From positions 1 to 43,711 of the forward strand of contig JAGXBK010000006.1 of assembly GCA_018971195.1 (NCBI GenBank): a DNA stretch of 43,711 bases, read 5' to 3'. Both the position numbers and the translations under genes were made by a program. Of this stretch, positions 1-43,711 are shown piece after piece. Position 1 is the stretch's first letter; each line of letters opens with the position of its first letter. The notes beneath the pieces were generated by a model. That model was given only the letters and a program-made list of their open reading frames with translations. It did no database searches and was not told the origin of the DNA. The DNA is from Betaproteobacteria bacterium (GTDB lineage: Bacteria > Pseudomonadota > Gammaproteobacteria > Burkholderiales > Casimicrobiaceae).

Positions 1-1
1 G

Positions 2-730
2 GCTGCCGCCGAGCTGAATCGCGCTGCAGCCGAGGCTGCCGGCAGTGGCGCGTCGCCGCCTGCGCCGCAGCCGCCCGCGCTGACCGGTCTGCAGAAGTGG
101 CTCGCCGAGCAATCGTCGAGGGTCCTCGCGGTCGTCGCCGACCTGGGCATCGCAGCGATGCTCGCCTACTTTCTGCTCGCGTCGGGCGACACTTTCCGCC
201 GCAAGCTCGCCCGGCTCGCCGGACCGACCCTTGCGCGGCGCAGGATCACGATCGAGATTCTCGACGAGATCGACGCGCAGGTGCAGCGCTACCTGCTGAC
301 GATGCTGGTGATCAATGTCGTCGTGGCCCTCACGACCTGGGCCATCCTCGCGGCTTTCGGCGTCGATCACGCGGCGTTGTGGGGCGTGATTGCCGGTGTG
401 CTGCACGTGGTGCCGTATGCCGGATCGGCGCTGACCATCGTCGCGACCGGGCTCGCCGCATTCCTGCAGTTCGAGACCGCGGGGCGCGCGCTGCTCGTCG
501 CGCTCGCCATCGGAACCGCGGCAACGCTGATCGGCGCCGGTCTTTCGTCCTGGATGCTCGGGCGCGCGTTCCGCATGAACGCGGTGGCCGTCTTCGTTGC
601 GCTGCTATTCTTCGGCTGGCTGTGGGGAGGCTGGGGATTGCTGGTCGGCGTGCCGCTGCTCGCGACCATCAAGACCGCAGCGGAGCGGATCGTCCCGCTT
701 CGCGCGATCGGGGCCCTGATCAGCCGCTAG
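2..730 (+). CDS. AI-2E family transporter (PerM-type permease), C-terminal part, truncated by window edge
   Basis: The reading frame is open from base 2 and ends with TAG at 730, so only the last ~242 residues are present. The visible part starts with an Ala/Pro-rich loop, then a hydrophobic segment (VVADLGIAAMLAYFLL), a cytoplasmic stretch with charged residues, and a block of four to five membrane helices typical of the C-terminal half of the AI-2E exporter/PerM family (GVIAGVLHVVPYAGSALTIV, FFGWLWGGWGLLVGVPLLATIK). The family comprises integral inner-membrane transporters; members are linked to autoinducer-2 export or Na+/H+ antiport, but substrate cannot be assigned. The convergent histidine kinase gene ends 1 nt away (stop at 732). 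Confidence 0.85.
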   Translation, partial: AAAELNRAAAEAAGSGASPPAPQPPALTGLQKWLAEQSSRVLAVVADLGIAAMLAYFLLASGDTFRRKLARLAGPTLARRRITIEILDEIDAQVQRYLLTMLVINVVVALTTWAILAAFGVDHAALWGVIAGVLHVVPYAGSALTIVATGLAAFLQFETAGRALLVALAIGTAATLIGAGLSSWMLGRAFRMNAVAVFVALLFFGWLWGGWGLLVGVPLLATIKTAAERIVPLRAIGALISR

Positions 731-731
731 C

Positions 732-2153
732 CTAATCAGCGGCCGACGCGGCCGACGCGCGCCCGCGCGCGTCGGCGTCAGGCTCATCCTGCGGGGCCGT
801 GCCGTCCGCGGCAAGCGGAATGAAGACCTCGATCCGGGTTCCGGCGCCGGCCCGGCTGCTGATCCTGAAGTCCCCATTGAAGGCGCGCACGCGCTGGCGC
901 ATGCCGATGATGCCGTGCGACAGGCGGTCCGTCGCTGCGCCAGCGGGCAATCCGCGGCCGTCGTCCTCGATCACCAGCGAGATTCCATCGTCGCCTCGCC
1001 CCAGATCGATGTCGACGTGCCGAGCGTTCGCATACTTGACGATGTTCGTCAGCGCTTCCTGCACGATCCGGTAGAGGGCGATCGAGACGTCGGGTGGCAG
1101 ACTGGGCTCGCCGAGGTTGAGGTCGCAGTCGAGACCCGCGCGCTCGCAGGTTTGCCGGACCTGCCACTCGAGCGCGGGTGCGAGGCCGAGGTTGTCCAGA
1201 AGTGTCGGTCGCAGCTCCTCGATGATGCGTCGCTTCATCTCGACGCCCTCGTCGAGGATCGTCAGCGCGCGCTCCAGCTTGTTCGCAGCGTCCGGCAACG
1301 ACGCCTTGCAGCGCTGCGAAGCCCAGGCGACGTCCATTTTCGCGCCAACCAGGATGCCCCCGAGCTCGTCGTGGATGTCGCGTGCCAGCCTCGACTTCTC
1401 CTCCTCGCGCACGGTCTGCAGGTAGGTCGAAAGCTCGGACAGCTCCTCGGTGCGCGCAGCGACCTCGCGCTCGAGCCGATGCTGCTCCTCGACGAGCATG
1501 CGGCGCTTCGCCTCGCGGGCGGCGATCTCGCGTCGCGAAAGCGCCATTACGACAAACAGGAGCGCGATCGTGAACGCAGTCATGGTCAGCATGCCGACGC
1601 GGCCGAACTCGATGTCGCGTGCCCAACGCAGTCCCCCGCGCTGCGCCGACAGACGCAGCTCGTCGAGGATGCTCTGGGCCTCGCCGTGGATCTGCTCCAT
1701 CAGCTTCTGCCCCACACCGGTGTCGATCAGCTGAAGCGCCGCCTCGCGGCCGTTGCGATCGTTCAGCGTCAGCGTCGATTCGAGATCGTTGAGCTTCTCG
1801 CCGATCAGCGTGGCGAGGTGGCTCGAGTGCTCGATCATCGACGTGGTGCCGTTCTGGCTGACCAGGTCGCGCAGGTGGGCCGAGGCCTTGTCGATCTTCG
1901 GCAGGGCAGCCTGGTAGGGCTTCAGGTAGGACGGATCGCCCGTCAGCAGGTATCCGCGCTGGCTGGACTCGGCATCGACGATCAGCGCGAGCGTCTCGTT
2001 GACGACGGTCTCCATCTCCAGTGCCGTCGACATCGCCCGGTTGGCAAATTCGAGGCGCTGGTAGCCGAATTCGGCGAACCCCAGGATGGCCAGGGACACG
2101 ACCATGCCGAGCGCGAGCGGAAGCAGGACGCGAAGTGGGAGCAGGCGCTTCAT
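732..2153 (-). CDS. CHASE3-domain sensor histidine kinase, NarL/LuxR-type (HisKA_3)
   Basis: 473 aa membrane sensor kinase. TM1 is near residues 8-28 and TM2 near 185-206; the ~155-residue periplasmic part carries the CHASE3 signature ESSQRGYLLTGD (62-73). A short coiled region leads to a HisKA_3 dimerisation domain with the phospho-accepting His261 in RLARDIHDELGG, then a HATPase_c domain with the N box (ALTNIVKYANA) and G boxes (DDGRGLP, GIIGMRQR). HisKA_3 kinases normally phosphorylate NarL-type regulators, but no such regulator is encoded in this window, so the partner is unknown. The upstream region contains two strong inverted repeats (2172-2190 and 2222-2245). Confidence 0.92.
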   Translation of the reverse strand: MKRLLPLRVLLPLALGMVVSLAILGFAEFGYQRLEFANRAMSTALEMETVVNETLALIVDAESSQRGYLLTGDPSYLKPYQAALPKIDKASAHLRDLVSQNGTTSMIEHSSHLATLIGEKLNDLESTLTLNDRNGREAALQLIDTGVGQKLMEQIHGEAQSILDELRLSAQRGGLRWARDIEFGRVGMLTMTAFTIALLFVVMALSRREIAAREAKRRMLVEEQHRLEREVAARTEELSELSTYLQTVREEEKSRLARDIHDELGGILVGAKMDVAWASQRCKASLPDAANKLERALTILDEGVEMKRRIIEELRPTLLDNLGLAPALEWQVRQTCERAGLDCDLNLGEPSLPPDVSIALYRIVQEALTNIVKYANARHVDIDLGRGDDGISLVIEDDGRGLPAGAATDRLSHGIIGMRQRVRAFNGDFRISSRAGAGTRIEVFIPLAADGTAPQDEPDADARGRASAASAAD

Positions 2154-2221
2154 CGCGGAGGGGGGGGTCGAAGCCCCAACGGGTGGGGCTGCGGATCGTG
2201 GAATACCACTATACCCCTTGC

Positions 2222-2245
2222 CGCCGGGTCCCCGGGGACCCGGCG
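2222..2245. repeat. 24-bp perfect palindrome between divergent genes
   Basis: The arm CGCCGGGTCCCC is followed immediately by its exact reverse complement, with no spacer. It lies 69 bp upstream of the histidine kinase start and about 130 bp upstream of the rightward DUF1328-like gene. A second perfect inverted repeat, AGCCCC-N7-GGGGCT, lies nearer the kinase start at 2172-2190. There is no T-run, so a terminator is unlikely. An operator or a hairpin in the kinase leader is possible; function is not known. Confidence 0.6.
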
Positions 2246-2378
2246 CGCCTCCGTCGGCGTCGGTGTTTGTCCGACAGCAGATTAGGCCATGCGCTGATAG
2301 GCTCCCGTACGTGACTCACTTATATTCGATTCACTGTCCGTCGTCCAGATGCGTGACCAGTTCGCCCGAGCCGATGCA

Positions 2379-2588
2379 ATGCTGAAGTGGGGTTTCGTCT
2401 TTCTGCTGCTCGCCGTCGCGAGCGGCCTGTTCGGCGCGGCGGTGTCCGACGCGTCGTCGTTCGCGTTGGCGCAGCTGCTGTTCTTCGGAAACGTCGTGCT
2501 GTTCGTCGTGTTCACTTTGCTCGGCACGCTGGTGCCGAGGTCGCTGGACGTGCCCCACCGGGACTCGACACGGCAGAGCGATCGCTGA
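2379..2588 (+). CDS. DUF1328-like small membrane protein
   Basis: About 69 aa if started at the ATG at 2379 (MLKWGFVFLLLAVASG...); the frame is also open from an ATG at 2349, ten codons earlier. I prefer 2379 because small DUF1328 proteins begin almost exactly with this M-x-(K/R)-W-x-hydrophobic pattern. Two hydrophobic helices are joined by a short Ala/Ser/Asp linker, with a charged tail (PHRDSTRQSDR). Function of the family is unknown; members are short inner-membrane proteins often linked to stress. The gene is monocistronic and followed by a clear Rho-independent terminator at 2651-2680. Confidence 0.65.
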   Translation: MLKWGFVFLLLAVASGLFGAAVSDASSFALAQLLFFGNVVLFVVFTLLGTLVPRSLDVPHRDSTRQSDR

Positions 2589-2650
2589 GAAGCCGGCCCG
2601 CCCGCCCCATTCCCGTCTCCCTCCCCCTCGTGCCCAAGCGAGGGGATCTC

Positions 2651-2680
2651 GACGCCGCCCCCAAAGCGGCGTCTTTTTTT
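2651..2680 (+). terminator. Rho-independent terminator behind the DUF1328-like gene
   Basis: The stem GACGCCGC / GCGGCGTC (8 perfect base pairs, 7-nt loop) is followed by seven T residues. It ends transcription from the left before the tmRNA gene. Confidence 0.9.
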
Positions 2681-2884
2681 GCGAACGATGCTGCCAATGG
2701 TCCAGGGCCCGGCGCCAGTCCCCAAGGGCCGCAGCCCTTGATCGCTTGAGCATTCTACGATTGCCCCCATGTTAAAAAATGATACCGAAACGCTCGCCTG
2801 CCGAATCCAACGAAGGCGCGCATGACTGGTATCATCTGGTTTCTTGCGCTGACCGGTGTCCAACCGGCGGCCCGCATCGTCACC
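2681..2884. other. Leader region of the tmRNA gene
   Basis: About 200 bases between the terminator and the tmRNA 5' end. It must hold the ssrA promoter. The A-rich stretch around 2771-2786 and GGTATCAT near 2828 are the only AT-rich, -10-like segments, but I cannot match a convincing -35/-10 pair. No gene is seen. Confidence 0.4.
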
Positions 2885-3262
2885 GGGGGTGTACTGGTTT
2901 CGACGGGGGTATCGAAGCAGCGCGGGGCATGCCGAGGCGCTTGTCCTCGTTAAACCCGAGCAATCGCAAACTTAACTGCGAACGACGAAACGTACGCTCT
3001 GGCGGCTTAATCCCGCCGGACCTCGCACCGGGCGGCGCTCCGCCCGGGCGGCAGCCGAGTAACACCGGAAGTCGCAGCGGGGACATTTAGAGCGATCGCG
3101 CCCATCCGGGTCACTTGGGTGAAGCGCTAAAGCAAGGTGACTGGTTCGACCGCAGCCTGTCCGCCGGCGTCGGGAGAACGAGAGCCAAACGACGAGACTA
3201 AGCATGTAGTCCCGACTGTAGAGGTCTTCCGGACGCGAGTTCGATTCTCGCCACCTCCACCA
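2885..3262 (+). ncRNA. ssrA: transfer-messenger RNA (tmRNA, SsrA), one-piece
   Basis: The 5' end GGGGGTGTACTGGTTTCGACGG and 3' end CGCCACCTCCACCA pair as a seven-base acceptor stem (GGGGGUG with CACCUCC, one G-U pair), with an A discriminator and encoded CCA at 3260-3262. The T-arm TTCGATTC lies just before the 3' end. The tag reading frame runs from the resume codon GCG at 2978 to TAA at 3008-3010 and encodes ANDETYALAA, a typical betaproteobacterial tag. With SmpB, it rescues stalled ribosomes and marks nascent chains for proteolysis. The 3' end is a known phage and island integration target, and an integrase remnant follows here. Confidence 0.98.
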
Positions 3263-3275
3263 TCAAGCCCTATGA

Positions 3276-3299
3276 CGGCCCCCGAGCGGGGCCGTTTTT
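3276..3299 (+). terminator. Rho-independent terminator of ssrA
   Basis: CGGCCCC / GGGGCCG (7 bp, short loop) is followed by TTTTT, 13 nt after the tmRNA CCA end. Confidence 0.92.
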
Positions 3300-3318
3300 C
3301 TTTCCATTCTTCCTATGA

Positions 3319-3932
3319 AATAGCGAAGGTATCGGTGAAATCCTGCGCAACGCCGACAAGCTGGACGTGTGCCGCGGGGTCAAGCGAGCGCACATGTTGC
3401 TTGCGTTCTGCGCTCAGCGCGTGGGTGAGGTCGTTGGGGCGACATGGACCGAGTTCGACCTCGACGCTGGTACGTGGGCGATTCCGAGAGAGCGAATGAA
3501 GCGGAAGGAGGAGGCTCGCGGTGAGCACCTGGTCCCGATCCCTCCCAAACTGCTTTCTGCGCTGCGGGAGTGGAGGCGATCCGACGGGGAAGCAGCCGTT
3601 TTCGTCTGTCCGGCGCCACGCGACGCAGAGGGCCATGTCACGCGTGAGGCAATCGAAAAGTTCTACAACCGGACACTGAACTCGCTGGCAAGCATTCTCC
3701 GCACTCGTGGCGATCGGTGTTCTCGACGATGGCGAGGGACGCTGGCAAGGCCCCGGATGTCGTGGAGGCGCAGCTCGATCACTTAGTCGGGAACAAGGTG
3801 TCCTCCGCGTATGACCGGGCGAGTCGCCTTGAACTTCGGCGCGCGTTGATGCGGTGGTACGAAGACATTCTCGTTACTGCCCGCGATGGCGCGGCCGTTC
3901 ATGAGCTTAGCCATCGCAAAGGCACCGCGTGA
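3319..3932 (+). pseudogene. Tyrosine recombinase (P4-type phage integrase), C-terminal remnant with frameshift
   Basis: Frame 1 is open from 3319 and reads GEILRNADKLDVCRG...AHMLLAFCAQRVGEVVGATWTEFDLDAGTWAIPRERMK, the start of the catalytic domain of P4-type integrases. Around 3675-3690 the homology switches to frame 3: LAGKHSPHSWRSVFSTMARDAGK...EAQLDHLVGNKVSSAYDR, which is the normal H-x-x-R box and C-terminus. A one-base deletion or two-base insertion therefore splits the gene. The N-terminal arm-binding and core-binding domains are missing entirely; the frame has a stop at 3316, right after the tmRNA terminator. Position behind ssrA identifies it as the leftover of an element inserted at the tmRNA 3' end. 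Confidence 0.85.
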
Positions 3933-3939
3933 CGCGTGT

Positions 3940-4803
3940 TCAACGATCGACAATATTCAACGCAGGAGCCAACGCCACGCGCAATCGTTCCACGATGGCA
4001 GGCAGGGGCTCGGGAGGTAGCTCGTTCTTCTTGAGAAACGCCAGCCACAGCGACTGGCGCGAGGAGTCGTGTGCAAACTCGTGCGTCAGCCCAATCGGCA
4101 CTGCATCGGGCACGGACATGCCGTGCCGCTCGAATGTGGCTTTGATCGCTTGAGCCAGCAGATCGGTGTCCAGGATTTCTCGTTCCAGCAGTACCGACAG
4201 ATCGAAGTAGTCCTTCAGGCGGCTGTTGGTCATGCCCAGCAGGGCAATGGCGTGGAGGTTTTCCGCGATGACCGTGTACGTCGGGTAGGCCCGCAACTTG
4301 GGCGCGGGAAGATCGTCCAGCAGGACCGGATAGACCGAATCCACCGGCGCCGGTGTGACGGCATCGCCGAAGCCGACATCGATCTGCGTCTTGCAGCGCG
4401 CCTTGGCCAGTTCGCCCGCGATGATCACGCGGACGCCGCCGTAGCCGGCTTCCTTGCGGATTTCCTCGACCGTGACCGAGGCGGGGTCAAATGCGATGCC
4501 GTCGTCAACAGCCACGGCGGCGATGTCGCGAAAGGTTTCGGCCACCGATGCCAGATCGCTCGCACCGAAGCCGAGCAAGTCGGCGTCGCGCGTGGCCCGG
4601 TGGGGCATGTCGTACCAGAGCGTGAACAGCAGGGCGCCCTTGAGCAGAAAGCGATCCGCGTGCTGCGACTGGGTCATGCGGTAGAGGATGCGCTCCAGCG
4701 CGAATCGCACCAGCACCTGGTTGAAATCGACACCCTGCGCTTTGGCAACGTTGAGCAGGCGCGCACGGACGGACGCGGCGACGTTTGGATTGGCGGGGTT
4801 CAT
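3940..4803 (-). CDS. AbiEii/AbiGii-family nucleotidyltransferase toxin
   Basis: 287 aa, usual length for the AbiEii family. The nucleotidyltransferase core is visible as FLLKGALLFTLWYDMPHRATRDADLLG (about 52-78), with the family's K-G-x-x-L and T-x-D-x-D/L signature, followed by the conserved NLHAIALLGMTNSRLKDYFDL segment (about 185-205). AbiEii toxins are GTP-binding nucleotidyltransferases that give abortive infection and plasmid stabilisation as type IV toxin-antitoxin systems. The start overlaps the stop of the antitoxin gene by 4 nt (ATGA), so the two are translationally coupled. It is the intact cargo of the decayed ssrA island. Confidence 0.93.
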   Translation of the reverse strand: MNPANPNVAASVRARLLNVAKAQGVDFNQVLVRFALERILYRMTQSQHADRFLLKGALLFTLWYDMPHRATRDADLLGFGASDLASVAETFRDIAAVAVDDGIAFDPASVTVEEIRKEAGYGGVRVIIAGELAKARCKTQIDVGFGDAVTPAPVDSVYPVLLDDLPAPKLRAYPTYTVIAENLHAIALLGMTNSRLKDYFDLSVLLEREILDTDLLAQAIKATFERHGMSVPDAVPIGLTHEFAHDSSRQSLWLAFLKKNELPPEPLPAIVERLRVALAPALNIVDR

Positions 4804-5405
4804 CCGACGCTTTCCAGGTAGGGCCGCATCACGTTGGCCACGCGGCAGACCTTGGCGAAGCGCCAGATGTCATCGACCGATGCCTTGTTGCGGGCCCGGG
4901 CGTCTTTCAGGGCCTCCAGCGCGACGTCCAGGCCGATCTTGTTGCGGTGCTTGAAACAGTCCGCCACCGTCTTGGCCACGCCGTAGACCCTGAGCTTGAC
5001 GCCATCGCGTTCAACTTCCTCGACGCCTGCCGTGTAGGCTTCACCGGTGAACTGCACCATCTTGATCGGCGGATAGTCGAACCGTGGGGCATGGCTGCCG
5101 CGCGGCATGGCAATCCAGACCTGGCGTGGCAGCTGGGTGGTCAGCTCATGGAGCTGCAGCGCGGTGAGCAGGCAGAACACGGCTTGCGGCACCTTGGTGG
5201 CGACGGTGATCAGACTCTCGTGTTCGGATCCCTGGGACTCCGGCAGACGGTACAGGCCACGCCCAACCTTCTCCAGCAGACCAGCAGCGGTCAGTCGCGT
5301 CAGGACGACCCGGGGCGCGTCGATGGCGTCCAGGTCGCTGGCGCGCAGCAGCCCCTTCTGGCTGGCCAGACCGAGGACGCGCTGGTTGTGGGTATCGGGC
5401 AGCAT
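4800..5405 (-). CDS. AbiEi-type antitoxin / transcriptional repressor
   Basis: 201 aa. The N-terminal winged HTH (residues about 8-55, QRVLGLASQKGLLRASDLDAIDAPRVVLTRLTAAGLLEKVGRGLYRLPE) is the AbiEi antitoxin domain that binds its own promoter; the C-terminal part (FDYPPIKMVQFTGEAYTAGVEEV..., VYGVAKTVADCFKHRNKIGLDVALEAL) is the DUF-type domain typical of these proteins. Family knowledge: AbiEi represses abiE transcription by binding inverted repeats. A matching inverted repeat lies upstream at 5426-5453. It is the first gene of the leftward two-gene operon. Confidence 0.93.
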   Translation of the reverse strand: MLPDTHNQRVLGLASQKGLLRASDLDAIDAPRVVLTRLTAAGLLEKVGRGLYRLPESQGSEHESLITVATKVPQAVFCLLTALQLHELTTQLPRQVWIAMPRGSHAPRFDYPPIKMVQFTGEAYTAGVEEVERDGVKLRVYGVAKTVADCFKHRNKIGLDVALEALKDARARNKASVDDIWRFAKVCRVANVMRPYLESVG

Positions 5406-5425
5406 GGTGTGAGTATGTTCCTTTA

Positions 5426-5453
5426 ATTCGTCTAACGCAATACTTCGACGAAT
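5426..5453 (-). promoter_or_regulatory. Candidate AbiEi operator upstream of the abiE operon
   Basis: ATTCGTC (5426-5432) and GACGAAT (5447-5453) form a perfect 7-bp inverted repeat with a 14-bp spacer, embedded in the only AT-rich stretch near the antitoxin start (5405). Known AbiEi repressors bind inverted repeats overlapping their promoter, so autoregulation is the likely role. This is an inference from position and symmetry. Confidence 0.55.
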
Positions 5454-5539
5454 AAACGGAACAATCTCATGCCCGCACCCACGGCCCGCCTTTGGGCGCC
5501 GGACCGCAGACGATCGCCGCCCGGAGCTTGCGCCGGACT

Positions 5540-6013
5540 CTATGCCGGCAACTTGGCGATCGCTTCCAGGAGCGATCTCCTGCCCGACTTCGGGTCAGGG
5601 TCGACTTCGATCCGGTGGTCCTCCATCTCCTTGGAGCAGCGACGGGCCCAAGCCATCACTTCGTCGAGATTGAATCTCACCAGCTTCCCCACCCGGACGC
5701 AGGGCAAGCCCAGGGCTTCACGAAGCTTGGGATGGGTGAGCAGGTACACCGGAAGGCTGGTGGCAGTCGCCACCTCCCGGGCGCTGACCAGATTCGCTTC
5801 CGGCGACGCCACGACCTGGCTGTTCCGTTCCCAAGTGGATTCGTAGAGGGCGCGGTTCTCGAAATTCAGCACCTCGTCCATCGGGTAGGTGACGCGCTTC
5901 GAGAGTTTGAGATACCGGGGCCCACGGCCTTCACTACGCCAGCGCTGAAGTGTCTTCGGACTGATCCCCCACCGCTCGGCGAGTTCGTTTTCGTTGATGG
6001 CGATCTTCTGCAT
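5540..6013 (-). CDS. Double helix-turn-helix DNA-binding protein (excisionase/AlpA-like)
   Basis: The frame is open from an ATG at 6049, but I place the start at 6013 because AGGGG lies 8 nt upstream; this gives 157 aa. The first HTH (NENELAERWGISPKTLQRWRSEGRGPRYLKLSKRVTYPMDEV) is of the helix_turn_helix_17/excisionase type. A second, similar module follows (LVSAREVATATSLPVYLLTHPKLREALGLPCVRVGKLVRFNLDEVMAWARR). Such proteins act as excisionases or regulators of mobile elements, which fits the integrase remnant nearby. The exact role (Xis or regulator) cannot be decided. Confidence 0.7.
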   Translation of the reverse strand: MQKIAINENELAERWGISPKTLQRWRSEGRGPRYLKLSKRVTYPMDEVLNFENRALYESTWERNSQVVASPEANLVSAREVATATSLPVYLLTHPKLREALGLPCVRVGKLVRFNLDEVMAWARRCSKEMEDHRIEVDPDPKSGRRSLLEAIAKLPA

Positions 6014-6035
6014 TGCGCAACCCCTTTGTTGGTTG

Positions 6036-6152
6036 GTGGAGTTACGCATTCAGGCCTACATCTTCGCGAAGGGCGAGCGAGCCGATCTCTCGGCGGAGGA
6101 GCGGCACGAAATGGCCGAACTAACGGCCGCACTGAAACAACTGGCAAGGTGA
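6036..6152 (+). pseudogene. C-terminal remnant of a RelE/HigB-type toxin
   Basis: In frame 3, the segment ending at TGA 6150-6152 reads ...QAYIFAKGERADLSAEERHEM..., matching the C-terminal part of RelE/HigB2-like toxins (the FAK-x-(E/D)-R-(A/D)-(N/D)-(I/L) region and following helix). Only about 37 residues remain; no start codon with a ribosome-binding site is seen, and the sequence upstream belongs to the leftward HTH gene's 5' region. The partner antitoxin gene follows 4 nt later, the usual order for higBA-type modules. The toxin has been cut by a deletion. Confidence 0.65.
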
Positions 6153-6156
6153 GGGC

Positions 6157-6564
6157 ATGAGCGGAGCATTCGACAGTATCAGGCGCGGGTTGCGGCAGGC
6201 CGTTGCGCATCAAGGCGGGAAGGGACGCGGTGTGAAGGTATACCAGCCGCAATCCGTGAACGTTAAACGGATCCGCGGCCGCACCGGACTGACGCAGAGC
6301 GACTTCGCGGCGACGTTCGGTATCGGCCTCGGGACACTGCGGCACTGGGAGCAGGGAGACCGGACGCCCCGCGGGGCGACGCTCGTTCTGCTCAACATCA
6401 TCGAGCGCGACCCGACCGCCGTGCTCAAGGCGCTACAGGTCAAGCGCAAGACACCCGCCAGGACGGCCCACAAGGGGGTGCGGCGCACAGCGCAGAACCG
6501 TGGTGGTAATGGCGGTGGTAAAGGCAAAGATGGCGGGAGAGTTGTCGACCCTTCCCCCATGTAA
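6157..6564 (+). CDS. HigA/NadS-type HTH antitoxin, orphan with odd C-terminal tail
   Basis: 135 aa. Residues about 1-95 fit the HigA2/NadS antitoxin family: a short N-terminal segment (MSGAFDSIRRGLRQAVAH), then an XRE-type HTH (KRIRGRTGLTQSDFAATFGIGLGTLRHWEQGDRTPRGATLVLLNIIERDPTAVLKAL). The tail from about residue 97 (RKTPARTAHKGVRR...GGNGGGKGKDGGRVVDPSPM) is basic and then Gly-rich, unlike the family; the original stop may have been lost. With the toxin reduced to a remnant upstream, the gene is an orphan antitoxin that may still act as a DNA-binding repressor. Confidence 0.75.
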   Translation: MSGAFDSIRRGLRQAVAHQGGKGRGVKVYQPQSVNVKRIRGRTGLTQSDFAATFGIGLGTLRHWEQGDRTPRGATLVLLNIIERDPTAVLKALQVKRKTPARTAHKGVRRTAQNRGGNGGGKGKDGGRVVDPSPM

Positions 6565-6622
6565 ATCTGGCGGGTCGCTGATCCGTGGGTGGAAAGCGTT
6601 GGTTTCTCAGGTTCGCTACCCG

Positions 6623-8158
6623 TCAAAACTTGAACGCATAGATGCGTTGATCGGCAGCGACGTAGAGGCGGCCGCCCGCGGCAATGAGCGTTTGAAACCG
6701 GCGAACCTGTCCCATCGCCTCGGCGTTTCCACCACCGGAGAACACGACCGCGCCGGTGTCGCCGCGGAATCCGTGCAAGCGATTGTCGCCTTCTGCGCCA
6801 ACGGCCCAGACGATGGGGTTCGCGCTTCCGTCGGTCGTGGTGATCATGGGTGAACCCCGTCCGCGCTCCTCCGCACACCAGGCCACACTCAGCTCGGGCG
6901 GGGAACCCGCGGCAATTCGGAGTACGGTGAGATCGCCCCGGGTCGTCGCCGGGCAATCGATGCCCCGGCCGGCAAAGGCAACGAATGCCTCGCCGGCCGT
7001 GCGGAAATACGCCGGCGCGGTGCGGATCGCGTCCGACGACACCTTCTTCACGAGGATGCCGCCGCCGATCCCGCCCAAGTTCTGGCGGTCCAGCAAATAG
7101 GCGTTGCCGTCCTTGCCGAGGGCCAGAATCAGTTCGGATGGCGTCGCACCTGGCAAGCTCACCAGCAGCGGATCGGTGCCGCCGAGATCGGCGTCCACGG
7201 CGTCGAGCTGCTGCCAGTCAGCCGGAGCGAAGAAATCCCGGGGCTTGCCCGAAAAGCCGAGGTCGAGACCGAGCCGGATCACGGCCTCGCCGTCGCCCCA
7301 TGCGCGTGCCCCGATGGTGTTGCCGGTGGCCACATAGATGGCTCGACTGTCCGCACTGACACCGCCGGCCGCCCAGACGCCTCCCCCGCGTGCGCGCGTG
7401 GACCAGCTGCGCACTGCGTGAGGCGCCGAAAGCGAAACCGCGACGACCCAGCCTCGGTAGTCTCCGCAATCGCCAAAATGCCCGCCATAGGGCACATAAA
7501 CCGTCCCGCCGACGACGGTCAGCGCTCCTCGCTGATTCTGGACGACGGCATCGAAGTTCTTGCCGCTTGCCTTCAGCGCGGCCTCGACGTCGATCGGCCA
7601 GCCGGACAATACCGACCCATCCTTCAGCGATAACGCGAAGATGAGATGCTTCGGTGCGCCCCCGGATTGGCCGGCCACCATGGCGTCGAGATACATCGCT
7701 TGCGAGCGCTCATCGATGACCGGAGTGCCGGTAATGCCAAGCGGGTCGATATCGCCGCAAGGCAGTGACGAACGCGGGACCGGCGGTCCGAGCGAGGCTT
7801 TCCAGGCCGTGGCCCCCGTTTCCGCATCGAGTGCGTAGACGAGATTCCGTTCGGTCGCCACCAGCAGCAATGCCTTGGCGCTGCCTGGAAACCGCCAATA
7901 GAGGGGCTGGGCATAGACGGGTCCCGCGACCTCGGCGCGAAAGTCGGGATCGCGGCGCAGGTGGCCGGCTCGGTCCCAAGTCAAGCCCGGCACGACGAAC
8001 AATCCGCTGCGCGCGGCGTTTCCGTGATGCTCGAGAACGTCCTGCGTCGCGTTCGCGCCGCTGTCGCTCGCAGCCGCGGCGTTGCTTGGGTTCCCCGCGA
8101 CCAGCCACAGCAGCACGGGGAGGAAGGCAGTTGCAATGCGTGCGCATTTCGTCGTCAC
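6623..8158 (-). CDS. Secreted PQQ-like beta-propeller repeat protein
   Basis: About 511 aa with a GTG start at 8158 chosen because GGAGG sits 7 nt upstream. The open frame continues further upstream to 8545, but that part lacks coding character. Residues 1-30 form a signal peptide (TTKCARIATAFLPVLLWLVAGNPSNAAAA). The mature part has repeated beta-propeller blades of PQQ-dehydrogenase-like type (VATERNLVYALDAETGATAWKASLG, GTPVIDERSQAMYLDAMV, LILALGKDGNAYLLDRQNLGG, NRLHGFRGDTGAVVF). Catalytic PQQ or heme motifs are not evident, so it is more likely a periplasmic structural or binding propeller than a dehydrogenase. No operon partner is apparent. Confidence 0.8.
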   Translation of the reverse strand: MTTKCARIATAFLPVLLWLVAGNPSNAAAASDSGANATQDVLEHHGNAARSGLFVVPGLTWDRAGHLRRDPDFRAEVAGPVYAQPLYWRFPGSAKALLLVATERNLVYALDAETGATAWKASLGPPVPRSSLPCGDIDPLGITGTPVIDERSQAMYLDAMVAGQSGGAPKHLIFALSLKDGSVLSGWPIDVEAALKASGKNFDAVVQNQRGALTVVGGTVYVPYGGHFGDCGDYRGWVVAVSLSAPHAVRSWSTRARGGGVWAAGGVSADSRAIYVATGNTIGARAWGDGEAVIRLGLDLGFSGKPRDFFAPADWQQLDAVDADLGGTDPLLVSLPGATPSELILALGKDGNAYLLDRQNLGGIGGGILVKKVSSDAIRTAPAYFRTAGEAFVAFAGRGIDCPATTRGDLTVLRIAAGSPPELSVAWCAEERGRGSPMITTTDGSANPIVWAVGAEGDNRLHGFRGDTGAVVFSGGGNAEAMGQVRRFQTLIAAGGRLYVAADQRIYAFKF

Positions 8159-8627
8159 GGACAATCCTCCGCTTGGCATCCGAATGCAGTGAACGCGTTC
8201 GTCGCTGTTTTCAAATATTGCCTGTGTCGTGGGAACGAAGTCACGTCTTGCGCCGGCGTCGCTCCTGCCGCAGGGCGGCGGTCCGGACGCCGCTTGGGCA
8301 CCGAGACGATACGGGCGGCGGCCAGAATCCGGCAAGTCGACGGTTGACCCTGCGGTGGCCGGCGCATACCCTTGGCGCTGCATCGCTTTGGCGACCCCGA
8401 TTCCGCCATGCATTTGAATCTTCCGGCCCTTCTCCGTACGCACCGATCGCAATGATCGCAATTGCCGTCCTGCGTCGTGCCGTCGGTTACGAGCGACATC
8501 GCGAATCCCGTGTACGCTGTTGTCAACGTCAATGCGTCGGCACATGCCTTCTGGTTCCGGAGCGTCGGTGAGGTAGGCCGGCTATCTGCAAGATTGGGCG
8601 CTGCACCACAGGTCCGAAGAGGTCAGC
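8159..8627. other. Intergenic region without recognisable gene
   Basis: 469 bases. It contains open frames on both strands, but none has a plausible start, family resemblance or codon pattern. The only clear structure is a tandem 9-bp direct repeat, GATCGCAAT GATCGCAAT, at 8445-8462. Promoters for the flanking divergent genes should lie here but I cannot place them. Confidence 0.5.
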
Positions 8628-8876
8628 ATGTCCGAGCCCAAGCCATACTGGTTTCCTGCCAAGCGCTATGGTTGGGGGTGGGGTCTTCCGATCACGTGGC
8701 AAGGATGGTTCGTTTTAACGGTTTTCCTGCTGCTGTTGCTTCTCGGCGTGTTCCTCTTTCCGCCCCACAGGCATGCGGTTGCATTCATCGCCTACACCGG
8801 GTTCGTAAGTGCGGCGCTTGTGGCGATTTGCTATGTCAAGGGCGAGCCGCCCGGCTGGCGCTGGGGCGACAAATAG
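8628..8876 (+). CDS. Small conserved membrane protein of unknown function
   Basis: 82 aa, preceded by AAGAGG 6-7 nt before the ATG. An aromatic, Trp/Gly-rich start (YWFPAKRYGWGWGLPITWQGW) leads into two transmembrane helices (FVLTVFLLLLLLGVFLF and AVAFIAYTGFVSAALVAIC), ending with a short Cys/Trp tail (GEPPGWRWGDK). Proteins with this WFPxKRYGWGWGxPxxWQGW start are, to my knowledge, uncharacterised conserved membrane proteins. Monocistronic; function unknown. Confidence 0.7.
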   Translation: MSEPKPYWFPAKRYGWGWGLPITWQGWFVLTVFLLLLLLGVFLFPPHRHAVAFIAYTGFVSAALVAICYVKGEPPGWRWGDK

Positions 8877-9003
8877 AGGGCGGCGCCTTGGGGTACTGTC
8901 AACCGGACGCATCGACACATGCGTTCCCCCTCTCGAGCGTCGGCGCAGCGGGCGGATCACTGCGTGCTAGGCGCATCGAGACTCTCTCACCGCGCACCGG
9001 ATC

Positions 9004-9436
9004 GTGACGCACACACCTGCCATCTTTCAGCTTCCACTTGCGGTCCCGTTCTGGATCATTTTCTTCCTTGCGTTCGTGCGGGAGGCCAAGGTCGTTCGAC
9101 CGGCGCTTGGCGAAAGACGAGCCATTCAAGATGGTGGCAGCTTTCGCGCGCTGATGATCGGATCCCCGTTGGCAGTGCTCGCAGCCGTGGCCGTAGCGTA
9201 TGTACCGTGGCTCACGATGCCGAGTCCAGTAACAGGAATCGTGACTGGCACGATCCTGATCGTTGCAGGTGCAGTTCTTAGACGATATTGCTTCTACGCA
9301 CTTGGCACGTCCTTCACCGGCGTCGTCACGGTCAAGCAAGGTCAGCAAATCATCGAAAGCGGCTTGTACCGCTTTGTTCGCCCCCTACGCCGAGTACATG
9401 CTGCGAACCAAGCGATTCATTCCTTTCCTGGTGTAG
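9004..9436 (+). pseudogene. ICMT/PEMT-family methyltransferase with internal deletion
   Basis: The GTG-started frame at 9004 encodes three membrane helices and the family segment FYALGTSFTGVVTVKQGQQIIESGLYRFVR, which in intact isoprenylcysteine carboxyl-methyltransferase-like proteins continues as HPSYTG plus about 50 residues of the SAM site. Here, right after FVR, the sequence jumps frame (from 9383, frame 2) to PYAEYMLRTKRFIPFLV and TAG at 9434-9436, which is the normal C-terminus of the family. About 50-60 residues, including the catalytic region, have been deleted and the junction is out of frame. The gene is inactive. Confidence 0.8.
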
Positions 9437-9953
9437 GGGAGCATGCTGGCCAGCGCGCCGCCCGCGTTGCTGACTTCGCTGCGTGGCGCCGCGGCATCCT
9501 CACGCATGACGGCCCCCTTGCGGGGCCGCCTTTCATGGCGCCTCTGTCCGACTCGTCCGGCCGGGATCGCCGGGACCCGCCGGCGACGCGACGACAAGGC
9601 TGGCCGAATGCCGGTCGCCCTCAGACGAGGTCGTGATCGCGCAACCGGCTTCACAGGCGACCTGGAACACTTCGCTGATGCCGGTCGCGGCGTTGCCGCG
9701 CCAGGCCTCGGGGACCACGCCGCCTTCGGCGACGAGCATGATCTGCGTCGTCGCCGCGCGGGTCGTCACGGCGACACCGGCGCTCAGCGTCAGGCGCTCG
9801 ACCAGCTACCACGCGCCGAGGGGGGTCAGCATTTCTGGCATCCGGATTCGGCCAGATTTGGTGACCTGGGGCGGGACCCAGGCCCCGGCCTACAATCCCC
9901 GGTGTCGACCTTCCACGCTCCGGCGGGTTGCACCGGGCAAACACGCCATCACC
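9437..9953. other. Degenerate intergenic region
   Basis: 517 bases. A hairpin CGGCCCC / GGGGCCG at 9510-9528 closely resembles the ssrA terminator but lacks a T-run (CCTTTC follows). On the minus strand, about 9805-9620 is an open stretch reading LVERLTLSAGVAVTTRAATTQ and VPEAWRGNAATGISEVFQVAC, with coding-like composition but no start signal; it may be a gene relic, and I do not recognise it. TACAAT at 9890-9895 could be a -10 element for the formyltransferase gene, without a matching -35. Confidence 0.45.
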
Positions 9954-10769
9954 GTGAAGATCCTGTACTGCACCAATGCAGACATCGAAAGCAGCGTCGC
10001 ATTGAATCTCCTGCTGCCCGCCTTCGCGCGCCACGACGTATGCGTGGCGATCAGTCCGCGCATCGGAAGCGCCTCGGCATCCGGCGGCGAACCCGCGTCC
10101 CGTCGCGAGCTTCGGGTCGCCGAGCAGACGCTTGCGGTCGAGCTGCTGTTCCCGCTGATCGAGAATGCGGGCTTGCCCGATGACGGCAAGCGCTTCCTCA
10201 CCTTCGGCGAGCTCGAGCGTCATCGCGGCCTCCGTGTCGCCTCGCTCCCGAATGCCAACAGCGCGGACGGGCTCGCCTTCGTTCGCGGCGTGGCGCCGGA
10301 CCTCATCCTCTCGGTCCGCTACGGGTCCATCTTTCGCGCCGAGTGCATCGCCATCCCGGCGCTCGGCGTGCTCAATCTGCACGCGGGGCTGCTTCCGGCG
10401 TACCGCGGTGTCATCGCCGCGTTTCGCGCGCTGATGAACGGCGATGAGGAGATCGGCTGCACGCTGCACTACATCATGGATGGATCGATCGACACCGGTC
10501 CGGTTCTGGGCACGGCCCGCACGCCGGTGGATCGCGACCGGTCCCTGCTGTGGCACCTGTTGCGGCTCTATCCGGGCGCCGCGTCCTTGATCGCCGATGC
10601 GCTGGAGCGGCTCGGTCGCGGCGAAGTGCCCGCCGGGACTGCGCAGCTCGCCGGAAAATACTATTCGTACCCGACCGAGTCGGAGTGGCAGGAATTCGGC
10701 AGGCGCGGATGGCGCATCGCCGATCCGTCCGATTTTGCCGCCACCTGGCGTCGATACCTTCCGACCTGA
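9954..10769 (+). CDS. Formyltransferase-fold protein (Fmt/GART-like)
   Basis: 271 aa from the GTG at 9954 (the open frame extends upstream without coding character). The Rossmann-like formyltransferase domain carries the active-site triad of the family: Asn and His in GVLNLHAGLLPAYRG, and Asp in IMDGSIDTGPVL. Family enzymes move a formyl group from 10-formyl-THF to a nucleotide, amino sugar or tRNA amine. It lacks the C-terminal OB domain of tRNA-Met formyltransferase and is longer than PurN, so the acceptor is unknown. It stands at the left end of a block of folate/C1 genes (cyclo-ligase, Fhs, FolD), which suggests a role in 10-formyl-THF turnover. An 8-bp inverted repeat (10771-10778 / 10800-10807) follows its stop. 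Confidence 0.75.
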   Translation: MKILYCTNADIESSVALNLLLPAFARHDVCVAISPRIGSASASGGEPASRRELRVAEQTLAVELLFPLIENAGLPDDGKRFLTFGELERHRGLRVASLPNANSADGLAFVRGVAPDLILSVRYGSIFRAECIAIPALGVLNLHAGLLPAYRGVIAAFRALMNGDEEIGCTLHYIMDGSIDTGPVLGTARTPVDRDRSLLWHLLRLYPGAASLIADALERLGRGEVPAGTAQLAGKYYSYPTESEWQEFGRRGWRIADPSDFAATWRRYLPT

Positions 10770-10836
10770 CGCCTGCGGACGTGGCGCAGCCGGTCGCGCC
10801 CGCAGGCATTGCTCAGGGGGTCGTTTCCCCGGACTT

Positions 10837-10852
10837 CTTGATGGTCATCAAG
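10837..10852. repeat. 16-bp inverted repeat upstream of the small Cys-rich gene
   Basis: CTTGATG-GT-CATCAAG is a perfect 7-bp inverted repeat with a 2-bp centre, 62 bp before the ATG at 10914. Size and symmetry are those of a dimeric regulator operator. Only one copy was noticed in the window. Confidence 0.4.
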
Positions 10853-10913
10853 GTTAGCGCATGTCGAACCCGGTAACGTGGACAACCGAGACCGGGAACT
10901 GGGAGCAGCAACC

Positions 10914-11105
10914 ATGATGGACAGGCTGGGACGTTGGGTGGGCTGGGCCACGCCGAGGGTGCCGGCTTTCAATCTTGCCGCGTGGGCTCGGGAGTTGCGG
11001 CACGTCGAGCACGACTGCCTCGCCCGCAAGCAGGGCCGGTGCCCCGGCAAGTACCATTGCGCCGACTGCGCCTGGTCCGAAGGACCGTCAGGCAGTTCGC
11101 GCTAG
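10914..11105 (+). CDS. Small four-cysteine protein, unknown function
   Basis: 63 aa from the ATG at 10914, which has GGAG 8 nt upstream (the frame is open from a GTG at 10878). The sequence has an amphipathic N-terminal half (MMDRLGRWVGWATPRVPAF) and a C-terminal cysteine array C-x8-C-x4-C-x2-C with interspersed His (HDCLARKQGRCPGKYHCADC). This looks like a small zinc- or Fe-S-binding fold. It sits between the formyltransferase and the cyclo-ligase gene, both folate-related, all in the same direction. No family is recognised. Confidence 0.55.
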   Translation: MMDRLGRWVGWATPRVPAFNLAAWARELRHVEHDCLARKQGRCPGKYHCADCAWSEGPSGSSR

Positions 11106-11278
11106 TTCAGCAGCGGCCGACCGGCCGGATCCTCGCGGATCCGGCTCCACAGAGCGGTGAATCTCGCGTATGTTCTGGGCGCGCTGGGATTCGCTGCGAA
11201 CCGGTGAACTCCGACCGGGCGGCTTCGCCTGTGTCGCCCGCCGATTCCGCGCGACCCACGAGCTGTCGGGCCGTTGCG

Positions 11279-11881
11279 ATGACCAATTCGGAAGATCCGG
11301 AAGCCTGGAAGAGCGACCTGCGCAAGCGTTTGCACGCGGAGCGCAATGCGCTTGCGCTGGAAGAACGCGAGCGCCTCAGCGAAGCCATCGTCGGTTCCAT
11401 CCTGGCGCTGGACGAGTACCGGAAGGCGCGGACTGTCCTGGGCTACATGACCTTCGGCAGCGAGCTCATGACCGGAGCCTTCGCGGACGACGCCTTGAAG
11501 GCCGGCAAGATCCTCGTGCTGCCGTTCATGCGGCGCGCGGAGAACCGGCTCGGGCTCTACCGTGTCCGCGACCTGGGCGCGGACCTCGCGCCGGGGCCCT
11601 GGGGCATCCGGCAACCCCGGCCCGACACCTGCGAGCCGGTCGAGCTGTCCGCGGTCGACTTCGTTCTCGTTCCCGGGCTCGGGTTCAGCGCCCAGGGTGA
11701 CCGGCTGGGGTACGGGCGGGGCTACTACGATCGACTGCTTGCAGGTCGCCGTCCGGGTACGGCGCTGGTCGCCGGCGCATTCCATCTGCAGCTGGTTGAT
11801 CGGATTCCCGTCGAGGCGCACGATGTGCGCATCGACACGGTGGTGAGCGAGCGGTCGACGTTCCTGCGTGACGGGCGTTGA
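11279..11881 (+). CDS. 5-formyltetrahydrofolate cyclo-ligase (methenyl-THF synthetase), copy 1
   Basis: 200 aa from the ATG at 11279, the usual family length. The N-terminal KSDLRKRLHAERNAL region and the signature GYGRGYYDRLLAG (ATP/folate site) are clear, as is VDFVLVPGLGFSAQGDRLGYG. It converts 5-formyl-THF plus ATP to 5,10-methenyl-THF in the cytoplasm, returning the inhibitory 5-formyl form to the C1 pool. The position directly before the CNB protein and Fhs places it in the C1 oxidation block. A second, divergent copy is at 36367-37020. Confidence 0.9.
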   Translation: MTNSEDPEAWKSDLRKRLHAERNALALEERERLSEAIVGSILALDEYRKARTVLGYMTFGSELMTGAFADDALKAGKILVLPFMRRAENRLGLYRVRDLGADLAPGPWGIRQPRPDTCEPVELSAVDFVLVPGLGFSAQGDRLGYGRGYYDRLLAGRRPGTALVAGAFHLQLVDRIPVEAHDVRIDTVVSERSTFLRDGR

Positions 11882-11966
11882 TGCCCGCGCGGCCATCGAG
11901 GCAGGCGCGGCCGCCGTCGCGCGCGGGGCGCTCCCTGGCACGCATCCAACCGAAAAGGCCATCGAC

Positions 11967-12512
11967 GTGAGCACGATCCCACCCGCCACCGAAATGCTCC
12001 GGCTCTCGGTCCCGTTCGCCGCGTTGCCCGATGCGCTGCTGGACAGGATCTCGGCCCTCGGCCGGCGCGCCCACTACTGCGACCGGGAGATCATCTACGA
12101 CGCGGGTTCGGCCGCCGAGCACATCTATGTCGTGCTGGCGGGGAAGGTCGAGCATTCATTCGATCCCGGGCGTGCCGTGGCCAAGGATCTGGTGAAGATC
12201 GTTGGGCCGGCCGCGGTCTTCGGCTGGGGCGCGCTGCTGAAGGCGCCGTCGGGCAACGAGCCGCCGATCCGGCTCGCGAAAACCACCAGCCTCGGCGAGT
12301 CCGATGTCCTGATCATCGATGCCGGGCAGCTGATGCAGGCCCTCGCCGCGGAGCCCGGCGCGAAGGAGGCGGTTCTGAGCCGCTTCGCGACCATGGTGCG
12401 CCATCTCTACGGCTTCGCCGGTTTCGTGAAGGTTCGTGACCAGTTCGTGCCCGCGCACATTCCCGCGACGGACACCGGGACTTCGCACGATTACGATACG
12501 TTCGCGTTCTAG
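11967..12512 (+). CDS. Stand-alone cyclic-nucleotide-binding-fold (CNB) protein, no HTH
   Basis: About 181 aa from the GTG at 11967, preceded by AAAAGG; the frame is also open from a GTG at 11868 that overlaps the cyclo-ligase. Residues about 12-140 form a CRP-type beta-barrel (YCDREIIYDAGSAAEHIYVVLAGKVEH; FGWGALL at 85-91; then LAKTTSLGESDVLIIDAGQLMQAL). The phosphate-binding cassette has FGW where cAMP-binding CRP has FGE, so ordinary cAMP recognition is doubtful. The segment LSRFATMVRHLYG closely matches MSRFATMITREFG in the CNB-permease fusion at 19591, pointing to common origin. No DNA-binding domain follows; the tail is polar. Likely a regulatory sensor subunit, partner unknown. Confidence 0.8.
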   Translation: MSTIPPATEMLRLSVPFAALPDALLDRISALGRRAHYCDREIIYDAGSAAEHIYVVLAGKVEHSFDPGRAVAKDLVKIVGPAAVFGWGALLKAPSGNEPPIRLAKTTSLGESDVLIIDAGQLMQALAAEPGAKEAVLSRFATMVRHLYGFAGFVKVRDQFVPAHIPATDTGTSHDYDTFAF

Positions 12513-12547
12513 CGCGGAAACCACGCCGCGCCGTCGCAGCGTTCGCT

Positions 12548-12563
12548 TGGCATGCATGTTGCG
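12548..12563 (+). promoter_or_regulatory. Predicted sigma54 (-24/-12) promoter upstream of fhs
   Basis: TGGCATGCATGTTGCG matches the sigma54 consensus TGGCACG-N4-TTGCW with GG and GC at exact spacing and only two mismatches. It lies 36 bp after the CNB gene stop and about 197 bp before the fhs ATG. A one-mismatch copy of the repeat GTTTC-N5-GAAAC is at 12642-12656, downstream of this promoter. Confidence 0.65.
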
Positions 12564-12759
12564 TTTTCAGTCGCCATGCCGATGACGTGTCCGCAAGATA
12601 TGTCGTACGGATACAGTGCGCAGCCGGTCGGCCCCGCGGATGTTTCGTTTCGAAAGCATTGGCGGCCGGACGATGCCCGGGCGCTGACGCCGTCCGGCGC
12701 AGCCGCCGCGCGAACTCGCGCCTGACGGAACTCGCAGCAAACCCGGAGCCTTGTACAAG

Positions 12760-14436
12760 ATGCCCACCGACATCGAGATTGCGCAGAAGGCCAAGCTGGT
12801 ACGGATTTCCAAGATCGCGAAGGAGCGGCTTGGAATCGACGATCACCATCTCGAGCCCTACGGTCATTACAAGGCGAAGGTCTCGCTCGATTTCCTCGAG
12901 TCGATCAAGGATCGACCGCGCGGCAAGCTCATCCTGGTGACGGCGATCAGCCCGACGCCGGCAGGCGAAGGCAAGACGACCACGACCGTGGGCCTTGGCG
13001 ATGCGCTGAACCGGATCGGCAAGAAGTCGATCATCTGCCTGCGCGAGCCGTCGCTCGGCCCGGTGTTCGGCATGAAAGGCGGCGCCGCTGGCGGTGGTTA
13101 CGCCCAGGTGGTCCCGATGGAGGACATCAACCTGCATTTCACGGGTGACTTCAACGCGATCCAGCTCGCCAACAACCTGCTGGCTGCCCTGATCGACAAC
13201 CACATCCATCACGGCAACGAGCTCAATTTCGACGCGCGCCGAATCACCTGGAAGCGCGTGCTCGACATGAACGACCGGGCGCTGCGCGACATCACCGTCG
13301 CACTCGGCGGACCGGGGAACGGGTTTCCGCGGCAGGACGGCTTCGACATCGTCGTGGCGTCCGAGGTGATGGCAATCTTCTGCCTCGCGAATTCGCTCGC
13401 GGACCTCAAGGAGCGTCTCGGGAACATCGTCGTCGGGTATACGCGCGAACAGAAGCCGGTCACCGCTCGCGAGCTCAATGCCCATGGGGCGATGACGGTG
13501 CTGCTGCGCGACGCCCTCAAGCCGAACCTCGTGCAGACGCTCGAGAACAACCCCGCGATCATCCACGGCGGCCCGTTCGCGAACATCGCGCACGGTTGCA
13601 ACTCCGTCATCGCGACTCGCGCGGCGTCGCACCTCGCCGACTACGTGGTGACGGAGGCGGGCTTCGGCGCCGATCTGGGCGCCGAAAAGTTCATCGACAT
13701 CAAATGCCGCAAGTCCGGCCTGCGACCGGATGCCGTCGTGATCGTCGCGACGATTCGCGCGCTCAAATACCACGGCGGCGTCGACGTCAAGAACCTGAAC
13801 GTCGAGAACCTCGAGGCTCTCGAGAAAGGCATCGCCAACCTCGAGCGGCACGTCAACAACGTACGCAACCACTACGGGCTTCCCTGCATCGTCTCGGTGA
13901 ACCATTTCACCCACGACACCGATGCCGAGATCAAGCTGCTGGCGAAGAAGATGGCGCACCACGAGGCGCCGATCATCGTCGCCAGGCACTGGGCCGAAGG
14001 GGGCAAGGGTGCCGAGGAGCTGGCACGCGCCGTCGTGTCGATGATCGACAGCACGCCATCCGACTTCAAGTTCGTGTACGAGGAAGGGCTGAGCATCTGG
14101 GACAAGGTCAAGGCCGTTGCGACCAAGATCTACGGTGCTGCCGACGTCACGGCCGACACCAAGGTTCGGGCGCAGATCAAGAAGCTCCAGGACGACGGCT
14201 ACGGGCACTATCCGATATGCGTCGCCAAGACCCAGTATTCGTTCTCGACGGATCCCGCACTTCGGGGCGCACCCAGCGGTCACGTCATCAACGTGCGCGA
14301 AGTCCGGCTGGCCGCCGGGGCGGAGTTCATCGTGCTGGTCTGCGGCGACATCATGACCATGCCCGGCCTGCCCAAGCGGCCGTCTTCGGAGCGCATCGAC
14401 ATCGATGCCCAGGGCAACGTGGTCGGACTGTTCTGA
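12760..14436 (+). CDS. fhs: Formate-tetrahydrofolate ligase (10-formyl-THF synthetase)
   Basis: 558 aa from the ATG at 12760 (GGAG about 11 nt upstream; a TTG three codons earlier is possible). The P-loop [18 protein letters not shown] (about 67-84), the FTHFS signatures [24 protein letters not shown] and [15 protein letters not shown], and full length identify it securely. It interconverts formate, ATP and THF with 10-formyl-THF. In methylotrophs it works with FolD either to assimilate formate or, reversed, to release formate and ATP from formaldehyde-derived C1-THF. Here it precedes the Rieske oxygenase operon and has its own sigma54-type promoter. Confidence 0.97.
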
Positions 14437-14502
14437 TCGCCCGGCGCGGCGTCGCCGAATCACCTGCGCTCCCCACCTGCCCCGGTATCCGGGAGCTGCG
14501 AG

Positions 14503-14517
14503 GTTTCAGGACGAAAC
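14503..14517. promoter_or_regulatory. Shared inverted repeat GTTTC-N5-GAAAC (copy 1), candidate activator site of the oxygenase operon
   Basis: GTTTC (14503-14507), spacer AGGAC, GAAAC (14513-14517). The centre lies about 85 bp upstream of the start expected from the first -24/-12 element and about 107 bp upstream of that of the second, a normal distance for a sigma54 activator. Identical arms and spacing recur upstream of panB and soeA. Confidence 0.7.
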
Positions 14518-14566
14518 GTCGGGCCAAGAGCCCTGCCGGGAACGCAGGAAAACGCTATGAAAATCA

Positions 14567-14582
14567 TGGCATTGCAAGTGCA
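14567..14582 (+). promoter_or_regulatory. Predicted sigma54 promoter P1 of the Rieske oxygenase operon
   Basis: TGGCATTGCAAGTGCA carries GG and GC of the -24/-12 elements at the correct 12-bp offset, with TGGCA and TGCA intact. It overlaps a perfect inverted repeat ATTGCA-AG-TGCAAT (14571-14584). A second element follows 23 bp later. Confidence 0.55.
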
Positions 14583-14589
14583 ATTTGGA

Positions 14590-14605
14590 TGGTACGCAAC
14601 CTGCT
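14590..14605 (+). promoter_or_regulatory. Predicted sigma54 promoter P2 of the Rieske oxygenase operon
   Basis: TGGTACGCAACCTGCT matches TGGCACG-N4-TTGCW except for two positions, with the essential GG and GC correctly spaced. The expected start near 14617 would leave a leader of about 95 nt before the ATG at 14712. Confidence 0.6.
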
Positions 14606-14711
14606 TCGGTCCACCGGACCACCCGCGAGTGGGCGCGCGCAACCTTCATTGCGATTGCCATCGGCCCTCGTGCCCATGCACGGGGCAGCTTGACCACAGG
14701 AGATAGCTGAC

Positions 14712-15956
14712 ATGTCCCGCAACGCCATCCAGTGGCACCAGAAGCCCGGGTTCCCGGACACGCATTACGTCGATACCGCGATCTACACCGACGAGTCCCT
14801 GTTTCGCGAAGAGCAGGCGAAAATCTTCGGCAAGTGCTGGATCATCGCCTGCCACGAGTCGGAGCTGCCCAGCGCCTTCGATTACCGCACGTTCCAGCAT
14901 CCGGCCGGGGTGCCCCTGATCATCGTCCGCGGCGAGGATATGAAGCTGCGCGCGTTCTACAACATCTGCCCGCATCGCGGAAACACGCTTCTCTATGATC
15001 CGGTCGGCAACGCGAAGCGCATCACGTGCATATTTCACGCGTGGTCGTTCGACACCAAGGGAAATTGCACCGACATCTCGCGCGGCAAGGAGGGCTATCA
15101 GGAGCGGTTCAAGTGCGAGGATGCCGGGCTGCGCGAGGTCAAGGCGTCGATCGGCTACGGCGGGTTCGTCTGGGTCAACGTCGACGACGAGTCGGGCCCG
15201 CTGCAGGAATACATCGGCGACGCGCTGGGCATGCTCGAAGAACACATGAGCATGCCGCTCGAGGTGTTCCACTATCACAAGGCGGTCGTCGACACGAACT
15301 ACAAGCTGTGGCACGACACGAACAGCGAGTTCTACCACGACTACATGCACTACTTCAATCGCATCACCGGGATGCTGCAGCCCGGGTACTTCGACCGCAA
15401 GTACACCGGCTATCCGAACGGGCACGCGTCGGTGGGATCGATGTCGGTCCGGTACGACAAGTACGAGGGCAGCAAGAATCGCAGCGTCGGCTGGCCGGGC
15501 CTGGCGCCCGGCGGGTGGATCCTGATCGACATCTTTCCCGGCATGACCTACAACCTGCGCACTTCGGTTCTGCGCATGGACACCGCGATCCCGCTCGGAC
15601 CGAACAAGGTCGTCATCGAGTTTCGCGGGCTTGGACTCAAGAGCGATACGCCGGCCGAGCGCGCCGAGCGCATCCGGGATCACAACACGATCTGGGGCCC
15701 GTTCGGCCGCAACCTGCACGAAGACCTGCTCGGCGTCCATGGCCAGGGCATCGCGATGCGCGAAGGCACCGACAGCAAGTGGGTGATCCATGGTCGCGAA
15801 GAGAACATGACCATTCATGACGAGGGTGGAATGCGTCACTTCTACGCCGAGTGGAGCCGGCGGATGGGCCGGAGGGCGAACGATCCCTTCGGCGCCAGTC
15901 CCGGCGCCAGTCCCGGCGCCAGCCCGGCGCCCGCGAAGAAGCTGGCGACGGCATGA
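14712..15956 (+). CDS. Rieske non-heme iron oxygenase, alpha subunit (methanesulfonate monooxygenase MsmA-like)
   Basis: 414 aa. The N-terminal Rieske domain has C86-P-H88 and C106-x2-H109 (17 residues between) as [2Fe-2S] ligands. The catalytic domain has a mononuclear iron motif HDTNSEFYHDYMH, with His209 and His213 separated by three residues instead of the usual four. Size fits the 48-kDa hydroxylase subunit of methanesulfonate monooxygenase, and the four-gene set alpha-beta-reductase-Rieske ferredoxin equals msmABCD in composition. Published MsmA is reported, from memory, to have a longer Rieske spacer, so identity is not certain; other small methyl compounds are possible substrates. The tail carries GASP repeats encoded by three 12-bp copies (15891-15926). 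First gene behind two sigma54-type promoters. Confidence 0.85.
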   Translation: MSRNAIQWHQKPGFPDTHYVDTAIYTDESLFREEQAKIFGKCWIIACHESELPSAFDYRTFQHPAGVPLIIVRGEDMKLRAFYNICPHRGNTLLYDPVGNAKRITCIFHAWSFDTKGNCTDISRGKEGYQERFKCEDAGLREVKASIGYGGFVWVNVDDESGPLQEYIGDALGMLEEHMSMPLEVFHYHKAVVDTNYKLWHDTNSEFYHDYMHYFNRITGMLQPGYFDRKYTGYPNGHASVGSMSVRYDKYEGSKNRSVGWPGLAPGGWILIDIFPGMTYNLRTSVLRMDTAIPLGPNKVVIEFRGLGLKSDTPAERAERIRDHNTIWGPFGRNLHEDLLGVHGQGIAMREGTDSKWVIHGREENMTIHDEGGMRHFYAEWSRRMGRRANDPFGASPGASPGASPAPAKKLATA

Positions 15957-15990
15957 CCTGCCACGCACGACGAGACCCGGGAGGATTAGC

Positions 15991-16452
15991 GTGATCCCAA
16001 AGCAATCGATCGACGAGCTCATCTACCGATCCTGCATGCGCCTGGATGCGAAGGACTTTTCCGGATTTCTCGCGTTGTGCGATCCCGGATTCCGCTACCG
16101 CGTCACGGCGTTCAGCCCGGAGATCCGGAAGGAGATGATCTGGCTCGAGCACGACAAGGCCGGCCTCAAGCTGCTGTTCGACAATCTGCCGAGGCACAAC
16201 AGCGATCATTCCCCGATCACGCGGCATGTGACGGTCTACACGGTGGAGCGTGACGGCGATGATGGTAACGCGCGGGTCGTGAGCGGCTTGCAGGTGTACA
16301 GGACGACCCTGGATGGCGGCGAGACCACGCTGTACGCGGTGGGCAAGCTCCACGACATCGTGAAGGTCGACGGTGCCACGCCGTTGCTGGTCGACCGCAG
16401 CGTGCGGCTCGACACGCGGATGCTCGGAATCGGCTACCACATCCCCTTCTAG
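15991..16452 (+). CDS. Rieske oxygenase beta (small) subunit, NTF2-like fold
   Basis: 153 aa from the GTG at 15991, with GGAGG 6 nt upstream; the open frame to the left overlaps the alpha gene and is not coding. It is a cone-shaped SnoaL/NTF2-like subunit: IDELIYRSCMRLDAKDFSGFLALCDPGFRYRVTAFSPEIRKEMIWLEHD, and a C-terminal sheet ending LVDRSVRLDTRMLGIGYHIPF. Beta subunits are structural parts of alpha3beta3 oxygenases. The set alpha plus a short beta resembles MsmAB more than one-component demethylases such as vanillate or betaine monooxygenase, which lack beta. Confidence 0.85.
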   Translation: MIPKQSIDELIYRSCMRLDAKDFSGFLALCDPGFRYRVTAFSPEIRKEMIWLEHDKAGLKLLFDNLPRHNSDHSPITRHVTVYTVERDGDDGNARVVSGLQVYRTTLDGGETTLYAVGKLHDIVKVDGATPLLVDRSVRLDTRMLGIGYHIPF

Positions 16453-16476
16453 GGCCGGCGCCGCGAAGCGATTTCG

Positions 16477-17514
16477 ATGAAGATCCACCTCAATGCCCGC
16501 AACCGTGCCCATCGCTTCGAAGCGGATGCAGACGAGAAGCTGCTCTACGCCGCGCTGAGCGATGCGGTCGATCTTCCCTACGAGTGCGGCAGCGGCACCT
16601 GCGGCACCTGCAGGGCGAGAATCCTCGAGGGCGAGATCGACGACGGCTGGCCGGATGCACCCGGACGCAAGTTCCTCAAGGGCCCCGACGAGATTCTCCT
16701 CTGCCAGTGCACTGCCAGGACCGATCTCGTCATCGAGGTCTCGAGCTTCGTGCATACGATGGAGGCGGGCGCGTCGACGCCGCAGCACTTCAAGGGGCGC
16801 GTCAGCGCGATGCGCAGGCTGACCCACGACGTGGTCTCGCTCGACGTGCAGCTTGACGGCTCGATGGACTACGACGCCGGGCAGTTCGTCATGGTGCGTG
16901 CCGCGGGCGTTCCCGGATACCGCGGCTGGTCGATGGTCAACTACGAGCGCAGCGCCCGGAAGCTCCAGTTCGTGGTCAAGAACAAGGCCGGCGGTGGCCT
17001 CTCCACATGGCTGTTCGAGCGGGCCGCCGAAGGCGCCGAGCTCGACATCTTCGGCCCCCTGGGCCGCGCGACATTCTTCCCCGCGCTCGCGAAGAACATC
17101 CTGTGCATCGCGGGTGGGAGCGGGATCGCCGGCATGATGGCGATCATCGCCCGCGCGGCACACGACGCGTATTTCACTCAGTATCGCGGCGACGTGTTCT
17201 TCGGAGTGAGGACGATGAAGGATGCGTTCTTCCTCGGCGAGCTCGCGGATTTCGTCGAGCGCTGCGGCGAGAAGTTTTCGGTTACGATTGCGCTGTCCGA
17301 CGAACCCGTCCCCCAGGCGGCAGCGCGTGATCATCCAAGACTCCATTTCGCCCACGGCCTGGTTCACGAGATCGCCGGAGCGCGCATGAGCGGGCGTTAC
17401 CAGAACGTGCGCGCTTACCTGGCCGGTCCGCCGCCGGCCGTCGATGCATCGATCAGGACGCTGCTGCAGGCGAGGCTGTCGACCGACAACATTCGCTACG
17501 ACAAGTTCAGCTAG
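16477..17514 (+). CDS. Oxygenase reductase: plant-type ferredoxin + FAD + NAD domains (MsmD-like)
   Basis: 345 aa. The N-terminal plant-type [2Fe-2S] domain has C37-x4-C42-x2-C45 and a further Cys at 76 or 78 (ECGSGTCGTCRARI...EILLCQC). An FAD-binding beta-barrel follows (RGWSMVNYERSARKLQFVVK) and then an NAD-binding domain (NILCIAGGSGIAGMMAIIARA; YLAGPPPAVDASI). It takes electrons from NAD(P)H and passes them to the Rieske ferredoxin and the oxygenase. The order of domains and size correspond to the ~38-kDa reductase component of methanesulfonate monooxygenase and to xylene/benzoate-type reductases. The stop is 1 nt before the next start. Confidence 0.93.
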   Translation: MKIHLNARNRAHRFEADADEKLLYAALSDAVDLPYECGSGTCGTCRARILEGEIDDGWPDAPGRKFLKGPDEILLCQCTARTDLVIEVSSFVHTMEAGASTPQHFKGRVSAMRRLTHDVVSLDVQLDGSMDYDAGQFVMVRAAGVPGYRGWSMVNYERSARKLQFVVKNKAGGGLSTWLFERAAEGAELDIFGPLGRATFFPALAKNILCIAGGSGIAGMMAIIARAAHDAYFTQYRGDVFFGVRTMKDAFFLGELADFVERCGEKFSVTIALSDEPVPQAAARDHPRLHFAHGLVHEIAGARMSGRYQNVRAYLAGPPPAVDASIRTLLQARLSTDNIRYDKFS

Positions 17515-17515
17515 C

Positions 17516-18241
17516 ATGGGCCGCGTCCTCGTCTGCAAGACCGCCGACATTCCGGAGAACGGGATGAAAGCCTACGAGCTCGGCGGCCGCAGGGTGCTTA
17601 TCGCCCAGGCCGGCGACTGCTACTACGCCTACCAGGGAATCTGCCCGCACCAGGAGGTCTGCCTGGATGAAGGCATCTACGACGGCTCCGTGCTGACGTG
17701 CCACCAGCATCTGTGGCAATGGGACATCACCACCGGCGAGCCGATGGGGCTGGCGGAGGCGCCGCTCGAGCGTTACCAGCTCGAAGTTGCCGACGGCGAG
17801 ATTTTCGTCGTGCACACGACAGCGTTGCAGGCTGCCGAGATCTTCACGACCGCCTCCGAGGAGACGCTCGCCAGGCTGAACGCGATTGCGCGCCGGGAGG
17901 AACACGAGGCCGGCAGCGCCCTCTACGACATCGGGGATCCGGCCGACGACCTTTACATACTCGAGTCGGGACGCGTGGAATTCCTGATCGGCCGCGAGGA
18001 GCGCACGACATCCGCGGGCTTCATGCTTCGGCGCGGCGAGGTGTTCGGATGGAACGCCATGCTCGAGCATCAGCCGAGCCGCATCGCCCGGGCGTCCTGC
18101 CTGGAGAAATCGGTCGTCCTGCGCATGAGCGGAAAGGAGACTCTCAAGGTCCTGGAGGCCGATCCTGCCTCCGGCTTCAATGTGATGCGCAAGCTTTCCA
18201 GTCTCGTCACCAGGTACCTGACCCTTTCCGGAGCGAAATGA
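17516..18241 (+). CDS. Fusion protein: Rieske ferredoxin + cyclic-nucleotide-binding-fold domain
   Basis: 241 aa. Residues 1-103 form a complete Rieske ferredoxin with C43-P-H45 and C62-H-Q-H65 (16 residues between), as in MsmC and other oxygenase ferredoxins of 100-115 aa. From about residue 105 a CNB (CRP effector-type) domain continues in the same frame: HEAGSALYDIGDPADDLYILESGRVEF, then GEVFGWNAMLEHQPSRIARASCLEKSVVL (FGW at 177-179). There is no DNA-binding domain. A ligand- or redox-sensing module attached to the electron carrier would let the oxygenase be gated at the protein level; this is inference. I know of no described Rieske ferredoxin of this build. Confidence 0.92.
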   Translation: MGRVLVCKTADIPENGMKAYELGGRRVLIAQAGDCYYAYQGICPHQEVCLDEGIYDGSVLTCHQHLWQWDITTGEPMGLAEAPLERYQLEVADGEIFVVHTTALQAAEIFTTASEETLARLNAIARREEHEAGSALYDIGDPADDLYILESGRVEFLIGREERTTSAGFMLRRGEVFGWNAMLEHQPSRIARASCLEKSVVLRMSGKETLKVLEADPASGFNVMRKLSSLVTRYLTLSGAK

Positions 18242-18387
18242 ACGCTGCTTTCGTTACCTGATCGCCACGGGCGATCGCTGTGCGCACCAAGTTGCATCGT
18301 GTGTGAGACCCGCGCGGCTTCAGAGCAATTACAACATCGGGTTCGCGTGGATCGATGAGTTCAACCAGCCCCACTAGGAGGATCGCC

Positions 18388-19521
18388 TTGGAATCCCGCC
18401 TGCTTCGCCGTGCCGGAATGGCACTTACCGTCCTCAGCAGCATTTTCGCGGCATCGATTGCCAGCCCGGCGTTCGCCGCCGACATCGACTACGGGAAGCC
18501 TGGAACGCCGGTGCATCTCGTCGTCGGCTACCAACCGTATTACACTCAGTCGTGGTCCGGGGTCGTGATGCGTGGCAAGGAGCTGTGGAAGAAGTACCTG
18601 CCTGCAGGATCGACCGTCGAATTCCAGGTCGGTCTGCAGGGTGCGATCGTCGTCAACGCGATGCTCGCGGGCAAGGAGAGCATCGGGTACATGGGTGACA
18701 TGCCCGCGATCGTGTCGACGACGAAGGAGAGCGTTGCCGACGTCCGCCTGGTGGCGATGCTCGGGCTGGCGCACGATCAGTGCAACATCTTCCTCGTGAA
18801 GAAGGATGCGCCCCAGTTCGCCTCGCCCCAGGCGGCGCTGCAGTGGCTGAACGGCAAGCAGGTCGCCGTTCCCAAAGGGAGCTGCACCGACCGCTTCGCC
18901 CAGGCCGTGTTCAAGAAGGAGAAGATCGAGCCGGCTGCCTACCTGAACCAGAGCATCGAGGTGATCACCAGCGGCCTGCGCGCAGGCAAGCTCGACGCCG
19001 CCGTCGTCTGGGAGCCGACCGCGTCCCGGCTGGTTGCAGAAGGCCTCGCCAGGCGCGTCGCGTCCGGTGCGACCGTGGGCGAGAACGACGCTGGAATGCT
19101 GGCGATGCGCTACGACCTGATCAAGCAACGTCCCGATGTCGTCAAGGACTGGCTCAACGCAGAGCTCGACGCCCAGCTCTACATAGCGGATCCCAAGAAC
19201 GCGATGGAGGTCGCGAAGATGGCCGTCTCGCAGACGACGGGCTTCAGCGAGAAGGTGATGTGGATGTCGCTGTACGGCGAGTACCCGGCATCGCAGGGGG
19301 GCGATCCGATCCGCAATTCCTACGAGTACACGTTCACGCCGGCGTCGATGGAGCTCATCAACCGCGCCACGACCTTCCTGCATTCGATCAAGAGCATCAA
19401 CGTCGACAAGCTTCGTCCCGATGCGGTGATGCCCCAGTTCACGGAGGCGATCCTCAAGGAGCGGCACCTGACCGCACCGGTCGCCCAGGTGAAGGGGCTG
19501 CCCGAGTCCGATTTCAAATGA
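18388..19521 (+). CDS. NitT/TauT-type ABC transporter, periplasmic substrate-binding protein
   Basis: 377 aa from a TTG at 18388, chosen because AGGAGG lies 6 nt upstream; an ATG at 18355 is in frame but without such a site. A signal peptide is clear (RRAGMALTVLSSIFAASIASPAFAA). The mature protein has the pattern of nitrate/sulfonate/taurine binding proteins: VHLVVGYQPYYTQSWSG, VVNAMLAGKESIGYMGDMPAIVS, GKQVAVPKGSCTDRFAQAVF, LRAGKLDAAVVWEPTASRLV. It captures a small anionic substrate and delivers it to the following permeases. In this context a sulfonate is likely. It follows the Rieske-CNB gene after 146 nt with no obvious terminator. Confidence 0.9.
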   Translation: MESRLLRRAGMALTVLSSIFAASIASPAFAADIDYGKPGTPVHLVVGYQPYYTQSWSGVVMRGKELWKKYLPAGSTVEFQVGLQGAIVVNAMLAGKESIGYMGDMPAIVSTTKESVADVRLVAMLGLAHDQCNIFLVKKDAPQFASPQAALQWLNGKQVAVPKGSCTDRFAQAVFKKEKIEPAAYLNQSIEVITSGLRAGKLDAAVVWEPTASRLVAEGLARRVASGATVGENDAGMLAMRYDLIKQRPDVVKDWLNAELDAQLYIADPKNAMEVAKMAVSQTTGFSEKVMWMSLYGEYPASQGGDPIRNSYEYTFTPASMELINRATTFLHSIKSINVDKLRPDAVMPQFTEAILKERHLTAPVAQVKGLPESDFK

Positions 19522-19590
19522 CCGGATTCCGGAGTGCGTCGAGCGCCGGGCTCGAGGCGGAGCTCGATAGCGGAGCCATCGAGACGCACG

Positions 19591-20988
19591 ATGTTTCGCG
19601 AGCACGCCGCTAGCATGCAGTCGCGTCCGTCGAGTGAGGCCGAGCAGCTCATCGTTCGGCTCCTCAAGCGCACCATGCCCTTCCAGGTCATATCGGAAGG
19701 CATGCTGCAATCGGTCGCGGCCGTCTCGCGACCGTTCTCCTATCGTGCCGGGGAGGTGATCTACCGCGCGGGCGACAAGGCCGACGACGTGTACGTGGTC
19801 GTGTCGGGCGCGGTCGACCACCTGCTCTCGGATACGCCGACCACGGTCGAGCGCAACCGGGTGATGCACAGCGGCGATGTGTTCGGATGGGCTGCCGTGC
19901 TCGGCCAGGACAAGCGCGTGCGGCTCGCCACCGCGACCTGCGTCGAGACCGCCGAGGTCATCCGCATCAACGGCGCGGCGCTCATCGAGCGTCTCAACGA
20001 CGATCCGGCGACGGCGAAGGTCGTGATGAGCCGCTTCGCCACCATGATCACGCGGGAATTCGGTGCGCCGGCGGCAGCGGCGCAGATTGTCGCACCCAAC
20101 CGGACGGTGTCGGATGCGCCGGCCGCCGTGCCCCGGCCGCGCGGCCACGCGACGGGCCTCGCGCTGACGCTGTACCGGATATCGCGCTGGCTGCGCAGCC
20201 CCAAGCCGTTCCTGATGCTCCTCGGGTTCGCGCTCTTCCTCGGCTTCTGGTACCTGTCGGTCCAGGTGTGGAAGCTCCCGCGGTTTCGCGAGATGCCGGG
20301 GCTCACCACGGTGTTCCACGAATGGTTCAGCAAGAACCCGACCTACGGTCTGTCGTTCTACACCCCCGAGTATTACCAGGACATCTGGGTGAGCGTGCGT
20401 CGCGTCGGCATCGCGTTCTTTCTCGCGACGGCGCTCGGGGTTCCGCTCGGGCTGTTCCTCGGGTGGTCGCGCACATTCCGCGAATACGTCTTCCCGGTAT
20501 TCGAGATGCTGCGCCCGATCCCGGTGCTGGCCTGGGTCCCCCTCGCGATCCTGATGTTCTCCGGATCGGAGACGCCAGTGATCTTCCTGACCTTTCTGGC
20601 GTCGTTCTTCGCCACGGCCCTCAACACGATGCTGGGCGTCGAGTCGATCGACGAGTCCTACACGCGCGCCGCCGACTGCCTCGGCGCGAGCAAGATGCAG
20701 GTATTCCGGCACGTCATCGTGCCCGGTGCGATGCCGTACATCTTCACCGGCCTGCAGATTTCGGTAGGGGTCGCGTGGTTCTCGCTGGTCGCCGCGGAGA
20801 TGGTCTCAGGGCAATTCGGGCTCGGCTACGTCATCAACACGTCGTACACGATGGTCCGCTATCCGACGATCGGGATCGGAATGATCACTCTCGGAGCGGT
20901 CGGTTATGTCACGAGCGCGCTGGTTCGCATCGTCGGGGATTCCATGATGCAGTGGCGCGTTCGCGAGCTCGCGCTAGGGGGTCGGTGA
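19591..20988 (+). CDS. Fusion protein: CNB domain + NitT/TauT-type ABC permease
   Basis: About 465 aa from the ATG at 19591 (a GTG at 19534 is in frame; no strong ribosome-binding site for either). Residues about 20-155 are a CNB barrel (FSYRAGEVIYRAGDKADDVYVVVSGAVDH; FGW at 98-100; RLATATCVETAEVIRINGAALIERL; MSRFATMITREFG). A Pro/Ala linker leads to a complete SsuC/TauC-type permease from about 205, with six helices and the EAA loop (DCLGASKMQVFRHVIVPGAMPYI). CNB domains are known on ion channels and kinases but are not a normal part of ABC importers. Inference: an intracellular ligand gates uptake. Overlaps the next gene by 1 nt. Confidence 0.93.
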   Translation: MFREHAASMQSRPSSEAEQLIVRLLKRTMPFQVISEGMLQSVAAVSRPFSYRAGEVIYRAGDKADDVYVVVSGAVDHLLSDTPTTVERNRVMHSGDVFGWAAVLGQDKRVRLATATCVETAEVIRINGAALIERLNDDPATAKVVMSRFATMITREFGAPAAAAQIVAPNRTVSDAPAAVPRPRGHATGLALTLYRISRWLRSPKPFLMLLGFALFLGFWYLSVQVWKLPRFREMPGLTTVFHEWFSKNPTYGLSFYTPEYYQDIWVSVRRVGIAFFLATALGVPLGLFLGWSRTFREYVFPVFEMLRPIPVLAWVPLAILMFSGSETPVIFLTFLASFFATALNTMLGVESIDESYTRAADCLGASKMQVFRHVIVPGAMPYIFTGLQISVGVAWFSLVAAEMVSGQFGLGYVINTSYTMVRYPTIGIGMITLGAVGYVTSALVRIVGDSMMQWRVRELALGGR

Positions 20989-21848
20989 TGCTGGCACCAA
21001 CGCCAACCGCATCGGCGCGCGGGGCCAGGACGCAGGGCGCGATCTGCATCAAGGACGTGGTCAAGGTCTACGACCCCGACCGTGCCGCGATCATGGCGGT
21101 TGACCACTGCACGCTCGACATCGCCGCCGGCGAGATCTGCATGATTGTCGGACCGTCCGGTTGCGGCAAGACGACGCTGCTCAACGCGATCGCGGGTTTC
21201 CACAGCATCACGTCGGGCGAGATCTACCTCGATGGCGAGCTCCTGTGCGGTCCGGACAAGCCGATGGCGAATCCGGGGCCGGACCGCATCGTCGTGTTCC
21301 AGAACGGCGCCCTCTTTCCCTGGAAGACGAACCTCGAGAATGTCGCCTTCGGCGTCGTCATGCAGGGGAAGATGCGGAAGAAGGAAGCGTACGAGAAGGC
21401 CCGCGCAATGATGGCCGATGCAGGACTGAGCGGGACGGAGCACAACTATCCCGGTGAGGTGTCGTCGGGTCTCAGGCGTCGGGTCGAGATCGTCCGCGCG
21501 CTGATGAACGATCCGAAGGTCCTTCTGTTCGACGAGCCGTACCGCGCGCTCGATTCGCTGACGAAGTCGGTGATGCACGAGGCGCTGCTCGAGATCTATT
21601 ACAAGAACAACGTCACCATCTTCTTCATCACCCACGATCTCGAAGAGGCGATCTTCCTCGGGCACCGGCTGGTCATCATGACCTCGCGGCCGTGCCGTCC
21701 CAAGCAGATCCTGGACGTCGATATCCCCCACCCGCGCGACTACAGCGTCCTGACCACGCCCAGGTTCAGGGAACTGATGGACCAGACCATCGAGGCGGTG
21801 CACGAAGAGGCCCGCAAGTCCTTCGAAGCCGGCGAGAGAGAGGGCTGA
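20988..21848 (+). CDS. ABC transporter ATPase 1 with degenerate signature motif
   Basis: 286 aa, starting at the ATG that overlaps the permease stop. It has an intact Walker A (GPSGCGKTTLL), Q-loop (VVFQNGALFPWKT), Walker B with catalytic Glu (VLLFDEP) and switch histidine (FFITHDLEEA). The ABC signature, LSGG in active family members, is SSGLRRR here. The other ATPase of the operon has the opposite defect. Together they would form an asymmetric pair with one complete and one degenerate ATP site. Energises import by the two permeases of this operon. Confidence 0.93.
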   Translation: MLAPTPTASARGARTQGAICIKDVVKVYDPDRAAIMAVDHCTLDIAAGEICMIVGPSGCGKTTLLNAIAGFHSITSGEIYLDGELLCGPDKPMANPGPDRIVVFQNGALFPWKTNLENVAFGVVMQGKMRKKEAYEKARAMMADAGLSGTEHNYPGEVSSGLRRRVEIVRALMNDPKVLLFDEPYRALDSLTKSVMHEALLEIYYKNNVTIFFITHDLEEAIFLGHRLVIMTSRPCRPKQILDVDIPHPRDYSVLTTPRFRELMDQTIEAVHEEARKSFEAGEREG

Positions 21849-21852
21849 TCGA

Positions 21853-22671
21853 ATGTCCAGCTCCCGGCGGTCCTTCTTCCATCGCTCGACGCTGCGGGCA
21901 TTCGTATCGATCCTGGTCTTCGTCGCGCTGTGGGAGGTCGGAGCACGGTCCAAGCAGTGGTTCGGCATCGCGGTTCCGTGGGTCGGCAACATTCCGGCGC
22001 CGACCGCGGTGCTGCACGTGTGGATGGGGCTCGTCCGCGATCCCGGCTACTGGCAAAGCTGGTACCTGAGCCTCCTGCGCGTGCTCGCGGGCTTCCTGAC
22101 TGCGATGGTCATCGGCATCCCGCTCGGGCTGCTGATGGCAGTCAGCCGCAACTTCAACGACACGTTCTTTCCGACGTTCGAGATGCTGCGCCCGATTCCG
22201 CCGCTGGCCTGGGTTCCCGCGTCGATCATCTTCTGGCCGACGCAGGAGCTTTCGATCACCTTCGTGACGTTCCTGGGCGCGTTCTTCACCGTCGTAATCA
22301 ACGTGCTCGGCGGTGCGGAGTCGATCGACGTGCGGTACTTCCAGGCGGCGCAGGCGATGGGTGCGTCGAAGTGGGACACGTTCCGGCGCATCGTGCTGCC
22401 GGCAACGGTTCCATCGATCGTGGTTGGATCGTCCGTCGGAATGGGAATCACCTGGAACGTCGTGGTCGCTGCCGAGATGATTTCCGGCGGCGGCAGCCAG
22501 GCGGGCGGAAACGGCGGCGGGCTCGGATATTTCATCTGGAATTCATACGTCGGCGGCGCCTACGAGCAGATCGTGGTCGGGATGATCAGCATCGGCATCG
22601 CGGGCTACATCTGCAGCGAGCTGCTGCGCATGCTCGGCGGCTATCTGACGCCATGGTTGAGAACGCGCTAG
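21853..22671 (+). CDS. NitT/TauT-type ABC permease 2
   Basis: 272 aa. Six predicted helices of the BPD_transp_1 family, with the conserved EMLRPIPPLAWVPASIIFWP stretch and the EAA loop AQAMGASKWDTFRRIVLPATVPSI. Unlike permease 1 it has no CNB domain, only a short basic N-terminus (MSSSRRSFFHRSTLRAF). Presence of two different permeases and two different ATPases indicates a heterodimeric importer. It starts 4 nt after the ATPase 1 stop. Confidence 0.93.
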   Translation: MSSSRRSFFHRSTLRAFVSILVFVALWEVGARSKQWFGIAVPWVGNIPAPTAVLHVWMGLVRDPGYWQSWYLSLLRVLAGFLTAMVIGIPLGLLMAVSRNFNDTFFPTFEMLRPIPPLAWVPASIIFWPTQELSITFVTFLGAFFTVVINVLGGAESIDVRYFQAAQAMGASKWDTFRRIVLPATVPSIVVGSSVGMGITWNVVVAAEMISGGGSQAGGNGGGLGYFIWNSYVGGAYEQIVVGMISIGIAGYICSELLRMLGGYLTPWLRTR

Positions 22672-22679
22672 GAACCCCG

Positions 22680-23573
22680 ATGAGCACTGTCGTGAAAGCG
22701 GCGGGGACGCCGACTTCCGCAAAGGCCCAGGCGGGCGAGATCGTCGTCTCGAGCGTCGGGAAATCCTATGGCGAGGGCCAGTTCGTCAAGGAAGTCGTCA
22801 AGGACTGCTCGTTCACCATCGAGCGCGGCAAGCTGACGGTGATGATCGGACCTTCTGGCTGCGGCAAGAGCACGCTGATCCGGCTGCTCGCCGGCTTCGA
22901 GAAGCCGACCAGCGGCTCGATCAAGATCAATGGAAAGCCGGTCACCGGCCCGGGCAAGGATCGGCTCGTCCTGTTCCAGGAGAGCGCGCTCTTCCCGTGG
23001 ATGACGACCTACGACAACATCATGTACGGCCCTCGCGCGCGCGGCGAGGACACCAAGGAGGCGCGCTCGCTCGCCGAGATGCTCCTCGACAAGGTCGGAC
23101 TGCGCGCCTTCCGCAAGAAGTATCCGACGCAGCTTTCGGGCGGGATGCAGCGGCGCGCCGAGCTCGCGCGCGCGATGATCAACAATCCCGAGGTCATGAT
23201 CCTGGACGAGCCTTTCCGCGGCCTGGACGCGATGTCGAAGGAGCTGATGTGGGAGTATTACTCCCGCCTCTACGAGGAGTCGGGGCGCACCAACTTCTTC
23301 ATCACCACCGACATCGACGAGGCGATCTTCCTGGCGGACCGGCTGCTGATCATGACGAACGTTCCGACGCAGGTGAGAGCGGTCGTCGAGATCGACATTC
23401 CGCGGCCGCGCGACCTCGTCAGCCTGGTGGACGACGACCGGGCGAACGAGGTCAAGATGGAGGCGCTGTCGCTGCTGCACGAGGAGGCGATGAAATCGTT
23501 CGCCGGCGGGAGCAAGGCCGCGGCCGACTTCATCGAGGCGTACTCTAAGCGGTTGCGGACGAAGAAAGAATGA
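22680..23573 (+). CDS. ABC transporter ATPase 2, switch histidine replaced
   Basis: 297 aa from the ATG at 22680 (AGGAAC upstream); an ATG at 22653 inside the permease gene is also in frame. Walker A (GPSGCGKSTLI), Q-loop (LFQESALFPWMT), canonical signature LSGGMQRRAELARAM and Walker B (VMILDEPFRGLD) are intact. In the H-loop, FFITTDIDEAIF replaces the usual THD by TTD, so the switch histidine is missing. Paired with ATPase 1, this leaves one canonical and one degenerate nucleotide site. Same operon as the binding protein and both permeases. Confidence 0.93.
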   Translation: MSTVVKAAGTPTSAKAQAGEIVVSSVGKSYGEGQFVKEVVKDCSFTIERGKLTVMIGPSGCGKSTLIRLLAGFEKPTSGSIKINGKPVTGPGKDRLVLFQESALFPWMTTYDNIMYGPRARGEDTKEARSLAEMLLDKVGLRAFRKKYPTQLSGGMQRRAELARAMINNPEVMILDEPFRGLDAMSKELMWEYYSRLYEESGRTNFFITTDIDEAIFLADRLLIMTNVPTQVRAVVEIDIPRPRDLVSLVDDDRANEVKMEALSLLHEEAMKSFAGGSKAAADFIEAYSKRLRTKKE

Positions 23574-23591
23574 CCCTCCCGGTCCCGAGCC

Positions 23592-23801
23592 ATGTCCGTG
23601 CGCCTGCTGCTGTCCCGGGAAGTCATCGTCGGTTTCGCCGTCCTGGGCGGACTCGCCTCGCTGCTGGCGATGGTTCTACAGCGTCGCCGCAAACCGGACC
23701 CCCTCTGGATCGGACGGATGAACCAGGCCGCATACGTGCTCATGGGCATCAGCATCGCACTGTTCATCGGCAAGGGCCTCTTCTTTCCGCCCGGGACCTA
23801 G
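23592..23801 (+). CDS. Small two-helix membrane protein in the transporter-folD operon
   Basis: 69 aa. Two hydrophobic helices (VIVGFAVLGGLASLLAMVL and AAYVLMGISIALFIGKGLFF) are separated by a basic loop (QRRRKPDPLWIGRMNQ). It lies 18 nt after ATPase 2 and 27 nt before folD, in the same direction, so it is very probably co-transcribed. No family is recognised. It may be an accessory part of the importer. Confidence 0.65.
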   Translation: MSVRLLLSREVIVGFAVLGGLASLLAMVLQRRRKPDPLWIGRMNQAAYVLMGISIALFIGKGLFFPPGT

Positions 23802-23828
23802 CGCAGCGCCAACTGGGACACGTCGACC

Positions 23829-24722
23829 ATGACGGCAAAGATCATTGACGGCAACGAAATCGCGAAACGCGTGCGTGCCGAGTGGAAGCACCGGGTCGAC
23901 GCGCTGCAGGCACGGGGAGTCCAGCCCGGACTGGCGGTGGTCATCGTCGGCGACAATCCGGCCTCGCAGGTCTATGTCCGGCACAAGACCAAGGCCTGCG
24001 CCGACATGGGCATCCATTCCGAGAAGCACGAGTTTCCCGCGGACGCGCCGGAGCAGAAGGTGCTCGACACGATCGCGCGGCTGAACGCGAACCCGGCGAT
24101 CCACGGGATTCTCGTGCAGCTGCCGCTGCCCGCGCACTTCGAGAGCCGGCGGCTGCTCGAGGCCATTGCCGTCGAGAAGGACGTCGATGGCTTCAACCTC
24201 TACAACGTGGGTGCGCTGGTCGCTGGGGATACGGTGTTCCCGCCGTGCACCCCGTTCGGCGTCCAGTGCATGCTCGAGTACAGCAACATCCCGATCTCGG
24301 GTCAGAATGTCGTGGTCGTCGGGGCCAGCAACATCGTCGGGAAGCCGATGGCGATGATGCTGATGAAGAAGGACGCGACGGTCTGCATCACGCACATCAA
24401 GACTCGCGATCTCGCCCAGTTCACCATTCTCGCCGATATCCTGGTGGTTGCCGTCGGCAAGCCGAACGTGATCACCGCGCCGATGGTGAAGACCGGCGCC
24501 GTCGTCATCGACGTCGGGATCAATCGCTTGCCGGACGGGCGTCTCGTCGGCGACGTCGACTTCGAAGCCGTGCGCGAAAAGGCCTCCTACATCACGCCGG
24601 TGCCGGGCGGTGTCGGTCCGATGACCGTCACCATGCTGCTGGTGAACACCATACAGTCGGCGGAGCGGTTCGCGGCCATCCAGATGCCGGCCGCGAGCAA
24701 GGTGGCGGCGGCCGCCGGCTAG
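23829..24722 (+). CDS. folD: Bifunctional methylene-THF dehydrogenase / methenyl-THF cyclohydrolase
   Basis: 297 aa, normal FolD length. The catalytic motif YVRHKTKAC, the substrate-site sequence GILVQLPLP, and the nucleotide-binding sequence [18 protein letters not shown] with the terminal [16 protein letters not shown] are present. It oxidises 5,10-methylene-THF with NADP+ and hydrolyses the methenyl product to 10-formyl-THF. Together with Fhs this forms a full formaldehyde-THF-to-formate route inside the cluster. Last gene of the rightward block; convergent with the GcvT-family gene. Confidence 0.97.
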
Positions 24723-24762
24723 CCCGAAGTTCGGCGCGTCGCGCTCTCGCTGCGGCCGGGCG

Positions 24763-24807
24763 CCCCGCGTCCGGCCGCCCCGCGTCCGGCCGCCCCGCGT
24801 CCGGCCG
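24763..24807. repeat. Three tandem copies of a 15-bp GC-rich unit
   Basis: CCCCGCGTCCGGCCG occurs exactly three times in a row (24763-24777, 24778-24792, 24793-24807) in the 87-bp gap between the convergent folD and GcvT-family genes. Each unit contains a CCGG core and can pair with itself. No T-run is seen; it may act as a structured, bidirectional transcription stop. Confidence 0.75.
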
Positions 24808-24809
24808 CG

Positions 24810-25892
24810 CTATGCCTGGAGGCCGGGTGCGCTCCGGCGCACCAGTCTGCGCATCGGGTCCCTGAACGGAAGGCGGGCGAGGCGTCCCCTGCGCCCATCC
24901 CCGGTGTAGACCACGTCGGCGGGTCCGCTATCGCGCTCGACGAACGCCAGTCCGAGCGTTCGCCCGAACACGGGCGAGAACGCTTCGCTGGTGAGCCGCA
25001 CGGTTCGACGCCCTTCGTAACCCGCGGGCGCGCGCATCGCGACGCGACCATCGAGCGTGACGCCGCTGATCCGCCTGGAGCTCGTCTGCGAATCGCGGAG
25101 CGCCCCGCGGCCGATGAATTCCCCGCCACCGATCCGAACCAGGTGCGACATCCCGAGCTCGGCGGGAAAGGCGGGCTGCGCGAGCTCGTGCGCGAAATGG
25201 ATGTATCCGGCCTCGATGCGCAGGGCATCCGCGGCCTGCATGCCGCATTCGAGGCGTTCGAGGCCGAAGGGCACGGTCGCGAGGCGTCTCCATACCCGCA
25301 GGACGTCCGCTGCGGCCACCAGCAGCTCGTAGCCCGGTTCCCCGGTGTAGCCGAGCCTGCCCACCCACGCCTCGCCGCCGTCGATCACGTGGCGGCGAAA
25401 CCCGAAATAGGAAAGCGAATCGACGCTTCCGGGAAGTGCCTGCGCGAGCAGCGCGGCGCTGGCGGGTCCCTGGACAGCGATCACCGCATGGCTTTGCGCC
25501 AGCGGGGCGATCGCGACGTCGAAATCCTGCGCGCATCGCCGCAGGTGCCCGAAATCGCCGCGCCGCCCCGTGAACAGCCAGTACTGATCCGGGCGATGGC
25601 ACCAGACGGTGGCGTCGATGAACACGCTGCCGTCCTCGCGGCACAGGAGGGTGTAGCACAGCCGTCCGGGCTGCAGCTGTCGCAGATCGCGCGTCTGCAG
25701 GCGCTGCAGGCACGCCAGCGCGTCGCGCCCGGTGAACGCCCACCAGCCCATGAACGAAAAATCGAACAGCCCCACCCCCCGCCGCGTCGCGAGATGCTCC
25801 CGCTGCGCGTCCGAGAAGACGAGCGGAACGCTGCTCCCGTCGGGGAGCTCCGTCAGCGCAATGCCGCGCTCCTCGAAGTGCGAGATCAGCAC
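24810..25892 (-). CDS. GcvT-family (aminomethyltransferase-like) THF-dependent protein
   Basis: 360 aa, near the length of glycine-cleavage T-protein. Clear family regions: REHLATRRGVGLFDFSFMGWWAFTGRDAL, then RLCYTLLCREDGSVFIDATVWC, SHAVIAVQGPASAALLAQAL, RLGYTGEPGYELLV and DALRIEAGYIHFAHEL. The GcvT fold binds THF and accepts C1 units from methylamine carriers or demethylates substrates (as in DmdA). The usual D-D-x-x-V near residue 100 is ID-A-T-V. No gcvP/gcvH is nearby, so a role in glycine cleavage is unlikely. It is the last gene of the leftward panB-CNB-TSUP-gcvT operon. Confidence 0.85.
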   Translation of the reverse strand: MLISHFEERGIALTELPDGSSVPLVFSDAQREHLATRRGVGLFDFSFMGWWAFTGRDALACLQRLQTRDLRQLQPGRLCYTLLCREDGSVFIDATVWCHRPDQYWLFTGRRGDFGHLRRCAQDFDVAIAPLAQSHAVIAVQGPASAALLAQALPGSVDSLSYFGFRRHVIDGGEAWVGRLGYTGEPGYELLVAAADVLRVWRRLATVPFGLERLECGMQAADALRIEAGYIHFAHELAQPAFPAELGMSHLVRIGGGEFIGRGALRDSQTSSRRISGVTLDGRVAMRAPAGYEGRRTVRLTSEAFSPVFGRTLGLAFVERDSGPADVVYTGDGRRGRLARLPFRDPMRRLVRRSAPGLQA

Positions 25893-25904
25893 GTGGCGCG
25901 CGCC

Positions 25905-26639
25905 TCATGCCCCGCGGATCAGGACGAACGTACCCGCGACGATGCAAAGCCACGCAGCGGCGCGGCGCAGGTGGGCCACGTTCGTCCGATGGGCGACTGC
26001 GACGCCGATCGCGACGCCGATCAGCTCGAAGGGAATGATCAACAGCGCGACCTCGTAGTTGAACGTTCCATACGCCAGATTCGCAAGCGTCCCCGAGCCG
26101 GCGGAGATGAGCTGCAGGATCTGGCTCACGCCGATCGTCATCAGCGGAGGGAAGCCGAGGGCCAGCATGATGGGGACGGAGAACAGCGGACCTCCGGCCC
26201 CGGTCAGGCCGGACCCGAATCCCGCCGCGGCCCCGACCAGCGCGAGCAACGGCGTGCGCCGGGTTGCCTGCGCCCGGCGGGAGAGCCCCCGCACCGGGAC
26301 CAGCACGTTGACTCCCGCGAGCACGATGACGGTGCCGATGATCCTGTCGAGCAGCGCCGCGTCGGTCAGCGAGTTGACGAACGCGCCGACGTAGCTGAAG
26401 GCCAGCGCGCTGACGCAGACCGGAACGCTCGCGCGCCAGTCGATGCTGCCGCGACGCGCAAACAGCCAGGCGCTGAGCGCGCCGGTGAACAGGAAGGTGA
26501 AGAGCGCAGTCGCACTCGCGGTGTGGATCGGGATCCGACCCAGCACGACCAGTCCTGGAATCAGGAGGATCCCGCCGATTCCGACGGCGCCGATCAGGGC
26601 GCCCACCACGAGCGAAACCGCGGCCAGTGCGATCGTCAT
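25905..26639 (-). CDS. TSUP family permease (sulfite exporter TauE/SafE type)
   Basis: 244 aa integral membrane protein with about eight helices in two repeats. Family features are the N-terminal LVVGALIGAVGIGGILLIPGLV and the internal copy ALVGAAAGFGSGLTGAGGPLFSVPIMLALGFPPLMTIGVSQ. TauE/SafE proteins export sulfite or organosulfur anions formed during sulfonate degradation. With the oxygenase, sulfonate-type ABC importer and SoeABC, export of sulfite is the best guess, but members of the family have other substrates. It sits 12 nt upstream of the GcvT-family gene. Confidence 0.88.
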   Translation of the reverse strand: MTIALAAVSLVVGALIGAVGIGGILLIPGLVVLGRIPIHTASATALFTFLFTGALSAWLFARRGSIDWRASVPVCVSALAFSYVGAFVNSLTDAALLDRIIGTVIVLAGVNVLVPVRGLSRRAQATRRTPLLALVGAAAGFGSGLTGAGGPLFSVPIMLALGFPPLMTIGVSQILQLISAGSGTLANLAYGTFNYEVALLIIPFELIGVAIGVAVAHRTNVAHLRRAAAWLCIVAGTFVLIRGA

Positions 26640-26719
26640 CGGGGAGCCTTTCCGCTATGGACCGGCGGCGGGCGCCGCGGCACGACTGCTCGTCGCGGCG
26701 CCGTCGTCGCGGATCGCCC

Positions 26720-27184
26720 TCAACCGGTGACGAGCGCGGTGATCGTGCCGGCGATCAGCAGGCTCACGCGACTCATGATGGCGTAGCCCAGCGAATGGTC
26801 GCGATCCATCAGATCCAGCAGCGCCCGGCCTTCGATGGCGACCACGCCGCAGGACGTCATGCACGACGCGGTGGCGATCCTCGACTGCGCGGAGCGGATC
26901 AGCGCCGCCCAGCCGAAGAACTCACCGGTGCGGATGATCTCCCCGGCGGACGCCGTTCGGTTGCCGAGGGCGAGGTTGAAGCGGACGATGCCGCGAACCA
27001 GCACGTAGCAGCACTCCGCCTTCTCCCCGAGCTTGTAGATGTTGCTGCCGCTCGGGAACTCGAGCATCCTCGCGACGCTGGCCACGCTCCTGCGCTGCGC
27101 CTCGGTCAGCGACGAGAAGAAGCTGGCAGTCGCGATTGCCGCGAGCGGTGACGCTCCCGCCAGGGTCGCGATCTCGGCCCTCAC
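26720..27184 (-). CDS. Stand-alone CNB-fold protein 2, no HTH
   Basis: 154 aa from the GTG at 27184, which directly follows the PanB stop (1 nt). It consists of one CRP-like sensor domain only: FPSGSNIYKLGEKAECCYVLVRGIVRFN, then GEFFGWAALIRSAQSRIATASCMTSCGVVAIEG (FGW at 90-92) and a C-terminal hydrophobic helix (SRVSLLIAGTITALVTG). As in the other three CNB modules, the Glu of the cAMP cassette is replaced by Trp. Co-transcription with the PanB-family enzyme suggests it senses or modulates C1 metabolism. An 80-nt gap separates it from the exporter gene. Confidence 0.85.
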   Translation of the reverse strand: MRAEIATLAGASPLAAIATASFFSSLTEAQRRSVASVARMLEFPSGSNIYKLGEKAECCYVLVRGIVRFNLALGNRTASAGEIIRTGEFFGWAALIRSAQSRIATASCMTSCGVVAIEGRALLDLMDRDHSLGYAIMSRVSLLIAGTITALVTG

Positions 27185-27185
27185 C

Positions 27186-28064
27186 TCAGCTCTGCCAGCC
27201 GACCATCTGCTTGAACCTGGCGAGTTCCTCCTCCTTCATGAAAACCGTGTGCTCCTTTCCCGGGTAGCGCCGGTTCTTGACGTCGTCCATGTATTCGCCG
27301 TAGCCCTTCTCGAGGATCGGAACGAGGTCGCAGTAGATCTTCGAATGGCGCGGCGTGTGCTTCTCGTAGAGATGGAAAAGGTCGGAGCCTATGATGTGGA
27401 CGCCGTCGGACGTGTTGCCGGAGCCGAGGCTGATCACCGGAACGGCGAGCGTCTCGGCGAGGTATTGGGACACCTCCGAGGTCACGACCTCGGTCATGAT
27501 CGAGAAGCAGCCCGCATCGACGAACGCCATCGCGTCGTCGATGAGCTCCTTGGCGCGATCGGCCGTCTTGCCCTGCGCCGCGAATCCACCGAGCTGCGCC
27601 ATGCGCATCGGGCAGATGCCGATGTGGCCCTGCACCGGGATGCCCGCCTTGACGATCGCCTCGATGTTCCTAGCGTGGTGAATGTTACCTTCGCACTTCA
27701 TGACCTCGGCGCCGGCTTTCGCGACGTACTGGGCAGCGTTGTCGACGGCCTGTTGCGGCGAGAGATGGAAGCTCATGTAGGGCATGTCGACCATGCGCAG
27801 CCCGTATTGCGAGCCGCGCTTGACGGCCTGGGCCATGAACATCACCTCCTCGAAGGTGACGGACGTCGTGGACTCGTGGCCGAACAGGACCATTCCGCCG
27901 GTATCGCTGACGCAGAGGATGTCGATGCCGAGACGATCGGCGACGATCGCATTCTCGTAGTCGTACACCGCGAGCTGGACGATGGGCTCCTTCTTCTTCT
28001 TCTTCTCCATCAGCATCGGGATCGTTACCTTCTTGCGCTTCGGTGCTGCGGGAGCTTCGGCCAT
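27186..28064 (-). CDS. Divergent PanB-family (ketopantoate hydroxymethyltransferase-like) enzyme
   Basis: 292 aa from the ATG at 28064, which has AGGAGG 5 nt upstream (an ATG at 28100 is also in frame). It keeps the PanB (beta/alpha)8 fold and metal ligands D54 (CVSDTGGMVLFG), D93 (MVDMPYMSF), E125 (VMKCEGN), plus E192 in ITEVV. Differences from housekeeping PanB (about 264 aa): a Lys-rich N-terminal extension, VSDTGG for VGDSLG, HIGICPM for HVGLTPQ and SGNTSDG for GAGxxxDG. PanB adds a hydroxymethyl group from 5,10-methylene-THF to a 2-oxo acid. In this C1 cluster a dedicated C1-transfer role is more likely than pantothenate synthesis. First gene behind a sigma54-type promoter. Confidence 0.85.
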   Translation of the reverse strand: MAEAPAAPKRKKVTIPMLMEKKKKKEPIVQLAVYDYENAIVADRLGIDILCVSDTGGMVLFGHESTTSVTFEEVMFMAQAVKRGSQYGLRMVDMPYMSFHLSPQQAVDNAAQYVAKAGAEVMKCEGNIHHARNIEAIVKAGIPVQGHIGICPMRMAQLGGFAAQGKTADRAKELIDDAMAFVDAGCFSIMTEVVTSEVSQYLAETLAVPVISLGSGNTSDGVHIIGSDLFHLYEKHTPRHSKIYCDLVPILEKGYGEYMDDVKNRRYPGKEHTVFMKEEELARFKQMVGWQS

Positions 28065-28117
28065 CGTTGCCTCCTGGGTTGGCGTGGACACATTGGACAA
28101 GCACGACTTTCATCCAC

Positions 28118-28133
28118 AGCAAATTGCATGCCG
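28118..28133 (-). promoter_or_regulatory. Predicted sigma54 promoter of the panB operon
   Basis: Read on the minus strand, CGGCATGCAATTTGCT fits TGGCACG-N4-TTGCW with only two mismatches and exact GG/GC spacing. The expected start near 28107 leaves a ~43-nt leader before the ATG at 28064. A GTTTC-N5-GAAAC repeat lies about 95 bp upstream of that start. Confidence 0.7.
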
Positions 28134-28194
28134 CTTCCGGAGCGCGCTTTCGCTTCGGGCGCGCGGAGCCGGGACGGGTCGAACCGGGCGCAAG

Positions 28195-28209
28195 GTTTCG
28201 CAAGGAAAC
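28195..28209. promoter_or_regulatory. Shared inverted repeat GTTTC-N5-GAAAC (copy 2), candidate activator site of the panB operon
   Basis: GTTTC (28195-28199), spacer GCAAG, GAAAC (28205-28209). It lies in the short gap between the response regulator gene (stop at 28244) and the panB operon. The position relative to the sigma54 promoter is nearly the same as for the oxygenase operon. Confidence 0.7.
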
Positions 28210-28243
28210 ACGCCTCGTGCATCAAGACACATCGATCGCGCCG

Positions 28244-29659
<1,416 letters not shown>

Positions 29660-29662
29660 CGG

Positions 29663-30829
29663 TCAGTCGCCCGGGCTGGCGGCGGTCAGCGGCAGCCGGA
29701 GCTGGAAGAGCGCTCCCCCGGAAGCGTTGTTCCCCGCGACCAGGCTGCCACCGTGCTCCTCGACGATCTCGTTGCTGATCGCGAGGCCGAGACCCATGCC
29801 GTCGCCGCGCGGCTTGGTGGTGAAAAAAGGCTCGAAGATGCGATTCAGGTGGGGCGGCGGGATTCCGACGCCGGTGTCGCTGATCGTGACACCGATCTCG
29901 GCAGGGGGGATCCGCTCGGTCACGACGGTGATGGTCCCGCGACCTTTCATCGCCTGCGCTGCGTTCAGGAACAGATTGAAGAAGACCTGCTGCATCTGGT
30001 GTTGATAGCCGACCACGATCGCCTTCGGGTCACGCTGATGCTCGAATTTGACTGTTTCACCGAGACTATCATGCCGCAGCTGCAGGAATGCCTCGTCGAT
30101 CGACGTGTCGATCGAGAAAGGGCCTCGAAGGGCATCGTCCACACGGGCGAAGCTCGTCAGCTTGCGGGTGATGAGCAGGAGCCGACGGGCGTTTTCCTCG
30201 ACCAGGCGGGTTCCCTTCTCGCGCACCTCGCGCGACACCGGGCGCTTCGACTGGAGGATCTGGATCATCGAGCTGATCGCCGAGAGGGGGCCATTGATTT
30301 CGTGCAATACGCTGGCGAGCAGGAATCCCAGGGATGCGAGGCGCGCGTTCTGCGCGTAGCCCATCTCGAGCTCGCGCAGACGCGACTCGTCGGCGACGAA
30401 CATGGCGGCGCCCGCCCCGAATCGCCGCAGCCAGATCTTCTCGTGCACGGCGCCTCCCGGAGACGGTCGCGCGACGTCGACCTCCTGGGGAGTGAGCCAG
30501 CGCGGGTTCCCCTCCAGCACCTCGCAGTACTCGGGGAAGACCGACAGCACATGGCGATTCGCGTGCTCGGGCAGGCGGATGCCGCGGCGCTCCATCGCGG
30601 CGTTCACGTGGGTGACCCGGCCGGATCTCGCGATCGCAGCCGCGGGCCACGGAACGACGTCGATCAGCGCGCCCGGCGCTCTGCGAGCAGCCTTGGGCAC
30701 GGTGTCATCGATACGCGAGTTCAATGGTTTCTCGGCGCAGGTCGGAGGCTGACCGGGGCCGGATGTGCAGCGATTCACGATCCGATCGGTGGGCGGCGCA
30801 GGGCGCCGGCAGGGGCCGGTCGCGGACAT
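29663..30829 (-). CDS. PAS-domain sensor histidine kinase (NtrB-like), cytoplasmic
   Basis: 388 aa if begun at the ATG at 30829. The first ~45 residues are Pro/Arg/Cys-rich and not family-like, so a TTG at 30724 or GTG at 30700 may be the true start. A PAS domain (ALIDVVPWPAAAIARSGRVTHVNAAME) precedes HisKA with His176 in LLASVLHEINGPLSAISSMI and a HATPase_c domain (NLFLNAAQAMKGRG, ISDTGVGIPP, GLGLAISNEIVEEHGG). There is no transmembrane segment, so the signal is intracellular, for example a C1 or redox state. Forms an operon with the downstream NtrC-type regulator. Confidence 0.9.
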   Translation of the reverse strand: MSATGPCRRPAPPTDRIVNRCTSGPGQPPTCAEKPLNSRIDDTVPKAARRAPGALIDVVPWPAAAIARSGRVTHVNAAMERRGIRLPEHANRHVLSVFPEYCEVLEGNPRWLTPQEVDVARPSPGGAVHEKIWLRRFGAGAAMFVADESRLRELEMGYAQNARLASLGFLLASVLHEINGPLSAISSMIQILQSKRPVSREVREKGTRLVEENARRLLLITRKLTSFARVDDALRGPFSIDTSIDEAFLQLRHDSLGETVKFEHQRDPKAIVVGYQHQMQQVFFNLFLNAAQAMKGRGTITVVTERIPPAEIGVTISDTGVGIPPPHLNRIFEPFFTTKPRGDGMGLGLAISNEIVEEHGGSLVAGNNASGGALFQLRLPLTAASPGD

Positions 30830-30941
30830 CGACCGCGGGGCCCCTACAGTATAGAACGACCCGAAGATGGCGCCGGGCCCGGACCGCGATGGGCCCCGAG
30901 GACCCCGACGAACCGCACGGCGGCCCTCGAAGCCGCGGGGT

Positions 30942-31871
30942 TCACAGCCCGTGATAGATCCGCACGACGTGTCGCGCTTCGGCGAAGAAGAACCAGCGCT
31001 CGAGGATCAGGCCGACAGTCGCGGCCGCCACGGCGAGGATCGCAACGGGAAGCGTCGCGGGCGACAGCAGCAGTGCGAGCAGCGGGATGACGAACCCGAC
31101 CAGGACTACGAGCGCCTTGCCGACGCGCGCGTGCGCGCGCGCGACGCTGAAGCAGAACTCGTCGGTCAGGAAGGTCCCGTGGCTGTGCCCCACATCGAGC
31201 AGGCGCACCCGCGCGCGGGAGATCCCGGTCGCGGTGTTGATCGTCGTGCGCGCGTTCGCGCGGGCCATCGATGCGTAGTAGACGAGCTTGACGGCGGCGG
31301 CGACCACGAGCCACCCCAGCGCCAAGTCGACGTAGGGGGACGTTGGATGGCCCGCGCAGGCCAGCACGGCGAGCAGCAGCAGGGCGCCCGAATAGTGACC
31401 GAGAGCCAGGTAGCCGATCGGCACGAGCGGCGAGTGCCACTGGGGGATCGGCTTGAGGCTCGCGTAGATCATCCCGGTGCAGTAGAGCGTGATCCAGGCC
31501 AGCACCACCGTGCACGCGGCGGCGATCGCTCTCGGTCCTTCGCCGGCGCCGAGTTCGACCAAGGCCAGGTAGCCCGCCGCCATCGGGAAGAAGGCGAGCG
31601 CAAAGACCCCCTCGCGCGAAAGCCACGAGGTCCGAAAGCGCGAAAAGGCGCGCCACGCATTCCTGGGATTGGCAAGGTGCAGCGTGGACGACAGCAGGCC
31701 GGCGGCGACGAGCACCAGCGCGATGAGCCCGCCGGCTGCGATCTCGCGATCGCTCGGGCCTCCGGCACCCCCGGCGCGCTGCAACAGGTCGGCGAGTCCG
31801 AGCAGTGCGATCAGCCCGAAGCCGGCGCCGGAACTGACGGTGAAGAAGATGACGGACAGTGCAGGCTTCAT
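30942..31871 (-). CDS. DmsC/SoeC-like membrane anchor subunit
   Basis: 309 aa with about eight hydrophobic helices, typical of DmsC-family quinone-binding anchors (SVIFFTVSSGAGFGLIALLGLADLL; STLHLANPRNAWRAFSRFRTSWLSREGVFALAFF). The segment HLANPxNAWRAFSRFRTSWLSREG is characteristic of DmsC proteins. It would pass electrons between the iron-sulfur subunit and the quinone pool. It is encoded 12 nt after the Fe-S subunit gene and ends the three-gene operon. Assignment to SoeC rests on the identity of the catalytic subunit. Confidence 0.88.
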   Translation of the reverse strand: MKPALSVIFFTVSSGAGFGLIALLGLADLLQRAGGAGGPSDREIAAGGLIALVLVAAGLLSSTLHLANPRNAWRAFSRFRTSWLSREGVFALAFFPMAAGYLALVELGAGEGPRAIAAACTVVLAWITLYCTGMIYASLKPIPQWHSPLVPIGYLALGHYSGALLLLAVLACAGHPTSPYVDLALGWLVVAAAVKLVYYASMARANARTTINTATGISRARVRLLDVGHSHGTFLTDEFCFSVARAHARVGKALVVLVGFVIPLLALLLSPATLPVAILAVAAATVGLILERWFFFAEARHVVRIYHGL

Positions 31872-31883
31872 CCAGCCGGGCCG

Positions 31884-32579
31884 TCAGCGCTTGATCATGC
31901 GGTTGATGAACGTCCTGGTCCGCCCGGGTGGCGGGGAGGGCGAGGTCTGGACAGGTATGGGCCGCGGCTTTCGCGCGGGGAGATACTGGTTCACCGGCTT
32001 GTATCCGAGCTCGCTCATGAGGCCGAAGCCGCCGCGCTCGCGCACGGCCTGCGATGCCGCCGAATCGGGGTCGTCGAGATCGCCGAACATCCGGGCGTGG
32101 GCCGGGCAGGCGAGCACGCACGCAGGCTGGCGCTCCTCGACCGGCAATTCGAGGTCGTAGATGCGATCCACGCACAGCGTGCACTTCTTCATCGTCCCCG
32201 ACGATCTGTCCAGCTCGCGTGCTCCGTACGGACATGCCCATGAGCACAGATTGCAGCCCATGCACTTGTCCTGGTCGATCAATACGATGCCGTCCTCGGG
32301 GCGCTTGTACGAAGCGCCGGTGGGGCACACCGTCACGCAGGCGGCATCCTCGCAATGCATGCAGGACATCGGCAGGTTGAGCGTCTTGTTGTCCGGATAC
32401 TCGCCGATCTCATAGTGCCGGATGCGGTTGAACCATACGCCCGACGGCTCCGCGCCGTAGGGCTCGTAGTCGGACAGCGGGCCGGAGACGGCGGAGGAGC
32501 CGTTCCACTCCTTGCACGCGACGGCACAGGCGTGACAGCCGACGCAGGTGTCCAGATCGATGACGAGTCCGAGCTTCAT
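31884..32579 (-). CDS. SoeB-like subunit with four [4Fe-4S] clusters
   Basis: 231 aa, DmsB/NrfC type. Four cysteine groups are visible: CVGCHACAVAC, CMHCEDAACVTVCPT, CMGCNLCSWACPYGA and CTLCVDRIYDLE with CVLACPAHA. There is no signal peptide, so the complex faces the cytoplasm. The C-terminal part is Pro-rich with a basic end (FINRMIKR). It transfers electrons from the molybdenum subunit to the membrane anchor. Lies 10 nt after the catalytic subunit gene. Confidence 0.9.
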   Translation of the reverse strand: MKLGLVIDLDTCVGCHACAVACKEWNGSSAVSGPLSDYEPYGAEPSGVWFNRIRHYEIGEYPDNKTLNLPMSCMHCEDAACVTVCPTGASYKRPEDGIVLIDQDKCMGCNLCSWACPYGARELDRSSGTMKKCTLCVDRIYDLELPVEERQPACVLACPAHARMFGDLDDPDSAASQAVRERGGFGLMSELGYKPVNQYLPARKPRPIPVQTSPSPPPGRTRTFINRMIKR

Positions 32580-32589
32580 GGGGGTCGCC

Positions 32590-35523
32590 TCAGGGAGCGT
32601 CAGGCACGCCGGGTTCGGCAGTGCGCACCGCGTTCGGCCGCCCAGGCGGGGATCGCGAGTCGTAGTCGACGACCGCGGGACGAAAGCCGTCGTCCCACGG
32701 CAGCGGCGCGAGCGGCTCGAAGCTGGGCCAGACGCCGGTCTCGCCAGGCTTCGCCTTCGAGACCCTGACGCGCAGGTCGAACCACGCCGCCTGCCCCGTG
32801 ATCGGATCGGAGTTGGTGAGTCGGCGCTCGTGCGGACCCTGCGGCAGCCGTTCCGAAATCAGGTGGTTGAGCAGGAACCCGTGGGTCGCTTCCGACGCTT
32901 CCTTTTCGAGACCCCAGGCCCCGGCCTGCTTGCCGACCGCGTTCCAGGTCCACACGGTGTCGGACTGCACGCCCTCCATGGTCTTGAGCTGGCAGCGCAC
33001 GCGGCCCGTCGCGGACTCCACCCATACCCAGTCGAGGTCGGCCAGCCCCAGCCTCGCGGCGGTGCCCCGGTTCATGTGGAGGAAATTCTCGCAGATGATC
33101 TGTCGCAGCCACGCGTTCTGCGAATCCCACGAGTGGTACATCATCATGGGTCGCTGCGTAATCGCGTGGAATGGATATTCATCCTCGGGCGTTCCCGCAT
33201 GCTCGAGGGCGTCCTCCCACGCCGGGAGGGGATCGAAGTACCTGACCAGGCGCTCCCGGTCGACGGGATCGCCCGGCTGGGGACCCGCGTACAGGCCCTG
33301 TCCCGCCAGGCGGAACTTCTGCAGGGGCTCGGAATAGAGCTGCATGATGATCGGCTCGGACTTGCCGATGAAACCGACCTCCGCCGCGAAATCGAGATAG
33401 TCCTTGTTGGCGAATCGCATGTACTTCATGTTGTCCGGCCAATGCCAGCTGAAGAACGACTCGTTCGCGACGTAGGCCTCCCACTGCTTCGGATTGGGCT
33501 CCCCTCTGAGGAACTGGTCGCCATTGGGCCCCCGCCACCCTGCGAGAAAGCCGACCCCGGGCGCACGCTCGAAATTGACGATGAAATCCGGATAGTCCCT
33601 GAACTTGCGCGATCCGTCTGCGTTCACGAACGCGGGAAACCGAAGGCGCGACGCCAGCTCCACCAGCACCTCCTGCCACGGCCGCACGTCGCGGTCGAGG
33701 CCGACCACCGGGTAGCGGATCGCATCCGATGCGGAGTCGGCTTCCGAGATCGGGCGATCCAGCAGCGAGATGACGTCGTACCGCTCGAGATACGTGGTGT
33801 CCGGCAGCACGAGGTCGGCGAAATTCACGGTTTCGGAATGAAAGGCGTCGGCCACCACGAGGAATGGAATCCTGTACTCGCCGCCGGCGTCCTTCTCCCT
33901 CAGCATGCTCTGCACCGACTGCGTATTCATGCTCGAATTCCACGCCATGTTGGCCATGAACAGGATGAGAGTGTCGATCGGGTACGGGTCCCCCGCCACG
34001 GCATTCGCGATCACCATGTGCATGAGCCCGTGCGCCGCGATCGGCGATTCCCACGAGTAGGCCTTGTCGATCCGCAGCGGCTTGCCGTCCTTGTCGATCG
34101 CCAGATCCTCGGGGCAGGTCGGAAAGCCCAGCGGCGGTCGCGTCAGCGGCGTGTCGGGCGCGTTGATGACATCCACGTTGTTCTCGGGCACCTGGTGCGG
34201 CGGGATGGGCTTAGGATAGGGTGCGCGCGCCCGGAAGTTGCCGGGACCGTACAGCGCGCCCAGCAGCAGCTGGACGAGGTGGATCGCGCGACACGACTGG
34301 AATCCGTTCGAATGCGCCGAGATGCCGCGCATCGCGTACATCGCCACCGGACGACCGATGAAGCGGTCGTGCGTGCGACCGTAGCAGTCCGTCCAATCCG
34401 CCTTGACCTCGATCGCCTCGTTGAACGCGACATGTGCCATCTCGAGTGCCATGCGCTCGATCGTCGCGGCAGGTACGCCGCATTGGCGAGCGACGCTTTC
34501 CGGAGCATATCGGGCATCGAGATACCGCTCGGCCACCAGGCTCATCACCGTCTTGACCTCGCGCCCGTCCGGCGCGGTGAATGCTCCGAACAGGGCCGGG
34601 GCGATGTCATGCGTCAGCCCGCTTCTGAAGCTGCCGCTCGTCTGATCCCATACCAGCGGCTGGCCGTCGTCCCCGCGCAGGAAGAGGCCATCCCCGACCT
34701 CGCCCGGGCTCTGCACCACCAGCCACGGCGCGTTGGAGTAGCGCACCAGGAATTCCCAGTCGAACAGTTCCCGCGACAGGAGCACATGGACGATCGCGAG
34801 CGCGAGCAGGCCGTCAGTGCCGGGCCGGATCGGAACCCATTCGTCGGCGATCGCCGAATAGCCGGTCTGCACCGGGTTCACCGACACGAATTTCGCGCCA
34901 TGCCGCTTGAGCTTCTCGAGGCCGATCTTGATCGGATTCGACGAGTGGTCCTCGGCCACCCCCCACATGATGAAGTACTTCGCGTTGTCCCAGTCGGGAA
35001 CCCCGAACTCCCAGAACGAGAACCCGATCGAATAGAGCCCCGCAGCGGCCATGTTGACCGAGCAGAAGCCGCCGTGCGCAGCCCAGTTCGGGGTGCCGAA
35101 CTGCTGTGCCCACAGGCCGGTGAGGGCCTGCATCTGGTCGCGCCCGGTGAAGAACGCGAGCTTCTTCGGATCGGTCGCGCGAATGCGGGCGAGGCGCTCG
35201 GTCAGCATCTCGAGCGCGGCGTCCCATTCGATTTCCACGAAATCCCCTGCGCCGCGTTCGGTTCCGGACCGGCGCAGCAGCGGCTTCCGGAGCTTGGCGG
35301 GGGAATACTGCTTCATGATCCCCGCAGAGCCCTTCGCACACAGGACGCCCTGGTTCACCGGATGGTTTCGGTTGCCCTGGATGAAGCGGATCCGATCGTT
35401 CTCGAGGGTCACCTTGATCCCGCAACGGCAGGCGCACATGTAGCAGGTCGTGTACTTGACCTGCTGCCTTGCGTGGTCCTCGAACTGCTGCGTGTGACGG
35501 TCGCGAAATCGATACGTGGTCAT
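32590..35523 (-). CDS. Molybdopterin oxidoreductase, SoeA-like cytoplasmic sulfite dehydrogenase catalytic subunit
   Basis: 977 aa, CISM/DMSO-reductase family. The N-terminal [4Fe-4S] motif is C27-x2-C30-x3-C34-x27-C62. Further features are FFTGRDQMQALTGLWAQQFGTPNWAAHGGFCSVNMAAAG (with a candidate Mo-ligand Cys), GVAEDHSSNPIKIGLEKLK and a C-terminal dinucleotide-binding domain. No Tat signal is present, unlike DmsA, PsrA or periplasmic formate dehydrogenases. Length, absence of signal and the A-B-C gene order match SoeABC, which oxidises sulfite to sulfate in the cytoplasm. A formate or other oxidoreductase cannot be excluded. The 5' region carries a full GTTTC-N5-GAAAC repeat. Confidence 0.85.
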   Translation of the reverse strand: MTTYRFRDRHTQQFEDHARQQVKYTTCYMCACRCGIKVTLENDRIRFIQGNRNHPVNQGVLCAKGSAGIMKQYSPAKLRKPLLRRSGTERGAGDFVEIEWDAALEMLTERLARIRATDPKKLAFFTGRDQMQALTGLWAQQFGTPNWAAHGGFCSVNMAAAGLYSIGFSFWEFGVPDWDNAKYFIMWGVAEDHSSNPIKIGLEKLKRHGAKFVSVNPVQTGYSAIADEWVPIRPGTDGLLALAIVHVLLSRELFDWEFLVRYSNAPWLVVQSPGEVGDGLFLRGDDGQPLVWDQTSGSFRSGLTHDIAPALFGAFTAPDGREVKTVMSLVAERYLDARYAPESVARQCGVPAATIERMALEMAHVAFNEAIEVKADWTDCYGRTHDRFIGRPVAMYAMRGISAHSNGFQSCRAIHLVQLLLGALYGPGNFRARAPYPKPIPPHQVPENNVDVINAPDTPLTRPPLGFPTCPEDLAIDKDGKPLRIDKAYSWESPIAAHGLMHMVIANAVAGDPYPIDTLILFMANMAWNSSMNTQSVQSMLREKDAGGEYRIPFLVVADAFHSETVNFADLVLPDTTYLERYDVISLLDRPISEADSASDAIRYPVVGLDRDVRPWQEVLVELASRLRFPAFVNADGSRKFRDYPDFIVNFERAPGVGFLAGWRGPNGDQFLRGEPNPKQWEAYVANESFFSWHWPDNMKYMRFANKDYLDFAAEVGFIGKSEPIIMQLYSEPLQKFRLAGQGLYAGPQPGDPVDRERLVRYFDPLPAWEDALEHAGTPEDEYPFHAITQRPMMMYHSWDSQNAWLRQIICENFLHMNRGTAARLGLADLDWVWVESATGRVRCQLKTMEGVQSDTVWTWNAVGKQAGAWGLEKEASEATHGFLLNHLISERLPQGPHERRLTNSDPITGQAAWFDLRVRVSKAKPGETGVWPSFEPLAPLPWDDGFRPAVVDYDSRSPPGRPNAVRTAEPGVPDAP

Positions 35524-35605
35524 GGGCCCCCTGGGTGCTCAGCTTGCGGTAGGTAGGAGCCGGGTTTGCCGATGCGTTTCGGTGCCGGCATGCACGCCGG
35601 GCGCG

Positions 35606-35620
35606 GTTTCGGAACGAAAC
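35606..35620. promoter_or_regulatory. Shared inverted repeat GTTTC-N5-GAAAC (copy 3), upstream of soeABC
   Basis: GTTTC (35606-35610), spacer GGAAC, GAAAC (35616-35620), 83 bp before the soeA start. Two extra GTTTC half sites flank it (35576-35580 and 35627-35631). I searched the 82 bp between repeat and ATG on the minus strand for GG-N10-GC and found no -24/-12 element, so the way this site acts is unclear. Confidence 0.6.
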
Positions 35621-35739
35621 GCCCCCGTTTCTCCCGGCAACCGCAAGGCAGGCGCACCGGCAATGGAATGCCCGCGCCGATGCGGGACGGATGCGCACGC
35701 CGGCGCGACATCGGCGGCGGAACTCCGACGCTCACCTGC

Positions 35740-36144
35740 TCAACCGTTGGCGCCAAACGCGGCAGGGGCGTCGACGAGGTCCTCCGTCACCTGGCCGGCT
35801 TCTTCGATCTTGCACCGCTCCATCTCGCAACCGACTTCGGAGCAATCCGGAAACGCGTCGAGCTTGGCGACCCGCACGCGTGCCATGCCGACACCCGGCT
35901 GGGAAAGGCACATCGACAGTATGTGCTGGCACAGCGTTTCCTGATACTCGATGTGTCCCAGATCGATGATACGGCGAACGCCGTCGCGCAGGACGTTGTA
36001 GTCGAGGACGTTGCGTGCTGAATACGGATAGGTGCAGCCTTCGACACGAACCGCGATGTCGATGCGCACGCGCTGCTCTTGTGTCCGTTCCGACGAATAG
36101 ATCCCGATCTGGGCCGGCGTGACATAGTTGTGGAGAAAGAGCAT
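35740..36144 (-). CDS. FolB-like dihydroneopterin aldolase family protein
   Basis: About 134 aa from the ATG at 36144, where the sequence aligns with the usual FolB start (MLFLHNYVTPAQIGIYSSERTQEQRVRIDI); an ATG at 36192 is in frame. The tunnelling fold is supported by NVLDYNVLRDGVRRII and VRVAKLDAFPDC, placing the expected Glu, Tyr and Lys residues. The C-terminus has three Cys (DCSEVGCEMERC), unusual for FolB. The enzyme makes 6-hydroxymethyl-dihydropterin for THF synthesis. It lies in the same direction upstream of soeABC and downstream of a cyclo-ligase, so it fits the folate theme. Confidence 0.75.
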   Translation of the reverse strand: MLFLHNYVTPAQIGIYSSERTQEQRVRIDIAVRVEGCTYPYSARNVLDYNVLRDGVRRIIDLGHIEYQETLCQHILSMCLSQPGVGMARVRVAKLDAFPDCSEVGCEMERCKIEEAGQVTEDLVDAPAAFGANG

Positions 36145-36366
36145 GAGCGAGCCGTTCGCGGGCGAGGCGGCGCTGTTTCGGGTGTGCTTCATGGGCAGGA
36201 GGTGGTTTGATGACGGGAATCAGGTGGGACGTCCGGACGCCGGGCTTCGCTTCGGCCGGCGGGGCCCGCGCAGATCACGCTCCGGATCGAGACGGACGCT
36301 CGCGAGTCGGGCGCGGCATCGCGGGGAGCAGCAATATTCATTCCCGTGCGCGCAGCGCAGTGGCCG

Positions 36367-37020
36367 TCACGCGCGGCCGAACCCGAGGTCGCGGACATGT
36401 GCATTCAGTTCGGACAGGTCCGTCACGACTTCGAGCCCTCCGGCCCCGGCATGATGGATGCCGCGTTCGGTGACGACGAAATCCATCGGGATGTCGTGCG
36501 GCTGCGGAAAGATCGTATCGATCCGCGACGCCTCGAAGGCGATACCGATCTTGAGCGGGCGGGCCGTCAGCGCCGCGAGCGTACGGTCGAAGTATCCGCC
36601 GCCATACCCCAGACGGTATGCCTGCCGGTCGAATCCGATGGGGGGCATGAGCAGTGCCTGGGGCTCGACGACCGGCGTTCCATCGGGCACCGGAAGATCG
36701 AATACGCCGCGGGTCATCGCCACCCCGGGCGCCCACTCGCGAAACTGCAACGGGGCCGCTTTCTGCACGACCGCCGGCAGCGCAGCGCGGGCACCGTGCC
36801 TCCTCAGCTCCCGAATCGCGAACCGCGGATCGACCTCGCCCTTGTAGGGCCAGCAGAACCCGACGACGAATCCGCGCAGGATCGGGAAGCCCTCGACCAG
36901 GAACCGGGTGATCGCGGCGGTCCACGAATCACGCTCGTCGTCGGGCACGGCGAGGCGGCGCGCGATGAGCTGCGCCCGCTGCGCCTTGCGCCAATTCGCG
37001 ACGTTCTCCGGGGCGTCCAT
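36367..37020 (-). CDS. 5-formyltetrahydrofolate cyclo-ligase family protein, copy 2
   Basis: 217 aa. The N-terminal WRKAQRAQLIARRLAVPDDERDSW region and the signature YRLGYGGGYFDRTLAAL are those of the family, as is FVVGFCWPYKGEVDPR. It is clearly diverged from copy 1 at 11279 (shorter N-terminus, different middle), so it is not a recent duplicate. It should form 5,10-methenyl-THF from 5-formyl-THF. It may be the housekeeping enzyme, or the cluster may carry two on purpose. Followed by the FolB-like gene in the same direction. Confidence 0.88.
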   Translation of the reverse strand: MDAPENVANWRKAQRAQLIARRLAVPDDERDSWTAAITRFLVEGFPILRGFVVGFCWPYKGEVDPRFAIRELRRHGARAALPAVVQKAAPLQFREWAPGVAMTRGVFDLPVPDGTPVVEPQALLMPPIGFDRQAYRLGYGGGYFDRTLAALTARPLKIGIAFEASRIDTIFPQPHDIPMDFVVTERGIHHAGAGGLEVVTDLSELNAHVRDLGFGRA

Positions 37021-37313
37021 TGATCACCTGTCTGCACCGCACTGCATGCCGCGAGCGAACCGGACGTCGATCGATGTTTCGGCCGGGCGGAGAGCCGGGG
37101 CGGCGCGTGTCGTTCAGCGGGGTATCATCGGGAAACGAATGGCGGGACCATCGACCGGCATTCTCGCACTTCCAGCAAGGACCATGCCGCGCCGCGCAAT
37201 TGCGGGGGCGCATCGGCGCCCGTGCCACTGGGGATCGCGCCGCGCAAGCTTCGGGCAGAGGCGAGCGCCTTTCCCGCTATGATTCCGCCCGACAGCTCGC
37301 CAAGGACCCGCCC

Positions 37314-38261
37314 ATGCACAAGATCGTCTTCCTCGATCGAGCTTCGCTTCGGGCCCGGCTGCGCCGCCCAGGCTTCGCCCACGAGTGGGAAGAGCACCCG
37401 GCCACGCCCGCTTCAGGCGTCGTGGCGCGTCTTGCGAACGCGACGATCGCCATCACCAACAAGGTTCCGCTGCGCGGGGGCGACCTCGAGCGGCTTCCGG
37501 GGCTGAAGATGATCGCCGTCGCCGCCACCGGCTACGACGTGGTCGACGTCGCGGCATGCCGGGCACGAGGCATCGCGGTGGCCAACATCCGGAATTACGC
37601 GGTGAACACCGTTCCCGAGCACGTCTTTGCGATGGTGCTGGCGCTGCGCCGCAACCTGTTCGCCTATCGCGACGCCGTGCAGGGCGGACGCTGGCAGCAG
37701 GTCGATCAGTTCTGCTTCTTCGACTACCCGATCGGCGATCTCGCCGGCGCCACGATGGGCATCGTCGGCGAGGGAAGCATCGGCCAGGGCACGGCGCGCA
37801 TCGCGCGCGGCTTCGGCATGAAGGTGCTGTTCGCCGACCATGCGCCGCCCAGGGCGGAAGGCGTCGAGTTCGTCGCGTTCCCGACGGTGCTCGAGCAGAG
37901 CGACGTACTTTCGCTGCACTGTCCGATGACCGCCGACACGCGCGGCATGATCGGCGAAGGCGAGCTCCGGCGGATGAAGAGGAGCGCGATCCTGATCAAC
38001 ACCAGCCGTGGCGGACTGGTCGACGAGCCGGCGCTGGCGACTGCGCTGACCGAAGGGTGGATTGCCGGCGCGGGATTCGACGTGCTGACCCAGGAACCCC
38101 CCAGGCAGGGCAATCCCCTGCTCGATCTGCGCCTGCCGAATTTCATCCTGACCCCGCACGTCGCCTGGGCGTCGGATGGCGCGATGCAGTTCCTCGCCGA
38201 CCAGCTCGTCGACAACATCGAGGCCTGGGAGCGCGGCCGGCCGCAGCACCTCGTCACCTGA
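37314..38261 (+). CDS. D-2-hydroxyacid dehydrogenase (glycerate dehydrogenase / hydroxypyruvate reductase-like)
   Basis: 315 aa from the ATG at 37314 (AAGGA upstream); the open frame to the left is not coding. NAD-binding domain GIVGEGSIGQGTARIARGFGMKV, catalytic segment INTSRGGLVDEPAL and LTPHVAWAS with the active-site His are present. Related enzymes reduce hydroxypyruvate to D-glycerate, a serine-cycle step in methylotrophs, which would suit the neighbouring C1 genes. The same family also includes general 2-keto acid reductases, so the link is tentative. Confidence 0.85.
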   Translation: MHKIVFLDRASLRARLRRPGFAHEWEEHPATPASGVVARLANATIAITNKVPLRGGDLERLPGLKMIAVAATGYDVVDVAACRARGIAVANIRNYAVNTVPEHVFAMVLALRRNLFAYRDAVQGGRWQQVDQFCFFDYPIGDLAGATMGIVGEGSIGQGTARIARGFGMKVLFADHAPPRAEGVEFVAFPTVLEQSDVLSLHCPMTADTRGMIGEGELRRMKRSAILINTSRGGLVDEPALATALTEGWIAGAGFDVLTQEPPRQGNPLLDLRLPNFILTPHVAWASDGAMQFLADQLVDNIEAWERGRPQHLVT

Positions 38262-38264
38262 CGC

Positions 38265-41200
38265 ATGGCCACCGCTTCAGCACCGACCGGGTCGAAATGG
38301 CGCCGAAGGCTTCGCAACGCCTTCATCGCGCTCGCCGTCGTCGCCTGCATCGTGGCGGTGCTGGGGTTCCTCGTCGTCCCGCCGATCGCCAAGGCGAAGA
38401 TCGAGGCGCTGGCAAGCGCCTCGCTCGGGCGACGTGCGACGCTCGGGAAGCTCAGCTTCGATCCGTTCACCTTGCACGCGAGGCTCACGGACTTCGCGCT
38501 TGCCGACCGCGATCCCGCGCGCACCCTCCTGAAGTTCGCGACACTCGATGTCGACATGTCGATCGCGTCACTGTGGCATTGGGCGCCCGTGCTCGACGCG
38601 GTCAGGCTGGTGCGGCCGCACGTCGAGCTCGTGCGCAACGGCGACGGCAACTGGAACATCCAGGACCTGATCGATCGCGTGCTCGCCCCCACCGAGGGTC
38701 CGACCGCGCGCTTTTCGGTCGACAACATCGAGGTCGACGACGGCTCGGTGTCGATCGACGACCGGGTCAAGCGGCACAAGAGCGAGCTCACCGGCATCCG
38801 AATCGGCCTTCCGTTCCTGTCGAGCATCCCGCACGACGCCAGGATCCTCGTCACGCCCCGGCTCGAGGGCATGATCGATGGCGCGAAGTTCGCGCTGAAC
38901 GGATCGTCGACGTCGCCATTCGCCGATCGCGAAGCGGCGACGCTCGACATCGATTTCGACGCCCTGCGTCTTCCCGGCTACGCCGAGTATGCGTCGCTGC
39001 CGCAGGGCATCAAGCTCGTCGATGGTGCGCTCACGACGCGTCTCAAGCTCGCATTCGTCACCCACAAGGGCGTGCCGAGCACGGTGACGCTCGCGGGGAG
39101 CGCGCGCCTCGACGGGCTTGCCGTCGCCCGCAACGATGGCTCGCCTCTCGCCTCGGCGAAGTCGATCGAGACGACGATCGGCAGCATCGACGCGCTCGCG
39201 AAGACCATTGCACTCGACCGCGTCGCCATCGATGCTCCGGAGGTCGACCTGCGTCGCGGCGCCGACGGCTCGCTGGAGCTCGCGCAGTTGTTCGGCGCCC
39301 CAGCGGCCGCCCCGGGATCATGGGCCTTCACGATCGCCGAGGCCCACGTCGCAGCCGGCGTCGTGCACATTACCGACGCGTCGGTGGTGCCGCAATTCAG
39401 GGACACGCTGTCGGGGGTGTCGCTGGAGGCGAGGAAGCTCGCATCCAGGGGACCGCCGGGCACGATGGACGTCGCGTTCGATTCCGACGCTGGCGCACAT
39501 TTCGCCGCGCACGCCGAGGCGGACCTCGCCGGGGAATCGGCGCGGGGGAACGTTTCGGTGGCCAAGCTCCCGCTCGTGAAGTTCCAGCCGTACTACGCGC
39601 AGCTGCTCGCCCTCGATCTGCGGCGAGGCACCCTCGACTTCGCCGCTGATTTCGATGCGGCCGCAGGCGGCGCGGCGCCGCGCGTCATGTTGACCAAAGG
39701 GGTGGCGAGCCTCACCGACGTCGAAGCCGCGCCGGGCGGCGAGCGCGATCCGCTCTTCCGGATGGGTCGCACCGAGCTGACCGGCATTGCGTTCGACCTC
39801 GGGAAGCGCAGCGCGACAATCGACAGCGCCACGTGGCGGCAAGGGTCGCTGCGGATCGTCAGGTTGGCGAACGGCACCACCAGCTTCGACCAGGTCGTGC
39901 GCAAAGTCGGCGCGGCGGCGCCGCCCGGCGCCGCGCGGAACCCGGCAGCGCAGGCGGCGGTCGTGGCGATCCCGGACCGGGGGGGCGCGAACGGTTGGAC
40001 GGTCCTCGTCCGCAAGGCGCTGGTCGAGCAGGTCGCGATGGATCTCGAGGACCGGGCGCCCGGGGTTGCGGTGAAGCTCCGCATTCCCGACGAGCGGATC
40101 GCGATCGACGACTTCAGCAACGCGAAGGACGCGAAAGGACGCATCGACGCATTGATCCGCGTGGGCCGGGCCGGGCGCATCCGCATTGCCGGCGCACTCG
40201 CGATCGAGCCGATCGCCGTCGACTGGCGCGTCGATGCGACCGGCATCGACCTCGTGCCCTTCAAGCCCTATTTCGAGGGGCAGACCAACGTCATCGTCGC
40301 CGGCGGCGCCATTGCCGCCGAAGGTCGCCTCACCTACGTGGACCACGGGCGGGGCGCGCCGCTGGCGACCTATGCAGGAAACGTGACGGTCAGCAACTTC
40401 GAATCGATCGACCGGCCCGATTCGCAGCAACTCCTGCGCTGGAAGACGCTCGCGCTGACCGGCATGGACGTCAGGTCCGACCCGCTGCGGGTAAACCTGG
40501 GCGCCGTCGCACTCGACAATTTCTTCGCGCGAATCATCGTCAATGCCGACGGGACGCTCAATCTGCAGCAGCTGCTGGCGCCGCAATCGGCCGCCGTGCG
40601 GGCGGCAGCGCAGACGGCGGCCTCGACGAGAGCAGGCGTGACCACCAGGGTCGTGCCGCCGGCACCGGCGGAAGCGAAGCCGCTGCCGGTGTCGATCGGG
40701 CACATCGAAGTCGCCAATGGCGATGTCGAATTCTCGGATTTCTTCGTCAAGCCGAACTACTCGACGCATGTGTCGCGAGTCAACGGCAACGTCTCGGCGC
40801 TGTCGGCAACGCAGGCGGGCGACGTCGCCATCTCGGGGCGCGTCCAGGACACGGCCCCGGTCGACATCCGCGGCACCATCAACCCGTTCGCGAGCCAGCT
40901 TCAGCTCGACCTGACGGCCAGGGCGACCGACGTCGAGCTGCCGCCGCTCACACCTTATTCGATCAAGTACGCGGGCTACGGCATCACCAAGGGCAAGCTG
41001 TCGATGAACGTCCACTACACGATCGACGACCGCAGGCTCACGGCGACCAATCAGCTGCTGCTCGACCAGCTCACCTTCGGCGAGCATGTCGACAGCCCGA
41101 CGGCGACCCGGCTGCCGGTGCTGCTCGTGGTCGCACTGCTCAAGGATCGCAATGGCGTCATCAACCTGGATTTTCCGATCTCGGGGACGCTCGACGATCC

Positions 41201-41876
41201 GCAGTTCTCCATCTGGCGGGTCTTCGTGCAGATGTTCGTCAACCTGTTCACCCATGCGGCGACGGCGCCATTCGCGGTGCTGGGCTCGATCGCCGGCGGC
41301 GCCGGCGAGCAACTCGCCTACGTCGAGTTCGCGCCGGGACATGCGGAGCTCGCTGCGGCGGCCGAATCCAGGCTCGAAACGCTGGCCAGGGCGCTGACCG
41401 ATCGTCCGGCGCTGAAGCTCGACGTGTCGGGCCGGGCGGTGCCCGAGGTCGATCGCGAGGGATTGAAGAACGTGCAGCTCGACGCCGCAATGCGCACGCA
41501 AAAGCAGAAAGCGCTGGTCGCGCAGGGCGAATCTGCGCCGCCGCTCGACCAGATACGGATCGACGCCGCCGAGCGCCCGAAATACCTTGCACAGGTCTAT
41601 CGCGCCACCGAGATCCCGGGGAAGCCGAAGAACTTCCTGGGCATTGCCAAGGCGGTTCCCGATGCCGAGATGGAGAAGCTGCTGCTCGACAGCTACAAGG
41701 TCGACGACGCGGCGCTCACGGCATTGGCGAATGCTCGCGCCCAGGCCGTGAAATCGTGGCTGGTCGGGCAGGGGCACATCGCGCCGGAGCGGGTATTCAT
41801 CGTCGCGCCGAAGCTCGGCACCGAAGGGATCGCCGACAAGGGGCTGCCAACGCGCGTCGACTTCGCGATAAGATGA
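38265..41876 (+). CDS. Very large DUF748/AsmA-like envelope protein
   Basis: 1203 aa. One N-terminal membrane anchor (about 18-38, ALAVVACIVAVLGFLVVPPI) precedes a long periplasmic beta-rich region with AsmA/DUF748 repeats (LGKLSFDPFTLHARLTDFALAD; RLVRPHVELVRNGDGNWNIQDL; NADGTLNLQQLL; VNGNVSALSATQAGDVAISGRV). The C-terminal part (about 1010-1200) has an OmpA-like region: LAYVEFAPGHAELAAAAESRLETLARAL and ARAQAVKSWLVGQG. Family members are thought to act as bridge-like lipid transport or envelope assembly proteins. The gene begins 3 nt after the dehydrogenase stop. Confidence 0.88.
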   Translation: MATASAPTGSKWRRRLRNAFIALAVVACIVAVLGFLVVPPIAKAKIEALASASLGRRATLGKLSFDPFTLHARLTDFALADRDPARTLLKFATLDVDMSIASLWHWAPVLDAVRLVRPHVELVRNGDGNWNIQDLIDRVLAPTEGPTARFSVDNIEVDDGSVSIDDRVKRHKSELTGIRIGLPFLSSIPHDARILVTPRLEGMIDGAKFALNGSSTSPFADREAATLDIDFDALRLPGYAEYASLPQGIKLVDGALTTRLKLAFVTHKGVPSTVTLAGSARLDGLAVARNDGSPLASAKSIETTIGSIDALAKTIALDRVAIDAPEVDLRRGADGSLELAQLFGAPAAAPGSWAFTIAEAHVAAGVVHITDASVVPQFRDTLSGVSLEARKLASRGPPGTMDVAFDSDAGAHFAAHAEADLAGESARGNVSVAKLPLVKFQPYYAQLLALDLRRGTLDFAADFDAAAGGAAPRVMLTKGVASLTDVEAAPGGERDPLFRMGRTELTGIAFDLGKRSATIDSATWRQGSLRIVRLANGTTSFDQVVRKVGAAAPPGAARNPAAQAAVVAIPDRGGANGWTVLVRKALVEQVAMDLEDRAPGVAVKLRIPDERIAIDDFSNAKDAKGRIDALIRVGRAGRIRIAGALAIEPIAVDWRVDATGIDLVPFKPYFEGQTNVIVAGGAIAAEGRLTYVDHGRGAPLATYAGNVTVSNFESIDRPDSQQLLRWKTLALTGMDVRSDPLRVNLGAVALDNFFARIIVNADGTLNLQQLLAPQSAAVRAAAQTAASTRAGVTTRVVPPAPAEAKPLPVSIGHIEVANGDVEFSDFFVKPNYSTHVSRVNGNVSALSATQAGDVAISGRVQDTAPVDIRGTINPFASQLQLDLTARATDVELPPLTPYSIKYAGYGITKGKLSMNVHYTIDDRRLTATNQLLLDQLTFGEHVDSPTATRLPVLLVVALLKDRNGVINLDFPISGTLDDPQFSIWRVFVQMFVNLFTHAATAPFAVLGSIAGGAGEQLAYVEFAPGHAELAAAAESRLETLARALTDRPALKLDVSGRAVPEVDREGLKNVQLDAAMRTQKQKALVAQGESAPPLDQIRIDAAERPKYLAQVYRATEIPGKPKNFLGIAKAVPDAEMEKLLLDSYKVDDAALTALANARAQAVKSWLVGQGHIAPERVFIVAPKLGTEGIADKGLPTRVDFAIR

Positions 41877-41976
41877 CCGGCGCGCGGCCCGGGAGCCTCA
41901 TTCACGGCCGAATGCTCCGGCGGCCGCAGCGCCTCGGGCGCGCGCCGGGTAGCGGCAAGTTTCAGGGAGGCGCACC

Positions 41977-42324
41977 ATGTTCGAGCTCGTAGCTCTGCTC
42001 GCCGCCATTGACGACATCATGCTCGATGCGCTGATTTCGACCCTCGACCATCTGCCAGGCACCCTGCCGGCGTTGCAGGCCTGGCTCGAGCATGCGGCGC
42101 GCTGGGAATCGGACCGTCGCTCGGGGTTCGACTATCCGCTGCAGCCGCCGATGGCGGCGATTTCGCCCGACGAGCTGCCCGCTGCCGTCGAGGCCTCGGC
42201 CCTGCTCGGGGCCTCATTCCGTCACGATCGCAGGCCGGACGTGTCCCCGATCGTCGCATTCTTCGACCGGCTCAAGGAATCGCTGCTGGCCGAGCAGCAG
42301 CGCGACGGCGCGGTCCTGCACTAG
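41977..42324 (+). CDS. Hypothetical protein, 115 aa
   Basis: Starts at the ATG at 41977 with a strong GGGAGG 6 nt upstream. The sequence is soluble and rather acidic (MFELVALLAAIDDIMLDALISTLDHLPGTLPALQAWLEHAARW...FFDRLKESLLAEQQ) with no known motif. It ends 5 nt before the convergent EF-P stop. I do not recognise a family; a short alpha-helical protein is expected. Confidence 0.65.
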   Translation: MFELVALLAAIDDIMLDALISTLDHLPGTLPALQAWLEHAARWESDRRSGFDYPLQPPMAAISPDELPAAVEASALLGASFRHDRRPDVSPIVAFFDRLKESLLAEQQRDGAVLH

Positions 42325-42328
42325 CGGA

Positions 42329-42883
42329 TCACACGCGGCGGCGGTATTCGCCGGTGCGCGTATCGATCTCGATCCTGTCGCCGGTGCTGACGAACAGCGG
42401 GACCTGGATCTCGAAGCCGCTGCCGATCCTGGCGGGCTTCATCACCTTGCCCGACGTATCGCCCTTGACCGCAGGCTCGGTGTACGAGACTTCGCGCACC
42501 ACCGACGTCGGCAGCTCGACCGAGATCGCCTTGCCTTCGTAGAGCGTGAGCTCGCAGGGCAGTCCGTCCTCGAGGTAGGGGAGGGCGGATTCCATGTTCT
42601 CCTTCTCGACGTCGTACTGGTTGAAGTCCTGGTCCATGAACACGTACATCGGATCGGCGAAGTACGAATACGTGACCTCCTTGCGCTCGAGCTGGACGAC
42701 GTCGAACTTCTCGTCGGCGCGGTAGACAGTCTCGGTGCCGCCGCCGGAAAGCAGGTTGCGCAGCTTCATCTTGACGACCGATGCGTTGCGGCCCGACTTG
42801 GTGAACTCGGCCTTCTGCACGACCATCGGGTTGCTGCCGATCATGATCACGTTGCCGGCGCGCACGTCCTGTGCGATTTTCAT
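42329..42883 (-). CDS. efp: Elongation factor P, EarP-type (Arg32)
   Basis: 184 aa from the ATG at 42883 (upstream frame is not coding). Three beta-barrel domains; the loop [10 protein letters not shown] puts Arg at position 32, the residue rhamnosylated by EarP. The C-terminal signature region [17 protein letters not shown] is typical. EF-P relieves ribosome stalling at polyproline stretches. The gene for the modifying enzyme follows upstream in the same direction, so both form the usual earP-efp pair. Confidence 0.98.
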
Positions 42884-42947
42884 GTCGATTCCTGGGTGCG
42901 CCGCTTGAGGGTCGGCGAATCGCGTTGCAAAGTTGGTAAACTGATAA

Positions 42948-43711
42948 TTATAGCCGGTGCAGGGCAAATTCAACAAGGCAGGTAGCAAGATCGGGCAGCG
43001 ATGCGAGATGGTCCGCCCAGCGCCTTGCGTGCCCGCGAAGAGCCTCGGAGGCGGCCCGGAACTGCGGCCACGCGCAGGTCGCTGCCGCGCCATCCTCGGC
43101 GTTGAATGCGCGCCAGAAGGCGCGAAGATCTGCCTGTCGCGGTTCGGGCAGGTCGGCCGTGTATCGGTCGAGAAAAGCCTCCAGCTTCAGCACATGCGCA
43201 TTCTCGTCCTGGGGGTAGGGCTGCCAGACGAAAGGGCGGGCCGCCCATTGCGCGCGCACGAACGAATCCTCGCCGCGGACGAAGTTCACGTCGGAGGTCC
43301 AGAGCAGGCGGTCGAACTCCTCCTGGGTCGAAAACGCCCGCATCGCGAGCGTGAGCCGGCCCCGCGTCACCGACTGGCCCGCGTGCGGAACGTCCCCGTG
43401 CAGCCAAAGGTCGAGCGCCGCCGTCGCGACGCCTTCGGGCACCGTGCAGGCGATCACCTCGTCCCCCTCGGCCCACGCGTCGAGCAGCGCGGGCAGGCCA
43501 CCGTTCGGGTAGCAGAACAGCACGATGCGCAGCGGCGCCGCGGCAGCAGCGCAGCCGGCGGGCTGCGCGTCGCGGATCGCCCGATCGCGCGCCGCCAGCA
43601 GGCCCGCCTCGCGGATCAGCCCGCCACTGCGGGCGGTGAACCCCGGGAACCAGAAGTAGCGCGTCAGCGCCCGCCGTGGCAGCGGCGAGGCCAGGCCGTG
43701 CACGGTGTCGA
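42948..43711 (-). CDS. earP: EF-P arginine rhamnosyltransferase EarP, C-terminal part, truncated by window edge
   Basis: About 254 residues of a ~380-aa GT-B glycosyltransferase are present; the frame runs off the right end. Diagnostic sequences are [46 protein letters not shown], including the conserved R-G-E-D-S that binds dTDP-rhamnose. It transfers rhamnose to Arg32 of EF-P, which is encoded 64 bp downstream and carries that Arg. Confidence 0.96.

Follow-up and report, generated by a model that had tools for sequence, protein, structure and literature searches.

A TauC/SsuC-type ABC importer permease and a cyclic-nucleotide-binding (CNB) fold are joined in one protein of a Casimicrobiaceae genome, and this fusion is real: both domains are read in one frame here and in relatives from several families. 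Judged by its sequence, the CNB is one of a pathway-associated subfamily that has Trp in place of the cassette Glu and keeps the Arg, and the fusion is more interesting within this pathway-wide set of altered CNBs than alone. Our reading of the whole, offered tentatively and at somewhat less than even probability, is that a sulfonate importer resembling MsmEFGH carries on its first permease a repurposed CNB that would sense a pathway signal other than a cyclic nucleotide. The window, by which we mean the whole stretch of DNA that was analysed, comprises 43,711 nt of Betaproteobacteria bacterium (Casimicrobiaceae; GCA_018971195.1, contig JAGXBK010000006.1, positions 1-43,711), and its features are collected in Table 1.

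Table 1. Coordinates of the fused permease gene and of its neighbours in the window
Feature	Position	Strand	Basis
Free-standing CNB protein CNB1, FGW type; no DNA-binding domain by Pfam	11868..12512	+	
Formate-tetrahydrofolate ligase	12751..14436	+	
Rieske oxygenase alpha subunit, CXH-X17-CXXH	14712..15956	+	
Oxygenase beta subunit; called frame overlaps that of alpha, start uncertain	15817..16452	+	Pfam
Oxygenase reductase (2Fe-2S, FAD, NAD)	16477..17514	+	Pfam
Rieske ferredoxin fused to FGW-type CNB; true start possibly downstream of 17444	17444..18241	+	
Periplasmic substrate-binding protein, SsuA/TauA-like (NMT1_2)	18355..19521	+	
CNB-permease fusion (CNB ~20-160, linker 160-205, permease 206-465)	19591..20988	+	ORF, Pfam, model, hydropathy, orthologues
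Altered phosphate-binding cassette F98-G99-W100 ... R111 (Trp at Glu position of canonical FGE; Arg retained)	19885..19923	+	profile and multiple alignments
ABC ATPase 1, signature VSSGL (not LSGGQ-like), switch His present	20988..21848	+	
Second permease, no CNB	21853..22671	+	
ABC ATPase 2, signature LSGGM, switch His replaced by Thr	22671..23573	+	
FolD	23829..24722	+	
GcvT-like folate-binding protein	24810..25892	-	
TauE/SafE-family exporter	25905..26639	-	
Free-standing CNB protein CNB4, FGW type, 154 aa	26720..27184	-	
PanB-family hydroxymethyltransferase	27186..28100	-	

Two domains in one conserved frame

The fusion is encoded by a single ORF of 465 amino acids with no internal stop. 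Pfam recognises a CNB (PF00027) at residues 50-135, with 52.1 bits against a cut-off of 27.5 (6.5e-14), and a TauC/NrtB-type permease (PF00528) at residues 283-451, with 91.2 bits against a cut-off of 26.4 (9e-26). An AlphaFold2 model built on a 6-row alignment has a CNB-like fold over residues ~15-165, with ten-residue blocks mostly at pLDDT 70-90; residues 81-87 and 106-111, the latter within the binding cassette, fall below 50, so that the cassette is poorly modelled, and most of the permease portion is likewise below 50. VIA-align placed the modelled CNB on PKA-R, 3mdp and MloK1 with Z of 16-18 over residues ~6-165, and the nearest solved structures by both sequence and fold are cyclic-nucleotide-binding domains. 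The best solved matches of the permease by sequence are CmpB (9u9z, 1.3e-33) and NrtB (8w9m, 5.2e-33), while the named permease equivalogs of NCBIfam scored below their cut-offs (NtrB 141/209, TauC 133/342, SsuC 99/347 and SaoP 155/295 bits). An EAA-type cytoplasmic coupling loop is present as RAA-x3-GA at residues 359-366, and with the PF00528 score it places this part among the Type I ABC importer permeases. Simple hydropathy gives five hydrophobic segments, the earliest strongly hydrophobic one at residues 206-224 with four Lys/Arg residues just N-terminal of it. The CNB precedes this segment and presumably lies on the cytoplasmic side. The coordinates in the earlier note are correct; where translation begins is uncertain: no clear ribosome-binding site precedes the ATG at 19591, another ATG occurs at 19615, and the alignments of relatives begin only at residue ~12-23.

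The earlier note had described one uninterrupted frame holding a CRP-type barrel, placed before the first membrane helix, together with a TauC/SsuC-type permease, and this is borne out by the Pfam, AlphaFold2, VIA-align, orthologue and hydropathy results. It had also named two ways in which the claim could fail, a sequencing error and a common architecture. The genome carrying the window is a fragmented draft of 288 contigs, which speaks for a sequencing or assembly error having fused two genes. Against this, the CNB and the permease share a single frame in 11 further genomes, drawn from several families (G016 at 94% identity; G008 at 64%; G192, G153, G110, G320, G401, G143, G290 and G108 at 65-71%; G505 at 61%), and no stop or frameshift separates the domains in relatives having both. 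These orthologues rule out the artefact, whose probability is negligible. In G089 the CNB and the first part of the permease lie in one 345-aa frame ended by the contig edge, bringing the total to 13 genomes with the window's own.

Nor is the architecture common within the phylum. Rarity was assessed in genus, order, class and phylum draws and in a plasmid collection; counting the window's own genome each time, the fusion was found in 3/22 genus genomes, 10/399 genomes of the order-level draw, 2/369 of the class draw (G505 being new there) and 2/398 of the phylum draw, where only the already found G320 occurs besides. In the plasmid collection 1430 records match the query, and none spans 80% of it. 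A scan of genome contigs returned one locus, L046, apparently the G016 contig. The earlier note, treating a single case, was too narrow: the fusion is kept in the 13 genomes found, and a Rieske-CNB ferredoxin and the binding protein adjoin the fused permease in 13/13 fused loci (window and partial G089 included).

The importer itself can do without the CNB, since the permeases of G042, G663 and G852 lack it. That of G042 is 77% identical to the fused permease, and the DNA upstream of it codes for no CNB; the other two genomes carry long-spacer oxygenase loci (see below). In the permease phylogeny the bare G042 permease falls among fused rows (88/87) and the fused G505 permease groups with the bare G663 and G852 permeases (87/82), both below the strong-support mark, and this tree does not settle gain versus loss of the CNB. 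The cluster of G031 is split over contigs (ferredoxin CNB, binding protein, two CNB1 and CNB4); its fused permease, if any, would lie beyond a contig end, and its bare permease accompanies a 38% binding protein. Related five-gene importers without a CNB, with permeases ~49-55% identical, also occur at L054, L026, L061 and L085, where no oxygenase is nearby on the fetched stretches.

Gene neighbourhood and probable substrate

Upstream of the fusion lie the genes for the oxygenase alpha and beta subunits and reductase, the CNB-fused Rieske ferredoxin and the binding protein, and downstream those for an ATPase, the second permease, the second ATPase and FolD. Farther out in the window are 5-formyl-THF cyclo-ligase, formate-THF ligase and CNB1. 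The opposite strand encodes the GcvT-like, TauE, CNB4 and PanB proteins, a sigma-54 regulator with a kinase, and a molybdopterin oxidoreductase with a DmsC-type anchor. This last complex (oxidoreductase, Fe-S subunit and anchor at 30942-35523) matched no NCBIfam model over cut-off; we presume that it could be sulfite-oxidising and SoeABC-like. The window also holds an AbiEi/AbiEii toxin-antitoxin pair (3940-5405).

Among the closest described systems is MsmEFGH of Filomicrobium and Methylosulfonomonas, in which the binding protein, permease, ATPase, permease and ATPase follow the same order and a Rieske oxygenase lies nearby; the published methanesulfonate loci comprise msmEFGH, msmABCD, TauE, GcvT and PanB (PMC4433239). 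They differ in two respects: MsmF, at 13485-14372 in the published table, has ~295 codons and is therefore too short for a CNB, and the spacer of the oxygenase is 26 residues versus 17 in the window (PMC4433239). This comparison was made by the published table, with G663 and G852 (spacer 26) as sequence stand-ins.

The proven methanesulfonate oxygenases are described as having a 26-residue Rieske spacer, and the same paper lists X17 proteins from Methylibium, Methyloversatilis, a Rhodocyclaceae strain, Ralstonia and Thiobacillus, its authors remarking that no hard data link the X17 type to methanesulfonate (PMC4433239). For Methyloversatilis FAM5, the methanesulfonate genes are reported to be silent on methanol and methylamine (PMC5023235). 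The X17 spacer, rather than the MsmA motif CXH-X26-CXXH, is present in the window alpha subunit and in the fused loci where this subunit was seen, which excludes the window oxygenase from the methanesulfonate monooxygenases (MsmA) while leaving the likeness. An X26 spacer was found in L062, L063, L106, L112 and L118; the relatives bearing it are the plasmid records L062 and L063 (Paraburkholderia graminis and Methylobacterium nodulans) as well as G110, G663 and G852. Fusion and oxygenase occur together: the 10 fused genomes of the order draw are the same 10 that have the alpha subunit at >=75% identity, the permease and oxygenase draws, made on the same terms and with the same handles, being taken as the same 399 genomes. 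Weaker or broken alpha subunits occur in three further genomes of this draw (G042 68%, G111 45%, G349 45%). The alpha frame is broken in G153 and G042 (L049, L107). Taken together, the importer substrate is probably a short-chain C1 sulfonate, and only probably so because the spacer is 17 and not 26 despite matching gene content.

The two ATPases look unequal. ATPase 1 has SSG instead of SGG in its signature in 19/19 rows and retains the switch His in all 18 rows that reach that position, while ATPase 2 has a good signature and Thr or Ser in place of the switch His in 19/19 rows; the rows include importers without the CNB fusion. On these residues, one ATP site of the pair would be competent and the other weakened, an arrangement shared with heterodimeric exporters.

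An altered cassette shared along the pathway

In classical CNBs the cassette Arg binds the phosphate and the Glu contacts the ribose. Profile alignment of the fused domain to PKG sets Trp over Glu and Arg over Arg with one additional residue between, so that only the Arg of the Glu and Arg pair of cyclic-nucleotide binders is present. All four CNBs in the window (permease, Rieske ferredoxin and the two free-standing proteins) have FGW versus the classical FGE, whereas the other eight of the genome's 12 PF00027 matches have Trp in none, Glu in five and neither in three. Four of these eight (C170b, C270, C254 and C286) fell below threshold and were omitted from the CNB alignment, their cassettes being read by eye. 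Among 42 related CNBs, Trp occupies the W100 position in 40 (Phe in L059 and L115), G99 and R111 are found in every one, and five outer, less related rows have Glu. In the CNB phylogeny the 42 related rows and the five Glu rows separate at 99/99; the ferredoxin CNBs form one group (13 rows, 99/99), as do the CNB4 proteins (9 rows, 100/99), and the permease CNBs are a grade that includes CNB1 and, from G042, two free CNBs, with several long branches. In the family draw, CNBs matching at <=1e-8 occur in 5/64 genomes, namely G000, G016, G008 and G031, which have the cluster, and G010, which has one distant LGW-type CNB and no close match to the permease. The Trp cassette is thus not wholly restricted to this cluster.

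The four window CNB proteins carry no DNA-binding domain by Pfam and are therefore not CRP-like regulators; an identity as CRP/FNR transcription factors was rejected on this ground. The top NCBIfam model over the CNB part was that of the family 2B encapsulin CNB (NF041163), a shell protein, and at 32.6 bits, far under the cut-off of 400, this link was set aside. The recurrence of the altered CNB on pathway proteins suggests a shared control or docking module.

Possible roles of the fused domain

Open-licence papers, which are weak evidence of absence, yielded no described ABC importer with a CNB on its permease, in agreement with the earlier note. NrtBCD and CmpBCD, the nitrate and bicarbonate importers to which the closest solved permeases belong, have an extra regulatory domain on the ATPase subunit and not on the permease, and it is not a CNB. 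The earlier note's view that regulatory domains of importers usually sit on the ATPase fits the published examples of MetNI, ModABC and OpuA, and the same source mentions fusions of a CNB to MFS proteins, which likewise add the domain to a transporter but are secondary transporters and not ABC importers (PMC10710835). Similar in layout is HetC, an ABC transporter with an N-terminal CNB that is described as unresponsive to cAMP, binding ppGpp and needed for function; it differs in being an exporter whose peptidase and ATPase share a chain, in lacking a binding protein and in having an unrelated membrane part (PMC10986499). In trypanosome PKA, CNBs are reported to bind nucleosides, although there the Arg is lost (PMC10959531). 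HetC with ppGpp and trypanosome PKA with nucleosides show that CNBs are able to switch ligand.

We propose that, in a sulfonate importer resembling MsmEFGH, the first permease gained an N-terminal CNB that may no longer read cAMP or cGMP and would bind another pathway signal. The simplest ligand would be a small anion held by the retained Arg, that is, the sulfonate itself or sulfite released from it; a smaller anion fits because a bulky Trp replaces the Glu and the Arg is kept. The bound state could be relayed through the C-helix and linker into TM1, and import would thereby track the capacity of the oxygenase, whose ferredoxin bears the same reader. What is observed in this reading is the conserved fusion, the domain type common to permease and ferredoxin, the alteration of the cassette and the co-occurrence with the oxygenase; against it stand the bare permease of G042, the bare importers of G663 and G852, the 17-residue spacer and the LGW-type CNB of G010.

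A domain carried by both permease and ferredoxin suits either one signal shared by uptake and oxidation or docking of the two to each other. Gating of transport, suggested in the earlier note, is possible, and docking to the oxygenase system competes with it seriously, unlikely as we hold docking to be. In the docking reading, the permease CNB would pair with that of the ferredoxin, or both with the free CNBs, so that the oxygenase system is held at the importer and substrate is oxidised on entry, ligand binding being secondary or lost. One subfamily on two very different proteins of an operon and on two free proteins, the latter without a Pfam DNA-binding domain, speaks for docking, as do the two tandem CNBs ahead of the G192 permease (L047:11508-13433) and the long-spacer locus of G663, where a free CNB gene directly follows the reductase gene and both ferredoxin and permease are bare. 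No free CNB gene was seen in G852. The bare G042 permease argues the other way, as does G505, which retains a bare Rieske protein beside the fused Rieske-CNB (L084:11888-13009).

Lower probabilities attach to two simpler roles. A CNB that only aids folding or stability and reads nothing would explain its absence from the close unfused permeases of G042, G663 and G852; given that few positions in the domain are as conserved as those of the cassette, we regard such a passenger as quite improbable. The nearest solved structures and the retained Arg favour an ordinary cAMP or cGMP sensor on the importer. The replacement of the cassette Glu by Trp, in every window copy and in nearly all relatives while five other CNBs of the genome keep Glu, makes such sensing, and with it a plain cAMP sensor role, unlikely, and we assign it a low probability.

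Stated more broadly, and with a probability appreciably below even, the gating and docking proposals may meet in a CNB subfamily rebuilt for a metabolite of the C1-sulfonate pathway, with Trp closing the ribose pocket, that was copied onto importer, electron carrier and free adaptors; one signal would then set both uptake and oxygenation, or CNB pairing would hold importer and oxygenase in one complex. If true, this would place the control of an ABC importer, whether allosteric or by docking, on the permease by way of a CNB, an arrangement that we did not find described. It would offer a compact case of one domain type recruited by both the import and the catalysis of the same compound, and a lead on what the short-spacer 'MsmA' oxygenases of methylotrophic Betaproteobacteria do.
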